NCBI GenBank assembly: GCA_900318205.1
Contig: ONJS01000014.1
Coordinates: 1 to 64,000, forward strand
Length of the DNA: 64,000 bases
From: an uncultured Prevotellaceae bacterium
GTDB lineage: Bacteria; Bacteroidota; Bacteroidia; Bacteroidales; Muribaculaceae
Reading direction: 5' to 3'
Below are positions 1-64,000 of the stretch, in pieces. Position 1 is the first letter of the stretch. Each line of letters opens with the position of its first letter. The notes beneath the pieces were generated by a model. That model did not search any database. It was not told where the DNA came from and saw nothing but the letters and a program-made list of their open reading frames with translations. A program made the translations under genes and the position numbers.

Positions 1-564
1 ATTACGATCTCGACCAGTCTCCAGTCAATTCACGTTGATCTGGAACCCAATTTTACCGACTACGTGTTTGTGCTTGACTGTGCCGACGTAGACCAGGTGT
101 CCATCAAGGGTGATAATTATCCGAACGACTATGGATCGATCGCAAACATCCAAATCCTAGCAGGCGATGCCAGTGAGCCCGCGAAGCTCAGGGCCGTTAA
201 TGAGGAAGGCGATGCCACCTACCGCCTGATTACGGGCATCACCCCCGATAAGTTCTACAACGTTGAGAATCTGACTCCTGGCGGCACCTTCTTCTTCAGG
301 GTGATGGCCCATTACACCGACGACACCTGGAGCCCTTGGAGCAAGGCCAAGACCGTCGTCCTGCATGGTGAAGGACATGGCTACCAGCCGGGTGATGTGA
401 ACCATGATAGTCGTCTCTCCATCGTTGATGTGACGGTTTTGATCAATTACTTGCTGAATGATGGTCAGGAGGGCTGCCCCATTTGTGCCGATGCTGATCA
501 GAATGGTAGTGTGAATATTAGTGATGTGACAGAACTCATCAATATTTTGCTGTTAGGGGAATAA
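1..564 (+). CDS. C-terminal part of a dockerin-bearing secreted protein, C10 protease paralog (5' end outside window)
   Basis: The reading frame is open from base 1, so the start lies upstream. The visible 187 residues align by eye with the C-terminal parts of the five downstream C10 protease genes. They cover the end of the beta-sandwich insert (YVFVLDCADVDQV), an FN3 second half (YNVENLTPGGTFFFRVMAHY) and a two-F-hand dockerin beginning GDVNHDSRLSIVDVT and repeated as DADQNGSVNISDVT. The linker between the F-hands carries a CPIC motif. The catalytic domain is not in the window, so calling it a C10 protease is inference from the paralogs. A strong terminator follows the stop. Confidence 0.8.
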   Translation: MTISTSLQSIHVDLEPNFTDYVFVLDCADVDQVSIKGDNYPNDYGSIANIQILAGDASEPAKLRAVNEEGDATYRLITGITPDKFYNVENLTPGGTFFFRVMAHYTDDTWSPWSKAKTVVLHGEGHGYQPGDVNHDSRLSIVDVTVLINYLLNDGQEGCPICADADQNGSVNISDVTELINILLLGE

Positions 565-594
565 GCACTATTTTCTGATTACCCCATGATTGCT

Positions 595-623
595 GAGGGC
601 ACGTTTAGGCGTGCCCTCTTTTT
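595..623 (+). terminator. Intrinsic terminator after the first dockerin gene
   Basis: A 9-bp stem gagggcacg/cgtgccctc with loop tttagg is followed by a run of five T, about 30 nt after the stop codon. Confidence 0.85.
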
Positions 624-782
624 GTGATGTACTGCTTATAATACCGTGTCAATGAAATCAATACCAAAGGCAATAGCAACCGGATATCCAGTCCCATGGA
701 TTTCTATTGATTCTTCTTAGTGGCTTTGGGTTAATTACAACATTTATTTCTTGCTTATTTATACATTCTTTTGAAGAAATCG

Positions 783-812
783 TTGGTTTTCAGTTTTTTT
801 CTCTTATCTTTG
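783..812 (+). promoter_or_regulatory. Bacteroidetes-type promoter for the protease gene pair
   Basis: The -7 box tatctttg (805-812) matches TAnnTTTG. A TTG lies 19 nt upstream, the spacing expected for the Bacteroidetes primary sigma factor. It probably drives both 898-3300 and 3347-5740, since no promoter or terminator lies between them. Confidence 0.65.
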
Positions 813-897
813 TCGCGTTCTTAGCTTGTTCGGGCTAAGGGTCTAGATGCCATTTTCATTGAACCTGATTTTGAAATAAACTATAAACTGGCTGATT

Positions 898-3300
898 ATG
901 AAGAGATTATTTTACCTTGCCATGCTTTTGTTGGCGGCTATCACTGTATCCGCAGGTCAAGTCGATCTGGCTACAGCTCAGCAAGCTGCGCAACGATTAC
1001 TGATGAATAAGGCTCACAATGGCCGCATGATGGCCTCCTCGACTCCTGCTGTGAAATGGATTCACCAGGAGCGCAATTCCAGTCGAGCCGATATGGTCGC
1101 TTACTATGTAGTGAATACCGATAAGGGCTTTGTCATCGTGTCGGGCGATGATCGCGCTCAGGAGATTCTTGCCTATGGCGATACCGATATCAAGGACATG
1201 AAGAGCCTGCCCGAGAACATGAAGTTCTGGCTCAACTACTACAAGCAGCAGATGGAGTATCTGCAGGCCCATCCCGGCTTGGTGGTAAAGAAGCCCGTCT
1301 TCGGTGACGGTCAGAGCGTTGAAGAGATGCTCGAAGCCAGGTGGGACCAGGGCTCTCCCTATTATAGCCAGTGCCCTCGAGATGGTGATACCCGTGCTTT
1401 GACCGGTTGTGCCTGCACGTCGCTTGCCCAAGTGTTCTATCACTGGCAGTATCCCACCGAGCCCACGCCCGTTGTTCCTGGCTACACGACCAACAATGGC
1501 AAATTCACCCTCGAGGCTCTGCCCTCTGTGACCTTTGACTGGGATAACATGCTCCCCACTTATAGGTTGGGACAATATGAAAATGTTAATGCCACTGCCG
1601 TAGCCCAGCTGATGCGTTACATCGGCCAGGCCGAGCGAATGAACTATGACAAAGCCGGTAGCGATGCCTGGGAGGATGATATCGTCAGGGCCTGTGAGAC
1701 CTTTGGCTATGAGGATGCTGTTGCTGTCTATAAGGCAACAATGAACTTTGAGACGGGTGAGGAAACCACCTATGTCAGCGATGAGGACTGGCATGCCCTG
1801 ATGGTGGAGGAACTCTTGGCTGGTCGCCCCTTTGTTTTCTGCGCTTTTGACTATAGTAATGTTTACCAACTCTACTCGGGCCATGCCTTTAACGTCGATG
1901 GCTATGATGCCAGCGACGGCACTTTCCACATCAACTGGGGATGGAGCGGCGTCGGTAATGGCAATTTTGCCATGAATGCTTTTGCTAACCAGGGTTCAAA
2001 CTATCACTTGGGTCAGCGCATTGTGAAGAACATCTATCCGTCGGTTGCCGTTGTTCCCACCATCAAGGTAAATCCTGCCGAACTGGAGATGGCAACCCGC
2101 CTGGGCGAGCCCGTGACCGCCACGTTCACTGTCAAGGGCAGACTGCTTAATGACAATATTACCCTGACACTGAATGACGCTGATGGCGTGTTTGCCCTTG
2201 ATGCCACTGATGTAACGATTGCTGACGCCAAGGACGGTAAGGTGATTACCGTGACCTATAACCCCACCGCCGTGGGCGAAAACATAGCCACCGTTACCTT
2301 GAGCAGTACTGGTGCCGAGGACATGGTTGTCACTCTGAAGGGAATGGCAGCTCCTGCTCCGCTGGTAGTCTATGATCCCGTCATGCTGCCCGCCAATGAG
2401 AATTATATCGCTCTTACCTCGTTCCGTGCCGACTGGACCGACGAGACCGCTGCCGAGAATGTTACCAGCTACACCCTCGAGGTGAGCACCAAGCCCAGTT
2501 ATGTCCTTATCGATGAGGCGGACTGGAGCAATACCATTGAGAGCTTCTCGGCTCAGACGGATAACGCTGCCAGGTATTTCCCCAGCGGTTGGACGTTTGC
2601 CGGTAGTGACTTGTGGGCCGAAGACGGTTTTATCTCGATTACCGGTAATGCCAGATTCTCAACACCGACCTATGATATGGCTGGTGCCGAGAAGGTGACT
2701 GTAGTGATTACCGGCAAGGGTAGTTATTCGCAGGCGGCTGTTACGGTTTCGACAAGTGTTGACTCTAAGGATTTGCCTTTGACCTATGGAGCCTTCGACC
2801 AGTATGTGGTAGTGCTTGACTGTGCCGCATCCGACATGATAACCATTGCCAACAAGAGCGGCAACCCCGGCTTCAAGAACATGCAGATTTATGCTGGTGA
2901 GGTGTCCGTTCCCCAGATGCGTGCCACTGAGGAGGGCGACGCCACTTGGCGCACCATTACCGGCATCACCGACAAGTTCTACACCGTAACCTGCCTGACC
3001 GCCGAGGGCACTTTCCTCTACAAGGTGAAAGCCTTCTACAACGATGGCACCGAGAGCGATTGGAGCAACATCGAGGAAGTTACCTTAAAGGACAATGGCC
3101 CAGCACCCCATGAATTTGAAGTTGGTGACGTCAATCATGACTATAAGCTGACCATCAAGGATGTGACCGATCTGATCAGCTATCTGCTGAGTGATGATGA
3201 GAGTGGCATCTGCACCGTTTGCGCCAATGTCAATGGTGATGATAAGGTAAGTATTGCCGATGTGTCAGTGCTTATCGACAAGCTGCTGTCAAGCAACTGA
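898..3300 (+). CDS. Secreted C10 (streptopain-type) cysteine protease with C-terminal dockerin
   Basis: Family C10 proteases are secreted as zymogens. The 800-residue product has a signal peptide (about 1-19), a SpeB-type propeptide (about 22-125, with VIVSGDDRAQEILAYG) and a papain-fold catalytic domain (about 145-380). The nucleophile is C171 in TGCACTSLAQV, the histidine H329 in SGHAFNVDGYD, and the following block is HINWGWSG. All expected catalytic elements are present. Next come an Ig-like domain (about 385-495), an FN3-like first half (FRADWTDET), a beta-sandwich insert, the FN3 second half and a dockerin (about 743-800) whose inter-F-hand linker has a CTVC motif. The next gene begins 46 nt later with no terminator, so the two are probably cotranscribed. 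The substrate is unknown. Export by Sec is clear; how it would cross the outer membrane is not, because no T9SS sorting domain is seen. Confidence 0.9.
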   Translation: MKRLFYLAMLLLAAITVSAGQVDLATAQQAAQRLLMNKAHNGRMMASSTPAVKWIHQERNSSRADMVAYYVVNTDKGFVIVSGDDRAQEILAYGDTDIKDMKSLPENMKFWLNYYKQQMEYLQAHPGLVVKKPVFGDGQSVEEMLEARWDQGSPYYSQCPRDGDTRALTGCACTSLAQVFYHWQYPTEPTPVVPGYTTNNGKFTLEALPSVTFDWDNMLPTYRLGQYENVNATAVAQLMRYIGQAERMNYDKAGSDAWEDDIVRACETFGYEDAVAVYKATMNFETGEETTYVSDEDWHALMVEELLAGRPFVFCAFDYSNVYQLYSGHAFNVDGYDASDGTFHINWGWSGVGNGNFAMNAFANQGSNYHLGQRIVKNIYPSVAVVPTIKVNPAELEMATRLGEPVTATFTVKGRLLNDNITLTLNDADGVFALDATDVTIADAKDGKVITVTYNPTAVGENIATVTLSSTGAEDMVVTLKGMAAPAPLVVYDPVMLPANENYIALTSFRADWTDETAAENVTSYTLEVSTKPSYVLIDEADWSNTIESFSAQTDNAARYFPSGWTFAGSDLWAEDGFISITGNARFSTPTYDMAGAEKVTVVITGKGSYSQAAVTVSTSVDSKDLPLTYGAFDQYVVVLDCAASDMITIANKSGNPGFKNMQIYAGEVSVPQMRATEEGDATWRTITGITDKFYTVTCLTAEGTFLYKVKAFYNDGTESDWSNIEEVTLKDNGPAPHEFEVGDVNHDYKLTIKDVTDLISYLLSDDESGICTVCANVNGDDKVSIADVSVLIDKLLSSN

Positions 3301-3346
3301 TGATGACGATTATTCTTTTTTATTCATTTAATAAATCATTGTTTTT

Positions 3347-5740
3347 ATGAAAAAAATCCTTTTACTTGCTGCACTCGTGGTTGCCTCGTTACAACTTACG
3401 GCAGCCAATGTGGACCTGGCTACCGCCCAACAGTCCGCACAACGTTTCCTGATGAGCCAGACCGCCAACGGTCGCCTCATGGCCTCGCAGCCGACCATCA
3501 AGTCGACCCGTGAGGTGAAGAACTCAAGCAATGTCGCACAGGCAGCTTACTACATCGTCAACACCGACCGTGGTTACGTCATCGTCTCTGGTGATGACCG
3601 TGCACGCGAGATTCTCGCTTACGGTGAGGGCCAGTTGGAGAACCTCAATGACCTGCCCGAGGCCATGCAGCTCTTCCTGAATATGTACCAGAAGCAGATG
3701 GAGTACCTGCAGGCCCATCCCGGACTGAAGGTGCAGAAGGCCATCTACCGTGGCGGCGTCTCGGTAGGACCGCTGTTGACCACCGCTTGGAACCAGGGTA
3801 AGCCTTACAACATGAAGACCCCCAAGAAGGGTTCTGGTCAGGATCCCTATTGCAAGGTGGGCTGCTCGGCTGTAGCACTGGCTCAGGTGATGAGATATTG
3901 GGAGTATCCCAAGGTTTCTCCCGCTCTTCCCGGCTACACCTGCCCGACCTCAGGTTACGTAATTGAAGACCTGCCCGAGTACACCTTCGACTGGGACAAC
4001 ATGCGTGACTCTTACCCCAGCAGCTCAAGTGGTATCGACCAGATTCCCGATGCACAGATTGACGCCATCAGCTGGTTCATGCGCTATGTGGGCCAGGCCG
4101 AGACAATGGACTATGGTCTGGATAAGAGTGGTGCAGAGCGCGAGGAAATCATGCTGGCACTCCGCACCTTTGGTTATCGTGATGCCCACGTGATTGAGAA
4201 GTGGGACTTTGACGATGGTACCGTCAACTACACCGAGGAAGAGTGGGGCGAACTGATCCAGTCTGAGCTGATTGCTGGCCGTCCCCTGATCTATTGCGCC
4301 TTTGACATGTCGAGCGACTCTACCGGCATCGGTGGCCATGCCTTTAATGTCGATGGCTATGATGCTGAGAACGACATGTATCACGTGAACTTCGGTATGA
4401 GTGCTGATAAGAACACTTACTATGCACTCAACGGCTTCACCCTTGATAATGGCATGACGGTCTATGACTTCTTCCCCATCCTGTTTGCCGACGTGCAGGA
4501 TCCCACCCTCACAACCGATCCCCACGTTTATACCTCGACCGATGCTCTCAACATGGAGTGCTATGCTGGTGAGACCACTACCGCTACGTTCAACGTTACC
4601 GGTGCTCACTTGACTGGTGATATTACCCTTGCCCTGAATGATGCCGATGACGTATTCAGCATTGACGTTACCTCAATCAGTATTAATGATCTGGGCACGG
4701 CCGTCACTGTGACCTATGCACCTCAGGAGGTAGGCACCAACAATGCCACCATCACCCTGAGCAGCGAGGGCGCTTCTGATGTGACCGTTGAGCTGAAGGG
4801 TGTTGCAACTGCCGCTCCTCTTGTGGTCTATGCTCCCGTGATGCAGCCTGCAGCCGAGCAGTACATCAATCTGACTTCGTTCCGTGCCGACTGGACCGAC
4901 CAGACCATTCCCGAGAATGTTCTCAGCTACACCCTGGATGTGAAGGAGAAACCCGGTGCAGGTGGTCTGCTTGCCGAGGTAGATTGGAGCAATGCTACGG
5001 GTAGTGCACCCAGTGCTCTGCCTGAGGGCTGGACCTACGGCGATTACTCGATCTTCTTTGATGAGGGCGGTATTGCTATCACCTCCGAAAGCTACATCAA
5101 GACCGATGTCCTCGACTTCGCCGGACAAGAAAAGGTTACTGTAGTGATGAGGGCTAAGAGCTACTATGGCTGGACTGCATCAACGATTACCGTTAAAACC
5201 AGTGTTGATCAGAAGACTCTGGATTTGACCAGCAGTTATGTTGATTATACGATTGTATTGAACTGCGCTGAAACTGATCAGATTGAATTCTATGCTGATG
5301 CTTGGAACCCCACCATCCAGGCCATTAAGATCTATGCTGGTGAGGTAACTCCGCAGATGCGCGCTACAGTGGAGGGTGACGCTTCTCATTATGTAATCAG
5401 TGGCATCACCGAGAAGTCCTACAATGTGACTGGCCTGAATGCCGAGAGCACTTACTTCTTCAAGGTGAAGGCACACTATGCCGACGGTACCGAGAGTGAT
5501 TGGAGCAATATCGAGCAAGTTACCCTGAAGGAAAATGATACTCCTGCTCATGACTATACTGTAGGTGACGTGAACCACGATGAGAAGTTGGGCATCAAGG
5601 ACGTTTCCGACTTGATCAGCTACCTGCTGAGTGGAGATGATAGTGCTATCTGCACCATCTGCGCCAATGTCAATGGTGATGATAAGATCAGCATTGCCGA
5701 TGTGACTGCGCTCATCAGCTTAGTCTTGAACGGCAATTAA
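3347..5740 (+). CDS. C10-type protease paralog with altered active-site block and C-terminal dockerin
   Basis: Same architecture as its upstream neighbour over 797 residues: signal peptide MKKILLLAALVVASLQLTA, SpeB-like propeptide, C10 domain, Ig-like domain, split FN3 with beta-sandwich insert and dockerin (about 740-797, linker motif CTIC). The nucleophile is kept as C173 in KVGCSAVALAQV and the histidine as H331 in GGHAFNVDGYD. The block that reads NWGWSG in three neighbours reads HVNFGMSADK here, so both Trp positions and the Gly-rich turn are changed. In SpeB the corresponding Trp residues shape the active site, so activity or specificity may differ; that is inference. It probably shares the promoter at 783-812 and ends at the strong hairpin at 5769-5807. 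Confidence 0.88.
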   Translation: MKKILLLAALVVASLQLTAANVDLATAQQSAQRFLMSQTANGRLMASQPTIKSTREVKNSSNVAQAAYYIVNTDRGYVIVSGDDRAREILAYGEGQLENLNDLPEAMQLFLNMYQKQMEYLQAHPGLKVQKAIYRGGVSVGPLLTTAWNQGKPYNMKTPKKGSGQDPYCKVGCSAVALAQVMRYWEYPKVSPALPGYTCPTSGYVIEDLPEYTFDWDNMRDSYPSSSSGIDQIPDAQIDAISWFMRYVGQAETMDYGLDKSGAEREEIMLALRTFGYRDAHVIEKWDFDDGTVNYTEEEWGELIQSELIAGRPLIYCAFDMSSDSTGIGGHAFNVDGYDAENDMYHVNFGMSADKNTYYALNGFTLDNGMTVYDFFPILFADVQDPTLTTDPHVYTSTDALNMECYAGETTTATFNVTGAHLTGDITLALNDADDVFSIDVTSISINDLGTAVTVTYAPQEVGTNNATITLSSEGASDVTVELKGVATAAPLVVYAPVMQPAAEQYINLTSFRADWTDQTIPENVLSYTLDVKEKPGAGGLLAEVDWSNATGSAPSALPEGWTYGDYSIFFDEGGIAITSESYIKTDVLDFAGQEKVTVVMRAKSYYGWTASTITVKTSVDQKTLDLTSSYVDYTIVLNCAETDQIEFYADAWNPTIQAIKIYAGEVTPQMRATVEGDASHYVISGITEKSYNVTGLNAESTYFFKVKAHYADGTESDWSNIEQVTLKENDTPAHDYTVGDVNHDEKLGIKDVSDLISYLLSGDDSAICTICANVNGDDKISIADVTALISLVLNGN

Positions 5741-5768
5741 TGGATTGAATCCTAGATGATACCTTTTT

Positions 5769-5807
5769 TAGGGGTTGTACCGATAGGGGTACAGCCCCTA
5801 ATTTTTT
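5769..5807 (+). terminator. Intrinsic terminator after the protease gene pair
   Basis: A 13-bp stem (one G-U pair) begins taggggttgtacc and ends gggtacagccccta, with a short gatag loop, followed by a run of T. Confidence 0.85.
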
Positions 5808-5862
5808 AGATATGCTGTCGTTATCGTCTGTATTAAAGTTTTGTAGAAAACTACTGTTTTCT

Positions 5863-5893
5863 GTTGCTGATTATTATTATTTGTGTATCTTTG
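5863..5893 (+). promoter_or_regulatory. Promoter for third complete protease gene
   Basis: The -7 box tatctttg (5886-5893) has a TTG at 5863-5865, a 20-nt gap. The leader is about 80 nt. Confidence 0.65.
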
Positions 5894-5978
5894 CATGCAA
5901 TTTTTAAAGCGGATTCGTGCGAACGCAGACCGCATTTTTAATTAACCATCTTTGTTTCAATCAGTTAACTATTAATTT

Positions 5979-8360
5979 ATGAGAAAATTATTATTGCTTG
6001 CCACATTGTTGATGGCCGTCATGCAGGTTTCTGCAGCCGATGTCGATTTGGCCCAAGCATCGGCAACAGCGAGGCGTTACCTCGCTGCGAACGCTAAGAT
6101 TAAAGGATTCCAGGGTGTATCAACCGGTGACCTCAAACTCATTTACACCGAGAAGAATTCTACAAGCTCTACACAGGCTGCTTATTACATCTTCAACTCC
6201 GACAAGGGGTTTATTATCGTTTCGGGCGATGACCGAGCACAAATGATTCTTGCTCACGGTGACCGTCCCCTGGACATGAAGCGCATGCCGGACAACATGA
6301 AGTTCTGGTTGAGGACCTACAAGAAACAGATAGAATTCCTCCAGGCTCATCCCGGACTTGTTGTGGATCAACCCAAATTCAACAAAAACCTGAACACGCC
6401 TAGCGTGGCTCCGTTGCTCACTGCCGAGTGGGACCAGGATGCTCCTTACTATAACCATTGCCCCATGTATAACGGTTCGTATTGCCTGACGGGTTGTCCC
6501 GCTACCTCTCTGTCGATGGTGTTCTATTACTGGAAATACCCGACTGACCCCACTCCTGAAGTCGAGGGTTATACCAATGAGAGCTATGGATTCCAAGTTC
6601 CGGCGTTGCCGTCCATCACCTTTGATTGGGATAATATGCTGGACAAGTACACGGGCGGTTACACCACAGCCCAGGCCGATGCTGTGGCATGGCTGATGCG
6701 TTATGTCGGACAGGAAGAACACATGGACTATACGCCCAGCGGCAGTGGTGCCATGGGCGCCGACATCCTGCGTGCCGTTAAGTTCTTCGGCTATGATGAG
6801 GAGATGGCTCGCCTTGAATTCAAAACCCGCACCGATGACTACGGCAACGACACGGCAGTTTATTACACCGATGACGAATGGGCTGCTTTGCTCCAGAATG
6901 AGCTTGCCGAAGGTCGCCCCGTCGTTTATTGTGGTTATGATTACTCCTATTGGGGTTGGAGTGGCCACGCCTTCAATGTTGACGGTTATACGGCCAGCGA
7001 CAATACCTATCACGTGAATTGGGGTTGGAGCGGTGATGGCAATGGTGACTTCGTCCTGAATGCCTTCTCCAGCAGCGGTTACACGTTTAATATTGAGCAA
7101 CAGATGATTATGGGTATCCAACCTCCCGCTCAGGGACCGTCTATCAAGATAAATCCCTCCAAGCTGGAAATGAATGCCTATCCCGGCAAGACCGCTACCG
7201 CAACGGTTAAGGTCAAGGGTCAGCTCCTCAACAGTGCTATAGACCTCACGCTCAATGACGAGAGCGGCATGTTCTCGATTGATGCCACCAGTGTTGACGT
7301 CAGTGAGCAGGCCGATGGCAAGGTCATCACCGTGACCTATTCGCCTACCGCTGTCGGTACCCATACGGCTACAATTACCTTGCGCAATCCCGATGCCGAG
7401 GACAAGACCATCACAATCAATGGTACGGCAGTCCTGGAGACCTATGTGCCCTATATGCTGCCCGCTGATAGCGCCAATATCAACTTGACCCAGTTCCGTG
7501 CCAACTGGACCGACGAGACACCTGCCACTAATGTCGAGAGCTATATGCTCGAAGTGGCAACCCGACCTGCAGTCGAGCTCCTTGACTCCATTGATGGCAG
7601 CATCTACCCGGGCAGCTATGAGAGCACGACGCTTTCGGCACCCTGGAGTGGCAACGGTGTGATGGTGGGCCATAACGCGGTTTATTTCAACAACTATAAC
7701 AACGATGGCTACATTGCCTTCACCGTGCCCGAGGGTTACACCGATGCTGTCTTCACGATGCAGATTACAACCGTTAGCGATTATTATGGTTCTGGTAATA
7801 TCACTGTCGGTTCTGCCCAGACACCATCGCTTGGCCACGATTTCACTACAGGTGAGACCTATTCCTGGCTCGTGACTGCCAGCACAGGCGAGATGATTAC
7901 CATCACTTCGACCGATGACTACTTCTCACCCGACATGACGATGATCAAGGTCTATGCCGGCGATGCCAATGAACTGAACTCGTTGAGGGCTGTTGTTGAG
8001 GAAGGTGATGCCGCTTACCGTCTCATCACGGGCATTACCGATAAGTTCTATACCGTAAAGGACCTTACTGCAGCTGGCACGTTCTATTATAAGGTGAAGG
8101 CTGTCTATACCGATGGCACGCTGAGCCGTTGGAGCAACTCCCAGAAAGTGACGCTCTTTGAGAACGGTCACGCCTTTGACCTTGGTGACGTGAACCACGA
8201 TGGCAAGGTGAACATTACCGATGTTACCGATTTGATCGATTACCTGCTCCATAATGAGAAGAGTACCATCTGCACCATCTGTGCCGATGTTGACGGTGAT
8301 GGCTTTGTCAAGATTGCCGATGTTACTGTCCTCATTGATCTCATGTTGAACAGTAACTAA
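5979..8360 (+). CDS. Secreted C10 cysteine protease with alternative beta module and dockerin
   Basis: A 793-residue paralog with signal peptide MRKLLLLATLLMAVMQVSA, propeptide, and catalytic domain with C173 in LTGCPATSLSMVFYYW, H330 in WSGHAFNVDGY and NWGWSGDGNG. The Ig-like domain and FN3 halves match the neighbours, but the module between the FN3 halves is different: it contains PGSYESTTLSAPWSG, FTMQITTVSDYYGSGNITVG and MITITSTDDYFSPDMTMIKV. This matches the modules present twice in the distant protease at 39325-42786, not those of adjacent genes, which suggests module exchange. The dockerin (about 736-793) has textbook F-hands (DVNHDGKVNITDVTDL and DVDGDGFVKIADVTVL) and a CTIC linker. 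It has its own promoter and terminator. Confidence 0.9.
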   Translation: MRKLLLLATLLMAVMQVSAADVDLAQASATARRYLAANAKIKGFQGVSTGDLKLIYTEKNSTSSTQAAYYIFNSDKGFIIVSGDDRAQMILAHGDRPLDMKRMPDNMKFWLRTYKKQIEFLQAHPGLVVDQPKFNKNLNTPSVAPLLTAEWDQDAPYYNHCPMYNGSYCLTGCPATSLSMVFYYWKYPTDPTPEVEGYTNESYGFQVPALPSITFDWDNMLDKYTGGYTTAQADAVAWLMRYVGQEEHMDYTPSGSGAMGADILRAVKFFGYDEEMARLEFKTRTDDYGNDTAVYYTDDEWAALLQNELAEGRPVVYCGYDYSYWGWSGHAFNVDGYTASDNTYHVNWGWSGDGNGDFVLNAFSSSGYTFNIEQQMIMGIQPPAQGPSIKINPSKLEMNAYPGKTATATVKVKGQLLNSAIDLTLNDESGMFSIDATSVDVSEQADGKVITVTYSPTAVGTHTATITLRNPDAEDKTITINGTAVLETYVPYMLPADSANINLTQFRANWTDETPATNVESYMLEVATRPAVELLDSIDGSIYPGSYESTTLSAPWSGNGVMVGHNAVYFNNYNNDGYIAFTVPEGYTDAVFTMQITTVSDYYGSGNITVGSAQTPSLGHDFTTGETYSWLVTASTGEMITITSTDDYFSPDMTMIKVYAGDANELNSLRAVVEEGDAAYRLITGITDKFYTVKDLTAAGTFYYKVKAVYTDGTLSRWSNSQKVTLFENGHAFDLGDVNHDGKVNITDVTDLIDYLLHNEKSTICTICADVDGDGFVKIADVTVLIDLMLNSN

Positions 8361-8386
8361 TGAACTGAATATCATTCATCACTATT

Positions 8387-8425
8387 GGAGCTCAAATGTT
8401 TCTGGCATTTGGGCTCCAGTTTTTT
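8387..8425 (+). terminator. Intrinsic terminator
   Basis: The 12-bp stem ggagctcaaatg/catttgggctcc (one G-U pair) is followed by agtttttt. Confidence 0.85.
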
Positions 8426-8488
8426 CTGGTTTATCATGTCTCGCAACGAATAATAACTGTCCGTAATGATAGTTTCAATGTTTTTTTG

Positions 8489-8496
8489 TAACTTTG
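8489..8496 (+). promoter_or_regulatory. -7 promoter box
   Basis: taactttg matches TAnnTTTG about 75 nt before the start codon. No good -33 TTG is seen at the usual distance. Confidence 0.5.
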
Positions 8497-8569
8497 CGCT
8501 TCACTTGTCAGCCATGGTGAATGGCGACTGTGATAATCAATGGAGACTACTAATTAACCGATTATAAAT

Positions 8570-10957
8570 ATGAAGAGATTATTGTTATGTGCAATGCTGT
8601 TGTTGGCGATGATGCCGGCGATGGCTGCCGATGTTGATGTAGTGCAGGCTCGTGCCACGGCGACACAGTTCTTGCAGGATTACGCTCCCATGGTGAAGCG
8701 TGGCGCTCCCGTCTCGCTTGCTGATGTGAAGTTGCTTCACACCGAGGCGAATCCCTCAAGTGCCGACAAAGCCGTTTATTACATTTTCAATAGTAACCAA
8801 GGCTTTGTCATCGTTGCAGGTGATGACCGTGCGCGTCAGATTTTGGCTTGGGGTGATCGTCCGCTGGACTTTGCACGCATGCCCGAGAACATGAAATACT
8901 GGCTCAGCACCTATAAGCGTCAGATGGTTTTCCTGCAGGAGCGTCCCGATTTGGAGGTTGAAGCGCCTCGCCTCAATGACCGGTCAAATTCGATCACTGT
9001 TCCCCCGATGCTCACGGCCCTATGGGACCAGGCGGAGCCTTACTGGAACCATTGTCCAATGGTCAATGGCGAATACTGCTTGACGGGTTGCCCTGCCACG
9101 TCGTTGTCGATGGTATTCTATCACTGGAAATATCCTGTTGAGCCAACGCCTCCGGTTCCGGCGTTCAATTATGTGGTGAGTTTGCCTGCATTGCCCTCCA
9201 TCACCTTTGACTGGGACAATATGCTCGACGAGTATGTCGAGGGCAACTATAACGAGGCCCAGGCCGATGCTGTGGCTTGGCTGATGCGTTACATCGGCCA
9301 GGAGGAGCACATGGATTATTCGGTGGACGGCAGCGGTGCTAAGGGCAGCGATATCTTGCGTGCAATCAAGTTCTTCGGTTATGATGAGGAGGCCGATCTG
9401 CTGATGAAGTCCATGGCTGACAACTTCGGCAACGAGATGCAGCAGTTCTATACCGATGACGAGTGGGCTGCTATCCTCCAGAATGAGATGTTTGAGGGTC
9501 GCCCCGTGGTGTATTGTGCCTTTGACTACAACGACCAGCGCGGCTGGAGTGGCCATGCTTTCAACGTGGACGGTTACACTGCCGCTACCGATACCTATCA
9601 CGTGAATTGGGGCTGGAGTGGCGTCGGCAACGGCGACTTCGCGTTAAATGCCTTCGGCTACAGGGATTACACGTTCAATATCGAGCAGCAGATGATTGTG
9701 GGTATCCATCCGCCCATCACAACGCCTACGATTATTGTGGCACCTCGCCAAATCGATATGGAGGCTTTTGTGGACCAGAGTTCCACCGCCAGTTTCATTG
9801 TCAATGGCAAGTTCCTGACCGATGACGTGACTATGACACTTCAAGACGCTGACGGCGTATTCTCGCTGGATGCTACCAGTGTTGCCCTCAATGACTTGGA
9901 TTCAGGCAAGGTGGTCACCGTGACCTATTCGCCACTGGCGAGTGGTAGCCACACTGCCACGATTACGTTGAGCAGCCCTGAGGCCGAGGATGTGACTCTT
10001 GTCCTCAATGGCACAGCTACCCTGGACGTGTATACCCCGGTAATGCTTCCTGCTGACAATGCCCACATCGGACAGACAGGATTTCTCGCCGAATGGACCG
10101 ATGAGACCCTCGGCAAGTATGTGGAGAGCTATACCCTTGAGGTGAATACCAGGCCAGGCTTTACCCTCATCGATGAGCTTGACTGGAGTGACATTGTGGA
10201 GAATTCCAGCAACTATGCCAACTATTCCGAGGAACTGTTGCCCGAGGATTGGACTTTCACGGGCAACGGCTTGTGGTGTGAGCAGGCAGGTATTTCTATC
10301 AACAACAAGAGTTCGCTGACCTCGCCGATCTATGACCTGTCAGGCTATGAAAAGGTGACTGTTGTCGTGAGGGCCAAATCCTCCATGAACCAGAGCAGTT
10401 CTAAATTCATTGTTTCTACCGGTGTCGATCAGCAGGAGTTTTCGGCTCCCGGCGGTTCCCCGTTCACCGACTATGTGGCAGTGCTTGACTGCAGCGAGGC
10501 AGATCAGGTAACGGTTGCTGGCAAGAGTAATTTCCCTGTCTTCCAGAGCATCATGGTCTATGCTGGAGACAATGATCAACTCCAGATGCGTGGTGTCGCC
10601 GAGGAAGGTGGTGCTGATTACCGCCTCATCACGGGTATTACCGACAAGAACTACACCGTCAATGGTCTTGTTGCCGGCGGTTCCTTCTATTACCGTGTCA
10701 AGGCATATTATATTGACGGTACCGTGAGCCCGTGGAGCAAGAGCCGTTATGTGGTCTTGTCGGATAGCGGCACCGGCTACCAGACAGGAGACGTCAACAG
10801 CGATGGCAAGTTGAACATTCAGGACGTGACAGACCTCATCAACTATCTGTTGTCCGAAGATGAAATCAACCCCACCAGTGCCGATGTCAATGGCGATACC
10901 CGCATCAGCATTGATGACGTGACCGCCTTGATCAATCTGCTGCTGTTAGGCGACTGA
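8570..10957 (+). CDS. Secreted C10 cysteine protease with C-terminal dockerin
   Basis: A 795-residue paralog with signal peptide MKRLLLCAMLLLAMMPAMA, propeptide (VIVAGDDRARQILAWG), and C10 domain with C174 in LTGCPATSLSMVFYHW, H329 in WSGHAFNVDGY and NWGWSGVGNG, so the catalytic set is complete. Its N-terminal half is closest to the gene just upstream (shared GQEEHMDY, KFFGYDEE, TDDEWAAxLQNE), which suggests a recent tandem duplication. Its FN3 insert, however, is of the type found in the first two complete genes (LIDELDWSDIVENSSN, YVAVLDCSEADQV). The dockerin (about 740-795) lacks the CxxC of the four upstream paralogs, having NPTSADVNG in the linker. A promoter box and terminator suggest it is monocistronic. 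Confidence 0.9.
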   Translation: MKRLLLCAMLLLAMMPAMAADVDVVQARATATQFLQDYAPMVKRGAPVSLADVKLLHTEANPSSADKAVYYIFNSNQGFVIVAGDDRARQILAWGDRPLDFARMPENMKYWLSTYKRQMVFLQERPDLEVEAPRLNDRSNSITVPPMLTALWDQAEPYWNHCPMVNGEYCLTGCPATSLSMVFYHWKYPVEPTPPVPAFNYVVSLPALPSITFDWDNMLDEYVEGNYNEAQADAVAWLMRYIGQEEHMDYSVDGSGAKGSDILRAIKFFGYDEEADLLMKSMADNFGNEMQQFYTDDEWAAILQNEMFEGRPVVYCAFDYNDQRGWSGHAFNVDGYTAATDTYHVNWGWSGVGNGDFALNAFGYRDYTFNIEQQMIVGIHPPITTPTIIVAPRQIDMEAFVDQSSTASFIVNGKFLTDDVTMTLQDADGVFSLDATSVALNDLDSGKVVTVTYSPLASGSHTATITLSSPEAEDVTLVLNGTATLDVYTPVMLPADNAHIGQTGFLAEWTDETLGKYVESYTLEVNTRPGFTLIDELDWSDIVENSSNYANYSEELLPEDWTFTGNGLWCEQAGISINNKSSLTSPIYDLSGYEKVTVVVRAKSSMNQSSSKFIVSTGVDQQEFSAPGGSPFTDYVAVLDCSEADQVTVAGKSNFPVFQSIMVYAGDNDQLQMRGVAEEGGADYRLITGITDKNYTVNGLVAGGSFYYRVKAYYIDGTVSPWSKSRYVVLSDSGTGYQTGDVNSDGKLNIQDVTDLINYLLSEDEINPTSADVNGDTRISIDDVTALINLLLLGD

Positions 10958-10980
10958 TTTTTAGGAATAGAATCATTGTT

Positions 10981-11033
10981 AAGCGATGGAGATGATGGCG
11001 TTTCATGGCGCTTTATCATCTCCATCGCTTTTA
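10981..11033 (+). terminator. Long-stem intrinsic terminator
   Basis: A 16-bp perfect stem, aagcgatggagatgat against atcatctccatcgctt, encloses an 18-nt loop and is followed by T-rich sequence. Confidence 0.8.
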
Positions 11034-11160
11034 TATGATGTTTCACCTTTTACCCTTTTCTTCACATGAAAATACAGTCAGCCAAAAAGAATGAATAATG
11101 AATATTTATTATTTATTGACTTTTTCTCCGAAAATGTTAGGGATTTATCATTATTTTATA

Positions 11161-11168
11161 TACTTTTG
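11161..11168 (+). promoter_or_regulatory. -7 promoter box
   Basis: tacttttg matches TAnnTTTG, about 92 nt upstream of the start codon. No clear -33 element is seen. Confidence 0.45.
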
Positions 11169-11260
11169 TGACTGTTTTTCGTGTCATTGCTTGATGCAAT
11201 GGCGTTTTTTTAGCACAATTATCTGATTAACAGGGTTATAAACTTATTTTATTTTTATTT

Positions 11261-13675
11261 ATGAGAAAAATCTTATTTTTTGTCGCTTTGATGTTTGCGA
11301 CGATTCAGGCTACAGCAGCCCCCGTTGGTTTGAGAACAGCTCAGATCGAAGCTCAACAGTTCGTTCAGGAGCAATTGTATGGAGGCAGGCTCTTGGCTCC
11401 TATAACAGGAGAGATGAAGCTGGCCCATGTGGAGATGAATTCCAAAATGTTGGATCGTCCTGTATTCTACATCTTCAATACCAAGAATGGCCATGTTGTG
11501 GTATCGGGTGATGACCGAGCTGAGAAAATCTTGGGTTATGGTGATTATCCCCTGGATTACAAGAACATTCCCTGCAACATGAAGGCGTTGTTTGCCATGT
11601 TGAAGGAGCAGATTGAGTATCTGCAGGCCCATGAAGAAATGCAAGCCCAGGCCCCGTCGTTGATGGCGCCTGCACGCATACCCAGTGTTGAACCCTTGCT
11701 GACCGCCTTGTGGGATCAGGAGGCACCTTACTGGAATATGTGTAAGATTAGCAATAATCAGTGCTTGACCGGATGCCCTGCCACCTCGGCAGCGATGGTA
11801 TTCCACTATTGGAAATATCCTGACTTTGAGACTCCTGAAGTTCCTGCCTATCGTTGTGAGTTGAGCACTTCGATGTGGGGATCGGCAAGCTATGTCAATG
11901 TCCCTGCATTGCCTCCCGTGACCTTTGACTGGGCGCACATGCGTGATACTTATGGAAGTTCCTATACAACCGAAGAGGCTAACGCCGTGGCTACGCTGAT
12001 GCGTTATGTGGGCCAGGCCGAACACATGGCCTATGGTACCAGTGCTGCAGGTGGTAGTGGTGTGGATGCTGACAGTGTCATCCTGATTGCTAATGCCTTC
12101 AAGCTCTTTGGCTATGATGAGGAGACTGTACGCGTGGTCAAGAAGACCAGTGCCTATAGTGGCGGTACCACCCTTTATACCGATGCCGAATGGGCTGCTA
12201 TCATGCAGGATGAACTCGCTGAGGGCCGTCCCATCGTCTTCTGCGCTATCGCTGGTGGTTTCTTCGGCGGTGGTCATGCCTTCAACGTCGATGGTTATGA
12301 TGCCAACACCAACAAGTACCACATCAACTTCGGTTGGAGCGGTGCTTACAACAACTACTATGCCCTCAACTCATTCACGGGCCAGGGCTCGACCTTCAAC
12401 CAGTATCAGCAGATGGTAATCGGCATCCAGCCTCCTTTGAAAATGCCGCGCCTCAGAACTGATAAGAGCGACTTGTCGATGGAATGCTTCAAGAACCAGA
12501 CCCAGAGTTCCAAGTTTACCTTGAAGGGCTCTAATCTGGAGAATGATGTGACCTTGACGCTCAATGACGAGAATGGTGTGTTCGTCCTTGACAAGACTGC
12601 CATCACTCCTGATGAGGATGGTAAAGTGAATGAGACGGTAGAAGTGACCTATGCTCCCAAGGCCGAGGGCAATTATACCGCAACTGTTGTCGTTAGCGCC
12701 GAGGGCGTAGATGACATTGTTATCAATCTGGCCGGTACTTCGGAATATGAGCTCTATCGTCCTATTATGCAGGAACTTGACGAGTCATCAGTTACTGCAA
12801 CCTCGTTCCGTGCCGACTGGAGTGACAACACGCCCGCCGAGAATGTAACGAGCTATACCCTTGAGGTAAGACTCAAACCCGACGTTGTTCTGCTCACCGA
12901 AGCCGATTGGAGCGACGTTCCCCAAGATGACACCAACCATGCCAGTGATGCTGCCAACTATCTGCCTGATGGCTGGACCTTCACAGGTAATTATTTCTAT
13001 CTTGACGGTGGCTTCATTTCAGCCAACCGAGACAATGTCATCAGTCCTAATTGCGACTTGATGGGTTACTCTGTTGTCAGTGTTATTATCAAGGCCAAGG
13101 CTTATCCTAAAGGCACCAATACTACACTCACTATCTCGACCGACGAAGAAACCAGGACGCTTATCCTGGCAAAGGAACTTAATACCTACTTGGTAGTGCT
13201 TCCCGTTGGAGACCACGGATTTGTGAAGTTCATCACTGGTTACTATCCCGAAATCCAGAGCATTAAGATTTATGGTGGTGAGATTACCGATCCCGAGCCC
13301 TTCTCATTCAAGGCTCCGCAAGTGACCGGTGACGATGAGTACATGCTCATTGAGGGTATCACTCCCGACAAGTTCTACACTGTAACTGGACTCACTCCTG
13401 GTTCTCCCTACTTGTATCGTGTGAAGTCACTGTATGTTAATGGCACCGAGAGCCGCTGGAGTAATACCAAGGAGGTTCTTCTCAAGGAGTCTGCCGGCCT
13501 GCGTGGTGATATTGATGGTGACGGCGTTATTGCCATCTCCGATGTGACGACACTTATCGAGAATCTGATGGAGGGCAAGGCAACTCCTGCCGATGACTGC
13601 GACGAGAGTGGTAATGTCTCGATGGATGATGTGACGGCACTCATCAACTATCTGCTGTACGGCACATGGAATTGA
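11261..13675 (+). CDS. Secreted C10 cysteine protease with C-terminal dockerin
   Basis: An 804-residue protease, last of the array and the most diverged. It has signal peptide MRKILFFVALMFATIQATA, propeptide, and C10 domain with C172 in LTGCPATSAAMVFHYW, H339 in GGGHAFNVDGYD and NFGWSGAYNN (first Trp replaced by Phe, as in the protease at 39325). The insert TSAAGGSGVDADSV and the KKTSAYSGGTTLYTD segment are shared almost exactly with that distant protease, so its catalytic domain is nearer to that one than to its neighbours. The C-terminal part is of the array type: Ig-like domain, FN3 halves with the LLTEADWSDV insert and a dockerin (about 748-804, DIDGDGVIAISDVTTL) without the CxxC linker. 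A terminator follows. Confidence 0.9.
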   Translation: MRKILFFVALMFATIQATAAPVGLRTAQIEAQQFVQEQLYGGRLLAPITGEMKLAHVEMNSKMLDRPVFYIFNTKNGHVVVSGDDRAEKILGYGDYPLDYKNIPCNMKALFAMLKEQIEYLQAHEEMQAQAPSLMAPARIPSVEPLLTALWDQEAPYWNMCKISNNQCLTGCPATSAAMVFHYWKYPDFETPEVPAYRCELSTSMWGSASYVNVPALPPVTFDWAHMRDTYGSSYTTEEANAVATLMRYVGQAEHMAYGTSAAGGSGVDADSVILIANAFKLFGYDEETVRVVKKTSAYSGGTTLYTDAEWAAIMQDELAEGRPIVFCAIAGGFFGGGHAFNVDGYDANTNKYHINFGWSGAYNNYYALNSFTGQGSTFNQYQQMVIGIQPPLKMPRLRTDKSDLSMECFKNQTQSSKFTLKGSNLENDVTLTLNDENGVFVLDKTAITPDEDGKVNETVEVTYAPKAEGNYTATVVVSAEGVDDIVINLAGTSEYELYRPIMQELDESSVTATSFRADWSDNTPAENVTSYTLEVRLKPDVVLLTEADWSDVPQDDTNHASDAANYLPDGWTFTGNYFYLDGGFISANRDNVISPNCDLMGYSVVSVIIKAKAYPKGTNTTLTISTDEETRTLILAKELNTYLVVLPVGDHGFVKFITGYYPEIQSIKIYGGEITDPEPFSFKAPQVTGDDEYMLIEGITPDKFYTVTGLTPGSPYLYRVKSLYVNGTESRWSNTKEVLLKESAGLRGDIDGDGVIAISDVTTLIENLMEGKATPADDCDESGNVSMDDVTALINYLLYGTWN

Positions 13676-13711
13676 CATTCCAGGCGTGAATAACGCCAGC
13701 ATCAACTAAGG

Positions 13712-13751
13712 CGAGACCGCATCAATTCAACAATGATGCGGTCTCGTTTTA
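13712..13751 (+). terminator. Intrinsic terminator closing the protease array
   Basis: The 13-bp stem cgagaccgcatca/tgatgcggtctcg is followed by ttttat. Confidence 0.85.
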
Positions 13752-13832
13752 TAATACACTGGTAATAAACGCAATGGAAACGCCGATGGACGCGTGCTCA
13801 TTTGAACTTGGGAAAAATAGTGTGAAAAAATT

Positions 13833-13862
13833 TTGCCATCTCGCCGACTGTTGCTACCTTTG
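13833..13862 (+). promoter_or_regulatory. Promoter of the polysaccharide operon
   Basis: TTG (13833-13835), a 19-nt gap and tacctttg (13855-13862). The predicted leader to the first gene is about 125 nt and contains a gaaaaac/gtttttc hairpin near 13915-13933. Confidence 0.65.
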
Positions 13863-13993
13863 TCACGATAAGTCCTGAGCCTATTTATAAGGGGTCCAGG
13901 TCTATCGTGGTAGGGAAAAACGTCAGTTTTTCTCATTAATGTTAATTGTTTAAACCTTAGAGAGCCTTAGTGAGGCAATCTCTTGTGAAGAAT

Positions 13994-15259
13994 ATGGAAC
14001 AGATTAAGATATGTGTAATCGGCATGGGTTATGTTGGCTTGCCTTTAGCCCGGCTTTTTTCAACGAAATATCCGACGGTAGGATTTGACATGAATCAGGC
14101 TCGTGTTGATGCCTTGATGAAGGGTCGTGATGCTACACTGGAGGTCGATGATAAATTGTTAGAGGAAGCAATTAAGAACGGCTTCAAATGTACTACAGAT
14201 ATTGATGAAATCAGAGATTGCAATTTCTATGTAGTTGCTGTTCCTACCCCTGTTGATAAAAACAACAACCCTGATCTGTCTCCCTTGATCGGAGCAAGTA
14301 CTACGGTGGGTAAAGTCATCAGCAAAGGCGATATTGTGGTCTATGAGAGCACTGTATATCCTGGAGTGACCGAAGATGATTGTATCCCTGTCGTAGAGAA
14401 AATCAGTGGCTTGAAGATGAATGTGGACTTTTTTGCTGGATATAGCCCTGAAAGGATCAATCCTGGTGACAAGTTGCACACGGTCGAGAAAATCAAGAAA
14501 GTCACATCAGGCTCAACACCAGAAGTCGCAGATATCGTCGATAGGGTATATTCAAGTGTGATTCAGGCCGGCACTCACAAAGCCAGCAGTATCAGAGTTG
14601 CTGAAGCTGCCAAGGTGATTGAGAATTCACAGCGAGATATCAATATCGCTTTTGTGAACGAGTTGTCAAAGATATTCAGCAAAATGGGCATTGACACCAA
14701 GGAAGTGCTTGAGGCGGCTGCCACCAAGTGGAATTTCTTGCCGTTTAAACCTGGATTGGTGGGTGGTCACTGCATCGGTGTTGACCCTTATTATCTTGCC
14801 CAGTGTGCCCAGCGTCATGGCTATAATCCTGAAATCATTTTGGCGGGAAGGCGCATTAATGACGGCATGGGAGAATATGTGGCAAATGAAACGATCAAGC
14901 TCATGCTCAAGAAAGGCATTCAGGTCTTGAATAGCAATATCCTGATTATGGGTTTGACGTTCAAGGAGAATTGTCCTGATGTCCGCAATACCAAGGTGAT
15001 CGACATCTATCACTCACTCAAGGAGTACAGCGTGAACATCACCGTCTATGACCCATGGGCCAACCCTGAAATTGCCAAACGCGAATATGGCGTTGATATC
15101 GTGAGCGAGTTGCCGCATCAGAAGTTTGATGCCATAGTGCTGGCTGTTGCTCATGACGCATTCCTGAAGGTTGATATCCATGAATTGTGCCTTGAGAATC
15201 ATGTGATATTTGATGTCAAGGGCATCTTGGATAAGAGACTTATTGATGGCAGGCTCTGA
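13994..15259 (+). CDS. Nucleotide-sugar dehydrogenase (UDP-N-acetylhexosamine 6-dehydrogenase type, TviB/WbpO family)
   Basis: Members of this family oxidise C6 of a UDP-sugar to a uronic acid in two NAD-dependent steps, supplying acidic sugars for capsule or O-antigen. The N-terminal Rossmann motif is ICVIGMGYVGLPLA. The catalytic Cys is C260 in GLVGGHCIGVDPYYL, and the GGHCIGVDPYY form is typical of the TviB/WbpO branch rather than of plain UDP-glucose dehydrogenase. The C-terminal substrate domain is intact (MGLTFKENCPDVRNTKV). I chose the ATG at 13994, giving MEQIKICVIG; an in-frame GTG at 13970 would add eight residues with no family support. It is the first gene of a three-gene operon with 10-nt and 2-nt gaps. 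The exact sugar cannot be told. Confidence 0.85.
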   Translation: MEQIKICVIGMGYVGLPLARLFSTKYPTVGFDMNQARVDALMKGRDATLEVDDKLLEEAIKNGFKCTTDIDEIRDCNFYVVAVPTPVDKNNNPDLSPLIGASTTVGKVISKGDIVVYESTVYPGVTEDDCIPVVEKISGLKMNVDFFAGYSPERINPGDKLHTVEKIKKVTSGSTPEVADIVDRVYSSVIQAGTHKASSIRVAEAAKVIENSQRDINIAFVNELSKIFSKMGIDTKEVLEAAATKWNFLPFKPGLVGGHCIGVDPYYLAQCAQRHGYNPEIILAGRRINDGMGEYVANETIKLMLKKGIQVLNSNILIMGLTFKENCPDVRNTKVIDIYHSLKEYSVNITVYDPWANPEIAKREYGVDIVSELPHQKFDAIVLAVAHDAFLKVDIHELCLENHVIFDVKGILDKRLIDGRL

Positions 15260-15269
15260 AAGGTGACCA

Positions 15270-16241
15270 ATGATTTCTCCTGAACTCACAAAATCGATAT
15301 TTGTTCATAGTGGGGCACTGGCCTTCAGGCGTAGTCGCAACAGGCGTCCACGTGTTGTATTTTGGCATGGAATTGATGCTTCGGTCGACCCTGTTTTGTG
15401 TCCAGAGGTTTTTGATGTCAGGGTTTTCAAGAAACAGGTGCAGTTTTTACGGCGGCACTATGATGTCATCTCTGCGGATGAGTTTTACAAGAGGCTGAAT
15501 GCCGGGAGTTTCTCGGGACGTGAAGTGATGCTGACCTTTGATGACGGTTATGCCAACAACCTGTCGGTTGTTGAGCCTATCCTGTCGCAATACGGGATGC
15601 CTTTTACCATTTTTATTTCGACAGACAACATCACTTCGGGTGAGTTTTTTCCCACGGCGGTCAACCGTTTGGTGACAATCGCTGCCGGTCTTGAGAAGCT
15701 GAAGATTCCTACGATTGACAAGGTTTTTGACCTGCCTAATGACGTTGAGCGTAAGGCAGTTGCCCGTACCATTTCAAAAATCATGAAATCAAGCCCGCTT
15801 AATCAGGTGAAATGTATAACACGGGATTTGATTGATAACGTTTCGGACAGTGGCTGGCAAGAATTGAAGAGGCGTTTTCCCACTTTGCGGCCTTTAAACT
15901 GGAACGAGGTATTGCAACTGTCCAAGAAGGGGAATGTAACTATAGGTTCTCATGGCATGTGGCATATCTGCTGCCATGAGCGGCAGCAGGGGGATGTTGT
16001 TCGTTTCCAGCTGGAGCAGAGCCGCCAACTGATTGAAGAGCATCTTCAAGTTCCATGTGATTATTTTGCTTATCCTTATGGCAATTATACCGACCATTCC
16101 AATTCGTGTGTGGAATCTTTCTACAAGTTGGGATTCTCGGCCGAAACTAAAACCCGTATTTGTTTGGAGCACAAGTGCATTCTTCCACGCATTACCGGGT
16201 ATATTGACCTTAATTTGTTTAAGGTGCTATTAAGTAGTTGA
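15270..16241 (+). CDS. Polysaccharide deacetylase family protein (CE4/NodB fold)
   Basis: A predicted metal-dependent N- or O-deacetylase of cell-surface polysaccharide, 323 residues. The NodB motifs are visible: MLTFDDGYANN with D91/D92 (catalytic base and metal ligand), the metal-binding pair H228 and H232 in GSHGMWHICCH, and the later YPYGNYTD segment. No signal peptide is obvious, so it may act on a lipid-linked intermediate inside the cell. An aaaggtga sequence lies just before the ATG, a rare Shine-Dalgarno-like site for this window. It sits between a UDP-sugar dehydrogenase and a glycerophosphotransferase-like gene, consistent with making one acidic surface glycan; that joint role is inference. 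Confidence 0.82.
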   Translation: MISPELTKSIFVHSGALAFRRSRNRRPRVVFWHGIDASVDPVLCPEVFDVRVFKKQVQFLRRHYDVISADEFYKRLNAGSFSGREVMLTFDDGYANNLSVVEPILSQYGMPFTIFISTDNITSGEFFPTAVNRLVTIAAGLEKLKIPTIDKVFDLPNDVERKAVARTISKIMKSSPLNQVKCITRDLIDNVSDSGWQELKRRFPTLRPLNWNEVLQLSKKGNVTIGSHGMWHICCHERQQGDVVRFQLEQSRQLIEEHLQVPCDYFAYPYGNYTDHSNSCVESFYKLGFSAETKTRICLEHKCILPRITGYIDLNLFKVLLSS

Positions 16242-16243
16242 TA

Positions 16244-17443
16244 ATGAGAAAACTGATTAACGAACTCAAGAAATTGGAGCTTCTCGACATCAAGTCGGCA
16301 TTGATGCTGCTTGTAACAGCATTGCCGGCCTTGATACTCAAGATGCGCAAAAAGAACATATGGCTGATTGCCGAGCGTGTGACAGGCGCAGAGGATAATG
16401 GCTGGATTTTTTATCAGTGGATGAGAAAGAACCATCCTGAAAGAAACGTCTATTTTATCTTGTTGAAGGGCATTCCCAAGTTTGACGAGAACGACGACCA
16501 CATGATCGGTTGGGCGACTTTCAGGCATTACATGTACTATCAGGCTTCGCGCGTTCACATCAAGGCTACTTTTGTTCCCCCTCGTCCCACCCAGCGAGTT
16601 TGTTCTTACTATGAGTCATATATCAAAAAGAACATCATCCGCATCTATTTGCGACACGGTATCAGTGTGAGCGGAATTGAGCAACATCGTTACGAAGTCC
16701 AGAAAGTGAGGATGTTCGTTTGTGGTGCAAAACCTGAATATGACTACATCAGGCAGTCGGCCGGTTATCCTGAGGGGTATGTCCAATATACGGGTTTAGC
16801 TCGTTATGATGATCTGCTTGAGAAACAGTCCGATGGCAAATTCATCCTTGTGATTCCCACTTGGCGCCGCTATATTGTGGATCTTGAAGGTACAGCAGCT
16901 CAGAATAATAAGAACTTCCTGGAGTCGTCATATTATCAGCATTTCAATTCCTTGCTGAGTAATAAGGAGTTTATTGATTACTTGGAAAGCATCGGACACA
17001 AAATGAAGTTTTGCATCCATGCCGAGTTCAGACGGTTTCTCCACTTGTTCAAGGACATTGATCCCAGGGTTGAGATCGTTAAGGGTGGTACATCCATTCA
17101 CGAATTGCTGATGTCAACAAGTCTATTGATTACCGACTATTCCAGCGTGTTCTTTGATGTCGCTTACATGAATAAACCGATGGTTTATTATCACTTTGAT
17201 TATAAGGAATTTAGGACTAGGCACCTCAGTGAAGGCTATTTCATCTTTGAAAGAGACGGAATGGGTCCTGTTGTCCATACCGAAGAGGACCTGATTGACA
17301 AGGTGAAGGCTTATTATGATGGCAAGCGGTTTGTGAACAATGAGTTCTACTTGCAGCGTTGCAGCAAGTTTTTCCCCACGCACGACAATCACAACTGTGA
17401 GCGCATCTACAACGGTATACGGGAAATCGAAGAAAACGAGTGA
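16244..17443 (+). CDS. CDP-glycerol glycerophosphotransferase family protein (TagB/TagF-like)
   Basis: The 399-residue product resembles the polyol-phosphate transferases that build teichoic acids in Gram-positives and modify surface glycans in Gram-negatives. Visible hallmarks are IWLIAERVTGAEDNGWIFYQ near the start, RHGISVSG, YTGLARYDDLL, VIPTWRR, the C-terminal nucleotide-binding stretch LLITDYSSVFFDVAYMNKP, and HDNHNCERIYNGI. A hydrophobic segment (ALMLLVTALPALIL) near residue 20 could anchor it to the inner membrane. The stop of the deacetylase gene lies 2 nt before this ATG; an overlapping TTG at 16238 is less likely. A perfect 22-nt palindrome just after the stop ends the operon. Confidence 0.8.
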   Translation: MRKLINELKKLELLDIKSALMLLVTALPALILKMRKKNIWLIAERVTGAEDNGWIFYQWMRKNHPERNVYFILLKGIPKFDENDDHMIGWATFRHYMYYQASRVHIKATFVPPRPTQRVCSYYESYIKKNIIRIYLRHGISVSGIEQHRYEVQKVRMFVCGAKPEYDYIRQSAGYPEGYVQYTGLARYDDLLEKQSDGKFILVIPTWRRYIVDLEGTAAQNNKNFLESSYYQHFNSLLSNKEFIDYLESIGHKMKFCIHAEFRRFLHLFKDIDPRVEIVKGGTSIHELLMSTSLLITDYSSVFFDVAYMNKPMVYYHFDYKEFRTRHLSEGYFIFERDGMGPVVHTEEDLIDKVKAYYDGKRFVNNEFYLQRCSKFFPTHDNHNCERIYNGIREIEENE

Positions 17444-17447
17444 ACAT

Positions 17448-17469
17448 AACGGGGGCTGCAGCCCCCGTT
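17448..17469 (+). terminator. GC-rich perfect palindrome after the polysaccharide operon
   Basis: A perfect 22-nt palindrome centred on ctgcag (half-site aacgggggctg) starts 5 nt after the stop codon. It lacks a T run, so it may be a terminator or a 3'-end stabiliser. Confidence 0.55.
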
Positions 17470-17655
17470 AGTGTATCTATCTTGTCTCAATGCTTCTCAT
17501 CGTTGATGATGGAGATCGAGGCTCATTGATGTTTTCCTGCGACTGTCATAAGATTTGATTCATTTCTGTCTTTTTTCAGAAGGGGGAATGTAACTTTTTG
17601 GGGGGAAGTGAGTCTAAAGGATGAAAGTGGCTGCAAAATAATCTGGTAAAAAGGC

Positions 17656-17684
17656 TTGTTTTTCAAAATAAAGTTGTAATTTTG
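17656..17684 (+). promoter_or_regulatory. Promoter of the small secreted protein gene
   Basis: TTG (17656-17658), an 18-nt gap and taattttg (17677-17684), leaving a leader of about 20 nt. It rules out the upstream TTG codon at 17682 as a start. Confidence 0.6.
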
Positions 17685-17711
17685 CAGATTGAAATAGAAC
17701 GAAGACGTGAG

Positions 17712-18023
17712 ATGAAGCGCATCCTTTACATATTGGTATGCCTGTTGGCAGTGGGAATGACTCAGGCCGTCCCGGTGCCCGACAACTTCTTGCCCCAGCG
17801 CGTTGAGACCACAACGACCGGTCCCACAGCACAGGGGGCTGAGGGTCGCATCGTCTTTACGGCAGGCAACAGTGACGCCACTTTCAATGTCTATTCTATT
17901 ACGGGCCAGCTCGTTAAGGTGGTTCGTTTGAACGCTGATCAGCGCATCTCGGTAGATTTCTCCAAGGGATTCTATATCGTGAAGTGCGGTAATCAGTGGT
18001 CTCGCAAGGTGGTGGTGCGTTAA
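17712..18023 (+). CDS. Small secreted protein with C-terminal sorting-like domain
   Basis: A 103-residue product of unknown function. The signal peptide is MKRILYILVCLLAVGMTQA. After about 30 polar residues the rest looks like a T9SS-type C-terminal sorting domain: ATFNVYSITGQLVKVVRLN followed by FSKGFYIVKCGNQWSRKVVV. These domains are normally at the end of large cargo, so here almost nothing remains to be cargo. The start at 17712 is fixed by the signal peptide and by the promoter overlapping upstream codons. It stands alone between two terminators. It could be a surface-linked peptide, a decoy substrate of the sortase, or the remnant of a larger gene. Confidence 0.7.
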   Translation: MKRILYILVCLLAVGMTQAVPVPDNFLPQRVETTTTGPTAQGAEGRIVFTAGNSDATFNVYSITGQLVKVVRLNADQRISVDFSKGFYIVKCGNQWSRKVVVR

Positions 18024-18073
18024 TGGCATCATGGTGACATCTTGCTGTTCATAGTGAACTGAAAGAGTGTGAT

Positions 18074-18107
18074 GGGCGTGACCGTGTCACGTCCGTTATA
18101 TTTTTAT
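18074..18107 (+). terminator. Intrinsic terminator
   Basis: The 9-bp stem gggcgtgac/gtcacgtcc (one G-T pair), loop cgt, is followed within a few bases by a T run. Confidence 0.7.
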
Positions 18108-18128
18108 TGGTAACATAAAGGACAGATA

Positions 18129-19577
18129 ATGTTTCTTGCTGAATTGTTCCCATACGCTGATATCGTCTACAACGTCTTGCTGGTGTTGTACATTCTCACT
18201 GTGCTCACGGTGATAGTGTTGGTGCTGAGTGAGAACCGCAACCCCGTGAAGTCGATGGCGTGGGTGCTTGTGCTTGTGTTGCTGCCGGTGCTGGGACTTG
18301 TGATTTACCTCATCTTCGGCCGTAGCCTGAAAGGTATGAGCCTGATTTCCCGTTCCCACCTGCGTGAACTGCGCCGCTTGAATGACTTCCCCAACGATAA
18401 TGACCATGAGAAGGACCTATCCGATGACACACATCAAATCATTTCGCTCGTCAACAAGCTGGCAGGTCCTCATTTGTTTGTGGGTAATGACATTGAGGTT
18501 TTCACCACTGGGCAAGACAAGTTTGACGCTTTGAAACGAGACATCCTTGCCGCGCAAGACTACATTCATGTTCAGTATTTCATCCTTGAAAATGACAAGA
18601 CAGGCAGCGAACTGATACAGTTGCTCATCGACAAAGCGCGTGAAGGTGTTCAGGTGCGGGTGCTCTATGACTACGTTGGCTCATTCTATATGCATTCCAA
18701 TGTGTTGAAACGGATGCGTGCTGCCGGTATTGAAGTGCATCCGTTCCTTGAACTGACGTTCATGCAGTTTGCTTTCCGTATCAACTGGCGCAATCACCGC
18801 AAGATTGTGGTCATTGACGGCAAGGTAGGCTATGTGGGCGGCATGAACATTGCCGACCGTTATGTCGTGGGTGACAAGAAGTGGATTCCGTGGCGTGACA
18901 CGCATCTGCGCATCACGGGCGAGTCGGTAGCGGCTCTGCAGTACTCGTTTGCCATTGATTGGGACTTCACCACACGCAATCTGCTCACTTCGCCGACGAT
19001 GCATTATACTGAGCGTCCAGAGACTCCTGAGTATATGGTGCAGATGATGAGCAGTGGACCCACCAACCGCTGGAACAACATTTCGTTTGTCTTCTTCAAG
19101 GCCATCACGCTTGCCAAACGTTGCGTCTATATTCAGACGCCCTATTTCCTGCCCAGCGACTCGTTGCTTAAGGCATTGCAGAGTGTAGCTCTGGCTGGTG
19201 TTGACGTGCGCCTGATGATACCCCGCCAGTCTGATTCGGCGATGTTGCGCTTGGCCACAGGCTCCTATATCAAGGAGTGTTTGCTGTCGGGCATCAAGAT
19301 TTACCTCTATGAGCCAACGATTATCCATGCCAAGGTGCTCATCGTCGACGACGAGTTTGTCACGACAGGCTCAACCAACTTTGACTTCCGTAGTTTCGAA
19401 CATAATTTTGAATTCAATGTGCTGGTTTACAGCAAGGAGTTTAACAGCAAGATGAAGGCGACCTTCGAGGAAGATATGAATCAATGCACCCGACTGACGC
19501 TTTCCAAGTGGAAACAACGTCCTATGCTGCAGAAGGCGTTGGAATCCATCGTGCGCCTCATCAGCCCCATTTTGTAA
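18129..19577 (+). CDS. cls: Cardiolipin synthase (phospholipase D family)
   Basis: Makes cardiolipin from phosphatidylglycerol in the inner membrane. The 482-residue length is typical for bacterial Cls. Two N-terminal membrane helices (about 12-30 and 42-60, VLVLVLLPVLGLVIYLIFG) are followed by two PLD domains, each with an HKD motif: H223 in NHRKIVVIDGKVGYVGGMN and H400 in IHAKVLIVDDEFVTTGSTN. Both motifs look complete. ispE begins 10 nt after the stop, so the two are probably cotranscribed although their pathways differ. Confidence 0.93.
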   Translation: MFLAELFPYADIVYNVLLVLYILTVLTVIVLVLSENRNPVKSMAWVLVLVLLPVLGLVIYLIFGRSLKGMSLISRSHLRELRRLNDFPNDNDHEKDLSDDTHQIISLVNKLAGPHLFVGNDIEVFTTGQDKFDALKRDILAAQDYIHVQYFILENDKTGSELIQLLIDKAREGVQVRVLYDYVGSFYMHSNVLKRMRAAGIEVHPFLELTFMQFAFRINWRNHRKIVVIDGKVGYVGGMNIADRYVVGDKKWIPWRDTHLRITGESVAALQYSFAIDWDFTTRNLLTSPTMHYTERPETPEYMVQMMSSGPTNRWNNISFVFFKAITLAKRCVYIQTPYFLPSDSLLKALQSVALAGVDVRLMIPRQSDSAMLRLATGSYIKECLLSGIKIYLYEPTIIHAKVLIVDDEFVTTGSTNFDFRSFEHNFEFNVLVYSKEFNSKMKATFEEDMNQCTRLTLSKWKQRPMLQKALESIVRLISPIL

Positions 19578-19587
19578 TCACATCAAC

Positions 19588-20409
19588 ATGATCACTTTTC
19601 CTAACGCCAAAATCAATCTGGGCTTGAACATCGTGGAACGTCGTCCTGACGGATACCACAACATCGAGACCGTGTTTTTCCCTATCCCTCTTACCGATGT
19701 GCTCGAGATAGTTCCTGCCAATAGTGCCGATACGTCGCTCACCTGTTATGGCAATCCTGTCGATTGCCCACCCGAGAAGAACCTGGTGATGAAGGCCTAT
19801 CGCCTCTTGCAGCAACGTTGCGACTTGCCCCCTGTGTCGATACACCTTTACAAGCACATTCCTGACGGCGCCGGGTTGGGCGGTGGCTCGAGTGATGCTG
19901 CACACACGCTGCTGATGCTCAACAAGATGTTTGACCTCAACCTCCCTCATGAGGAGTTGGCGGCGATGGCGGCAGGCTTGGGCGCCGACTGTGCATACTT
20001 TATCTATAACCGCCCGATGATGGCTACTGGCATTGGTGATGTGTTATCACCCGTGGATGTGGACCTCAAGGGCAAGACCTTATTGTTGGTGAAACCGCCT
20101 GTTGGGGTGGATACCCGCACGGCCTACAGCCGTGTCGTTCCCGCTCCTGCCCAGGTCGATTTGGCCCGCACGGTCAAGCAACCCGTCGAGACGTGGGACG
20201 GCCTGTTGGCCAATGACTTTGAGCCCAGCGTGTTTGCCGCCTTGCCCCAGTTGTGGGTCATCAAGGCGCAACTGATTGATGCCGGGGCGGTCTATGCTGC
20301 CATGTCAGGTTCAGGCTCCACCGTTTTTGGTATTTTCAATAGTGACAAACTGGCAGAAGCTGCGGCTGACACTTTTGCAGATTGCGCCACCTTTGTCTTG
20401 CAACTGTAA
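19588..20409 (+). CDS. ispE: 4-diphosphocytidyl-2-C-methyl-D-erythritol kinase
   Basis: GHMP-family kinase that phosphorylates the 2-hydroxyl of CDP-methylerythritol in the MEP isoprenoid pathway. The 273 residues start with the substrate-binding PNAKINLGLNIVERRPDGYH. The ATP-binding GHMP loop is IPDGAGLGGGSSDAAHTL (about 91-108) and the C-terminal motif is AAMSGSGSTVFGIF. Nothing essential appears missing. It directly follows cls. Confidence 0.95.
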   Translation: MITFPNAKINLGLNIVERRPDGYHNIETVFFPIPLTDVLEIVPANSADTSLTCYGNPVDCPPEKNLVMKAYRLLQQRCDLPPVSIHLYKHIPDGAGLGGGSSDAAHTLLMLNKMFDLNLPHEELAAMAAGLGADCAYFIYNRPMMATGIGDVLSPVDVDLKGKTLLLVKPPVGVDTRTAYSRVVPAPAQVDLARTVKQPVETWDGLLANDFEPSVFAALPQLWVIKAQLIDAGAVYAAMSGSGSTVFGIFNSDKLAEAAADTFADCATFVLQL

Positions 20410-20476
20410 CACGTGCGCCTTAGGACTGGTTTTTGCAGGAATGGTAAGGTAATACGATTTTAAACACAACAATAAT

Positions 20477-21049
20477 ATGTCAAAAAAGAACAAGAAGAAT
20501 CAGAATAACGAAGCCAAGGCTGCTCAGGAAGAGGTCCTCAATGAGGAGACCGTCGAGCAGACCCAGGAGCAAGTGAGTGAGGAAAACAACGACCCCGAAA
20601 AGAAGATTGCCGAATTAGAGGCTGCTCTCGAACATCAGAAGAAGGAGTATATGTACCTTTACTCTGATTTTGAGAATTTCCGTCGCCGCACTGCCAAGGA
20701 GAAGATCGACCTTGTCAAGAATGGTACCGAGAATGCCATGCGCGACCTCCTCCCTGTCGTTGATGACCTGGAGCGTGCCCTCGATGCCATTAGCAAGGGG
20801 GGCGACCTGGATAGCCTGAAGGAAGGCGTAGACTTGATTTACAATAAATTTGTGAAATACCTTGAGAGTCAGCACGTCATGGCGATTGACTCGACAGGAA
20901 AGGAATTTGACACCGATGTGCACGAGGCAGTGACCATGTTCCCGGCTCCCGACCCCTCGATGAAGGGCAAGGTCATCGATACGACCATCAAGGGCTACAT
21001 GATCAATGACAAGGTGCTGCGCCACGCCAAGGTGGTTGTCGGCAGTTGA
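20477..21049 (+). CDS. grpE: Nucleotide exchange factor GrpE
   Basis: Releases ADP from DnaK during the chaperone cycle. The 190-residue product has a charged, low-complexity N-terminus (about 1-45, KKNKKNQNNEAKAAQEE), a long coiled-coil helix (about 42-90, containing YLYSDFENFRRRTAKEK) and the beta wing domain with the conserved end IDTTIKGYMINDKVLRHAKV. dnaJ lies 54 nt downstream with no terminator, the usual heat-shock pairing. I could not identify a CIRCE-like or sigma-32-like element upstream. Confidence 0.96.
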   Translation: MSKKNKKNQNNEAKAAQEEVLNEETVEQTQEQVSEENNDPEKKIAELEAALEHQKKEYMYLYSDFENFRRRTAKEKIDLVKNGTENAMRDLLPVVDDLERALDAISKGGDLDSLKEGVDLIYNKFVKYLESQHVMAIDSTGKEFDTDVHEAVTMFPAPDPSMKGKVIDTTIKGYMINDKVLRHAKVVVGS

Positions 21050-21103
21050 TAAGGCGCTGAGCGCTATTATAGATAAAAGATTAGAAATTAGAGAGTTTAC
21101 AAT

Positions 21104-22279
21104 ATGGCTCAGAAGAGAGATTATTACGAGGTACTTGGAGTGGACAAGAATGCCACTGCCGATGACTTGAAAAAGGCTTATCGCAAGTTGGCCATCCAGT
21201 ACCACCCCGACAAGCAGCAAGGCAAGAGCGATGCCGAGAAAAAGGCTGCTGAGGAGAAATTCAAGGAGGCTGCCGAGGCTTATAATGTGCTCAGCGACCC
21301 TGATAAGCGCGCCCGCTATGACCAGTTCGGTTTTGCTGGCGAGCAGATGGGTGGCGGCGGTTATGGCGGCGGTATGTCGATGGAAGACATCCTCAGGCAG
21401 TTTGGCGACCTCTTCGGCGGATTTGGCGGCTTCGGTGGGTTTGGCGACTTCTTTGGTGGCGGCGGTGGCGGTCAGGCTCAGCGCGTGAAGCGTGGTTCCG
21501 ACCTGCGTGTGCGCGTTAAGATGACGCTCCCCGAGATTGCCAAGGGTGCCGAGAAAAAACTGCGCATTCCGCGTATGAAGTCATGTGACCATTGTCATGG
21601 CACGGGCGCCAAGGACGGCACAGCCCTTGAGACTTGTCCCACTTGCCACGGCAGCGGAGTCGAGGTGCGTATGCAGCGCACGATGTTCGGCACGATGCAG
21701 TCCCAGTCAGTATGCCACACCTGTGGTGGCAGCGGCAAGCACATCAAGGAGGCTTGTCCTCACTGCGGCGGTAAAGGTCTGATGCGCAAGGAGGAAGTGG
21801 TGAGCATCAGCATTCCCGCTGGTGTGGCCGATGGCATGACCCTGCGCATGGGACGTCAAGGCAATGACGCTCCTGGTGGTGGCATCCCCGGCGACCTGTT
21901 GGTTGTTATCGAGGAGGTGCGCGATGCCCAGCTTACCCGCGACGGCAACGACCTCATCTACAACTTGATGCTTGATATTCCCACGGCTGTGCTTGGCGGC
22001 AAGGTAGAGGTGCCCACCGTTGACGGTAAGGCTCGCGTCACCATCAAGCCTGGTACACAGCCCGGTAGCATCTTGAGGTTGCGTGGCAAGGGATTACCTT
22101 CGCCTGAGCGCTATGGAACGGGCGATCTGTTGATCAATGTCATGGTCTATATGCCCGAGAAATTGAATGACAAGGAGAAAGAGGCGATTGCCATGCTGCA
22201 GAATGCTGGTGAGCACGTTAAGCCCAGCGATAGCGACAAGAATCGCATCTTCTCCCGCCTGCGCCACATCTTTGATTAA
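21104..22279 (+). CDS. dnaJ: Chaperone protein DnaJ
   Basis: Hsp40 co-chaperone that delivers clients to DnaK and stimulates its ATPase. The 391 residues carry the J domain (1-70) with the HPD motif in IQYHPDKQQ, a Gly/Phe-rich linker (about 80-125), and the four zinc-binding repeats [24 protein letters not shown] and CPHCGGKG. The C-terminal client-binding domains follow, with [20 protein letters not shown]. It is a complete class A DnaJ. A pseudouridine synthase gene follows 21 nt later. Confidence 0.97.
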
Positions 22280-22300
22280 TCATTTATAAAACAAAATAAT

Positions 22301-23218
22301 ATGCCCAATCGTCGCCACGACCACCGAGTGCCCCGCAATGATGACAAAGCCGTCGTTCGCGAGGTAAAGCAACCCGACAAGTTGCTCAACTTTGTCATGA
22401 ACTGCCTGGACGGCATCAGCCGCAACAAGGCCAAATCCATACTTGCCCACGGTGGCGTTACCGTCGATGAACAGGTTCAGACCCATGTGGATTACCCGCT
22501 TGATGAAGGCTGCATCGTGAAAATCCGTCGTCATGCGCGACCCTCATCGGTCAACAACCAGTATTATCGCATTGTCTATGAGGACCGATGGATTGTCGTG
22601 GTTGATAAGCAGCAGGGTGTGTTGTCGATGCCTGTAGGGGCTGGCAGCTTGAATATGAAGACCTTGCTGGACCGTCATTTTACCGAAACGCACCAGCGTT
22701 GCACCGCCCATGTGGTTCACCGACTGGATGCCCGCACTTCGGGCCTCATGGTTTATGCCAAGAGCGTTGATATCCAGCAGCAGATGACTGCCGATTGGCA
22801 TTCAACCATCATCGACCGCCGCTATGTCGCTGTGGTAGATGGTATCATGGAGCAGCCCCAAGGCAAGGTCGAGAGTTGGTTGCATGATACCGACAGCATG
22901 GTGGTCGTGAGCAGCCCGGTCGATGACGGTGGCAAGTGGGCAGCCACCGAGTGGGAACTTGTGGAGCAGGCCGATGAGCGTGCCTTGCTGTTCTTGCATC
23001 TGCTCACCGGGCGTAAGAACCAGATACGTGTCCACATGGCAGACATCGGTCATCCCGTTGTGGGCGACGGCAAGTATGGTCATCAGGATGATCCTGGCAG
23101 CCGCATGTGTCTCCATGCCTTCAGGCTGGCCTTCCATCATCCCGTGACTGGCGAGGCGCTCTATTTCGAGACACCCATTCCCCGCTACTTCGGTACAGCC
23201 CTCCACCGTACTTATTAA
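22301..23218 (+). CDS. RluA-family RNA pseudouridine synthase
   Basis: Converts specific uridines in rRNA (or tRNA) to pseudouridine. The 305-residue product has an N-terminal S4 RNA-binding domain (about 25-82, LLNFVMNCLDGISRNKAKSI) and the RluA catalytic domain with D143 in HVVHRLDARTSGLMVYAKS. The conserved LTGRKNQIRVHMADIGHPVVGDG segment lies near the end (motif LTGRKNQIR). Which RluA subgroup (RluC, RluD or another) is not resolved. It follows dnaJ closely and ends at a large inverted repeat shared with the converging gene. Confidence 0.9.
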   Translation: MPNRRHDHRVPRNDDKAVVREVKQPDKLLNFVMNCLDGISRNKAKSILAHGGVTVDEQVQTHVDYPLDEGCIVKIRRHARPSSVNNQYYRIVYEDRWIVVVDKQQGVLSMPVGAGSLNMKTLLDRHFTETHQRCTAHVVHRLDARTSGLMVYAKSVDIQQQMTADWHSTIIDRRYVAVVDGIMEQPQGKVESWLHDTDSMVVVSSPVDDGGKWAATEWELVEQADERALLFLHLLTGRKNQIRVHMADIGHPVVGDGKYGHQDDPGSRMCLHAFRLAFHHPVTGEALYFETPIPRYFGTALHRTY

Positions 23219-23249
23219 TACACCGAATTCCTCAAAAAGGGATATAAGG

Positions 23250-23318
23250 AAAACAACAAGTGCAATAAACACTAGCTGTTGTAAAACAGATATTTGTGTT
23301 TATTGCACTTGTTGTTTT
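23250..23318. terminator. Bidirectional terminator, 23-bp perfect inverted repeat
   Basis: Arms at 23250-23272 and 23296-23318 are perfect reverse complements. The 23-nt loop holds a smaller ctgtt/aacag hairpin. The arms start with AAAA and end with TTTT, so the structure can end transcription of both converging genes. Confidence 0.85.
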
Positions 23319-23332
23319 AACGTATCTGTCCG

Positions 23333-25015
23333 TCAGAATGGGGGAGCGTCGGTGGGACCGATTTCAGGCACGTTGTCGTCGCCCTTTGTGGTGATTTCCT
23401 CGCCACGCAACTGGCGCAGCCGTTTGATGTAAGCCAGTTCGTTGATGGCATAGTCGGCGTTCTCTTCCTCATCAAGCATCTGGGTGAAGATTTTCTCGGC
23501 TTTGTCAAGCTGGTTGAAGTCAATGTATGCGTAGCCGCGACGACGACGGATGAAGTTGATGAAGTCCCTGATGTTCTCGGGCAGTTCTTCGTTGTCGGAA
23601 AAGTTGCGCTTCACCTCGTCCATGATGCCCTCGGTATAGGAGAACAGACGCAGGTCCTTACTGTTGGCCATGGAGTTGACAAGCTCCATCGTGTGGCGGA
23701 TGTTGCCGTCACTGGCCATCAGATCAAGGTAATAGAATGCCTGCTTGGGCAGTCCCAATTCATTGTAGCAGAAGCCCAGTTTGTAGGCTGCCTCCATGAA
23801 GAGACGCTTGCCATCGGAGCCCATCTCAAAGAAGTCGCTGCGGTAGCTGTTGAACAAGTTCTCCAGATACAGTATCGCCTCATAGAAGCGTCCGCTGTTG
23901 AACATCTGCACTCCCCAGTACATGTTGTAGGCCACGTCGGCAACCTTGACTTGGCCCAGCAGCAGCTGGTCATCGGTAAGGCTATCTTTCTCACCGTTGC
24001 GGGCCTTGAGTTGGGCATCGGTCCACATGTAGTCAAACTCCTGCTGGCGCTGTTTGTCGTCGCTGCGGTCCAGGGCAATCAGCATGCTGATGCTGTGGGG
24101 CTGACGACCCTCGTTGCTCATCGAGTTCAGGCGGCTGGCGTTGCGGGGAACATGGGTGACGGTGATGCGTGAGTAGATGGAGTGGTCGTCCTCGCCCTCG
24201 GCGGTGATGACAATGGTCGTCATCATGGGCTTCTCGTCAAGGCCCTGTTTATAGTGCAGGTCAATCACGGCATAGTCGCGCGTGAGTCGTGCCTGCTTGC
24301 CCTCTCCATCAACCAGAACGTTACGCAGGTTGAAATTGCGGATTTCCTGCTCATCCTCAGTGCGTTGCTGGCCGTTCACAGTGTTGACGGTCATGAACAG
24401 CAAGCGGGCAGCAGGCAACGGTGCAACAGTGTCAAGCATCTGCCACAGGGGCAGAGTGCCTGTGCCAGTGGCGATGGCGGCAGCATTGCTGTCAAGCTGA
24501 TGGCGCAGTTCCAGACGGCGCAGCATGAACATCTCGCGCTGATGCTTGTAAATCTCGCTTTCCAGGTCGGCGCTATCATAGTCCTTGCTGATGGATACCG
24601 CCTCGTCAAAGTCGCGTTGCCACTCATGCTGGAAGTGGAAGGCGGCCTTCAACTGATGAACCATGTTCTCGTTATTGACCTGGTTGTTAAAGAAGGACAT
24701 GTGCACATTGATTTCGCCCTCCTCGTTGTCGATGGAGTAGGAATATTTGAACAGAATATTGCTGTTGTTGCGGTCGTTGCATTTCGACCTGACAAGGGGC
24801 AATTGTATCATGGGGGCAGTGGCGATGCAGGGATAGGTTACCTCTATGCAGTCGTCCTGCTTGCGGATGGCAGCGACAAAATGTCCTGCCTGGAACTCAA
24901 AGTTGAAGAACGTGGTGTCGTTGTCTTCCTTGTTGACCGTGTAGGTACAGTTGTTGGCTTTGAGGAACTGCTCAAAGTCTGCTTTTACCGAGTTGTATTT
25001 TTTCCTAAAGAGCAT
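23333..25015 (-). CDS. Conserved protein with C-terminal TPR-like helices
   Basis: A 560-residue protein of unknown function without signal peptide, so probably cytoplasmic. The N-terminal half (about 1-330) is mixed alpha/beta, with short beta segments such as DTTFFNFEFQAGHFVAAIRK; I do not recognise a family. The C-terminal half (about 350-530) is helical with TPR-like pairs: VAYNMYWGVQMFNSGRFYEA, FMEAAYKLGFCYNELGLPKQ and RRGYAYIDFNQLDKAEKIFT. Such repeats usually serve protein-protein contacts. It has no operon partner, being flanked by a bidirectional terminator and by a gap with repeats. Confidence 0.7.
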   Translation of the reverse strand: MLFRKKYNSVKADFEQFLKANNCTYTVNKEDNDTTFFNFEFQAGHFVAAIRKQDDCIEVTYPCIATAPMIQLPLVRSKCNDRNNSNILFKYSYSIDNEEGEINVHMSFFNNQVNNENMVHQLKAAFHFQHEWQRDFDEAVSISKDYDSADLESEIYKHQREMFMLRRLELRHQLDSNAAAIATGTGTLPLWQMLDTVAPLPAARLLFMTVNTVNGQQRTEDEQEIRNFNLRNVLVDGEGKQARLTRDYAVIDLHYKQGLDEKPMMTTIVITAEGEDDHSIYSRITVTHVPRNASRLNSMSNEGRQPHSISMLIALDRSDDKQRQQEFDYMWTDAQLKARNGEKDSLTDDQLLLGQVKVADVAYNMYWGVQMFNSGRFYEAILYLENLFNSYRSDFFEMGSDGKRLFMEAAYKLGFCYNELGLPKQAFYYLDLMASDGNIRHTMELVNSMANSKDLRLFSYTEGIMDEVKRNFSDNEELPENIRDFINFIRRRRGYAYIDFNQLDKAEKIFTQMLDEEENADYAINELAYIKRLRQLRGEEITTKGDDNVPEIGPTDAPPF

Positions 25016-25077
25016 AATGTTGATGTGTTAATTTGTTGTGTGAATCGGGCAAAATGTATTTAAATATTGCAAATATT

Positions 25078-25161
25078 GTGCCAACCGAACGCCATGATGC
25101 TCGCATCGATGGCTGAGGTGCCGCCAATATTATCAAAATATCGTGTCAACCGAACGCCATG
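25078..25161. repeat. Imperfect direct repeat pair
   Basis: The 20-nt sequence gtgccaaccgaacgccatga (25078-25097) recurs with one mismatch at 25142-25161, spaced 64 nt. Flanking AT-rich bases (caaatatt / caaaatat) are also similar. Confidence 0.75.
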
Positions 25162-25163
25162 AA

Positions 25164-25191
25164 ACCCTAAACCTTAAACTCTAAACTCTAA
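25164..25191. repeat. Heptanucleotide tandem array (ctctaaa type)
   Basis: Four consecutive 7-nt units: ccctaaa, ccttaaa, ctctaaa, ctctaaa, followed by a degenerate fifth, cctcaag. It lies next to the hairpin at 25195-25231. Confidence 0.8.
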
Positions 25192-25194
25192 ACC

Positions 25195-25231
25195 TCAAGT
25201 TTCTAAAGTGGCGCAGCCACTTTAGAAACTT
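25195..25231 (-). terminator. Hairpin after the solute-binding-like gene
   Basis: A perfect 17-bp stem caagtttctaaagtggc/gccactttagaaacttg with a 3-nt loop starts 7 nt after the minus-strand stop codon. There is no T run, so it may be a 3'-end stabiliser rather than a classical terminator. Confidence 0.65.
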
Positions 25232-25238
25232 GAATTAA

Positions 25239-26087
25239 TTAACGTGTCAAAGTGGGGAACGTTCCTCCAAAGTAGCGACGCTGTAGACCCAGATAGGTGG
25301 TTGTGTCACGCTTCACCTGCTGATGCCACAGGTTGAGGCTGTCGCACAGGCTCTGGCGGTTCTTGTCCACCATCCATGATTGGAACTGTGACAGGCTGAT
25401 GGCGACCGAACGGTCCAGATTGGGCAGTCGGGCAGCCATGGCACGGGCGATGGAACGGTTGACGACAGCATAGCGGATTTCGCCTGCCGATACCATCATC
25501 AACAGCTGTTCGGGACCATAGACCTCATCGACGTGGACATAGATTGTGTCGCCGATCTCGCGACTCAGGCTGGCGATGCGTCCCACCATGGGCGAACCCT
25601 TGACGACCCACACCGTGTCTCCTGCCAATTCCAGTTGTGAATGGATGGCATGGCTGCCGCGTTGTTGCACGAGCACTTGCTGGTCGATGTAGATGGGGTC
25701 GGTGAAGGCATAGCGTGCTGTGTCTCTTGCTGTCATCGGGAATTGTGCGACGACCACGTCATAGCGTCCCTCTTCAAGGCCTGTCAGGGCTTTTTCAAGG
25801 GTTACTACGGGATGAAACTTCATGGGACAACCGATCTTGTCAGACATCAGTCGCAACAGGTCATAGTTGTATCCACCCAGCGTGTCGTCATAGGTGTAGT
25901 AGGTGACAGGGGAGTACTCGATGGCGATATCGAGGGTGTCGCCGCCGCTAGGGCGTGCACTGATATCTTCGGCAGGGTGGTCACACAGGCTCAAAGCCAC
26001 CATGCATGCCACCACCACTGCGAGTAGTGCCAGATAGAGAATCATCTGTCCCCGCTTTGCTGACTGTTGCTGTTTCATCATTGCCAT
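25239..26087 (-). CDS. Periplasmic solute-binding protein family 3-like protein (MltF N-domain-like)
   Basis: The product has an N-terminal membrane segment (about residues 14-34, MILYLALLAVVVACMVALSL) and then a family-3 extracellular solute-binding fold: DIAIEYSPVTYYTYDDTLGG, YDLLRLMSDKIGC, GLEEGRYDVVVAQFPMT and YAFTDPIYIDQQVLVQQ. The pattern is like amino acid binding proteins or the sensor half of MltF, but the lytic transglycosylase domain is absent, so it is a binding domain anchored to the inner membrane. Ligand unknown. I chose the ATG at 26087 because an upstream in-frame TTG (26111) overlaps the -7 promoter box; the next ATGs at 26081 and 26078 are also possible. Confidence 0.72.
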   Translation of the reverse strand: MAMMKQQQSAKRGQMILYLALLAVVVACMVALSLCDHPAEDISARPSGGDTLDIAIEYSPVTYYTYDDTLGGYNYDLLRLMSDKIGCPMKFHPVVTLEKALTGLEEGRYDVVVAQFPMTARDTARYAFTDPIYIDQQVLVQQRGSHAIHSQLELAGDTVWVVKGSPMVGRIASLSREIGDTIYVHVDEVYGPEQLLMMVSAGEIRYAVVNRSIARAMAARLPNLDRSVAISLSQFQSWMVDKNRQSLCDSLNLWHQQVKRDTTTYLGLQRRYFGGTFPTLTR

Positions 26088-26108
26088 CGTATTACTTTTA
26101 TTGGAGTG

Positions 26109-26139
26109 CAAAGATACATATTATTCCTGATAGAAACAA
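26109..26139 (-). promoter_or_regulatory. Promoter of the solute-binding-like gene
   Basis: On the minus strand tatctttg (26116-26109) has a TTG 20 nt upstream (26139-26137). The leader to the ATG at 26087 is about 15-20 nt. Confidence 0.65.
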
Positions 26140-26141
26140 TA

Positions 26142-26169
26142 TCGCCAGCCTCACATTTAAGGCTGGCGA
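26142..26169 (-). terminator. Hairpin terminator after the aminotransferase gene
   Basis: A 10-bp stem tcgccagcct/aggctggcga with an 8-nt loop lies 28 nt after the minus-strand stop. Confidence 0.65.
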
Positions 26170-26196
26170 CATGGTTATTTTATTAAGATTAACCTA

Positions 26197-27390
26197 TTAA
26201 CGGGCATTGTAGGCCTCGAGGGCTTTCTCGAGCACTACCAGAGCGCGCTTCAGGTCGTCGATCTTGAGCACGTAGGCCATGCGCACCTCGTCCTTGCCCA
26301 GACCGGGGGTTGCATAGAAACCGCTGGCAGGAGCCATCATCACGGTCTCGCCCTCATAGTTGAATTCCTCAAGACACCAGCGGCAGAAGTCATCAATGTC
26401 CTTCACCGGCAGCTTGGCAACGGTGTAGAAGGCACCCATGGGCATCGGAGTGAAGACGCCGGGGATCTTGTTCAGACCCTCAACCAGGCAGTTGCGGCGA
26501 GCGATATACTCGTCATACACGCCCTTGTGATAGGCCTGGGGAGCGTCGAGCGAAGCCTCGGCAATGAGCTGGCCGATCAAGGGAGGACTCAGACGAGCCT
26601 GAGCCAACTTCATGGCAGCAGCGCGCACTTCCTTGTTGCGGGTGATGAAGGCACCGATGCGGATACCGCACTCGCTATAGCGTTTCGACACACTGTCGAT
26701 CATGATCACGTTGTTCTCGATACCCTCGAGGTGCATGGCGCTGGTGTAGGGCGCATCGCTGTAGATAAACTCGCGGTAAACCTCGTCGGCAAACAGGAAC
26801 AGGTCGTATTTCTTCACCAGGTCACGCAGGCGCATCAGCTCCTCGCGGCTGTAGAGCGTACCGGTCGGGTTGTTGGGGTTGCAGATCATGATGGCGCGGG
26901 TGCGCTCGTTGATGACCTTTTCAAACTCCTCGACGGGAGGCAATGCAAAACCGTCCTCGATGTGGGTGGTGATGGTGCGAACCACAGCACCGGTCTCGCA
27001 GGCAAAGCCCATGTAGTTGGCATAGGCGGGTTCGGGAATAATAACTTCGTCACCGGGGTTCAGGCACACCATGAAGGCCATCTGTACGGCCTCACTGCCA
27101 CCGCAGGTCACGATGATGTCGTCAACACTCAGGTCGATGTTATAGCGCTTGTAGTAACCTACCAGTTTCTCCACATAGCTGGGAATGCCCTGTGAGGGTG
27201 AGTATTCCAGCACCTTGCGGTCCACGTGCTTGATTGCTTCCAGACCCTCCTCGGGGGTGTGGATGTCAGGCTGACCAATGTTCAGGTGATACACTTTGAT
27301 ACCGCGTTTTTTAGCTTCAGCGGCAAACGGAGCCAACTTGCGGATAGGCGAAGCCGGCATGCGAACGCTACGTTCTGAAAGTTTAGGCAT
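26197..27390 (-). CDS. Pyridoxal phosphate-dependent aminotransferase (class I/II)
   Basis: Fold-type I aminotransferase, probably acting on aspartate or another amino acid with 2-oxoglutarate. Its 397 residues have the length expected for AspC-like enzymes. Visible elements are NIGQPDIHTPEEG, the phosphate-binding TCGGSEAVQMAF, MICNPNNPTGTLYSREEL, LFADEVYREFIY, and the Schiff-base lysine K236 in DSVSKRYSECGIRIG. The RMAYVL segment near the C-terminus holds the substrate carboxylate-binding Arg (EVRMAYVLK). It has its own promoter and terminator. The exact substrate is not decided by the sequence. Confidence 0.9.
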   Translation of the reverse strand: MPKLSERSVRMPASPIRKLAPFAAEAKKRGIKVYHLNIGQPDIHTPEEGLEAIKHVDRKVLEYSPSQGIPSYVEKLVGYYKRYNIDLSVDDIIVTCGGSEAVQMAFMVCLNPGDEVIIPEPAYANYMGFACETGAVVRTITTHIEDGFALPPVEEFEKVINERTRAIMICNPNNPTGTLYSREELMRLRDLVKKYDLFLFADEVYREFIYSDAPYTSAMHLEGIENNVIMIDSVSKRYSECGIRIGAFITRNKEVRAAAMKLAQARLSPPLIGQLIAEASLDAPQAYHKGVYDEYIARRNCLVEGLNKIPGVFTPMPMGAFYTVAKLPVKDIDDFCRWCLEEFNYEGETVMMAPASGFYATPGLGKDEVRMAYVLKIDDLKRALVVLEKALEAYNAR

Positions 27391-27446
27391 AATTCGTCTT
27401 TAAATTGTATTTGTTAATGATATGAAGTGTTCTCTTAATTTGCCGA

Positions 27447-27476
27447 CAAAATTACACTTTTTTTTTCAAACAACAA
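27447..27476 (-). promoter_or_regulatory. Promoter of the aminotransferase gene
   Basis: On the minus strand taattttg (27454-27447) has a TTG 19 nt upstream (27476-27474). Confidence 0.65.
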
Positions 27477-27636
27477 AGACTGCCCATTGAATAGAGCATG
27501 AATGGCCATGAATGTCCATCAATAATTATTTTTCATGAAGTTTCACAGCCATTCATGATATCCGATGTTGGTGGATAGCATAATAATTGTTGTCACCGTT
27601 GTCAAGAAGTTGTCCTTGTTGTCTGAAAAGCAAAGT

Positions 27637-29643
27637 TTAGTTGACGAAGTTGACGCTGACGCCGACCTGCAGGCGGGCAGGGTTGAGCGGGTAGTGTGGC
27701 GTGGCGAAGTAGGCGTCGCCGCTCTTGATTTTCTGGTTAATGTGTGTCCAGGCGACAAAGAATCGGGCCTGCTTCATCTTGAAGTTGGCATACAGGTTCA
27801 TGATGGCGAAATTGCCGCACTCCATCTCCTGCTGGCTGTGGAAGGTCATCGTCGCGGGATTGTAGACGGGAGCGTTATACTTGGTGTAGTAGTTGCCGTC
27901 AACACCCATCTGCACGTGCAGCACGCGAGCGATAGTGAAGGTAGCATACAAGTTGCTGTAGATGGCGAACTTGGGCAACGGCAGCACCTGCTCGTTGCTA
28001 CTCGTCTGCAGCGTCACGCTGTTGTCCCAGTTGAAGGCTTTGAAATGCAGTCCCTGATGCAATCGGGCACTCAACACGTGGATGGCTCCGCTATGCTGTG
28101 CTGGCAGGCCATCGGCATCCCAATAGATATAGTCGGTCAAGGTCTCATAGCCCACGTTGACGTTGGTCCACGAGAAGGGAATATCCAGTTCACCGCCCAC
28201 GCGCACGCGCTTGGTCTTGCTGAAGTCGTTTTCCCACACGAAGTGGTTGGAGACAAAGTTCTTCAGCAGATAAGGCACTGCCAGGTTCTTGAAGTACCCA
28301 TAGCCCTTGATGCTCACCGAGTCACCCAGCATCTTGAATCGCGTAGTCACGTCGCCCATGATATCGATTTCGCCGGCAGCATCTCCCAGCACACCAAACT
28401 GTGCCGTTGCATTGTAACGCAAGAGCGATCCTCGTTGTTTGGTCAACTGGCCACCAATCCACAGCAGATTCTGGGTCGTGCGGTGAGGCACGATGGCAGG
28501 CAAGGTTTCCAGCCCTTCGGGCAGTGGCGTACCCGTGACGCTATCGGTCACTTGGGTATAGCGTCTCACCTCATGGGTGCCATAGACCGAGAAACCGAAT
28601 TTGGCGTACTTGTTGAAGCCCTCAAGCATCGACACGCCCACGGTGTTGCGCAACCGCCAGTAGCTGGTCGTCTCGTCGGTATCGCCCAGCCCCAGATAGG
28701 TGTGGTCAAAGAAACTCATGTCCTCGCTGCCCGAACTGTTCAGGAACCGATGCTTGGCGTGCTTGAAATCCAGTGTCCAGATGAAACTCGTCACGGGGAC
28801 ATAGGTGCGGTCGATAATGGTGTCGGTAACGCTGTCGCGGCGATAGCGGTAAAAGCCCACCTTGTAACGCTGATTGAGCCACAATTGGCTACCCTCCAAG
28901 TGATTGTGAGTAGCGCTCAGTCGTGTGGGAATACTCTTGTTATCCACGCGGGTCTCACCGCCCTGCACCTCGGCAGGGTCAGTGATGTAGCGGTCGTCGG
29001 TGATGCCGCCACTCTCCTTGGTGGTATAGTTATAGTGGTTGAAGAACGTCTGCAACTCGTAGCGGTCTCCCATGTGCGACCCGAACAGCCGCCACGTGAA
29101 GTCCTTGTCGGCTTGAACGTCATAGGAGCCTTTGCTATAGATGTAGTCCAGTCCGCCGCCCACTTGGGTCTTGCGGTTCACGTTGCCCGAGAACTCCAGC
29201 TTGGTGCGGTCCAGGTTGCTGTACTTGTCACCGCCCGTCGAGTGGCTCAGCAGCGTCATGGGGATGCGGGTGTTATAGTAGCGCATCGTGCTCGTGTTGT
29301 GCAGCCATGCCCCGATGGCGTCCTCAAAGAAGAAGTCGCTTGTCAGCGGCCGTTCAAAGAAGATTTGGTTCTGTCCCGGTGCTCCATAGTTGCCAGTGGT
29401 GAGCCACGCGTCACTCACCATCGAGGGCACCATCGTGCGGTGATAATCCAGGTGGATGGTGTCGATGGTAGAAGGGTAGTGCAGGCCCAACGGCTCGCTC
29501 ACGCTCCACGCTACCGACGGTTCCACACGCTGCTTCTTCGTCTTTGGAGACTTGGAAGAGCCGGAACCCTCTTGTACGAACTGAGCCATTGCAACATTCA
29601 TTGCAGCAGCCACCATGAGTAATATGAGCAGAGCCTTTTTCAT
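27637..29643 (-). CDS. Putative outer-membrane porin (Porin_10 type)
   Basis: A 668-residue beta-barrel candidate with signal peptide MKKALLILLMVAAAMNVAMA. The rest is dominated by alternating beta strands with aromatic girdles, for example FFEDAIGAWLHNTSTMRYYN, YELQTFFNHYNYTTKESGG and KVGFYRYRRDSV, and it ends with a strand-like VGVSVNFVN. This pattern and length fit the putative porin family of Bacteroidetes. The start at 29643 gives the signal peptide; an upstream TTG (29655) overlaps a -7 box. Substrate and oligomer state are unknown. It stands alone. Confidence 0.75.
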   Translation of the reverse strand: MKKALLILLMVAAAMNVAMAQFVQEGSGSSKSPKTKKQRVEPSVAWSVSEPLGLHYPSTIDTIHLDYHRTMVPSMVSDAWLTTGNYGAPGQNQIFFERPLTSDFFFEDAIGAWLHNTSTMRYYNTRIPMTLLSHSTGGDKYSNLDRTKLEFSGNVNRKTQVGGGLDYIYSKGSYDVQADKDFTWRLFGSHMGDRYELQTFFNHYNYTTKESGGITDDRYITDPAEVQGGETRVDNKSIPTRLSATHNHLEGSQLWLNQRYKVGFYRYRRDSVTDTIIDRTYVPVTSFIWTLDFKHAKHRFLNSSGSEDMSFFDHTYLGLGDTDETTSYWRLRNTVGVSMLEGFNKYAKFGFSVYGTHEVRRYTQVTDSVTGTPLPEGLETLPAIVPHRTTQNLLWIGGQLTKQRGSLLRYNATAQFGVLGDAAGEIDIMGDVTTRFKMLGDSVSIKGYGYFKNLAVPYLLKNFVSNHFVWENDFSKTKRVRVGGELDIPFSWTNVNVGYETLTDYIYWDADGLPAQHSGAIHVLSARLHQGLHFKAFNWDNSVTLQTSSNEQVLPLPKFAIYSNLYATFTIARVLHVQMGVDGNYYTKYNAPVYNPATMTFHSQQEMECGNFAIMNLYANFKMKQARFFVAWTHINQKIKSGDAYFATPHYPLNPARLQVGVSVNFVN

Positions 29644-29652
29644 TTCAGCCGA

Positions 29653-29660
29653 CAAAGATA
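29653..29660 (-). promoter_or_regulatory. -7 box immediately before the porin start
   Basis: On the minus strand tatctttg ends 9 nt before the ATG, implying a leader of only about 5 nt. No -33 TTG is seen. Confidence 0.4.
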
Positions 29661-29708
29661 GTGATTTTAGTCTTTAGTTTTTGGTATCGGAGTGATTTTG
29701 TTGCAAGT

Positions 29709-30761
29709 TTATAGTCCCTGGTTGCCGGTCTTTGCGCCGAAGAGCCAATGTGCGAGCCATGGGCTGAGCCTGATGATGTTGCTGATGATCAGGGCGACAG
29801 CAATAATCAGGATGGCGATAATCGACGATGCCAGGAGTTCGATGACGGGCATCGGATGGTCCTTAAACAGGGTGAAGATGCTCAGGCTGCGGGGCAGCAG
29901 GAAGAAGTGGATCAGATAGATGTCCAGTGTGCGCCGACCGACGTATTGCATCGTGCGCCCAATCTTGGTCTCCTGTGAGAAAAGCGCCTGTTTTTTGCGG
30001 AAGAACGAGAACAGGACGATGAGCCCAGTCAGTGACAGCAGGCCCTGCATGATGGTGGCCTTGATGGGTAAAACGTCATTAAAGGCATTCACCACAAGAA
30101 AGAAAACGATGCAGACGGGCAACACCCACTTGCCGTCAAGCCATCGCTGCACCGTGTCAAAATGCTCCTTGACGAGTGTGCCCAACACAAAAAACAGGAA
30201 GAAACGCCACTGGTGGGCGCTGATGAGGGCCAGTGCATTGTCCGTGGTCTGGTGGTGGACGGTCATCTCGGGCCAGCACAACCAGTACATGACAATCCCC
30301 ATCGCAGCAAGGATCCATGCCGACCAACGGCTGCGCACAAGAAATCTGACAACGGCATAGAACGCATAGAATTCCAGCAGCACAAAGGTAAACCAGTAGC
30401 CCGCTTTGGTCTTGTCGATAAGGCCGTCAAATAGCGATATGTGGCTGATGTGCAAGAAGATAACGAGGAAAATCAAGGGGCTGATGAGTTGCACCGGGAT
30501 TTTCTTCTTGAAGAAATTGACGATGTGGCGGGCATTCCACACCACATCAGCCTTGTAGAGGACAAAGCCGCTGATAAAGAAGAACATCGGCATCCTCACC
30601 TGCGTCAGGTAGGTGTGGAACGACGGTGTCTTGCTCGTGATGTGCCAGCACAGCATCGCCACATGGTTAAGCACCACCAGGAACATGGTGAAGCCGCGCA
30701 ACGCATCGATATAACCGATGCGCTGTGAACCATTCACCATGATGCCATTGTTGTTCTCCAT
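29709..30761 (-). CDS. Acyltransferase family 3 membrane protein
   Basis: The 350 residues form about ten membrane helices. The N-terminus RIGYIDALRGFTMFLVVLNH with its Arg and His is the acyltransferase-3 hallmark, followed by FFISGFVLYKADVVW. Members transfer acetyl or other acyl groups to surface glycans or lipids at the inner membrane. The start is uncertain: an internal ATG (residue 8, 30740) precedes the conserved motif and would leave a more usual leader after the -7 box at 30772. No glycan gene is adjacent, so the target is unknown. Confidence 0.82.
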   Translation of the reverse strand: MENNNGIMVNGSQRIGYIDALRGFTMFLVVLNHVAMLCWHITSKTPSFHTYLTQVRMPMFFFISGFVLYKADVVWNARHIVNFFKKKIPVQLISPLIFLVIFLHISHISLFDGLIDKTKAGYWFTFVLLEFYAFYAVVRFLVRSRWSAWILAAMGIVMYWLCWPEMTVHHQTTDNALALISAHQWRFFLFFVLGTLVKEHFDTVQRWLDGKWVLPVCIVFFLVVNAFNDVLPIKATIMQGLLSLTGLIVLFSFFRKKQALFSQETKIGRTMQYVGRRTLDIYLIHFFLLPRSLSIFTLFKDHPMPVIELLASSIIAILIIAVALIISNIIRLSPWLAHWLFGAKTGNQGL

Positions 30762-30771
30762 ATTATCACTG

Positions 30772-30802
30772 CAAAGTTACAGGAATCCCATCAAACCTCC
30801 AA
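30772..30802 (-). promoter_or_regulatory. Promoter of the acyltransferase gene
   Basis: On the minus strand taactttg (30779-30772) has a TTG 20 nt upstream (30802-30800). Confidence 0.6.
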
Positions 30803-30877
30803 ATACCAAGGAGGTTGTGCCATCATTAATCTTGAGCATTGAATGATGACACAACCTTGCTTGATGGTACAAATCCG

Positions 30878-31171
30878 TCAGATGGTGCGCTCCACGGGGA
30901 GAACAAAGGCGCGCAGACCCAACTTGGGCGTCGCCATATCCATCTGGTGCAACTCGTCGAGAATGACGTCAACACGGCGGTCATCCACCACGGTCAGGAT
31001 AGCCGAGGCAATCGAGGGCCAGGCGTGGGTGGCATAGTGGGGCTCACCCGTCTTGCTGCCACGTCCCTGCACCTCGCGCCAGCCGGTAAAGCCGCGGCAG
31101 TTGAGCAGGTGCAACTTATCGACGATGCGCTCATAGTAGGCCTCATCAAAGGCTATAAATATCGCTTTCAT
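30878..31171 (-). CDS. Small PII-like protein at the end of the RND efflux operon
   Basis: The 97-residue product starts MKAIFIAFDEAYYERIVDKL and contains RGFTGWREVQGRGSKTGEPH and ASAILTVVDDRRVDVILDEL. The size, the alternating beta-alpha-beta pattern and the GRGSKTGEPHYATHAWPS loop are like the PII-like proteins encoded beside RND efflux genes in Bacteroidetes. I infer a trimeric regulatory or sensor role for the pump; no effector is known. It is the last gene of the efflux operon, 87 nt after the pump gene, with a heptamer array in between. Confidence 0.62.
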   Translation of the reverse strand: MKAIFIAFDEAYYERIVDKLHLLNCRGFTGWREVQGRGSKTGEPHYATHAWPSIASAILTVVDDRRVDVILDELHQMDMATPKLGLRAFVLPVERTI

Positions 31172-31173
31172 AT

Positions 31174-31208
31174 TTTTCAGTTTTCAGTTTTCAGTTTTCA
31201 GTTTTCAG
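31174..31208. repeat. Heptanucleotide tandem array (five perfect ttttcag units)
   Basis: Units start at 31174, 31181, 31188, 31195 and 31202. The last copies form one arm of a 13-bp hairpin (31199-31211 with 31229-31241). The array begins 2 nt before the start codon of the PII-like gene on the minus strand. Confidence 0.9.
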
Positions 31209-31258
31209 TTGAGTGCGGATGCCGCTGACAACTGAAAACTGACAACTGAAGTCTATTA

Positions 31259-34200
31259 TTATCTCTTGTTCTTCTCGTGAAGTTTCTTGCGGGTGCGGCG
31301 GATGCCGGTCAACGCAAAGATGGTGTACATCGTGGGCACGAACAGCAGGGTCATCAGCGTGGACATGGTCAGACCACCGATAACGGCAATACCCATCGGG
31401 CGCCACATCTCACTACCGACACCGGTTCCGATGGCCATGGGCACCATACCCAGGATGGTCGTCATGGAGGTCATCAGCACAGGACGCAGACGCGAGTGGC
31501 CACCATTGATCACGGCACGGCGGATGCTCATGCCACGTTCGCGGTTCAGGTTGATGTAGTCGATGAGCACGATACCGTTTTTCACTACGATACCGATCAG
31601 CATGATACCACCAATCATCGACATGATGTTCAGGTTGGTGCGCGTCAGCAACAGGATGAGCACGATACCCGAGAATGCGAACAAGATTGAGGTCATGATG
31701 ATACCGGGATAGGTGAATGACTCAAACTGGCTGGCCATCACGATGTAAACGAGCAGGATGATGAGCAGACCCAGCACAGCAAGGTCGCCGAACGAGTCTT
31801 GCTGGTCCTCATAGCTACCGCTCAACTGAACCATCACGTCGCCGGGCTTGTCCATCTTGTCGATGAGCGGCTGGGCGTCGGCAATAATCTCACTCATCGC
31901 GCGGTCCTGGACAACGGTCGAAACGGTGATGATACGCTCGCGGTCCTTACGCTCGATAGTGGGCGGGTAGAACTGCTCGGTCACGGTACCCACCTCCTTG
32001 AGGCGAACGCCCGTGCCCATGGCATTATAGAGCATGATGTTCTCGATGTCGCTGATGCTGCGACGGTGTTCGGGATCATACATCACCTTGATGTCATACT
32101 CCATACCATCCTCGCGGAAGTAGCTTGCCGTCGTACCGTTGATGCGGTTACGCAGGGCCGTGGCAGCGGTGCTCAGGTTCAAGCCATACATCGCCAGTTT
32201 CTCACGGTCAAAGTCCACATGGTACTCAGGCTGATAGTCGCTACGGCTGATGTTGATATCGGCAGCGCCTGGGATCTTTTCGAGGATACGTTTCAGGCGT
32301 TGTGCCACGCTATCGGTCTTGGTGAAGTCGTAGCCGTAGATCTCGTAGTTCAGCGTGTTCTGGCCGCTCATGCCGCCGCCACGACCACCACCCACGTTAA
32401 CGAGGGCCTTTTTCAATTCGGGATAGTGCTTGAGGTCTTCACGCATCATACCGGCAATCTCAACGATGCCGCGCTTGCGCTCATTGGCCTTGTTCAGCAT
32501 GATGTTCATCGAGATGATGTGGCTACCGTTGCTCTGCATCGAGGCATACATGTTGTCGCTGCTTGCTTGGCCAACGGTGTAGTTGAAGGACTGGATTTCG
32601 GGATACTTCTCGGTCCACTCCTTGTAGATGCGCTGGCTGACGTCCTTGGCCAGATCGACGCGCGAACCGATGGGCAACTCCAGCGAGACGCCCAGACGGC
32701 CGTTATCGTTGGTCGGGAAGAACTCGGTGCCGACAAACTTCATCAGGAAGATGGAGAATACAAAGATACCCAGTGCCGTTGCTGCCGTAATCCAGCGGTG
32801 GGCGACGCACTTGTCGAGCACCTTGGCATAGAAGTCGTCAATCTTGTCGAGCACCTTGAGGATGGGACCATACACCTTCTGGAAAATCTTGGTGTCACCC
32901 ACGTTAAGGCGCAGCAGGCGGCTACACAGCATAGGCGTCAGCATCAAGGCGCAGATCAGTGACAGCACCATCATGATGGTCACCATCCAACCCAGCTGCT
33001 TGAACAGCACACCGGTCATACCCTTGACCAGCGTCAGCGGGAAGAATACGGCAATCAGCGTCAAGGTCGAAGCCATTACCGACAAGGCGACCTCATTGGT
33101 ACCGTTGACGGCGGCCTGCATGGGTGCCGAGCCACGTTCGATATGCGTCGTGACGTTCTCGAGCACCACAATGGCATCATCGACCACCATACCGATAGCG
33201 ATGGACAAGGCCGACAGTGAGACGATATTCAGCGAGTTGCCCGTTACATACAGGTAGATGAACGATGCAATCAGTGAAATGGGGATGGTTACCAGCACGA
33301 TGACGGTAGCACGCCAGCGTCCCAGGAACACAAACACCACGATACCCACGAACAACAGCGCGAACAGCACGGTCTCGACCAGTGAGGAGATGGTACTGCG
33401 GATGTTGTCACTCGTATCGACGATATAACCCAACTTGATGTCGCTGGGCAGGTTCTTCTGGATCTTGGGCAACTCCTTGGCAATCTTCTCCGAAATCTGT
33501 ACCGAGTTGGCACCAGACTGCTTCTGCACGATAATCATCGCACCCTTCTGGCCATTGTTGTAGCTCTCCTGGGCACGCTCCTCGAGCGAGTCATCGATGC
33601 GGGCCACGTCACGCAGGTGAACAACACCACCGGTCGGGGACATACCCACGACCATGGCACCCATCTGCTGCGGGTCACTGAACTCACCCTGTACACGCAG
33701 GGGGTAGGTCTCGTTACCGATATCGAAGGTACCGCCAGGAATATTGCGGTTCTCAGCACCGACGAGGGCGGCAACAGTCTCGACGCTCAGTTTGTAGGCT
33801 TCCATGCGCAGGGGGTCCAGATAGATATGGATCTCGCGCTTGGGGGCACCGGCGATAGATACCGAACCCACACCATCGACACGTGCCAAGGGGTTGGCGA
33901 CGTTCTCGTCGAGAATCTTGTAAAGACCCGGCATACTCTGACCGGCCTGTACCGACAGCAGCACGATAGGAATCATATCGCTGCTGAACTTGAAGATGAT
34001 GGGCGTGTTGGCATCGTCGGGCAGCATGCTCGACACCATGTCAAGTTTGTCGCGCACATCGTTGGTCAAGGATTCGATGTCGTAGCCGTATTCAAACTCC
34101 AGCGTGACGATCGAGATGTTCTCGCGGCTGTTGGAGGTGATATGCTTGAGGTGCTCTACCGAGTTGAGGGTATTCTCAAGGGGACGGGTCACGTTCTGCT

Positions 34201-34378
34201 CGATGTCCGATGCACTGGTTCCCGCATAACTGGTCATCACCATGATGGTGTTGGTCTCCACATCGGGGAACAGGTCAATGGGCAGGCTCCTGAGCGAGAA
34301 CAGACCCAGCACAATCAGCGCCACGAACACGAGGATCGTGGTCACTGGTCGTTTTACTGAACTGGAATATAAACTCAT
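31259..34378 (-). CDS. RND multidrug efflux transporter, inner-membrane pump (HAE1 type)
   Basis: Proton-driven pump of a tripartite efflux system, 1039 residues. The first helix region is SSVKRPVTTILVFVALIVLG, followed by SLPIDLFPDVETN typical of the family. TM4 has the proton-relay Asp pair in AIGMVVDDAIVVLENV. The second half repeats the fold and includes GIVLILLLTRTNLNIMSMIG and VVKNGIVLIDYINL. It is complete. It lies downstream of the regulator, outer-membrane and adaptor genes and upstream of a PII-like gene, all on the minus strand. Likely substrates are drugs, dyes or bile salts, but this cannot be read from the sequence. Confidence 0.95.
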   Translation of the reverse strand: MSLYSSSVKRPVTTILVFVALIVLGLFSLRSLPIDLFPDVETNTIMVMTSYAGTSASDIEQNVTRPLENTLNSVEHLKHITSNSRENISIVTLEFEYGYDIESLTNDVRDKLDMVSSMLPDDANTPIIFKFSSDMIPIVLLSVQAGQSMPGLYKILDENVANPLARVDGVGSVSIAGAPKREIHIYLDPLRMEAYKLSVETVAALVGAENRNIPGGTFDIGNETYPLRVQGEFSDPQQMGAMVVGMSPTGGVVHLRDVARIDDSLEERAQESYNNGQKGAMIIVQKQSGANSVQISEKIAKELPKIQKNLPSDIKLGYIVDTSDNIRSTISSLVETVLFALLFVGIVVFVFLGRWRATVIVLVTIPISLIASFIYLYVTGNSLNIVSLSALSIAIGMVVDDAIVVLENVTTHIERGSAPMQAAVNGTNEVALSVMASTLTLIAVFFPLTLVKGMTGVLFKQLGWMVTIMMVLSLICALMLTPMLCSRLLRLNVGDTKIFQKVYGPILKVLDKIDDFYAKVLDKCVAHRWITAATALGIFVFSIFLMKFVGTEFFPTNDNGRLGVSLELPIGSRVDLAKDVSQRIYKEWTEKYPEIQSFNYTVGQASSDNMYASMQSNGSHIISMNIMLNKANERKRGIVEIAGMMREDLKHYPELKKALVNVGGGRGGGMSGQNTLNYEIYGYDFTKTDSVAQRLKRILEKIPGAADINISRSDYQPEYHVDFDREKLAMYGLNLSTAATALRNRINGTTASYFREDGMEYDIKVMYDPEHRRSISDIENIMLYNAMGTGVRLKEVGTVTEQFYPPTIERKDRERIITVSTVVQDRAMSEIIADAQPLIDKMDKPGDVMVQLSGSYEDQQDSFGDLAVLGLLIILLVYIVMASQFESFTYPGIIMTSILFAFSGIVLILLLTRTNLNIMSMIGGIMLIGIVVKNGIVLIDYINLNRERGMSIRRAVINGGHSRLRPVLMTSMTTILGMVPMAIGTGVGSEMWRPMGIAVIGGLTMSTLMTLLFVPTMYTIFALTGIRRTRKKLHEKNKR

Positions 34379-34457
34379 AATTGAATCTATTGTTTAAGTT
34401 CCGATGGTCGTTTCAACTTGATAATCAGGGAAAAGTAGTCACAAAATGAAAATCTCA

Positions 34458-34485
34458 CTAATCACTAATCTCTAATCACTAATCA
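34458..34485. repeat. Heptanucleotide tandem array (ctaatca type)
   Basis: Four units: ctaatca, ctaatct, ctaatca, ctaatca at 34458, 34465, 34472 and 34479, touching the hairpin at 34485-34514. Confidence 0.85.
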
Positions 34486-34514
34486 TCAAGTTTTGATGAC
34501 CATCAAAACTTGAT
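34485..34514 (-). terminator. Hairpin abutting the adaptor stop codon
   Basis: A 14-bp perfect stem atcaagttttgatg/catcaaaacttgat with a 2-nt loop touches the minus-strand stop codon (34517-34515). Without a T run it may act as partial terminator or RNA stabiliser inside the operon. Confidence 0.55.
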
Positions 34515-35528
34515 TTACTTCTTGAGTTGTACTTTGGCTCCGTCTTGCAGGCGTGATGCACCGGCGATAACCACCTGGGCTCCGGGCACCAGTCCACCCT
34601 TGATCTCATAGCGGTCTTCCAGTCGCTGGCCAAGTTCTACCTCACGCAACTCGACCTCGCCACCCTGGTAAACCCAGACGTAACGTACGCCCGAGCCCAC
34701 CTGCTTCTGCACGGCGCGGTCAGGAACGACAACGCTGTTGTTGGTGCCGTAGTTGAAGTTCACGCGGGCAAACATACCGGTGCGAACCTTATCGCTGCGG
34801 TTGGTGATGGCAACCTCGACCTGGAAGGTGCGGCTGGTGGCATCAACAGTGGGATGGATGAGGTAAACTTGACCCTGGAAGGTCTCTTCGCCATAGGTGT
34901 CAAACTTCACCGTCACGGGCATGCCGCGTTTCACTTTGGGATACTCGGTCTCGTTGACATTGACGATAACCTTGAGGGGGTTCTGCTGCTCGATGGTGAG
35001 AATGGGCAGGCCTGCGGGCAGGTCACCTGCGTCATAGTTCTTGGCAGTAACAACGCCGCCCACGGGAGAGGTCAGCACGGTGTTCTCCTGCATGGTGCGG
35101 ATGGCACGGGCTGTGGCGTCATACTGTGCCTGCAGTTGGTCAACGGCCTGCTGGGTGCCGCCACCGATTTTCACCAGTTCGCGGGCACGGTCCAGTTCTC
35201 GTTTCGTGTTAGCCAGGGCAATCTGCTGCTGGGCAATGTTTACATCGTCCAGGATGACCAGACGTTGGCCACGAGCCACGCGGGAACCCACGTCAACCAG
35301 GATGCGCTTGATGCGCGAACCGCTGTTCGACGAGATGTTGTTGGTCTTGAAGGCTTCCACGGTACCCGTGTACTCGCTGGTCTGCTTTACGGCTTCCGAG
35401 CCGATAGTTACCACCTCGACGATGGGCAGCTCTTCCTTCACTTCGGTTGTCTTCTTGTCGTCTTTGCTGGAGCATGATGCCAGTGCCAGAACGAGCATTG
35501 CAATCGATAAAAGTTTCTTTGTCTTCAT
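34515..35528 (-). CDS. RND efflux periplasmic adaptor (membrane fusion) lipoprotein
   Basis: Links the RND pump to the outer-membrane channel. The 337-residue product is a lipoprotein: MKTKKLLSIAMLVLALASCS with a lipobox LASC. The lipoyl half-motifs and hairpin follow (RIKRILVDVGSRVARGQRLV ... NTVLTSPVGGVVTAKNYDAG), then the beta-barrel domain (MPVTVKFDTYGEETFQGQVY) and the membrane-proximal domain near the end. Its position between tolC and RND pump genes is standard. Confidence 0.94.
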   Translation of the reverse strand: MKTKKLLSIAMLVLALASCSSKDDKKTTEVKEELPIVEVVTIGSEAVKQTSEYTGTVEAFKTNNISSNSGSRIKRILVDVGSRVARGQRLVILDDVNIAQQQIALANTKRELDRARELVKIGGGTQQAVDQLQAQYDATARAIRTMQENTVLTSPVGGVVTAKNYDAGDLPAGLPILTIEQQNPLKVIVNVNETEYPKVKRGMPVTVKFDTYGEETFQGQVYLIHPTVDATSRTFQVEVAITNRSDKVRTGMFARVNFNYGTNNSVVVPDRAVQKQVGSGVRYVWVYQGGEVELREVELGQRLEDRYEIKGGLVPGAQVVIAGASRLQDGAKVQLKK

Positions 35529-35576
35529 TTGATTTGAATTATTGTGTTTTTGTTATTTCCTTTTTTATGGTTGCTA

Positions 35577-35594
35577 TAGTAACTATAGTTACTA
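35577..35594. repeat. 18-bp perfect palindrome over the tolC stop codon
   Basis: tagtaactatagttacta spans the minus-strand stop codon of the TolC-family gene (35594-35592) and extends into the gap before the adaptor gene. Possible protein-binding site or small hairpin; function unknown. Confidence 0.7.
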
Positions 35595-36929
35595 TCTCAC
35601 ATAGTGAGTATTGCCCAGTACATATTCCAGGTCGCTCTCGGCTACCAGGTAGTTGTAGATGGCTTGATAATAGGCGAGGCGGGCTGCCATCAGTGCGTCC
35701 TCGGTGTCTCGCAGTTGGATGAAGGATGCAGCGCCAATCTTGAAACTCTGCTGCATGATGTCGTTGGCTTTCTCGGCCATGGTCACGCCGGCTTCGTTGC
35801 TCTTGATTTGTTTCAGGTTCTTGGCGATGGCATCATTCTGGGTGGCAACTTGCACGTGCAGGCTGCGCTCCAGGTTCTCACGCTGCCACTTCATCTCATC
35901 GACGGCGATTTCGGCCTGTTTCTGCTTGTAATAGCGCTGGCCGCCCTGGAAGATGGGGAATGCCAGTGTCAAGCCCACGTTAGAAGCGCGGCTCCAGCGC
36001 AGACCTGAGAACGGGCTGCCGTTGTTCATCGAGTGCCACATCAGGCTGGCACTACCGGTCAAGGTGGGGTACCATGCCATCTTCTGCACGGCAAGAGCCT
36101 TTTTCAGGTAATCGGTCTGCAGGTCCAGCGACTTGAGGCTGGTGTTGTTGGCAAGCGTGGTATCGCTACCCAAGGTGTTGCTTAAGGCGCGGGCATACAT
36201 CTCACCCCTGAAGTCGTTCAATTGCTGGCTCGGCTCAAAATCGTTGCGCACGTCCATGCCCATGAGCAGCTTCAACTGGAGTTTGAGGGCAGTGATGGAG
36301 TTCTCAGCCTCAACAATCGCGGGCTCGAGGTTGGTAACGGCGACGTTGGCACGCAGCACGTCATACTCTGACGCTGCGCCCAGTTCATATTTCTTCTTAA
36401 AGATGTCGGCGTTCAACTGGGCAGTAGCGTGGTTCTCCTCAATCACGCGTTTGCTGTCCTGTGCCAGCAGGAGGGCGTAGTAGGCTTTTTCAACCTGGTT
36501 GACCAGCGACAGTTTGTTGGCGCGGGCCTTCTCCACGTTTTGCAGAATCTGGTTCTCACTCAGCTTGATGGATTTCCACAGCTGCGGCACGACCAGCGGA
36601 ATCTGGGCCTGGAAACCTGCTGCATGGGTGTTGTCGCTACCCATCTTGATGGCCATCGTGCCGGCGTCAGTATCCATGTACATCGTCTGCAGCGACAGGT
36701 TGCGTTGGTACTGTCCAGCCAGGTTGATGGTGGGCAACAGTTGTCCCAGGGCCTCCTTGTGGCTGTAGTCCACGCGGGTGATTTCCATCTCCTGCACCTT
36801 GATCGTAGGATTCTCGTTCAAGGCAATGGTGATGCACTCGTCAAGTGACAATGCCAATTGGGCCTGTGCGCTTACGGCACCGCCAATCAACATCAATAGA
36901 ATAATGTAATAAAGTTTCTTGTTGAACAT
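35592..36929 (-). CDS. TolC-family outer-membrane efflux protein
   Basis: Outer-membrane channel of the tripartite efflux system, 445 residues. The signal peptide is MFNKKLYYIILLMLIGGAVSAQA, then LSLDECITIALNENPTIKVQ, the usual first helix of the family. Two structural repeats are visible; the second starts near DYLKKALAVQKMAWYPTLTG and includes GLTLAFPIFQGGQRYYK. It is complete. It begins 13 nt after the regulator gene, so both come from one promoter, and the adaptor gene follows 63 nt later. Confidence 0.93.
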   Translation of the reverse strand: MFNKKLYYIILLMLIGGAVSAQAQLALSLDECITIALNENPTIKVQEMEITRVDYSHKEALGQLLPTINLAGQYQRNLSLQTMYMDTDAGTMAIKMGSDNTHAAGFQAQIPLVVPQLWKSIKLSENQILQNVEKARANKLSLVNQVEKAYYALLLAQDSKRVIEENHATAQLNADIFKKKYELGAASEYDVLRANVAVTNLEPAIVEAENSITALKLQLKLLMGMDVRNDFEPSQQLNDFRGEMYARALSNTLGSDTTLANNTSLKSLDLQTDYLKKALAVQKMAWYPTLTGSASLMWHSMNNGSPFSGLRWSRASNVGLTLAFPIFQGGQRYYKQKQAEIAVDEMKWQRENLERSLHVQVATQNDAIAKNLKQIKSNEAGVTMAEKANDIMQQSFKIGAASFIQLRDTEDALMAARLAYYQAIYNYLVAESDLEYVLGNTHYVR

Positions 36930-36942
36930 TTGTATTTGGTTT

Positions 36943-37557
36943 TTATTGATTTTGCTCTTGTTGTTGCTCGAGATACTCTATCATCTCGATGCCCTTGATG
37001 GTCGCCACGCCGCGCAGGAAGCTCACAAACACGTGGTCAAACATGTCCTCCTCCTTGAAGCCGTATTTCGCGCCATTGGGATTCTCGTGCAATGCACGCA
37101 TGGACTGCGAGAACAGGTAGGCGGCAATTTCGGGGTTGATGCGCTTGATGACCAACCCTTCCTCCTGAGCCTGACGCAGCACCGATGCAATGCCGGTAAT
37201 CACGGTCTTCTCGTTCTCGATGTGCTTCTCAAAGATGTCAGGGTACAGGCGCTTGATATCGTTGATAAACGCCACCGATGTCGCCTTGTACATCTTGCGG
37301 GCACGCTGATACACGCGGTACATTGCCTCAAAGCAATTGGACGAAGTGCTGAAAATCTCTTTCATCGCTTCGTTTTTCAACTCATGCTCGTGGTGAATGC
37401 ATTCCCCGATGAGCGTTCGCTTGTCAGGAAATGTCTCATAGAGTGTGCGTTTGGAGATACCGCAAGCGCGTGCCACGTCGTCCATCGTCATCGATGTGGG
37501 ACCCACGCTCATCAGCATCTGGCTGCATTCATTAATAATGCGTTCTCTAGTATCCAT
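36943..37557 (-). CDS. TetR/AcrR-family transcriptional regulator of the efflux operon
   Basis: A 204-residue repressor-type protein. The N-terminal helix-turn-helix is visible (RIINECSQMLMSVGPTSMTM, DDVARACGISKRTLYETFPD, KRTLIGECI), followed by an all-helical ligand domain (about 60-195). It is the first gene of the operon and has a perfect inverted repeat inside its promoter (37606-37633), which argues for autoregulation and control of the pump genes. The inducer is unknown. Confidence 0.93.
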   Translation of the reverse strand: MDTRERIINECSQMLMSVGPTSMTMDDVARACGISKRTLYETFPDKRTLIGECIHHEHELKNEAMKEIFSTSSNCFEAMYRVYQRARKMYKATSVAFINDIKRLYPDIFEKHIENEKTVITGIASVLRQAQEEGLVIKRINPEIAAYLFSQSMRALHENPNGAKYGFKEEDMFDHVFVSFLRGVATIKGIEMIEYLEQQQEQNQ

Positions 37558-37595
37558 TCTTGATGCTTAGTAAGTCTATTCTTTATTTCAGGCTG

Positions 37596-37625
37596 CAAAA
37601 GTACAGAAAACTTTTAAAACTCCAA
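37596..37625 (-). promoter_or_regulatory. Promoter of the efflux operon
   Basis: On the minus strand tacttttg (37603-37596) has a TTG exactly 19 nt upstream (37625-37623). Confidence 0.72.
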
Positions 37626-37633
37626 AAGTTTTC
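37606..37633. promoter_or_regulatory. Predicted TetR operator inside the efflux promoter
   Basis: Perfect 10-bp arms gaaaactttt/aaaagttttc are separated by 8 nt. The repeat fills the spacer between the -7 and -33 boxes and covers the -33 element, an ideal repressor site. Confidence 0.65.
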
Positions 37634-37757
37634 TTGGTTTTTGTGTGCGATGTTATACTTTTTTAGAGAATGCTGAAGTTACTGAAGCATGTCGCGCATC
37701 ACCAGGCAATGATGACGCGCGACATGATGTGATATCTTATAGTGAAAAGTCGTGGGG

Positions 37758-38957
37758 CTAATTATTGCTGAAAATGAGGTCGATAAGTGCATTGACGTCG
37801 GCAATATTCACTTCATCGTCGTTGTTTACGTCGGCCTTGGGGTTGCCGGTGCTGCCACTCAGGATGATGTCGATGAGGGCATTGACGTCGGCAATGTTCA
37901 CCTCGCCGTCATCATTCACGTCGCCAGTTCCCGGCATACTCATCTCGATGATGTGGGTGAACTCTCTCCAGACCGGGTGATTCTTGTAGTCCTTGAGCGA
38001 TCCCTGCGGCACATAAACTACACAGGTGGACGCTGGCACGCCCATGAAACAATAGGTCTCAAAATAGCAATCATCAGGATCAATGACATTGCATTGGATG
38101 GTCTCTAGATTCACACAATCATAGAACGCAAATGACCGTATTTCATTGATTTTGGCTGGAATGATCAGACTTTTCAGGGAATAGCATTCCGAGAACGCAT
38201 TGTCCTTGACCTGTAGGGCGGAATTAGGCAGGACCAGATTGGTGAAGTTACATTTCTGGAATGCATTGGCTCCGATAAAAACAAGTGAATTCGGGAACCT
38301 GATATCGGTCAGCGACGTGCAAGAACTGAATGCAGCTAATTCAATCCTTGTCAACGAATTGCTAAGTGTCACCCTGGCTAATGCTGAACAGGACTCAAAG
38401 GCTTCGCTGCCGATCGTGACCACCGAGTTTGGGATGGTCACCTGCTGTAAGGCCTTGCAGGAGAAGAACGCAGACGGGCCGATCGTGGTAACCATTTTGC
38501 CTATTGTTAGATGCTTGAGGGCATTGCACCTGTAGAATGCATAGTCCTTGATTTCGGTCACTCGGTCACCGATTGTAGCCGTAACCAGTTTTTCACAATA
38601 GAAGAATACATAGCCTTCCATATTTTCCACCGAATTGGGAATGGCCACACTGGTCAGGTTGTTGCAGTAGTAGAACGCTGCATAGCCTATGGACTTCACC
38701 GTGTTGGGGATGGTCACACTGGTCAGGGAGTAACATTTCTCGAAGGCTCTGTCTGCAATGGCGGTGACGCGATAAATCGTGCCTTCATTGGCAACCGTTT
38801 CGGGGATGTTCACAACACCGGAATAGTCGTTTTTCTGTACAGCTACTTCACCGTTGCCGGTAACCCAATAATTGATGCCATCGACAACAAAAGACTGGGC
38901 CATTGCCAAGCACGACGTCCCTAGGAAGAAAACAAGTGTAAACAAGATATTTTTCAT
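37758..38957 (-). CDS. BspA-like LRR surface protein with C-terminal dockerin
   Basis: The 399-residue product has a signal peptide MKNILFTLVFFLGTSCLAMA and about ten BspA-type leucine-rich repeats (about 45-330) of the form LTSVTIPNTVKSIGYAAFYY and LQQVTIPNSVVTIGSEAFES. BspA repeats mediate binding to host or bacterial surfaces in related bacteria. The C-terminus (about 345-399) is a dockerin with two F-hands, DVNDDGEVNIADVNALIDII and DVNNDDEVNIADVNALIDLI. No T9SS sorting domain is present. The dockerin links it to the protease array at 898-13675. It stands alone. Confidence 0.88.
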   Translation of the reverse strand: MKNILFTLVFFLGTSCLAMAQSFVVDGINYWVTGNGEVAVQKNDYSGVVNIPETVANEGTIYRVTAIADRAFEKCYSLTSVTIPNTVKSIGYAAFYYCNNLTSVAIPNSVENMEGYVFFYCEKLVTATIGDRVTEIKDYAFYRCNALKHLTIGKMVTTIGPSAFFSCKALQQVTIPNSVVTIGSEAFESCSALARVTLSNSLTRIELAAFSSCTSLTDIRFPNSLVFIGANAFQKCNFTNLVLPNSALQVKDNAFSECYSLKSLIIPAKINEIRSFAFYDCVNLETIQCNVIDPDDCYFETYCFMGVPASTCVVYVPQGSLKDYKNHPVWREFTHIIEMSMPGTGDVNDDGEVNIADVNALIDIILSGSTGNPKADVNNDDEVNIADVNALIDLIFSNN

Positions 38958-38997
38958 AATTGTGGCTGATTTATGGGGTTAATCATTTTTAATGTGC

Positions 38998-39005
38998 AAA
39001 TGTAA
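38998..39005 (-). promoter_or_regulatory. -7 box of the LRR-dockerin gene
   Basis: On the minus strand tacatttg matches TAnnTTTG about 40 nt before the start. The nearest TTG is 22 nt away, slightly long. Confidence 0.45.
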
Positions 39006-39128
39006 TCAAAAATCTTGAGACGTCTGCAAGGCTGTGCTCTAATTCTTGTTTAAAACTTTTGGTCGGATTCGTGGAAAACAAGTTGGATGAATGTGAATGT
39101 CCAAAAGTTGTCCTTTGGACAACTACTC

Positions 39129-39184
39129 GGGGACGGTTTCTGTGTAACAAAATGCTTTGCATTTTGGACTCAGGAACCGTCCCC
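39129..39184. repeat. REP-like palindrome with ggggacggtt arms
   Basis: Arms ggggacggtt (39129-39138) and aaccgtcccc (39175-39184) enclose a second hairpin caaaatg/cattttg. The ggggacggtt arm recalls dispersed palindromes often linked to REP-associated (RAYT) transposases. No transposase is present in the window. Confidence 0.6.
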
Positions 39185-39252
39185 TCGGATCCGCCCAGAA
39201 GTAACTCTCTCCTATTACAGGGGAACCGGATTTTCCTCGGACAAGAATAACT

Positions 39253-39283
39253 AAAAAATGAGGGCGGCACTTGGGCCGCCCTC
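39253..39283 (-). terminator. Intrinsic terminator after the T9SS-type C10 protease gene
   Basis: The 9-bp stem gagggcggc/gccgccctc with a 6-nt loop is followed on the minus strand by a T run. Confidence 0.85.
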
Positions 39284-39324
39284 ACAATGAGTGATGATTA
39301 AATTCTAATCAACGTGGGGTAGGT

Positions 39325-42300
39325 TTAATAGCGCACCTTGGTGCTCTTGACAGCACCGCTCTTGTAGCGGGTAACCACGATGTTGATACCATCGAACGGT
39401 TCCTTGCTCTGAACACCGCTCATGTTCACATAGGTTACCGACTCAACCTCGTCGCCATCGGCGGCAATCGAGTTGATTGCTGTCTGGTTGCCCATGTTCA
39501 CGCTCACGAGGGTTACCTCCTGGGTGTTACTGGTGGCGGTGGTGCCGTCAACATAGTTGGCAACGATGTAGTAGGAGTAGGTGCCGTTCTCTACCAGGTT
39601 GCTCAGGGTGATGCCCGTCGAACCGGCGCTGATGTCGGTGATTACAAAGTTGGTGTTGTCACCGGTAGCGGTGGCATTGAGGTTCATCGTACCTGCATAG
39701 ATACCGATCCAGGCCATATCAGGTGAGTAGCTGCTGTCGGTCGAGTAGATGGTGATCTTGTCACCGGCGCTAGCCGTCACGGTCCAGGTATAGGTGTTAC
39801 CCTTCGTAACGGTTTGTTTCACTGCCGAAGTCGTGGCCGACTTCACGGTGATGCTACCGCTGCCATAGCTGGTGCTGGCGGTTGTGATCTGAACAGTGAA
39901 GGTGGCGTTGCTGTAACCCGAGGGTACAGTGTAGGTGATGTTGCCATAGGAAGTGCTCCACCATGAAGATGAGTTCTTGGTGTAGATAGCACCGTTACCT
40001 GCCTTGACATTGGAACCACCCCACGGTGAGGTCAGCGTGATGCTGGCATAGCTGCCAGTGTAGTTGCTGCCGTCGAGGCTGCCGAGCAGGGTTGAACCGC
40101 TGGGCTCTTCGCCGCTGGGCTGTGCGGTCAGGACACCATACATCGTGTAGCTTGATACTGAGGAGGCATCCACATCGTGAGTCCAGTTAGCGGTGAAGCC
40201 AGTGCTGGTGATGTTGGTGGCAGCAGTCAGTACGGGATCAGCCTTATCGAGGGTTGCGTTACCGGTGATGGCAACGGTCTTGCTCGTTGCGCCTGAGCTG
40301 GCCACGGTGACGGTTGCAGTCTGTGTACCATAAGCGGTGGGATTATAGGTTACAGTCACGTTGACGCCATTGGCGGCATTGGCAGCCGTGATGGTGGTCG
40401 GCGAGATGCTGAATACATCGTCACCGCTTAGGCTGAGGGTTACATTGCCGGTGAGGTCAGCACCGGTTACCTTGAAGGTAGCTGTAGCAGTGCCGTTAAC
40501 CTTGGCGCTCATGTTAAGGCTGGTGGGAGTTACAGTCAGCGTGGGAGTTGTTGTCTGTTGCTCCTCGTTGAGGGTTACGCTCTGCTCATTGGACCATGAG
40601 CTGGAGGTACCGTCGGTGTAGATGGCCTTCACCTTATAAACATAGGTGGTACCGGCCGTCAGGTTGCTCACGGTGTAATACTTGTTGGTGATGCCGGTGA
40701 TCGTGCGGGCGTTGGCATCGCCGGTCTCGCTGGCATTGAGGTTGATATTGCCGGCATAGACTTGGATCAGCGACATATCGGGTGAATAGCTGCTATCGGT
40801 CGAGTAGATGGTGATGACATCGCCAGTCTTGCCAGTAACAGTCCAAGTGTAGGTCTCACCCTTTGAGAAGGAGTGGCCCACAGCCGAGGTCTGGGTGGAC
40901 TTCACGGTGATGTTACCTGAACCGTAGGTACCGCTTACAGTGGTAATCTGTACGCTGAAGGTGGTGTTGCTGCTGTAACCCGAAGGAATGGTAAAGGTAA
41001 TCTTACCGGACGAGCCAGATGTGTAAACGGCGTTGTAACCGCCCTTGACGTTGGTGCCACCCCACGGTGAACTCAGCGTGATGGTCTTGTAGCTGCCAGT
41101 GTAGTTGCTACCGTTGATGGTGCCCAGCAGGGTAGTGGTGGTCGGCGTTGAGCTGCCCTCGCTATTCACTTGCAGGGTGTAGCTCGAAACGTTGGTGCTT
41201 GAAGTCTGGTCGGTCCAGTCGGCACGGAAGCTCGAGCTGGTGATGTAACTGCTGTTGGCGGCGCTCATGACGGGAGTGTAGGTCGTGAGGGCTGCTGCAG
41301 TGGCGGTACCGCTCAGCGATACGGTCTTGCTGGTGGCTCCGCTGCTGGCGATAGCAATGCTGCCCGTGTGGGTGCCTGCGGCGGTGGGATTGTAAGTCAC
41401 GGTTACGGTCACGCCATTGGCGGCATTGGCTGCGGTAATGGTCGTCGGCGAGATGGTGTAAGCGCCGTTGGCGTCGGTCTTGGTCAGCGTCACGTTACCG
41501 GTGAGGTTGGTACCAGTCACGGTGAAGGTCTTGCTTACGGCCTGGCCAGCGGTGGTGCTGAATGACAGCGAAGTGGGGCTTACGGTCAGCGTGGGTGTAG
41601 CAGTGCTGCCACTGGGCGGCTGGATACCGATTACCATCTGCTGATATACGTTGAAGTTATAGCTGCTGTAGCCGAAGGAGTTCAGCGAGCACCATGCGTT
41701 ACCGTCGCCGCTCCAACCGAAGTTCACGTGGTACTTGTTGGTGCTGCTGTTGTAACCGTCAACGTTGAAGGCGTGTCCGCCGGCGTTGGAGCTCACTGCG
41801 CAGAAGACGATAGGACGACCTGCGGCCATCTCCTCCTGAATCAGGGCTGCCCACTGGGAGTCAGTATATAATGTGGTGCCACCGCTGTAGGCGCTGGTCT
41901 TCTTGACGAAGCGAGTGGTACTGCTGTCGTAGCCGAAGAAGGTGAACGCGTCACGGATGTTGCAGACGCTGTCCACGCTCACACCGCTACCGCCAGCCGA
42001 ACTTGTACCATAACCCATGCGCTCGGCTTGGCCTACATAATGCATCAGTGTGGCAACAGCAGTGCCCTGGGCAGTCGTATAGCTGCCAGTGTAGTCGTCA
42101 AGCATGTTGGCCCAATCAAATGTCGTTGAGGGCAGTGCCGAGTGAGTGTAGCTGGTCGAGCCATAGCTCGAGTAGCTGATGGTGGACTTGTAGCCAGGCA
42201 CTGCGGGAGTGGCTGCCGTGGGATACTTCCAGAAGTAGAATACCATCGAGGCAGACGTTGCGGGACAACCGGTCAGACACTGGTAATTACCGAACTTACA

Positions 42301-42786
42301 CTGGTTGTAGTAGGGAGCTTCCTGGTCCCAGTTGCAAGTCAACAGGGGACCGTAGGTGGTAGCATTGAATGATGGTGTGGGTGCCTCTATTGAGGTGGGG
42401 CGAAGTCCCGGATGCTCTTGCAGGAACATGATCTGATCCTTGTACTGACCCAGCATGTCCTGGAGACCTAGCGGCAGGTTGTTCACGTCACGCAAGGGAC
42501 GGTCACCGACCATCAGGATTTCCTCGGCGCGGTCATCACCAGCGACTACCAGGAAGGTGGTGGAGGTGTTGAAAATGTAATAAACGGGCTCATTCAACTT
42601 TGCATTGCCCATTTCTGCCTTGAGCAACACGGGTTGGAGGGCTGCAGGTGACATCATCTTACCTGCATAAAGCTCATTTGTCAAAAAGCTTTTTGCTTTC
42701 TGCATGGCCGTGAATTGGTCTACGGGAGCGGCCATCATTGACGCCGTAATCATTGCGGCTGTCAGGAATAACAAAATTTTCTTCAT
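39325..42786 (-). CDS. C10 (streptopain-type) cysteine protease with duplicated beta modules and T9SS-type sorting tail
   Basis: An 1153-residue relative of the protease array, on the opposite strand. It has signal peptide MKKILLFLTAAMITASMMAA, propeptide (VVAGDDRAEEILMVGDRP), and C10 domain with C174 in LTGCPATSASMVFYFW, H338 in GGHAFNVDGYN and NFGWSGDGNA. After it come two copies of an Ig-like plus split-FN3 unit, each with the same insert (GSNYTGSY..., TVQITTxSxxYGSGxITVKS, YSTDSSYSPDM). Instead of a dockerin the C-terminus is ESVTYVNMSGVQSK followed by INIVVTRYKSGAVKSTKVRY, typical of T9SS type A sorting domains. It would thus be carried across the outer membrane by T9SS and attached or released. 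The two near-identical units suggest a recent internal duplication. Confidence 0.9.
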   Translation of the reverse strand: MKKILLFLTAAMITASMMAAPVDQFTAMQKAKSFLTNELYAGKMMSPAALQPVLLKAEMGNAKLNEPVYYIFNTSTTFLVVAGDDRAEEILMVGDRPLRDVNNLPLGLQDMLGQYKDQIMFLQEHPGLRPTSIEAPTPSFNATTYGPLLTCNWDQEAPYYNQCKFGNYQCLTGCPATSASMVFYFWKYPTAATPAVPGYKSTISYSSYGSTSYTHSALPSTTFDWANMLDDYTGSYTTAQGTAVATLMHYVGQAERMGYGTSSAGGSGVSVDSVCNIRDAFTFFGYDSSTTRFVKKTSAYSGGTTLYTDSQWAALIQEEMAAGRPIVFCAVSSNAGGHAFNVDGYNSSTNKYHVNFGWSGDGNAWCSLNSFGYSSYNFNVYQQMVIGIQPPSGSTATPTLTVSPTSLSFSTTAGQAVSKTFTVTGTNLTGNVTLTKTDANGAYTISPTTITAANAANGVTVTVTYNPTAAGTHTGSIAIASSGATSKTVSLSGTATAAALTTYTPVMSAANSSYITSSSFRADWTDQTSSTNVSSYTLQVNSEGSSTPTTTTLLGTINGSNYTGSYKTITLSSPWGGTNVKGGYNAVYTSGSSGKITFTIPSGYSSNTTFSVQITTVSGTYGSGNITVKSTQTSAVGHSFSKGETYTWTVTGKTGDVITIYSTDSSYSPDMSLIQVYAGNINLNASETGDANARTITGITNKYYTVSNLTAGTTYVYKVKAIYTDGTSSSWSNEQSVTLNEEQQTTTPTLTVTPTSLNMSAKVNGTATATFKVTGADLTGNVTLSLSGDDVFSISPTTITAANAANGVNVTVTYNPTAYGTQTATVTVASSGATSKTVAITGNATLDKADPVLTAATNITSTGFTANWTHDVDASSVSSYTMYGVLTAQPSGEEPSGSTLLGSLDGSNYTGSYASITLTSPWGGSNVKAGNGAIYTKNSSSWWSTSYGNITYTVPSGYSNATFTVQITTASTSYGSGSITVKSATTSAVKQTVTKGNTYTWTVTASAGDKITIYSTDSSYSPDMAWIGIYAGTMNLNATATGDNTNFVITDISAGSTGITLSNLVENGTYSYYIVANYVDGTTATSNTQEVTLVSVNMGNQTAINSIAADGDEVESVTYVNMSGVQSKEPFDGINIVVTRYKSGAVKSTKVRY

Positions 42787-42861
42787 AAGCCTTTAGTTTT
42801 TTAGTAGTTAAGTTAAGGTTATAAATAATTTTTATTTAAGGTACAACTTGTAAACACGCCC

Positions 42862-42892
42862 CAAAGGTAATAACGATTTTTAAACTATGCAA
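42862..42892 (-). promoter_or_regulatory. Promoter of the T9SS-type C10 protease gene
   Basis: On the minus strand tacctttg (42869-42862) has a TTG 20 nt upstream (42892-42890). The leader is about 70 nt. Confidence 0.65.
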
Positions 42893-43008
42893 AGATTTTT
42901 GCGACAAATTTTTAGATTATCTAATTTTTGGCTTAATGGATTGTTGATTTTTTGAGGGTTTTGCTATTGAATAATAATTCAGGGCGTATGCGGTTCGCTG
43001 ATGCTTTT

Positions 43009-43039
43009 TTGGTGTTTGTTGAAAAAATGGTTATCTTTG
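43009..43039 (+). promoter_or_regulatory. Promoter of the DUF2461 gene
   Basis: TTG (43009-43011), a 20-nt gap and tatctttg (43032-43039), with a leader of about 22 nt. Confidence 0.65.
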
Positions 43040-43066
43040 TAGTGTTATTCACATTAGTATATTATT

Positions 43067-43732
43067 ATGGCATCTGCAAGCAATATGCACGAGACGCTGG
43101 CATTCCTGCGTCAGCTGGCAATCAACAACGACCGCACTTGGTTCAAGGCCAATAAGGACCGCTATGACGCCCTGCGTGGGCCATGGGAACAGGACATGGA
43201 ACGACTCATCGGCATGGTCGCCGACTATGATCCCCAGGCGCGCGGTCTCACGGTCAGGGACTCTGTTTACCGCATCTATCGGGACATCCGCTTTTCCCAC
43301 GACAAGCGCCCCTATAAGGACTATTTTTCGGGCGTTATCGGCAAGGGTGGGCGACACACAGTGCAGTCGTGCTATTATGTCCACTTCGGGGTTCAGGAAA
43401 TGATGCTGTGCGGCGGCATCTGGTGGCCCGAGAAACCGATTCTGGACCAGTTGCGCGGCCTCATTGACGCCGAACCCGACGAGTTCCTTGCCATTATCAA
43501 TGACCCTGCCATCACATCACGTTACCAGTGGATGTCGCGTTCACTCAAGACGATTCCCAAGGGATTCCCTAAGGATCATCCGCTGGCGCGATACCTCAAG
43601 ATGAAGGAATACCTGATGGTGATGAATATCGACGAGGGCTACTTTGATTGCGAGGACTGGATAGAGCGTGTCGCCAGTGACTTACAACCTCTCAAGCCCC
43701 TGCACGATTTCCTTAATTATGTGTTTGAATAA
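43067..43732 (+). CDS. DUF2461 domain-containing protein
   Basis: A 221-residue member of the DUF2461 (TIGR02453) family, recognised by LAINNDRTWFKANKDRYDAL, VYRIYRDIRFSHDKRPYKDY and the GGGxHxxxYYxH-like core RHTVQSCYYVHFGVQEMML, then GGIWWPEKPILDQLR. No signal peptide, so cytoplasmic. The biochemical function is unknown. It is monocistronic, with its own promoter and a weak terminator behind it. Confidence 0.87.
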   Translation: MASASNMHETLAFLRQLAINNDRTWFKANKDRYDALRGPWEQDMERLIGMVADYDPQARGLTVRDSVYRIYRDIRFSHDKRPYKDYFSGVIGKGGRHTVQSCYYVHFGVQEMMLCGGIWWPEKPILDQLRGLIDAEPDEFLAIINDPAITSRYQWMSRSLKTIPKGFPKDHPLARYLKMKEYLMVMNIDEGYFDCEDWIERVASDLQPLKPLHDFLNYVFE

Positions 43733-43787
43733 TCATCTCTAAAGTTACAAACCGTAAGTTGGGAATTTGCCACCATTTTGGCTAAAG

Positions 43788-43829
43788 AATCGGCATTTTG
43801 TCATTCAAAAATGATGAAATCCGATTTTT
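43788..43829 (+). terminator. Imperfect hairpin terminator
   Basis: Outer arms aatcgg/ccgatt and inner tcatt/aatga are followed by seven T. It lies in the 301-base gap before the pyrophosphatase gene, which is otherwise AT-rich without ORFs. Confidence 0.55.
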
Positions 43830-43929
43830 TTGCCATTTTTTTGGCGCATTTAGCAACCTGAAACCAAATTTTTTCGATTCGCTTGTGTTAAATTCTCAAT
43901 AAAATTACACCTATTAAAAAAAATGGTAG

Positions 43930-43937
43930 TATCTTTG
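43930..43937 (+). promoter_or_regulatory. -7 box of the membrane pyrophosphatase gene
   Basis: tatctttg lies about 97 nt before the start; no clear TTG at -33. The leader holds a ggggggtaaccctc hairpin-like segment. Confidence 0.5.
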
Positions 43938-44033
43938 CGGGCGTTTTTAGGGGGGTAACCCTCTCTGAAAAAGGCATGGAAACCCTGAAATTTATATATA
44001 ATCAACATAAACACAAGTATTTAAGTTACATCT

Positions 44034-46451
44034 ATGAAGAAATCCTTTATTCTCCTGCTGGCGTTGGCATCAAGCCTTGGGCTGAGCGCCAGTGAAGCCG
44101 ATCTGGTAATTCCCCAGTCGGTTCATGAGTTAAGTTTCTTGCATTGGGGATTCCTGGTGACCATCCTGGGAATCATCTTTGGTGTCTATCACTTCATGAA
44201 GACCAAGAGCCTTCCCGTTCATCCCGCAATGCGTGAGATCGGTGAGGTAATCTACAAGACTTGTTCAACTTACCTCAAGCAGCAGGGTCGTTTCCTCGCT
44301 GTGCTGTTTATCTTCATCGGCGTGGTAGTTGCCTTCTACTTCGGTGGCCTGAGTGGCATGAAGGTGTGGGAAGTGCTGATCATCCTGCTGTCAACCGTTA
44401 TCGGTATGCTCGGCTCCTATGCCGTGGCAGCCTACGGTATCCGCATGAACACCTATGCCAATGCACGCATGGCGTTTGCTTCGCTGCGTCGTGACCCGCT
44501 GCGTCTGCTCAACATCCCCTTGAATGCAGGTATGAGTATCGGCGTGATGCTGGTGTGCGTTGAGCTGTTCATCATGCTGTTCATCCTCTTGCTCGTTCCC
44601 TGCAACCTGGCAGGTGTTTGCTTCATCGGCTTCGCTATCGGTGAGAGCCTCGGTGCCAGTGCACTGCGTATCGCCGGTGGTATCTTCACCAAGATTGCCG
44701 ACATCGGCAGTGACTTGATGAAGGTGGTCTTCAAGATCGGTGAGGACGATCCCCGCAACCCTGGTGTGATTGCCGACTGTACCGGTGACAACGCTGGTGA
44801 CAGTGTTGGTCCCACCGCCGACGGTTTTGAGACCTATGGCGTGACCGGTGTCGCTCTGGTATCGTTCATCCTGCTTGCAGTAGCCGATCCCGCTATTCAG
44901 ACCCGTCTGCTCATCTGGATCTTCTCGATGCGTATCCTCATGGTAGTCACTTCGATTGTGGCTTACTGGATCAACAAGGGCCTGTGCAAGGCTCAGTATG
45001 CTGGCAAGGACACCCTCGACTTTGAGAAGCCGCTGACCAGCCTTATCTGGATTGCTTCGGCACTGAGTATTGCTGTAACCTATATCGTATCCTACTTCCA
45101 GCTCAATTCACTGGGTGGTAACCTGTGGTGGCAGTTGGCAAGCGTGATCTCGCTGGGAACCCTGGGCGCTGCCCTGATTCCTGAGATTACCAAGGTCTTC
45201 ACCTCGCCCAAGAGCGGCCACGTGCAGGAAGTGGTAAAGGCTTCCCACCACGGTGGTGCCTCACTGAACATCCTCAGTGGTTTTGTAGCCGGTAACTTCT
45301 CGGGCTTCTGGACCGGTTTGGCATTTGCTGTGCTGATGTTTGCAGGCTATGCCCTGTCAATCGACATCCCCAGCGACATGATGATCTATCCCGCCATCTT
45401 CGCCTTCGGTCTGGTGGCATTCGGTATGCTGGGTATGGGTCCTGTGACCATCGCTGTTGACAGCTACGGCCCCGTGACCGACAACGCCCAGAGCGTCTAT
45501 GAGCTCTCCCTTATCGAGGAGGTGCCCAACAAGGACGAGGAGATTGAGCGTGACTTCGGCTTCAAGCCCGATTGGGAGAAGTCCAAGCACTACCTGGAGG
45601 AGAACGACGGTGCCGGCAATACCTTCAAGGCTACTGCCAAGCCCGTGCTCATCGGTACCGCTGTCGTTGGTGCCACCACGATGATCTTCTCTATCATCCT
45701 TGTGATCCAGAAGACCCTCGGCGTGGATCCCGCCAGCCTGCTTAACCTGCTGAACGCTTACACCATCATCGGCTTCCTGCTCGGTGGTATGGTTATCTAT
45801 TGGTTCACCGGTGCTTCGACCCAGGCCGTTACCGTCGGTGCCAACCGTGCCGTTGCCTTTATCAAGGACCACATCAAGCTCGATCCCAACGCTCCCAAGA
45901 AGGCCGACACTAAGTCGTCGGTAGAGGTAGTGAAGATCTGTACCCAGTATGCTCAGAAGGGTATGTTCAACATCTTCCTGGCCATCTTCTTCTTCGCCCT
46001 CGGCTTTGCCTGCTTGGCATCTCCGGGCAGCGTGGGTGGCGCCAATGCCGTTTCGCTCTTCGTTTCTTACCTGATCTCGATTGCCCTCTTCGGTCTGTTC
46101 CAGGCTGTATTCATGGCCAACGCCGGTGGTAGCTGGGATAACAGTAAGAAGGTCGTTGAGGTTGACCTTGACCTCAAGGGTACTGACCTGCATGACGCTT
46201 CGGTTGTCGGTGACACCGTGGGTGATCCCTTCAAGGACACTTCTTCGGTATCGCTGAACCCCATCATCAAGTTCACCACCCTGTTCGGTCTGCTCGCCAT
46301 GGAGATGGCTATTGCCCCCAACTTCCAGACTGTAGCTCCTTGGGCAGGTATCGTGCTCGTGCTGGTGGCTATCTTCTTCGTTTGGCGCTCGTTCTACAAG
46401 ATGCGCATCGATGACACCATCGACAACATCATCGACGCCTACAAGAAGTAA
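44034..46451 (+). CDS. hppA: Membrane-bound, ion-translocating pyrophosphatase
   Basis: Hydrolyses pyrophosphate and pumps Na+ and/or H+ across the inner membrane. The 805-residue protein has about 16 membrane helices. The substrate-binding acidic motifs are present: KIADIGSDLMKVVFKIGEDD, PRNPGVIADCTGDNAGDSVG and TADGFETYG, and later DTVGDPFKDTSSVSLNPIIK near the C-terminus. These match the conserved DxxxxxxxD and GDNxGD cores of the family. The N-terminal MKKSFILLLALASSLGLSAS resembles a signal peptide but may be the first helix. Ion and potassium dependence need closer comparison; Bacteroidetes enzymes of this group often pump Na+. It is monocistronic. Confidence 0.93.
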   Translation: MKKSFILLLALASSLGLSASEADLVIPQSVHELSFLHWGFLVTILGIIFGVYHFMKTKSLPVHPAMREIGEVIYKTCSTYLKQQGRFLAVLFIFIGVVVAFYFGGLSGMKVWEVLIILLSTVIGMLGSYAVAAYGIRMNTYANARMAFASLRRDPLRLLNIPLNAGMSIGVMLVCVELFIMLFILLLVPCNLAGVCFIGFAIGESLGASALRIAGGIFTKIADIGSDLMKVVFKIGEDDPRNPGVIADCTGDNAGDSVGPTADGFETYGVTGVALVSFILLAVADPAIQTRLLIWIFSMRILMVVTSIVAYWINKGLCKAQYAGKDTLDFEKPLTSLIWIASALSIAVTYIVSYFQLNSLGGNLWWQLASVISLGTLGAALIPEITKVFTSPKSGHVQEVVKASHHGGASLNILSGFVAGNFSGFWTGLAFAVLMFAGYALSIDIPSDMMIYPAIFAFGLVAFGMLGMGPVTIAVDSYGPVTDNAQSVYELSLIEEVPNKDEEIERDFGFKPDWEKSKHYLEENDGAGNTFKATAKPVLIGTAVVGATTMIFSIILVIQKTLGVDPASLLNLLNAYTIIGFLLGGMVIYWFTGASTQAVTVGANRAVAFIKDHIKLDPNAPKKADTKSSVEVVKICTQYAQKGMFNIFLAIFFFALGFACLASPGSVGGANAVSLFVSYLISIALFGLFQAVFMANAGGSWDNSKKVVEVDLDLKGTDLHDASVVGDTVGDPFKDTSSVSLNPIIKFTTLFGLLAMEMAIAPNFQTVAPWAGIVLVLVAIFFVWRSFYKMRIDDTIDNIIDAYKK

Positions 46452-46466
46452 GTAGTAATCAATTGT

Positions 46467-46490
46467 AGAGACGCAAAATCTTGCGTCTCT
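46467..46490. repeat. Palindromic repeat, copy 1 (agagacgcaa type)
   Basis: 10-bp arms agagacgcaa/ttgcgtctct with loop aatc. The sequence including the left flank aattgt is shared with copy 3 at 57928-57951. It may also serve as terminator of the pyrophosphatase gene. Confidence 0.8.
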
Positions 46491-46513
46491 GCGAGCCCCC
46501 GTTATTAACCGTC

Positions 46514-46549
46514 AAGGCGGCTGGACATCACACAATGTCCAGCCGCCTT
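46514..46549. terminator. Strong hairpin between converging genes
   Basis: A 15-bp perfect stem aaggcggctggacat/atgtccagccgcctt with a 6-nt loop lies between the pyrophosphatase gene and the converging minus-strand gene. A T run follows 6 nt later on the plus strand. Confidence 0.75.
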
Positions 46550-46589
46550 GCGTAGTTTTTATATGTCCTGCAATTGCAGGTTTAGCGGG

Positions 46590-47204
46590 TTACCTTTCCG
46601 AAGCGACAATTTGTAGTGGAACAAGGTATCTGTCAATGTCACCAACAAGTGGGTTTTCATTGCCATCAAGAACTTCAAGTTGTTGACTCAAGGCTTCGGA
46701 GAAACGATTATTCTCGACCCTATAGTCTATCATTCTTGTACCGTTGAGCGCGAAACGTACATTTACAATTCTGCCTTGAATGATTTCGTTGAGTTGTTCA
46801 CGAGAAACCTGAAAGACGAGGTCGTCATCAATGCCATGGGATCCTGAACGTGAATGGTTGACTTCTTTAGCGCCCGCGCCAACAGTATTAAATTCCAAAA
46901 CTTTACCATTACTTAATGTCAGGAAAATGGGCTGTGCTTCCACCAAAAACAGCCTTCTACTTCTATCAGATCTGGCGCTAAACCCGGACAACCTGATAGA
47001 ATATAGTTGTTCATCACTCTTGCCCTCATCTATTAAACGCACTTCTAGGTTAAGGGAGTTTTGTGAAAGTACATTCTCAGAAGATTCTGGAGCAATAACT
47101 ATATTTGAGGGCATGGGCTTTTTGATATCCACGTTGCTGGATTTGCTTTGCGAGAACAAAGCAAACGGCATAAATGAGACGAGAAGTAAGACAAACGTTT
47201 TCAT
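46590..47204 (-). CDS. Secreted protein of unknown function
   Basis: A 204-residue product with a signal peptide MKTFVLLLVSFMPFALFSQS. The mature part has alternating beta strands (LNLEVRLIDEGKSDEQLYSI, QPIFLTLSNGKVLEFNTVGA, IVNVRFALNGTRMIDYRVEN) and no motif I recognise. I placed the start at 47204; 16 upstream in-frame codons overlap a -7 promoter box at 47234-47241 and lack signal character. It lies next to another unrecognised exported protein gene on the same strand, each apparently with its own promoter. Confidence 0.65.
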   Translation of the reverse strand: MKTFVLLLVSFMPFALFSQSKSSNVDIKKPMPSNIVIAPESSENVLSQNSLNLEVRLIDEGKSDEQLYSIRLSGFSARSDRSRRLFLVEAQPIFLTLSNGKVLEFNTVGAGAKEVNHSRSGSHGIDDDLVFQVSREQLNEIIQGRIVNVRFALNGTRMIDYRVENNRFSEALSQQLEVLDGNENPLVGDIDRYLVPLQIVASER

Positions 47205-47233
47205 AATACAATACTTTTTATAACAATTTTCTG

Positions 47234-47241
47234 CAAAGATA
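47234..47241 (-). promoter_or_regulatory. -7 box of the secreted unknown protein gene
   Basis: tatctttg on the minus strand, about 30 nt before the ATG at 47204. Confidence 0.5.
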
Positions 47242-47348
47242 TAAGAATCCATATAAACATCTGCTGTTTTTATGATTTTTTATACTTTGTTTCTACTTCA
47301 CAACAAATGCAAATCAGGAATCCCCCTTGACTATTGATATTTGGATTT

Positions 47349-47948
47349 TCAGTCAATGCCGTAAGGTGTATCCTTGAGCAATTCCTTGGCGAATGCCTTT
47401 ATTCTCAAGAACTCGTCATGGTCACAGAGCAGGGTGGTGCGGTTATCCTTGTGGAAAATGATATGATATCCCTTTTTGGCCTTGTGATTAGGACGATCAT
47501 TGGCATAGAACTGATGGTAAACCTCGATACCTTCAAAATCAATAGGGCTATTGCTGATAATACTGGCCTTTTCTAACGCTTCTTCCGTCAGGAAGTGTAT
47601 GGCTTCCAACTCGTTGCGCGCTTCCTGTGAGGTGGTGTCGTTGCCGAACTCCTCTTTGTAGTTTCGGGTGGTACGTTCCAGATCGCGCAGAGTAACAAAC
47701 ATACGGGAATTGTACAGGATCATGTTGCTTGTCACTATCGACATGTCGGTACTGATTGCCTCGTAACTCTCGGGGTACTTGAGGTTGTTGATAATCTGCT
47801 TTTGAAAGCGCGGGAAGCCTTCCTTTTCAATCTTTTTCATCTTCTCACGGCCCATTTGCTCCATTGCCTGATTGATTGTCGGTGTCTTCTGGCAGCCGAT
47901 GGTTATCAACATCAGTGCCAAAATCAATAATGTCTTAATCTTCATCAT
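47349..47948 (-). CDS. Lipoprotein of unknown function
   Basis: A 199-residue lipoprotein: MMKIKTLLILALMLITIGCQ with the lipobox ITIGC. The mature protein is mostly helical in its first two thirds (QAMEQMGREKMKKIEKEG, MFVTLRDLERTTRNYKEEF) and ends with a beta-rich segment (GYHIIFHKDNRTTLLCDHDE). I do not recognise a family. The ATG at 47948 (or 47945) is chosen over an upstream start because it gives the lipoprotein signal. Confidence 0.68.
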   Translation of the reverse strand: MMKIKTLLILALMLITIGCQKTPTINQAMEQMGREKMKKIEKEGFPRFQKQIINNLKYPESYEAISTDMSIVTSNMILYNSRMFVTLRDLERTTRNYKEEFGNDTTSQEARNELEAIHFLTEEALEKASIISNSPIDFEGIEVYHQFYANDRPNHKAKKGYHIIFHKDNRTTLLCDHDEFLRIKAFAKELLKDTPYGID

Positions 47949-48027
47949 ATCATTCAAACTATTAGTAATGCAACTCAAGTTAAAATCAGCAGTGAAATAA
48001 AACACATTAACTGTGGTTTATGGGATG

Positions 48028-48057
48028 CAAATATACAACAATTATATGGCATCTCAA
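48028..48057 (-). promoter_or_regulatory. Promoter of the lipoprotein gene
   Basis: On the minus strand tatatttg (48035-48028) has a TTG 19 nt upstream (48057-48055). Confidence 0.6.
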
Positions 48058-48256
48058 ATGCTTCACTATGGTATTACCTCGTTTTTAAATCAGAAAACAA
48101 AAAAAACGGCACAATCGGGAGGCAAGGTCATCATTTTTGTATCCCATTGGCGGGCTGTATAGTTTTCACTGCCAGGGAGTGGGGACATCTGTCTGATTTT
48201 GTGACTCTCTCTTTAAAAAAATCACCATTTGTTGGTAAATAATCATTCATTTTTGC

Positions 48257-48286
48257 TTGCTATGTCCCCAAAAAGCAGTATTTTTG
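48257..48286 (+). promoter_or_regulatory. Promoter of the 2-oxoacid:ferredoxin oxidoreductase operon
   Basis: TTG (48257-48259), a 19-nt gap and tatttttg (48279-48286), with a leader of about 50 nt. Confidence 0.65.
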
Positions 48287-48343
48287 TGGGTAATTAGACG
48301 AACTTAAGATTAATAACCTTTTAAACTTTAAACTATTTCTTTT

Positions 48344-48574
48344 ATGGCAAAATTTCATGGAGCCGTAGTAGTGAATACGGAACGATGCAAGGGATGCCGC
48401 CTGTGTGTTGTAGCATGCCCCTGCAATGTACTGAACCTCAAGGAGAAAGAGGTGAATGACCGCGGATATCATTTCGCGTACATGGAGCAACCCGAGGCCT
48501 GTATCGGTTGCCAGAGTTGTGCACTTGTTTGCCCCGATGCCTGCATCGAGGTGTATCGCGCGGCCGAGAATTAA
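48344..48574 (+). CDS. 2-oxoacid:ferredoxin oxidoreductase delta subunit (2[4Fe-4S] ferredoxin-like)
   Basis: A 76-residue electron-transfer subunit with two complete [4Fe-4S] motifs, CKGCRLCVVACP and CIGCQSCALVCP. It passes electrons from the TPP-bound intermediate to ferredoxin. As first gene of a four-gene operon (delta, alpha, beta, gamma) it matches the VorD/KorD arrangement of Bacteroidales. Confidence 0.9.
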   Translation: MAKFHGAVVVNTERCKGCRLCVVACPCNVLNLKEKEVNDRGYHFAYMEQPEACIGCQSCALVCPDACIEVYRAAEN

Positions 48575-48608
48575 TTGTGATTAACCATTTAAATTACTGT
48601 CGAACAAT

Positions 48609-49694
48609 ATGAACGATAAAGTAACATTGATGAAGGGTAACGAAGCCCTCGCTATGGCTATGATCCGCTATGGCGCCGACGGATATTTCGGATACCCGAT
48701 CACTCCGCAGAGTGAGGTGCTTGAGAAACTCGAGGAAGAAATGCCTTGGGAAACTACTGGTATGGTTGTGCTGCAGGCCGAGAGCGAGGTCGCTGCCATC
48801 AACATGGTTTATGGCGGTGCCATGACCGGTAAGGCTGTCTGCACTTCTACTTCCAGCCCTGGCTTCAGCCTGATGCAGGAGGGCGTGTCCTATCTCGCTG
48901 CCAGCGAGGTGCCCGCTCTGTTGATCAACGTGCAGCGCGGTGGCCCCGGTCTGGGTACCATCCACGCTTCACAGGCCGACTATTTCCAGGCTTGTAAGGG
49001 TGGCGGTCACGGTGACTATCACATGATCGTGCTCGCTCCCAGCAGTGTTCAGGAGATGGCCGACATGGTCGCCCTGGGCTTTGACCTGGCTTTCAAGTAT
49101 CGCTGCGTATCGATGATTCTCGCCGATGGTACCATCGGTCAGCTCATGGAGAAGGTCGTACTGCCCGAGCAGCGTCCGCGCCGCACCGATGACGAGATCC
49201 GCGAGCAATGCCCGTGGGCCGTTAACGGTCGTAAAGGCATGCGTCCCAGCAACGTCGTTACCAGCCTCGAGCTCGACGACGACAAGATGGAGGAGAACAA
49301 CTGGCGTTTCCAGGCTTGCTATCGCGAGATCGAGAAGAACGAGACCCGCTGCGAGCTCATTGACGTCGAGGACTGCGACTACCTGATCACCGCCTTCGGT
49401 ACCACCGCACGTGTCGCCATGAAGACGATGGAACTCGCCCGCGCCGAGGGTATCAAGGTCGGCATGTTCCGTCCCATCACCCTGTGGCCCTTCCCCGAGA
49501 AGCAACTTCGCGAGGCTGCTAAGAACGTCAAGGGCATCCTGTGCGTTGAGCTCAACGCCGGCCAGATGGTCGAGGATGTGAAGCTTGCCGTTGAGTGCAA
49601 GATGCCGGTTGAACATTATGGCCGTTTCGGTGGCAATGTGCCCACCCCCGACGAGCTGCTGAACGTACTTAAAGAGAAACTCATTAACAAGTAA
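48609..49694 (+). CDS. vorB: 2-oxoacid:ferredoxin oxidoreductase alpha subunit (VorB type)
   Basis: The 361-residue subunit carries the pyrimidine-side domain of the TPP site. Motifs seen are YFGYPITPQSEVLEKLEEEM (family motif YPITP), GKAVCTSTSSPGFSLMQEG and AEVPALLINVQRGGPGLGT-like SEVPALLINVQRGGPGLGT. The enzyme oxidatively decarboxylates branched-chain 2-oxoacids or 2-oxoglutarate to the acyl-CoA, reducing ferredoxin. Substrate choice between these cannot be settled by eye. The beta-subunit gene starts 8 nt after its stop. Confidence 0.88.
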   Translation: MNDKVTLMKGNEALAMAMIRYGADGYFGYPITPQSEVLEKLEEEMPWETTGMVVLQAESEVAAINMVYGGAMTGKAVCTSTSSPGFSLMQEGVSYLAASEVPALLINVQRGGPGLGTIHASQADYFQACKGGGHGDYHMIVLAPSSVQEMADMVALGFDLAFKYRCVSMILADGTIGQLMEKVVLPEQRPRRTDDEIREQCPWAVNGRKGMRPSNVVTSLELDDDKMEENNWRFQACYREIEKNETRCELIDVEDCDYLITAFGTTARVAMKTMELARAEGIKVGMFRPITLWPFPEKQLREAAKNVKGILCVELNAGQMVEDVKLAVECKMPVEHYGRFGGNVPTPDELLNVLKEKLINK

Positions 49695-49702
49695 AGAACG
49701 CA

Positions 49703-50482
49703 ATGGAACTTAACGATATCATTAAACCTGAGAACAAGGTCTATGCTGAGCCTAAATTATTGAATAGGGTTCATATGCACTATTGCCCTGGTTGCAGCCA
49801 TGGCGTTGTACACAAACTCGTTGCTCAAGTCATTGAGGAAATGGGTGTTGCTGAGAAGACCGTAGGCGTTTCGCCCGTTGGTTGCGCCGTATTTGCCTAT
49901 AACTACATCGACGTGGACTGGGAGGAGGCTCCTCACGGCCGCGCTACCGCTCTGGCTACCGCTGTAAAGCGCCTGTGGCCCGAGAACCTGGTATTCACCT
50001 ATCAGGGCGATGGTGACTTCTCGGCTATCGGTACCTGCGAGTCGATTCACGCTTGTAACCGTGGCGAGAACATCGTCATCATCTTCATCAACAATGCTAT
50101 CTACGGTATGACCGGTGGTCAGATGGCTCCCACCACGCTGCTGGGCCAGAAGACCGCTACCTGCCCCTACGGCCGCCGTCCGGACCTGAACGGTTATCCC
50201 CTGGCCATCACTCCGCTGCTGGCACAACTCGACGGTACCTGCTACGTGACCCGTCAGAGCGTTCACACGCCCGCCAACGTACGCAAGACCAAAGCTGCCT
50301 TGAAGAAAGCCTTTGAGAACAGCCTCAACTGCAAGGGTACTTCGGTTGTCGAGATCGTCAGCGCCTGCAACACCGGTTGGAAGCTCACGCCCGAAAAGGC
50401 CAACAAGTGGATGGAAGAGAATATGTTCGCCAAGTATCCTCTGGGAGACTTGAAGGACTTGAAAGATGGTATTCAACGCTAA
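49703..50482 (+). CDS. 2-oxoacid:ferredoxin oxidoreductase beta subunit (TPP-binding)
   Basis: The 259-residue subunit binds the thiamine pyrophosphate diphosphate and a cluster. It has YCPGCSHGVVHKLVAQVIEE, VSPVGCAVFAYNYIDVDWEE, the TPP/Mg motif FTYQGDGDFSAIGTCESIHA continuing to NNAIYGMTGGQMAPTT. All are standard for the family. It follows the alpha gene and precedes the gamma gene (16 nt gap). Confidence 0.92.
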   Translation: MELNDIIKPENKVYAEPKLLNRVHMHYCPGCSHGVVHKLVAQVIEEMGVAEKTVGVSPVGCAVFAYNYIDVDWEEAPHGRATALATAVKRLWPENLVFTYQGDGDFSAIGTCESIHACNRGENIVIIFINNAIYGMTGGQMAPTTLLGQKTATCPYGRRPDLNGYPLAITPLLAQLDGTCYVTRQSVHTPANVRKTKAALKKAFENSLNCKGTSVVEIVSACNTGWKLTPEKANKWMEENMFAKYPLGDLKDLKDGIQR

Positions 50483-50498
50483 AATTTAAGAAGACACT

Positions 50499-50980
50499 AT
50501 GATTAACGAAATAGTTATTGCCGGTTTCGGCGGACAGGGTGTATTGTCAATGGGTAAGATTCTTGCCTACTCTGGTCTGATGGAAGACAAGGAAGTCTGC
50601 TGGCTGCCCTCTTATGGTCCCGAACAGCGCGGTGGTACCGCCACGTTACCGTTATCGTGAGCGACGAGCGCATCAGCTCGCCCGTGCTCAACACCTATGA
50701 TGTGGTGGTTGTACTCAACCAGCAGTCACTCGACAAGTTCGAGAGCAAGGTAAAGCCCGGTGGTATCCTGATGTATGACACCTATGGCATCCACAAGAAA
50801 CCCACCCGCACCGATATCAAGATTTATCCTATCGATGCTACCGAGAAGTCTATCGAGATGAAGAACTCCAAGACCTTCAACATGATCGTCCTCAAGAAGA
50901 CCCTTCCCGAGCGCCACTGGCACCTCATCCCCCTCAACGAGGAGGCTCTGAAGGAAGGTGGAAACCTCATCAAGGAGTAA
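50499..50980 (+). pseudogene. 2-oxoacid:ferredoxin oxidoreductase gamma subunit, frameshifted by one base
   Basis: The gamma subunit completes the active complex. The frame starting at 50499 reads [20 protein letters not shown] to EQRGGTAT and then meets a stop at 50658. The correct continuation ([20 protein letters not shown]) is in another frame downstream. Inserting one base in gccacgtt near 50643 (expected gccaacgtt) restores a continuous protein of 160 residues, [16 protein letters not shown], which is the family consensus. The rest shows no decay. This is either a sequencing or assembly error, or a recent one-base deletion. Since the alpha, beta and delta genes are intact, an error is the more likely reading. 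Confidence 0.85.
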
Positions 50981-51003
50981 ATCTTTCTAGATGACCACAA
51001 TAC

Positions 51004-51037
51004 AAAACGGTTGGCCCAGCAGGGTCAACCGTTTTTG
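51004..51037. terminator. Terminator of the oxidoreductase operon
   Basis: The 10-bp stem aaaacggttg/caaccgtttt with a 12-nt loop is followed by T. The A run in front makes it bidirectional. Confidence 0.85.
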
Positions 51038-51047
51038 TTATCGACTC

Positions 51048-51092
51048 TCTAGAACCTCTAGATAGTCTAGATCATCTAGGCAATCTAGAGAT
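51048..51092. repeat. Nine-nucleotide tandem array (tctaga type)
   Basis: Units with tctaga or tctagg start at 51048, 51057, 51066, 51075 and 51084, exactly 9 nt apart. The array ends 2 nt before the nuclease stop codon on the minus strand. Confidence 0.88.
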
Positions 51093-51094
51093 TA

Positions 51095-52807
51095 TTACTT
51101 CACTGCAATCTTCCACGCCGTGCGGTTGGTGGCGGTCTTGAGCAGGTAGATGCCGCGCGGCAGGTCGATGGTGGCATCGTCGTTGAGGTGATCGGTGTGC
51201 CACACTTCCTGTCCCGACAGGTTGTAGATGCTGGCATGGCCCACATCCTCGCTGCACTTGATGAGGATGCCGCCCTCCCTGGAGAGAATAAGCAAGGGCT
51301 TATCGGCGTCGATGCCCGTGATGCCGCTAGCGTCAACGGTGATGACGTTTGACGGATCGCTCATGTAGCCCAAGCGGTAGGATTGTACATAGTAGGTGTG
51401 TGACTCGTCGGGACGACGGTCGGTGAAGGCATAGCTGGTCGTGCTATTGTCATCGGTGGTGAAGGTCTCGGTGATGGTTTCCCCGTTAGCCTTGTTATAG
51501 ACGGTTCGGGTGATGACATAATAGTCCACCTCCTCGCTTGCCGGGTTCCAGTTGGCGACATAGGTGTTGCCGTTGATGCCCGTAGCGGGTAGGGCGGTGA
51601 GTTGTGTCAGTGTTGGAACGGGAACACAGCTGGCGTGTAGTTCAACGCCCACACTGCCTGTCAGGCCGCCATCAAAGATGAGCAGTCGTGTTATGTGCTC
51701 ACCGGTAGTGGTGGGGGTATAGGTGATTTTCAGGGGATAGCCCTCACTGCTGTTGGCCATGGTGCGGCTGATGGTGCTCACAGGGATGCTGAACATCTCA
51801 TAGTCGTAGCGGTAGAGTTGTACCGACAGCGGATTGTTCAATCCTTGTCCCTTGATGTAAACGTAGTAGTCCAGCGATTTGCCCAGCGCCACTTCGCCAA
51901 AGTCCAGTACGGTACCTTGTGTTGGGCTGATCAACTCGGGCTCGCCATTATAGGTCGTCGTGTCGGTACTGGTGCCTGCATCGCTCAGGTAGAAGACCTC
52001 GCCCTGCCTGTTGCCCCAGATGTATTCAAACAGCTGGGGGATGTCGATGAACGGGTTGCGGTTGTTCTGGCTGTGTTGAACGGCCTCGTTGCGGTCCACC
52101 TCCTTGTCGCTGACCGCATCGTTGCGTGCCCAGCGGCACAACAGATCGATGGACCAGTCGTTGAAAGTCTTCCACGTGTTGTTGTTCATCATGTAGGTAT
52201 ATTTCCAGTAGTAATGCTGGTAGGCACATGCCATGTAGAAATAGGTGCGTGCAAAGTCGCCTTTGTAGCGGTCATCGGGTTCAAAGACCGTACTGCTGCC
52301 GCCGCCCTGACCGGTCTTGGGCGTGCCCACTTTGGTCACTCCGTTGTCAAAGGTCGCTCTGGAGACCTCTCCCAGCGGGTAGTTGGATTTAGCCATATTG
52401 GCATCGCCGTTGGCGGGATACAGGTGGTTGATGTCGGTGTAACCCGCATAACCCTGAGTCTCGTCATAGCCGCCCCACCAGCTCTTGGGCAATGAATGTT
52501 CCTTGTGCATGCCCGACACGCCGCTGGTGCCGCCGCGAAAGTAGTAGGTGTTGTCGCTGTACATGTCCCACACCTTACGCTTGTCCTCGGGACGGCAGTC
52601 GGTTTCGGCAAAGTATATCCACAAACTGTTGTAGCTGAATACAGTGTGCTGTAAGGTCAGTTCATGGACCGCATCTTTCAGCGCTTGTCCGCTCTTGCCT
52701 TCCAGCGAGTTGTAATAGCCAGGGGGGATGGTGGCGTTGCCGATGGTCCAAACGCTCATCACCATGACCGCTGTGAATAATATGCGAGATAATTTGTTGT
52801 GTATCAT
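51095..52807 (-). CDS. Secreted endonuclease I-family nuclease with T9SS sorting domain
   Basis: A 570-residue exported nuclease. After a signal peptide (about 1-25, ILFTAVMVMSVWTIGNA) comes the endonuclease I fold (about 27-290), with the metal-site motif GMHKEHSLPKSWWGG and DINHLYPANGDANMAKSNYP (EndA-type H and N ligands). An Ig/FN3-like region follows (about 300-490). The C-terminus HASIYNLSGQEVWHTDHLND ... RGIYLLKTATNRTAWKIAVK is a T9SS type A sorting domain. It probably degrades extracellular DNA or RNA for nutrient uptake. It is transcribed alone from the promoter at 52837-52866. Confidence 0.87.
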   Translation of the reverse strand: MIHNKLSRILFTAVMVMSVWTIGNATIPPGYYNSLEGKSGQALKDAVHELTLQHTVFSYNSLWIYFAETDCRPEDKRKVWDMYSDNTYYFRGGTSGVSGMHKEHSLPKSWWGGYDETQGYAGYTDINHLYPANGDANMAKSNYPLGEVSRATFDNGVTKVGTPKTGQGGGSSTVFEPDDRYKGDFARTYFYMACAYQHYYWKYTYMMNNNTWKTFNDWSIDLLCRWARNDAVSDKEVDRNEAVQHSQNNRNPFIDIPQLFEYIWGNRQGEVFYLSDAGTSTDTTTYNGEPELISPTQGTVLDFGEVALGKSLDYYVYIKGQGLNNPLSVQLYRYDYEMFSIPVSTISRTMANSSEGYPLKITYTPTTTGEHITRLLIFDGGLTGSVGVELHASCVPVPTLTQLTALPATGINGNTYVANWNPASEEVDYYVITRTVYNKANGETITETFTTDDNSTTSYAFTDRRPDESHTYYVQSYRLGYMSDPSNVITVDASGITGIDADKPLLILSREGGILIKCSEDVGHASIYNLSGQEVWHTDHLNDDATIDLPRGIYLLKTATNRTAWKIAVK

Positions 52808-52836
52808 TGTTTTTGGCGTTTTGTCGTTTCTGACGG

Positions 52837-52866
52837 CAAAGGTAGTTATTCTTTTTCACTTTGCAA
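52837..52866 (-). promoter_or_regulatory. Promoter of the nuclease gene
   Basis: On the minus strand tacctttg (52844-52837) has a TTG 19 nt upstream (52866-52864). Confidence 0.65.
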
Positions 52867-52901
52867 CATTCACCCGCCACTTTTTCAAGCCCTTAATGAC
52901 C

Positions 52902-54368
52902 TTAACTCTCCACGTCGTTGATCCAGTTGATGAGATACACCCGCTCGCGGGCGCGGGTCATGGCGGTGTAGAGCCAGCGGTAGAAGTCCATCGACTGCAT
53001 GGCGTCGGGCATGATGCCGCCCATGTCGATGAACACGTTGCGCCACTGGCCGCCCTGGGCCTTGTGGCAGGTTACTGCATAGGCATATTTCACCTGCAGG
53101 GCGTTGAAATAGGGGTGCTCCTTCAATTGCTTGTAGCGCTCACGCTTGTCGCCGGTCAGTTCGGTCCACACCTCGTTGAAGAGACGGTCGCTCTGTTCAC
53201 GGTTCAGCGCGGGGGTGTCGCTCAACAGGCAATCAACGACGATTTTGCAGTCCATTTCTATGCCGTCATGGTCTGGAAACTCAACGGTGACGTTGGCAAA
53301 GCGCAGTCCGTAACGGTGCTCGATGTCGCCCCACACGCGCCTGACGCGGCACACGTCGCCGTTGGCAATGAAGTCCAGTTCTTTATAGTCGCGCGCCCAA
53401 TAGTAATTGTTCTTCGCCACCAGCAGCATGTCGTCATTCACCAGCAGGTCCTCGCGGTAGAGGATGCTGTTGCGCACGCCCATATTAAATAATGTGGCGC
53501 GCTTGTTGCTGCGGGTCACGATGATGGTTTCGTTCATGCCGTCGCGGTCGTAGCAGTCGCTGATGGTTTCCAGCAGGAACTCGCTCGACACGGTCTGGAT
53601 ATCCTCCATGCCGTCGAGGTCAAAGTGCGGTCGTCCCAGCGTGCCGTCCTCCATCGCTTGACGCAGCAGCGTGGCATTGTGCAGGATGCCGCTCTCCTCG
53701 GCCTGACGGGCGATTTGACGCAGGAACACGCCATAGGCCGTCAACCCCAAGGAACGCAGGATTTCGTCCTCAAGGGCAGGACTCACCAGCTGCCCCACGG
53801 GAGGTAACTGGGCATTGTCGCCCATGAGTACCATCTTGCAGCCCAGTCCGTTATAGACGTAGCCGACGAGGTCTTCAAGCAGCCTTCCGCTGCCGAAGAT
53901 CGAACCGTCGTTCGCGTTGCTGATCATCGAAGCCTCGTCAATGATAAAGACGGTGTCGGTGTGCTTGTTCTCGGCGAGCCCGAAGGCGTCGATGCCGTAG
54001 CCCTGCTGACGGTAGATTTTGCGGTGGATGGTATAGGCCGGGTGTCCCGAATAGTCGCTGAAGATGTGCGCCGCGCGCCCCGTCGGTGCCATCAGCACCG
54101 ATTTCTTGCCTTGCTGGTGCAGTGCCTTGACGATGGCGCCCGTGAGCGACGTCTTGCCGGTTCCCGCATAGCCGCCCAGGATGAATACCGACCGCTCGGG
54201 GGCATACAACAGGAAATGGGCGAGCGCCACGATGACCAGCATCTGGTCGTCGTTCGGGTCGTAGGGCAACCACCGTAACACGTCCATCGCCAGCTGTTTC
54301 ACACGCGGGTCATGGCGGTCAGCGTTGCCGGTATTGTTATAGCTTTGCAGTCGGTTATCGGTATTCAT
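52902..54368 (-). CDS. RecD-like ATP-dependent DNA helicase (superfamily 1)
   Basis: A 488-residue SF1B helicase of the RecD2/Dda kind. Walker A is FILGGYAGTGKTSLTGAI, Walker B FIIDEASMIS, with MAPTGRAAHIFSDYSG (motif Ia), LMGDNAQLPPVGQL (motif III) and the C-terminal AVTCHKAQGGQW plus YTAMTRARERVYLI (motifs V and VI). It likely unwinds DNA in repair or replication restart. I start it at the ATG at 54368: codons further upstream would run through the tRNA-Ser gene on the other strand and have no family similarity. The adjacent -7 box implies an almost leaderless mRNA. Confidence 0.9.
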   Translation of the reverse strand: MNTDNRLQSYNNTGNADRHDPRVKQLAMDVLRWLPYDPNDDQMLVIVALAHFLLYAPERSVFILGGYAGTGKTSLTGAIVKALHQQGKKSVLMAPTGRAAHIFSDYSGHPAYTIHRKIYRQQGYGIDAFGLAENKHTDTVFIIDEASMISNANDGSIFGSGRLLEDLVGYVYNGLGCKMVLMGDNAQLPPVGQLVSPALEDEILRSLGLTAYGVFLRQIARQAEESGILHNATLLRQAMEDGTLGRPHFDLDGMEDIQTVSSEFLLETISDCYDRDGMNETIIVTRSNKRATLFNMGVRNSILYREDLLVNDDMLLVAKNNYYWARDYKELDFIANGDVCRVRRVWGDIEHRYGLRFANVTVEFPDHDGIEMDCKIVVDCLLSDTPALNREQSDRLFNEVWTELTGDKRERYKQLKEHPYFNALQVKYAYAVTCHKAQGGQWRNVFIDMGGIMPDAMQSMDFYRWLYTAMTRARERVYLINWINDVES

Positions 54369-54373
54369 GGGGA

Positions 54374-54381
54374 CAAAAATA
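54374..54381 (-). promoter_or_regulatory. -7 box of the helicase gene
   Basis: tatttttg on the minus strand ends 6 nt before the ATG. Its TTG (54406-54404) abuts the TTG of the divergent tRNA promoter, forming ttgcaa; the gap is 22 nt. Confidence 0.45.
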
Positions 54382-54400
54382 TTAAAAAAACGAGAAAAAC

Positions 54401-54432
54401 TTGCAAAATCCCGCCAAATTGTATTACCTTTG
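54401..54432 (+). promoter_or_regulatory. Promoter of tRNA-Ser
   Basis: TTG (54401-54403), a 21-nt gap and tacctttg (54425-54432); the tRNA begins about 11 nt after the expected transcription start. Confidence 0.6.
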
Positions 54433-54449
54433 CCGCGCATTTGACGAAT

Positions 54450-54540
54450 GGAGTGATGCTCGAGTGGCTGAAGAGGCACGCCTGGAAAGCGTGTATACGT
54501 CAAAAGCGTATCCCGAGTTCGAATCTCGGTCACTCCGCCA
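54450..54540 (+). tRNA. tRNA-Ser (anticodon GGA)
   Basis: Acceptor arms ggagtga/tcactcc, anticodon stem cacgc/gcgtg with loop ctggaaa (anticodon GGA at 54484-54486), a long variable arm (atacg/cgtat) typical of class II tRNA, the T-arm gagttcgaatctc, and an encoded CCA at 54538-54540. Reads UCC and UCU codons. Confidence 0.97.
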
Positions 54541-54568
54541 AAAAGGACGACAACTGTCGTCCTTTTTT
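54540..54568 (+). terminator. Terminator right after tRNA-Ser
   Basis: A 12-bp stem aaaaaggacgac/gtcgtccttttt, loop aact, with a T run begins at the last base of the tRNA CCA end. Confidence 0.9.
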
Positions 54569-54900
54569 ATATAACTAAAACAAGAAATACAAGATACACA
54601 ATCTTCATCTTAGCTGCCACTTAATAAAGATAACTTGGATAGCTGTAACAACTATATTATTGAATGACAGGTGTTGTTTAGTTGTTATTTTCCTGGTCAA
54701 TTTATTAAAATGATGCAAATAGGCAGTCCACTGGAAAAGGTAATCCATTCTCTTTAAAACGCAAGGAAATCCCGAGCGGGAATTGTACAAGCCGTTGGAA
54801 TACTAATCGTGCTACGCACGAGAAATCAAGCAGAATTTGTATAATAATTTTTTGCTTGGTCTCTCGTGCGTAGCACGGATATTAGTATTGACCTTTAGTT
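54541..54900. other. Intergenic region with tRNA terminator and large inverted repeat
   Basis: Apart from the terminator and the inverted repeat at 54799-54889, this 360-base AT-rich gap shows no convincing gene. Confidence 0.6.
54799..54889. repeat. Long inverted repeat, MITE-like or terminator
   Basis: Left arm 54799-54834 and right arm 54853-54889 pair over about 33 positions with small bulges: aatactaat with attagtatt, cgtgctacgcacgaga with tctcgtgcgtagcacg, and tcaagca with tgcttgg. The inner gtgctacgcac is itself nearly palindromic. It lies 11 nt after the stop of the minus-strand LRR gene. Confidence 0.75.
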
Positions 54901-57330
54901 TTACTCTGTGTCGGAGGAGAGCAGCAGATTGATGAGCGAGGACACGTCAGCGATGCTGACCTTGCTATCACTATTGAGGTCCGCGTTGGCAATCTTTAAG
55001 CCCGTATCGTCCCCGCTTAGCAGGTAATTGATTAACGCCGACACATCGCTGATGCTCACTTTATTGTCTCCGTTTACATCGCCGGGAGTTGCCTCGACGG
55101 CATCGCCAACGATATTCATGAAGTTCTGCCAATAAGGAGCGGCTTGATAGGCTGCAAGCGCTGCGGCAGGCACGTGGAGCGTACCTGAATAGTCAGTAAA
55201 CGAATTGGCGTCACACGCGGGTGGTGTCATCGCGTAGCAATACACGACAGAGGGCTTTAAGTACATGCCTTTGACCGAGGTGATGCCATTGGGAATAGAC
55301 ACACTCACGGCCCTGAGAATTGAGATGGTTCCTCCACGCCATTCACCCTCGCCAGTCAATGTAACGGAAGAAATGTGATAGCAGCTCTCAAATGCATAGT
55401 AGGCAAGCGATGTGATTGAGGTGGGCAGGGTAATGCTGGCCAAGCCGTAGCAGTTGGCAAAGGCATGATAGCCGACCGTTGTGACTGATCCTGGGATGAC
55501 AATGCTTTCCAGGGCGGAGCACCCCTCGAATGTGCTCTCCTCAATCGTAGTGAGGGCGTTGCTCAGGGTGATACTCGTCATGCCGCTGCAATTCTTGAAA
55601 GCGTCCATGCCGCTGGAAGTGACCGAGTTGGGGATGACCACGCTGGTGAGTGCGCTACACTCGGCAAAGGTGCTGTAGCCGATGGTGGTGACGGAATTGC
55701 CGATTGTCACATCGGTCAGAGCGCTGCACTCGATGAATGCGCAGTTGTCAATCTCGGTGACCGAGTTGGGAATGACCACGCTAGTCAATGCCTCGCAGTT
55801 GCGGAATGCGCTGTTACTGATACTGGTAACAGATTGACCAATAGTCAAGTCAGACAAACTGGTGCAGCGTTCGAAAGCACTACTGCCGATAGTAGTAACC
55901 GAGTTGCCTATTTTTGCGCTTGTCATGCTGTTGCATCCCGAGAAAGCGCTGTTGCCGATGGTGATGACGGCATCAGGAATAACTACACCCTTCAGGCTGT
56001 GGCAGTAGGCAAAAGCGCTGTAGCCGATGGCGGTGACCGAATTGCCGATGATCACATCGGTCATCGTGTCGCAACCATAGAACGCGCAACTGCCGATGGT
56101 CTTGACCGAGTTAGGAATGACCACACTCTTCAAGCCGGTGCAGACCTCGAACGCATAGTTGCCGAGGGTAACGACCGAGTTGCCAAGATTCACGCTCGAC
56201 AGGCCCTCGCAACGTGAGAAAGCTCCTTCTTGAATCGCAGTGACCGAGTTGGGGATATTCAGAGTCGTCAGGCTTGAGCATTTTTGGAACGCATAGCTAC
56301 CGATGGTGGTGACGCCGTTGCCGAGGGACAGGCTAGCCAAACCGGTACAGCCATAGAACGCGCTCCTGCCGATGGTGGCGACCGCGCTGGGGATGGTTAC
56401 ACTTGTCAGTCCCGTGCATTCCGAGAATGCGTAACTGCCGATGCCCGTGACCGAATTGGGAAACGAAACACTTGTCAGCCCCGAGCAACCAGTGAAGGTG
56501 TAGTCGCCAATGGAAGTGATCGAAGCGGGAATCGTCAGATTGGTAACTTCTGCAGCTCCCAAGTAGAGGTGATGAGCATAATAAAGAGGATTGGCCTTCT
56601 GGGTCGCAAAGTTGATTCTGCACCATGGTGTGAGATCGATGGCAGTCACCTTGGTCAGGCTGGTGCAATCAAGGAACGCGTCCTTGCCAACGATGGTAAC
56701 GCCGCTACCCATGGTCACGTTCGTCAGACTGTTGCATTGTTCAAATGCACATTCCTTGATTTCGTGGACGTTGCTGGGGATGGTCAAGTTCGTCAGGCTG
56801 GAGCAGCCCTTGAATGCATACCTATCAATGGAGATTACGCCAGTGCCGATGCTCAGGTTCGTCATGCCAGAACATGTATAGAATGCGCTCATGCCGATGG
56901 TCTTGACAGAATTGGGGACGACCACATCGGTCAAACCGATGCAACGACAGAATGTATAATCGTTGATGGTGGTCACCGTGTTAGGGATCTCAAAGCTCTT
57001 CAAGCCACTACAGCTATAGAAAGCCCAACTGCCGATAGCGGTGACAGAATTGGGCAGCTCAAGGCTGGTCATGTCCGAGCAGTTTTCAAATGCGTGTTCG
57101 CCAATAGAGGTGACAGCATAGGTGATGCCATCATTGGTAACGGTTTCGGGAATGACGATAGCGCCTGAATACTCATTGTATTGACCGGCATAGGAACCCT
57201 GATAGGTCACCGTGGCCTCATTGCCGTTGATGTTGTAGTAGATGCCATTGACTTCAAAGTCGTGGGCTGAAACCAGTGCTGGCAGCAGGATTGCCAGAAC
57301 AGTAAGTGCGGTTTTAATCATTGTTTGCAT
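54901..57330 (-). CDS. Large BspA-like LRR surface protein with C-terminal dockerin
   Basis: The 809-residue product has a signal peptide (MIKTALTVLAILLPALVSA) and then more than 20 BspA-type LRRs (about 60-690), regular 23-residue units such as LTSVVIPNSVTEIDNCAFIE and LTDVTIGNSVTTIGYSTFAE. One irregular stretch (about 225-250, VTAIDLTPWCRINFATQKAN) breaks the array. The C-terminal dockerin (about 750-809) has F-hands DVNGDNKVSISDVSALINYL and DLNSDSKVSIADVSSLINLL. The predicted surface is long and adhesive; partners are unknown. It is transcribed alone from the promoter at 57409-57439, and it shares dockerin type with the protease array. Confidence 0.9.
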   Translation of the reverse strand: MQTMIKTALTVLAILLPALVSAHDFEVNGIYYNINGNEATVTYQGSYAGQYNEYSGAIVIPETVTNDGITYAVTSIGEHAFENCSDMTSLELPNSVTAIGSWAFYSCSGLKSFEIPNTVTTINDYTFCRCIGLTDVVVPNSVKTIGMSAFYTCSGMTNLSIGTGVISIDRYAFKGCSSLTNLTIPSNVHEIKECAFEQCNSLTNVTMGSGVTIVGKDAFLDCTSLTKVTAIDLTPWCRINFATQKANPLYYAHHLYLGAAEVTNLTIPASITSIGDYTFTGCSGLTSVSFPNSVTGIGSYAFSECTGLTSVTIPSAVATIGRSAFYGCTGLASLSLGNGVTTIGSYAFQKCSSLTTLNIPNSVTAIQEGAFSRCEGLSSVNLGNSVVTLGNYAFEVCTGLKSVVIPNSVKTIGSCAFYGCDTMTDVIIGNSVTAIGYSAFAYCHSLKGVVIPDAVITIGNSAFSGCNSMTSAKIGNSVTTIGSSAFERCTSLSDLTIGQSVTSISNSAFRNCEALTSVVIPNSVTEIDNCAFIECSALTDVTIGNSVTTIGYSTFAECSALTSVVIPNSVTSSGMDAFKNCSGMTSITLSNALTTIEESTFEGCSALESIVIPGSVTTVGYHAFANCYGLASITLPTSITSLAYYAFESCYHISSVTLTGEGEWRGGTISILRAVSVSIPNGITSVKGMYLKPSVVYCYAMTPPACDANSFTDYSGTLHVPAAALAAYQAAPYWQNFMNIVGDAVEATPGDVNGDNKVSISDVSALINYLLSGDDTGLKIANADLNSDSKVSIADVSSLINLLLSSDTE

Positions 57331-57408
57331 ATTCGGTATATCCTATTTATTTGAAGTTTTTTCTTGTAATGATAGCAAAATGCCATTATTGTCACCTAAA
57401 ACAGGTGG

Positions 57409-57439
57409 CAAAAGTAGTAGTTTCCTTACAAATTACCAA
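57409..57439 (-). promoter_or_regulatory. Promoter of the large LRR-dockerin gene
   Basis: On the minus strand tacttttg (57416-57409) has a TTG 20 nt upstream (57439-57437). The leader is about 75 nt. Confidence 0.65.
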
Positions 57440-57533
57440 ATGATATACAAAATAATCTGATTTTTCAAGGTCTCATTAACAGCGTTTTCCTTTTCTCCGC
57501 CTGAATAATTATGAAGTAAAATGGGGATGAAAG

Positions 57534-57558
57534 AGAGACGCAAAAAACTTGCGTCTCT
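57534..57558. repeat. Palindromic repeat, copy 2 (agagacgcaa type)
   Basis: Arms agagacgcaa/ttgcgtctct, identical to copy 1, with a 5-nt loop aaaac. Confidence 0.8.
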
Positions 57559-57918
57559 ACAGGTCATGAACGAAAATATTCTTCAACAGGAATACCTCAT
57601 TAAGTGACCACGAATAGCTCATGAATATTATTTATGGTCTAATTCATGGCTATTCATGTTAATGATTTAAACTGATTTTTGTCATGGTGGCGGGGTGAGT
57701 TGTGTTGTACCTTTGTCGCGTGAGGTTAATGATTGGCTATTTGTGCTTTTAACACTTCCCCCCCGCTTTTTTATATCTAATTGAGGAGCCACAAGGCAAT
57801 TTCTTGAGACTGAAAATGAGCGGGTTAAGGTAAAATAAACATAGAATACCCCAAATAGCCTTTTGTCACGATAAGGGTCAATTAAAAAGCGGTAATCATA
57901 AGTTGTTTGAGTTGCCCT

Positions 57919-57951
57919 CAAAAAAAAAGAGCCGCAAGATTTTGCGGCTCT
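57919..57951 (-). terminator. Terminator of the OPT transporter gene; palindromic repeat copy 3
   Basis: On the minus strand the stem agagccgcaa/ttgcggctct with loop aatc is followed by a run of about nine T. Relative to copies 1 and 2 the stem has a paired A-T to C-G change. Confidence 0.9.
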
Positions 57952-58007
57952 ACAATTCGATTTTTAGCGCCTTAGCGTGAGGCTAAAGAACGCGGATGAT
58001 TCGTAGA

Positions 58008-59972
58008 TTAATTTTCTTTCTTGGCGCGCAGGCAGGAGACGGCAAGGAAGAGAATCAGGGCGATGTACATCACGATGGCGAGCCAGTTGCTGGCACTGTC
58101 GCTCAAGGGGCTGACGTACTTGAAGCCGAAGAAGATCATGGCTGCGCTGACAACGCCCATGAGGGCACCACCGGCAATGAAACCAGATGCCAACAGGGTA
58201 CCACGCTCCTTGCGGGCCTTGTTGACTGCTTCATCCTTGCTGCGACTGCCGACGAACCAGCTGATGATGGCGCCGACGAGCAGCGGAGCGTTCAACTGCA
58301 AGGGGATGAACATACCCAGCGAGAAGGGCAGGGCAGGCACCTTGAGCCAGTTGAGCAACAGGGCGAGGATAGCACCCACGCCATAGAGTAACCAGGGGGT
58401 CTCACCACCCATCATCAGGGGCTTGATGACCGCTGCCATAGCATTGGCCTGGGGAGCGACCATGGCGTTGGGGCCGGTAAAGCCGTAGGCCTGGTTGAGG
58501 ATCATCATCACACCGCCGACGGTAGCTGCCGACACGAGGGTGCCGACGAATTTCCACGTCTGCTGCTTGGCGGGCGTGGTGCCAATCCAGTAACCGATCT
58601 TCATATCGGTGACCATACCACCAGCCATCGAGAGTGCGGTGCAGACCACACCACCAATGACCATGGCTGCCACGATACCCTTGGAGCCCTCGAGACCGAT
58701 GGCAACAAAGATGACGCTGGCCACGATGAGGGTCATCAGGGTCATACCCGACACGGGATTGCTGCCCACGATAGCGATAGCGTTAGCGGCTACGGTGGTG
58801 AATAGGAAGGCAATAACCAGGACAACGAGGAAGGCCACGATGGTCTGCAGCAGGTTGTGGATGACGCCAATATAGAAGAACACGAAGGTTACCAGCAGGG
58901 CTGCCAGCAGGGCAAATACAAGCACCTTCATCGAGATGTCACGCTGATGGCGCTCGACCTTCACGTCCTGGGCCTGGCCCTTGAAGGCCTGTCCGGCGAG
59001 ACCTGCAGCGTTCTTGATGACACCCCACGACTTGACGATGCCGATGACACCGCTCATGGCGATACCGCCGATACCGATGTAACGTGCACCGCCCGCAAAG
59101 ATCTCATCGGGAGCCATCTGGGCAAGTTCGGGATTCATGCCCATGAGGGGAACGATGATCCACCAGATGAAGGCACTACCCGCAAAGATGATGAAGGCGT
59201 AGGGCAGACCGATGATGTAGCCCAGACCCAGCACAGCGGCACCCGTGTTGATCTTGAAGATCATCTTCACATTGTTGGTGAAGCTCTCCATTGCAGGGAT
59301 GGCTTGGGTGGTGAGGACTTCCTTCCACCAGCCGAAGGTCGAGAGCAGGAAATCGTACAGACCGCCCACGATACCGGCGATGAGCAGGGGACGGGCCTGA
59401 TCGCCACCCTTCTGGCCGCTGACGAGCACTTGGGTGGTCGCGGTAGCCTCAGGGAACGGGAACTTGCCGTGCATGTCGCTCACGAAGTACTTGCGGAAGG
59501 GGATGAAGAACAAAATACCCAAGCAGCCACCCAGCAGGGAGCTGAGGAAGACTTCCAGGAAGTTCACCGTGATTTCGGGATACTCGGCCTGCAGGATGTA
59601 AAGTGCAGGCAGGGTGAAGATGGCACCTGCAACGATGATGCCCGATGCGGCACCGATGGACTGGATGATGACATTCTCGCCCAGCGAGTTCTTGCGTTTG
59701 GTCGCTGCACCAATGCCGGCGGCAATGATGGCGATGGGGATGGCAGCCTCAAACACCTGGCCCACCTTGAGGCCCAGATAGGCTGCTGCGGCACTGAAGA
59801 TGACCGCCATAATCAGACCCAGCGAGACCGAGTAAGGCGTGATCTCGGGATACGTCTTGTCGGGCTTCAGGATGGGGACATATTTCTCCCCAGGCTTGAG
59901 CTCGCGCGCGGCGTTGTCGGGCAACGACATCTCGTCTTGCTGTTGTTGAACAATGATTTCTTCGTCTTTCAT
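58008..59972 (-). CDS. OPT family oligopeptide transporter
   Basis: A 654-residue inner-membrane protein with about 15-16 helices. A cytoplasmic N-terminus (about 1-45) leads to PEITPYSVSLGLIMAVIFSA and AAYLGLKVGQVFEAAIPIAI, the conserved opening of prokaryotic OPT proteins, then GENVIIQSIGAASG and further helices to VMYIALILFLAVSCLRAKKE. OPT proteins use the proton gradient to import small peptides or related compounds. In a strain with so many secreted proteases a peptide importer makes sense, but that link is inference. It is monocistronic. Confidence 0.9.
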   Translation of the reverse strand: MKDEEIIVQQQQDEMSLPDNAARELKPGEKYVPILKPDKTYPEITPYSVSLGLIMAVIFSAAAAYLGLKVGQVFEAAIPIAIIAAGIGAATKRKNSLGENVIIQSIGAASGIIVAGAIFTLPALYILQAEYPEITVNFLEVFLSSLLGGCLGILFFIPFRKYFVSDMHGKFPFPEATATTQVLVSGQKGGDQARPLLIAGIVGGLYDFLLSTFGWWKEVLTTQAIPAMESFTNNVKMIFKINTGAAVLGLGYIIGLPYAFIIFAGSAFIWWIIVPLMGMNPELAQMAPDEIFAGGARYIGIGGIAMSGVIGIVKSWGVIKNAAGLAGQAFKGQAQDVKVERHQRDISMKVLVFALLAALLVTFVFFYIGVIHNLLQTIVAFLVVLVIAFLFTTVAANAIAIVGSNPVSGMTLMTLIVASVIFVAIGLEGSKGIVAAMVIGGVVCTALSMAGGMVTDMKIGYWIGTTPAKQQTWKFVGTLVSAATVGGVMMILNQAYGFTGPNAMVAPQANAMAAVIKPLMMGGETPWLLYGVGAILALLLNWLKVPALPFSLGMFIPLQLNAPLLVGAIISWFVGSRSKDEAVNKARKERGTLLASGFIAGGALMGVVSAAMIFFGFKYVSPLSDSASNWLAIVMYIALILFLAVSCLRAKKEN

Positions 59973-60085
59973 AAAAACTTGATACTATTTAATTGGTAAT
60001 GTTTTTAATCGGGTGTTAACAAACTGCGAAGATAGGCAAAAAACGGCAATCCATTGCCATGATTGCCGCTAAATGTGGGATTTTT

Positions 60086-60115
60086 TTGTGAGATTGAAGT
60101 TTTTATTTATCTTTG
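60086..60115 (+). promoter_or_regulatory. Promoter of the secreted beta-rich protein gene
   Basis: TTG (60086-60088), a 19-nt gap and tatctttg (60108-60115), with a leader of about 20 nt. It rules out the upstream in-frame ATG at 60073. Confidence 0.65.
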
Positions 60116-60141
60116 CTGCAAGAATTAACGTAGCAAGGATT

Positions 60142-60957
60142 ATGATGAAGAGATTTTTTCTGTTGGCCGTTATGGCCATTGCGATGATAGGAGTGACACG
60201 GGCCCAGAGTCCCCATCGCAGCGAGCACGTCACTCTCGATGAACTCGCGACCTATATCGATACCACCAGCAACGCCGATGCGACCGTCAAACTGTTCTAC
60301 AGCAACCTGGTGAACAACCCGACGCACAGCAACCGCATCGAGCACTTTGACGTGGGCTTCAACGGTTGCACGGGTCGTGTCGATGAACATGTCGTCTTGG
60401 CCAACGGCAGCAAGCGCGACAATGTGTTCATCTTCAATAATCAGGGCCTGTTGACCCAATCGTCCATCCAGGGCAGCAAGAACACCAAGACTGTGGTGGA
60501 TTATGCCTACACCTATGATGAAGTGCTGGGTTACACTCTCAAGCAGAGCAAGAGCAAAAACGTGACGATCAAGTATGCGCCCATCTATGGTGACCATGGT
60601 CGTCGCGAGTGCATCAAGGGCAGCAACGGTAGCCGCCAGGAATACACCTTCAATGAGAAGGGACAGCTCACCAAGCTTGTCATCACTCAGCCCAAGGCCG
60701 AGAAGCGCACGCTCATCTATCAGGACGGCTATGTCATCCGCGAGGAAAAAGGCGCACAGGTGTTCCGCTATCACTATGACTACGACACCGCGACAAGAAA
60801 GAAGTTCCTCATCGCCATCAAGGAACTGAAAGGCGCCGACGTGGTGCATGAGCGCACCTTCGACTACGACATCGACACCCACGGCCGTTACACCCGGGTG
60901 GCTATTGCCCTCGACGGCAAGCACCAGATGACGATCACGCGCAGTTACAGCGATTAG
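60142..60957 (+). CDS. Secreted beta-rich protein of unknown function
   Basis: A 271-residue product with signal peptide MKRFFLLAVMAIAMIGVTRA. The mature part consists of repeated beta hairpins with YD/RHS-like spacing: NVFIFNNQGLLTQSSIQGSK, TVVDYAYTYDEVLGYTLKQS, RQEYTFNEKGQLTKLVITQP and FDYDIDTHGRYTRVAIALDG. I do not recognise a named family. Two ATG codons (60142 and 60145) are possible; caagga lies just upstream. The PorE-like gene starts 106 nt downstream on the same strand, but no promoter was found between them, so cotranscription is possible. Confidence 0.7.
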   Translation: MMKRFFLLAVMAIAMIGVTRAQSPHRSEHVTLDELATYIDTTSNADATVKLFYSNLVNNPTHSNRIEHFDVGFNGCTGRVDEHVVLANGSKRDNVFIFNNQGLLTQSSIQGSKNTKTVVDYAYTYDEVLGYTLKQSKSKNVTIKYAPIYGDHGRRECIKGSNGSRQEYTFNEKGQLTKLVITQPKAEKRTLIYQDGYVIREEKGAQVFRYHYDYDTATRKKFLIAIKELKGADVVHERTFDYDIDTHGRYTRVAIALDGKHQMTITRSYSD

Positions 60958-61063
60958 TAATGACGCTAATGTAGCAGGGTTTAGCGGGCTTATCTGTTGA
61001 CAGATACAATAAAATGGGTTGGTTTGACGTTTTAATTGTTAAAGCAACTTGCATGGCATGTTC

Positions 61064-63061
61064 ATGAAACGGATTATATATATTATTGTGGGCTTGATGC
61101 TGGCGTCGGTAGCGATGTCGCTGTCGTCATGCAAGGGTCCTAAACTCAAGGATGCCGATGAGGCCTATGACCGTGGCGAGTATTTTGATGCCGCCACCAT
61201 TTACCGTAAGCTATACAATAAATATAATCGTAAGGAGGATGCCTGGCTGAGAGGCGAATTGGCATTCCAACTGGGCATGTGCCACTTGAAACTCAACCAG
61301 GGTAATCGTGCTGCTGCCGCGTTCCAGAATGCGATCCGCTATGATTACGAGGATACGACGATCTTATTGCGCCTGGGTCAGTCCCAGCAGCGCGAGGGAC
61401 AATATGCTGCCGCCATCAAGAGTTACAACGAGTATCTGGCCATCGCCCCTGACAGTTGGGAGGCCAAGGTGGGTATCCGAGGTTGTGAACTGGCTCCCAA
61501 ATGGAAAGAGGAGGGTTCACGCTATACTGTCAAACAGGACAAAATCCTCAATTCGCGGCGTGCCGACTATTGCCCCATGTTCCTGGACAAGAACCTGGAA
61601 TATGTCTATTTGACATCGACCAACGAGAAATCCACGGGAGAGTTGCGCAGTGAGATCACTGGCACCAAGAAGGGTGACATCTATTTCTCCAAGAAGGACG
61701 AGAAAGGTGTCTGGTCACGTCCCGAAGTCGTGGAGGGAGGACTGAATACCGAACATGACGAGGGTGCTGCGGCATTCTCGCCCGATGGCTCGACGATGTA
61801 TCTGGCCCGTGCTGTCCGTCAGGACTGGCCGACGATTGTCGAGATTTACACCAGCAGCCGCAGCGAGGCCAAATGGAGCGCCCCGCAGAAGTTTGAAATC
61901 ACTGCCGATACCTTGAGCAGTTACAGCGACCCCTTTGTCAGCCCCGATGGCCAGTGGCTCTATTTCGCCAGTGACATACCGGGCGGTCAAGGTGGCATCG
62001 ACATCTGGCGCATCAACTTGAAGGATAAACACGGTACCCTTGAGAACTTGGGTCCGCAGATCAATACCAAGGGCAATGACCGTTTCCCCAACGTGCGCAC
62101 CGACAGCCTCTTGTATTTTGCCAGCGATGGTCATCCCGGTATGGGTGGCTTAGACCTGTTTGTTGCCAAGTTGCAGCCGCGTGAAGAGGGAGACAATGTT
62201 TCCATGGACCGCTGGGAGATTGAGAATATGGGTGTCCCGATGAACTCGGCGGGCGATGACTTCGGCATCACCTTCGGCACCGGGGAGAGCGGTTACTTCT
62301 CCAGTAACCGTGGCGATGCCCGTGGCTATGACCACATTTTCTCCTTCATCAAGCCTGACCTTCAGGTTTGGATTTCGGGATATGTGGTGGATAAGGACGA
62401 CGAGCCTGTGCCCAATGCGGTCATCCGCATTGTGGGCGACGACGGTAGCAACCAGAAGACCGCTGCCCGTCCCGACGGCTCCTTCCGCTTTGACCTGCAG
62501 CGTGGCGTGAAATATGCGATGCTGGCAAGTGCCGACGGTTACTTGAACGCCCGTCAGGAGTTTGAGAGCGACACGGTCGAGGAGGATGCCGAATACAATG
62601 TGGACTTCATCCTTGCTGCCACGTTCAAGGCTCAGGTTGTCGAGAACATCTTCTATGACTTTGACAAGGCTGTCCTGCGTGACGAGTCCAAACTCGCCCT
62701 CGACAGCATGGTCATTCTGCTGAAGGAACATCCTAACATTGTCGTCGAGATGGCATCCCACACCGACCGCGTCGGCAGCGACAAGTACAATCAAGGCCTG
62801 TCACAACGCCGCGCACAGAGCGTAGTGGATTACCTGATAGAAAACGGAATCCCCAAGGAACGCCTCAAACCCACAGGTTATGGAAAATCTCGTCCCAAGA
62901 CGGTCACCAAGCGCATCCACGCCCAGTATCCGCAGTTTGAGGAAGGCGTCACGCTCAACGAGGAATTCATCAAGGGATTGAGCAAAGAGGACCGTGAAGC
63001 GGCCGACCAAATCAACCGCCGCACCGAGTTCACCGTCCTAGACACCACCTACGAGTATTGA
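61064..63061 (+). CDS. porE: PorE-like T9SS component: TPR, beta-propeller, regulatory-like and OmpA-type domains, lipoprotein
   Basis: The 665-residue lipoprotein (MKRIIYIIVGLMLASVAMSL, lipobox LSSC) has TPR repeats (about 20-140, YDRGEYFDAATIYRKLYNKY), a WD40/PD40-type propeller (about 160-430, with DEGAAAFSPDGSTMYLAR and DPFVSPDGQWLYFASDIPGG), a carboxypeptidase-regulatory-like domain (about 440-530, ISGYVVDKDDEPVPNAVIRI) and an OmpA C-terminal domain (about 535-665, IFYDFDKAVLRDESKLALDS, ASHTDRVGSDKYNQGLSQRR). This order is that of PorE, which anchors the type IX secretion ring to peptidoglycan. Starts at 61058 or 61064 are both possible. Its presence explains the sorting domains on the protease at 39325 and the nuclease at 51095. 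Confidence 0.82.
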   Translation: MKRIIYIIVGLMLASVAMSLSSCKGPKLKDADEAYDRGEYFDAATIYRKLYNKYNRKEDAWLRGELAFQLGMCHLKLNQGNRAAAAFQNAIRYDYEDTTILLRLGQSQQREGQYAAAIKSYNEYLAIAPDSWEAKVGIRGCELAPKWKEEGSRYTVKQDKILNSRRADYCPMFLDKNLEYVYLTSTNEKSTGELRSEITGTKKGDIYFSKKDEKGVWSRPEVVEGGLNTEHDEGAAAFSPDGSTMYLARAVRQDWPTIVEIYTSSRSEAKWSAPQKFEITADTLSSYSDPFVSPDGQWLYFASDIPGGQGGIDIWRINLKDKHGTLENLGPQINTKGNDRFPNVRTDSLLYFASDGHPGMGGLDLFVAKLQPREEGDNVSMDRWEIENMGVPMNSAGDDFGITFGTGESGYFSSNRGDARGYDHIFSFIKPDLQVWISGYVVDKDDEPVPNAVIRIVGDDGSNQKTAARPDGSFRFDLQRGVKYAMLASADGYLNARQEFESDTVEEDAEYNVDFILAATFKAQVVENIFYDFDKAVLRDESKLALDSMVILLKEHPNIVVEMASHTDRVGSDKYNQGLSQRRAQSVVDYLIENGIPKERLKPTGYGKSRPKTVTKRIHAQYPQFEEGVTLNEEFIKGLSKEDREAADQINRRTEFTVLDTTYEY

Positions 63062-63070
63062 CACAATAAG

Positions 63071-63098
63071 AAAACCGCCCCATGCGAGGCGGTTTTCT
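63071..63098. terminator. Terminator between converging genes
   Basis: The 9-bp stem aaaaccgcc/ggcggtttt with an 8-nt loop lies 10 nt after the PorE-like gene stop. Runs of A and T on both sides make it usable in both directions. Confidence 0.8.
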
Positions 63099-63113
63099 CT
63101 TGCTCTTATTCTT

Positions 63114-63171
63114 TCTAGATATTCTAGATATTCTAGATTTTCTAGATTCTCTAGACAATCTAGATAGTCTA
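63114..63171. repeat. Nine-nucleotide tandem array (tctaga type), running into a stop codon
   Basis: Units starting at 63114, 63123, 63132, 63141, 63150 and 63159 carry tctaga every 9 nt; a seventh (tctatc at 63168) overlaps the minus-strand stop codon (63171-63169). Confidence 0.9.
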
Positions 63172-64000
63172 TCGTCCGATGCAGTAGTAGGTGAAGCCCT
63201 GCTCTTCCAGTTCATCGCCGTCATACACGTTGCGTCCGTCGATGATGACTGGCGAATTCATCAGGCTTTTCACCGTTTGCCAGGCGGGAATGCGGAATTG
63301 GCGCCACTCGGTGAGCAGCAGCACGGCATCGGCACCCTTCACGGCATCATACATGTCCAGACCGCAATACACGGTGCTCCAGCGGCGCTTGGTGGCATTC
63401 ATCGCTACGGGGTCATACACGCGCACGTGGCAACCGGCGTCCATGAGCATGTTGATGGTGTCAATCGACGGTGCAGCGGTCATGTCATCGGTTTCAGGCT
63501 TGAAACTCAGTCCCCACAAGGCGACGGTCTTTCCTGCCAGTTCTCCCTTGAAGTGGTTGTAGAGTTTCTTGAAGAGGATGCGTTTCTGGCGGTTGTTGAC
63601 GTTCTCTACCGCTTTGAGGATCTCCATGTCGTGATTGTGCTCACTGCCAATCTTGATCAAGTCGTTGATGTCCTGAGGGAATAGGGTGCCACCATAGCCA
63701 CAGCCCGGGAAAATGTACTTGGGGCCGATGCGGCTGTCGGTACCCACGCCATGACGGACGATATTGACGTCAGCGCCCACGATCTCGCACAGGTTGGCAA
63801 TCTCGTTCATGAAGCTCACACGGGTGGCGAGCATCGAGGTGGCGGCATACTTGATCATCTCGGCGGTGCGTGTATCGGTGTAGATGACCGTGCGGTTATT
63901 GTGCATCAGGATGGTGCGGTACAGGCGCTCCATCGCCTGGCGTGCGCTGGCGGTCTCGGTACCGATAACGATGCGGTCGGGCTTCATGAAGTCCTTGATG
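63169..64000 (-). CDS. UDP-glucose/GDP-mannose dehydrogenase family protein, N-terminus outside window, catalytic Cys replaced
   Basis: The 3' part (about 277 codons) of a UDP-glucose 6-dehydrogenase-like gene; the frame is open to the window edge, so the NAD-binding domain lies beyond it. Seen here are the central domain (TRTAEMIKYAATSMLATRVSF, MNEIANLCEIVGADV) and the C-terminal domain (TVALWGLSFKPETDDMTAAP, LLLTEWRQFRI). The catalytic segment, usually GGSCFPKD, reads PGCGYGGTLFPQD: the nucleophilic Cys is Leu (codon cta). Family enzymes need this Cys for the second oxidation step. Either this is an enzyme with altered activity, or a sequence error is present, though two to three base changes would be needed. 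It converges with the PorE-like gene. Confidence 0.85.
   Translation of the reverse strand, partial: IKDFMKPDRIVIGTETASARQAMERLYRTILMHNNRTVIYTDTRTAEMIKYAATSMLATRVSFMNEIANLCEIVGADVNIVRHGVGTDSRIGPKYIFPGCGYGGTLFPQDINDLIKIGSEHNHDMEILKAVENVNNRQKRILFKKLYNHFKGELAGKTVALWGLSFKPETDDMTAAPSIDTINMLMDAGCHVRVYDPVAMNATKRRWSTVYCGLDMYDAVKGADAVLLLTEWRQFRIPAWQTVKSLMNSPVIIDGRNVYDGDELEEQGFTYYCIGR

Follow-up and report, generated by a model that had tools for sequence, protein, structure and literature searches.

Tandem dockerin-bearing C10 proteases as probable cargo of a cohesin-dockerin surface complex in a genus of rumen Bacteroidales

SpeB, the streptopain-type protease, is a free enzyme. Why, then, should a whole row of related proteases each end in a dockerin? 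This question is raised by the beginning of the window, i.e., the 64,000-nucleotide stretch of contig ONJS01000014.1 from an uncultured Prevotellaceae bacterium (GCA_900318205.1) that was analyzed here. An earlier note on this DNA proposed that the proteases could be docked on a scaffold encoded elsewhere, as a protein-degrading counterpart of a cellulosome. Our analysis leads to a broader reading, to which we give a probability of roughly 0.7: the array is cargo of a T9SS-anchored cohesin-dockerin surface complex that is much expanded in this rumen Bacteroidales genus.

The protease array and its dockerins

Five complete C10 (SpeB/interpain-type) protease genes and the 3′ end of a sixth were present in the ORF listing, head to tail on the plus strand. 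The partial gene (1..564) encodes a C-terminal region with a dockerin at 388-552, its 5′ end being cut by the contig edge; since the window starts where the contig starts, the array may exceed six genes. The complete genes are located at 898..3300 (800 aa; dockerin at residues 743-800, bases 3124-3297), 3347..5740 (797 aa; residues 740-797, bases 5564-5737), 5979..8360 (793 aa; residues 736-793, bases 8184-8357), 8570..10957 (795 aa; residues 740-795, bases 10787-10954) and 11261..13675 (804 aa; residues 749-802, bases 13505-13666), all on the plus strand. Identity of the remaining four to the first complete member was only 42-50%, which identifies the genes as paralogs rather than assembly copies.

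Inhibitor_I69 and Peptidase_C10 were detected by Pfam in all five complete members (C10 E values from 4.4e-47 to 5.7e-43), and the product of 898..3300 consists of an I69 propeptide, a C10 domain, an Ig/fn3-like region and a dockerin, in that order. A C-terminal Dockerin_1 match was also found in each of the five, at 40.5, 41.4, 22.9, 22.8 and 20.7 bits (cut-off 22.9), and all six array dockerins scored 56-81 bits against a dockerin profile made from the same genome. The dyad motif GC...GHAFNVDGY was present in 5/5; together with the I69 propeptide, the Cys/His dyad places these proteins in family C10 by sequence and, for one of them, by fold. In the AlphaFold2 model of this protein (8570..10957; mean pLDDT 88, about 86-94 in the dockerin part), prointerpain A and the SpeB zymogen were the nearest solved folds. 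The description in the earlier note of six plus-strand paralogs ending in dockerins, the first partial, with propeptide and Cys/His pair in the five complete ones, was thus borne out. Catalytic capacity of the array members is predicted, and the 3347..5740 product departs from the GWSG that follows the catalytic His, having NFGMSAD where the other complete members have N[WF]GWSG. Signal peptides, judged by eye, have a basic N-end, a hydrophobic core and AxA. No TIGR04183-type tail was seen, as the five complete proteins end in dockerins and the one scanned against NCBIfam was unmatched.

Such arrays are not restricted to this contig. Runs of at least three same-strand C10 genes, up to six, were observed in 30 of 63 loci of relatives, with a median intergenic gap of 216 bases (110 gaps), and this recurrence indicates that the array reflects more than chance. 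These 63 loci contained 198 C10 ORFs, including 181 ending in a dockerin, 10 cut by the end of the stretch and seven lacking a dockerin. In the genome studied here, 26 of 27 C10 ORFs have a dockerin (two partial, one internal). The sole exception lies in the window (39325..42786, minus strand) and ends in a tail like that of some cohesin proteins, which is T9SS-like by profile-profile comparison. The dockerin profile also revealed two further proteins with C-terminal dockerins in the window, both on the minus strand, at 37758..38957 (399 aa) and 54901..57330 (809 aa).

Dockerins, cohesins and scaffold architecture

The dockerin proteins, which the earlier note had suggested counting, comprised 154 ORFs. 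These were counted over some 0.85 Mb (roughly one quarter of the genome), in stretches that had been picked around dockerin matches and that cover a part of the 150 listed. Among the 149 domains of at least 30 bits, D/N loop positions were conserved in both halves. Position 15 was largely symmetric between the halves (T/T 69, N/N 38, S/S 12, S-T mixed 18 and T-N mixed 1), with a coupling z of 36 compared to about 0 at positions 3, 5, 9, 22 and 23, in a test that takes no account of relatedness and in which other positions were also positive, less strongly.

Scanning of 117 non-C10 dockerin proteins identified, among others, LRR proteins, CotH proteins, alpha-amylases, CBM26, subtilases, M6 peptidases, endonuclease I, FGE-like proteins, GH53 and GHL10. 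This census covered closed non-C10 ORFs with dockerins of at least 25 bits; within its listed part (25 of 50 families and 25 of 26), proteases were the largest enzyme class and cellulase was absent. The cargo of the complex would therefore be wider than proteases, and the idea of a protein-degrading counterpart of a cellulosome is partly supported: candidates were found for its scaffold, and its cargo would not be proteases alone. With regard to the FGE-like proteins, a diversity-generating retroelement acting on their ends was considered and rejected: six nucleotide ends, inspected by eye, had no adenine-only pattern, and the sole reverse transcriptase match sits on another contig.

The Pfam cohesin model (PF00963) had two matches in the genome, one of them above cut-off (35.8 bits, E 1.1e-8). 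A profile built from the genome's own cohesin domains gave 13 matches below E 1e-4 and raised the number of full domains in the ORF set to 12; a weak match on contig 25 (E 1.4e-5) fell outside this set, an overlapping longer ORF having been retained instead. Hence, the first half of the case that the earlier note had set against its own proposal, a genome with no cohesin, did not occur, and its placement of the scaffold elsewhere in the genome agrees with these 12 domains. In relatives, Pfam matched only one of nine cohesin proteins scanned. It detected the six-cohesin protein of one genome (G135) and missed the counterpart of the same length in another (G060), which indicates that the model is too insensitive, and it was rejected as sole detector.

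A relative's dockerin-cohesin-tail region was modeled without templates from four sequences (pLDDT 64). All 50 PDB matches listed for this model were cohesin modules or complexes (best E 5.7e-8), one of which, 2o4e, is titled merely as a protein-protein interaction module. By contrast, there was no cohesin among the 50 PDB matches listed for a comparison model rich in Ig/fn3 folds. A profile from the cohesin alignment matched PDB sequences weakly (best E 0.042); five of its nine matches, four NagJ entries included, were cohesin modules. On the strength of the model, the divergent domain is a cohesin in fold and family, the fold being that of the homologous domain of the relative.

Most of the 12 cohesins belong either to proteins that have a T9SS-like tail or to small cohesin-dockerin partners. 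Three gene pairs were found, each encoding a large cohesin protein that has a T9SS-like tail and, after it, a cohesin-dockerin protein of 213-217 aa; at one locus (L146), an LRR-dockerin gene and then a C10-dockerin gene come next on the same strand. Five cohesin proteins have an internal dockerin and a separate T9SS-like tail. In this genome, the maximum is two full cohesins per protein, which counts against a complex; in two genomes of the same genus, a protein with six tandem cohesins and a dockerin adjoins a dockerin-cohesin-tail protein. These architectures, computed directly, suggest how a complex could be built. Each array protease would reach the periplasm by its signal peptide and be kept as a zymogen by the I69 propeptide, and its C-terminal dockerin would bind cohesins on scaffolds whose genes lie in other parts of the genome. 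In anchor proteins, one or two cohesins would be combined with an internal dockerin and a C-terminal T9SS-like tail, and adaptors with a terminal dockerin would contribute one cohesin in this species and one, two or six in relatives. Docking, its specificity and the location at the surface are parts of the proposal that we infer from these architectures.

Distribution of the two modules was assessed in 149 genomes drawn evenly from the larger family, with about 40 dockerin candidates scored per genome. In each of the 10 genomes of the genus, no fewer than 39 dockerins matched at E 1e-4, along with two or more cohesins. Expansion of dockerins is a mark of the genus, occurring in 10/10 of its genomes versus 1/139 of the others. 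Cohesins were found in 32 of these 139 genomes, with few or no dockerins, so cohesins by themselves do not imply a complex.

These data also bear on an alternative, which we consider unlikely, in which dockerins bind a glycan or a surface polymer, or merely stabilize their own protein by calcium, and cohesin-like domains serve scaffold-scaffold contacts only. It would account for the excess of dockerins, as 12 full cohesins are few for 154 dockerins. It would also fit the dockerins that lie within cohesin proteins, as well as a genome of another genus (G001, 85% complete) with 31 dockerin matches, of a different motif, and no cohesin better than E 0.12. The excess and G001 also count against a complex, as does a further genome (G122) with 40 scored dockerins (211 candidates) and only two cohesin matches. 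For some MAGs, a cohesin-free alternative after the example of Ruminococcus albus 8 is suggested in the accessible text of PMC9763041. Absence of a genome-wide co-evolution signal points in the same direction and likewise counts against a complex. Within-genome likeness among C10 dockerins looked strongly positive when C10 proteins alone were compared, but such likeness can arise by gene conversion and was not taken as evidence of docking. In the wider test, sharing a genome did not bring C10 dockerins nearer to the other dockerins there than to C10 dockerins from different genomes (10/19 genomes, p 0.86), and genome-wide co-evolution was not supported; these pair tests used C10 ORFs intact at the 3′ end with matches neither weak nor short. 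What argues against the alternative is the presence of cohesins in every genus genome searched, the C10-dockerin gene that comes after a scaffold pair and the symmetric recognition classes of dockerins.

Dockerins in place of T9SS sorting tails

In five other members of the genus, a dockerin was present on 6/6 sampled C10 ORFs. Outside the genus, 17 C10 ORFs were taken from high-scoring matches in 15 of the family genomes, and none of them, including one whose end is masked, had a dockerin; 10 of these were scanned for TIGR04183, the T9SS sorting tail, and eight had it above cut-off. Thus, the dockerin occupies the tail position of C10 proteases, where sampled C10s of other genera have a T9SS sorting tail. 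The setting that the earlier note had left out is a T9SS-bearing Bacteroidales. Its genome contains a gene for the SprA translocon (SprA_N, E 4.1e-186, in a frame of 2493 aa).

TIGR04183 matched none of five scaffold proteins. The five scaffold tails were not recovered either by an ordinary profile built from canonical T9SS tails (E 0.11-2). Profile-profile comparison with T9SS tails yielded probabilities of 92.5 and 77.4%, compared to 0.1-1.7% for five controls. By this comparison and no other, the scaffold tails appear T9SS-like, a point that counts against the proposed complex. The Por_Secre_tail model (PF18962) had 12 matches in the genome, one above cut-off, and was of no use for scaffolds.

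How dockerin enzymes would leave the cell, if they have given up an outer-membrane export signal of their own, can be proposed only tentatively. They may join T9SS-tailed cohesin anchors in the periplasm and be exported folded on them, an export route and a moment of assembly for which we see a possible case rather than a probable one. If true, a single sorting tail would carry out a whole set of different enzymes, and a Gram-negative cell would have on its surface a complex that cohesins and dockerins hold together and T9SS exports.

The dockerin could instead be itself a T9SS sorting signal, read by the translocon in place of the tail, and no cohesin complex would be needed. Its occurrence where relatives' C10s have the tail and the finding that 130/154 dockerins end within 15 residues of the C-end are in line with this possibility. 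However, 24/154 are not terminal, and eight of these begin at residue 23-44, directly after the signal peptide; this freedom of position is more in keeping with a binding module than with a terminal signal. In addition, the same genomes have cohesins in scaffoldin architecture, and the five cohesin proteins with an internal dockerin retain a T9SS-like tail as well. We therefore regard a sorting role as quite improbable. Finally, the view that free secreted proteases were simply duplicated in tandem and carry a neutral terminal remnant, which could explain why relatives' loci have one to six C10 genes per run and why likeness within genomes suggests conversion, is very hard to reconcile with dockerin loop and core positions that are invariant or almost so in an alignment of 70 C10 proteins and kept on proteins unrelated to C10, and with the confidently modeled dockerin.

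Comparison with known systems

Dockerins of rumen Bacteroidetes without known partners have been reported (PMC7260996, PMC7480376, PMC6071333), and their role is called unclear or undefined in the accessible text of the first two. MAGs with dockerins and without recognizable cohesins are described in PMC7260996, which raises divergent cohesins as a possibility. In the genomes analyzed here, divergent cohesins were found together with the dockerins. According to the accessible part of PMC12997984, cellulosome systems have been described in Firmicutes only, and 78 human gut Bacteroidetes MAGs have both modules. No account of a Bacteroidales system of this kind was found in the literature searched, most subscription journals being outside its coverage and some sources accessible only in part. 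To the dockerin puzzle, the present analysis adds candidate cohesins, the architecture of scaffolds, a way in which they might be anchored and a pattern that holds across the genus. If our reading is true, cohesin-dockerin complexes are not confined to Gram-positive bacteria and may be largely proteolytic, which would have a bearing on protein breakdown in the rumen.

In cellulosomes of Ruminococcus flavefaciens and clostridia, enzymes have C-terminal dockerins, dockerin-bearing scaffoldins have one to several cohesins, an anchoring scaffoldin is present and dockerin proteins are very many. The system described here is alike in its dockerin enzymes, its cohesin scaffolds with dockerins of their own, its candidate anchor and its many dockerins. 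It differs from these Bacillota systems in having T9SS-like tails where those are anchored to a Gram-positive cell wall, in having proteases as the largest enzyme class and no cellulase among the families listed, and in cohesins that mostly score below the Pfam cut-off. The array proteases share the I69 propeptide, the C10 domain and the nearest solved folds with interpain A of Prevotella intermedia and SpeB (streptopain), but differ from both in the C-terminal dockerin.

The amylosome of Ruminococcus bromii is a cohesin-dockerin complex with dockerin amylases in a Gram-positive host. The mucinolysome of Limousia, also in a Gram-positive host, is another such complex with non-cellulose cargo, including dockerin peptidases, of which the accessible text gives six for L. 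pullorum ET540, compared to 26 dockerin-bearing C10 proteases in this genome (PMC12997984). Non-cellulose cargo is common to these systems and ours, whereas their hosts are Gram-positive. In Ca. Paraporphyromonas polyenzymogenes, T9SS-linked multi-modular cellulases are described, with no cohesins or dockerins reported in the accessible text (PMC5831590). Both cases concern rumen Bacteroidetes with surface-directed enzymes, and sampled C10s of other genera in the present family likewise have T9SS tails; the difference is that here a dockerin replaces the tail. Taken together, the sequences suggest a surface complex that resembles a cellulosome and digests largely protein, in a phylum from which no such complexes are known.

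Protease array and putative dockerin binding face

The window lies at the start of contig 16 in a 94.8% complete draft genome of 3.62 Mb. Its nearest named match, 93% identical over the best segment, was RUG412, which is labelled uncultured Prevotellaceae; other matches were mostly to ruminant-gut MAGs labelled Prevotellaceae, Muribaculaceae, Porphyromonadaceae or Bacteroidales. ORF listing, Pfam and comparison of the members bore out the six-gene array of dockerin-tagged C10 proteases (1..13675, plus strand) described in an earlier note. Its upstream end lies close to the contig end both here (window position 1) and in RUG412 (locus L081, position 1), so the array may be longer than six genes. 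One member, modelled from 70 sequences, had a mean pLDDT of 88 (about 86-94 in the dockerin blocks), with prointerpain A and the SpeB zymogen as nearest solved folds. Among 63 loci of named relatives, 30 had runs of at least three C10 genes, and 181 of 198 C10 ORFs ended in a dockerin; 10 were cut and 7 lacked one.

In the second complete member (3347-5740, plus strand), NFGMSAD follows the catalytic His, whereas other members have N[WF]GWSG; its activity or specificity may differ from theirs. In addition, the linker between the dockerin halves holds a C-x-x-C pair in the first four members (1-8360) but not in the last two; relatives carry the pair in many of their C10 dockerins.

Position 15 in the two halves of 149 dockerins was T/T in 69, N/N in 38, S/S in 12, mixed S-T in 18 and mixed T-N in 1. 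Coupling between halves peaked at position 15 (z 36), followed by position 21 (z 31); it was also strong at 4, 8, 10, 12, 17, 18 and 19 (z 7 to 13), weaker at 6, 11, 14, 16 and 20 (z about 3 to 6), doubtful at 7 (z 1.4) and absent at 3, 5, 9, 22 and 23; as relatedness among the dockerins inflates z scores, only the contrast between positions was used. Profile positions 11, 12, 15 and 19 correspond to 10, 11, 14 and 18 in classical dockerin numbering, which are known for partner contact. This pattern is consistent with a putative binding face that is present twice and falls into two main classes, T/S and N.

Candidate scaffolds outside the window

The earlier note had suggested that a scaffold would lie elsewhere or that the dockerin has another role; cohesin proteins were found in other parts of the genome by Pfam and by a profile of the genome's own domains. 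Pfam cohesin matched in two places, one above the cut-off (E 1.1e-8); a profile seeded from these two proteins gave 13 matches below E 1e-4, 12 of them full domains in the ORF set, spread over three kinds of protein. Five large proteins each had a dockerin and a terminal T9SS-like tail, with LRR or Big_2 repeats in four; the order cohesin-dockerin-cohesin-tail was seen in three of the five, the dockerin being degenerate in two of these. Three small proteins (213-217 aa) were made up of a signal peptide plus a single cohesin and a single dockerin, and an LRR protein of 817 aa carried a cohesin and a terminal dockerin. Large and small proteins were paired in three gene pairs (contigs 23, 26 and 32); after the contig 32 pair, in the same orientation, come genes for an LRR-dockerin protein and a C10-dockerin protein. 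Proteins at locus L153 (1-3040, minus strand) had a second, more distant cohesin-like N-terminal domain, akin to the first domain of the contig 32 scaffold; one of them had a T9SS-like tail.

In two relatives of the same genus (G060 and G135), a 914 aa protein with six tandem cohesins and a C-terminal dockerin was encoded directly downstream of a 572-573 aa dockerin, cohesin and tail protein; in other relatives the downstream partner had one or two cohesins. The six-cohesin protein of G135 passed Pfam cohesin (E 6.1e-14), and the other eight relatives' proteins in that scan gave no Pfam cohesin match. The dockerin-cohesin-tail region of a named relative was modelled from four sequences with modest confidence (pLDDT 64). 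Each of the 50 PDB matches listed was a cohesin module or a cohesin-dockerin complex, several types being represented; the title of one names just a protein-protein interaction module. The other model, full of Ig and fn3 folds, had no cohesin among its 50 listed matches. Judging by profile matches and the modelled fold, the scaffold domains are cohesins.

Dockerin expansion and proposed exchange of sorting tails

At E 1e-4, all ten genomes of the genus had at least 39 dockerin matches (about 40 scored in each; 93 to 307 candidates). Among 139 other family genomes, one of another genus (G001) had 31 and every other had at most 7. Dockerin expansion is a mark of the genus. C10 proteases themselves were family-wide (135 of 149 genomes), and cohesin matches occurred in 42 of 149 (10/10 in the genus, 32/139 elsewhere). 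No dockerin was found on 17 high-scoring C10 ORFs from 15 genomes outside the genus (one end masked), and 8 of 10 scanned had a T9SS type A tail above the curated cut-off. Dockerins were present on all six C10 ORFs sampled from five other genus members and on 26 of the 27 C10 proteases of this genome (one internal, two by partial match). The simplest history suggested by these sequences is that in the genus a docking tag took the place of the C10 sorting tail, over an older, smaller family cohesin-dockerin set. The sole C10 protease of this genome lacking a dockerin (39325-42786, minus strand; 1153 aa) ends in a T9SS-like tail, and may be left over from the ancestral state. Two neighbouring C10 genes at locus L175 (1415-4881, plus strand) had partial, weak C-terminal dockerin matches (15 and 20 bits).

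The dockerins of G001 (loci L268-L297) have a differing motif, DVSILLEMVL. No cohesin was detected in G001 despite its many dockerins, which counts against a complex; its cohesins may be too divergent, the genome may be incomplete, or another receptor may serve.

We identified 154 distinct dockerin ORFs, a few of them weak, in about 0.85 Mb of stretches chosen around dockerin matches; in 130 the dockerin lay within 15 residues of the end. Pfam was run on 117 further complete dockerin proteins in two halves (25 of 50 and 25 of 26 families listed). Among the families listed were LRR_5 (27), CotH (13), alpha-amylase (5), CBM26 (5), M6 peptidase (4) and endonuclease I (3), and, counted in one half only, FGE-like (at least 5), S8 subtilase (at least 4), GHL10 (at least 2) and GH53 (at least 1). 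With the 26 C10 proteases, proteases were the largest enzyme class among these families. One protein (L191:8451-10457, plus strand) combined a C10 protease, a dockerin and an FGE-like C-terminal domain, and in some other FGE-like proteins the dockerin directly followed the signal peptide. The array is a real feature, and candidate scaffolds (12 cohesins) are encoded elsewhere; the protease complex proposed in the earlier note is partly supported, and extended to cargo beyond proteases.

Predicted surface display and known systems

The most likely reading of the sequence evidence is cohesin-anchored surface display of C10 zymogens. The zymogens would enter the periplasm, their dockerins are predicted to bind cohesins, and anchors exported and attached via T9SS would display the docked proteases on the surface. 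Docking could occur before or after outer-membrane crossing; since the dockerin proteases have no tail, they would either be carried through with the anchor or use another route. A SprA gene is present (contig 24); another SprA_N match, partial and containing an in-frame TGA, lies at G000:C26:69736-70305. A 570 aa protein (51095-52807, minus strand) has a tail matched, at E 1.5e-26 in an iterated search, by a tail profile whose seeds were canonical T9SS tails, and ordinary T9SS cargo seems also to be encoded.

Several observations count against a complex. A genome-wide dockerin co-evolution test was negative, cohesins are few relative to dockerins in this genome, and some cohesin-positive family members have few or no dockerins. 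In addition, the scaffold tails are T9SS-like by profile-profile comparison only, with no match by TIGR04183 or a plain tail profile.

Excerpts of PMC7260996 and PMC7480376 report Bacteroidetes dockerins without recognisable cohesins as a puzzle. Those of PMC6071333 describe Bacteroidetes bins as follows: two have 11 dockerins but lack cohesins, another has 5 dockerins with 1 cohesin, and another has 2 cohesins but lacks dockerins. Parts of other papers mention a two-cohesin protein in RUG606, Prevotellaceae (PMC5830445), both modules in 78 human gut MAGs of the phylum, left for future work (PMC12997984), and cohesins only in Firmicutes_A (PMC9177762). The portions of the literature covered here describe no scaffolds with T9SS-like tails, tail-to-dockerin exchange or protease arrays. 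Interest is high because a stated open question on Bacteroidetes dockerins becomes testable. R. flavefaciens is known to have a dockerin protein that includes a papain-like module (PMC3573020, in part). By their domains and modelled folds, the array and candidate scaffolds would represent a form of cohesin-dockerin complex, a known kind of system.
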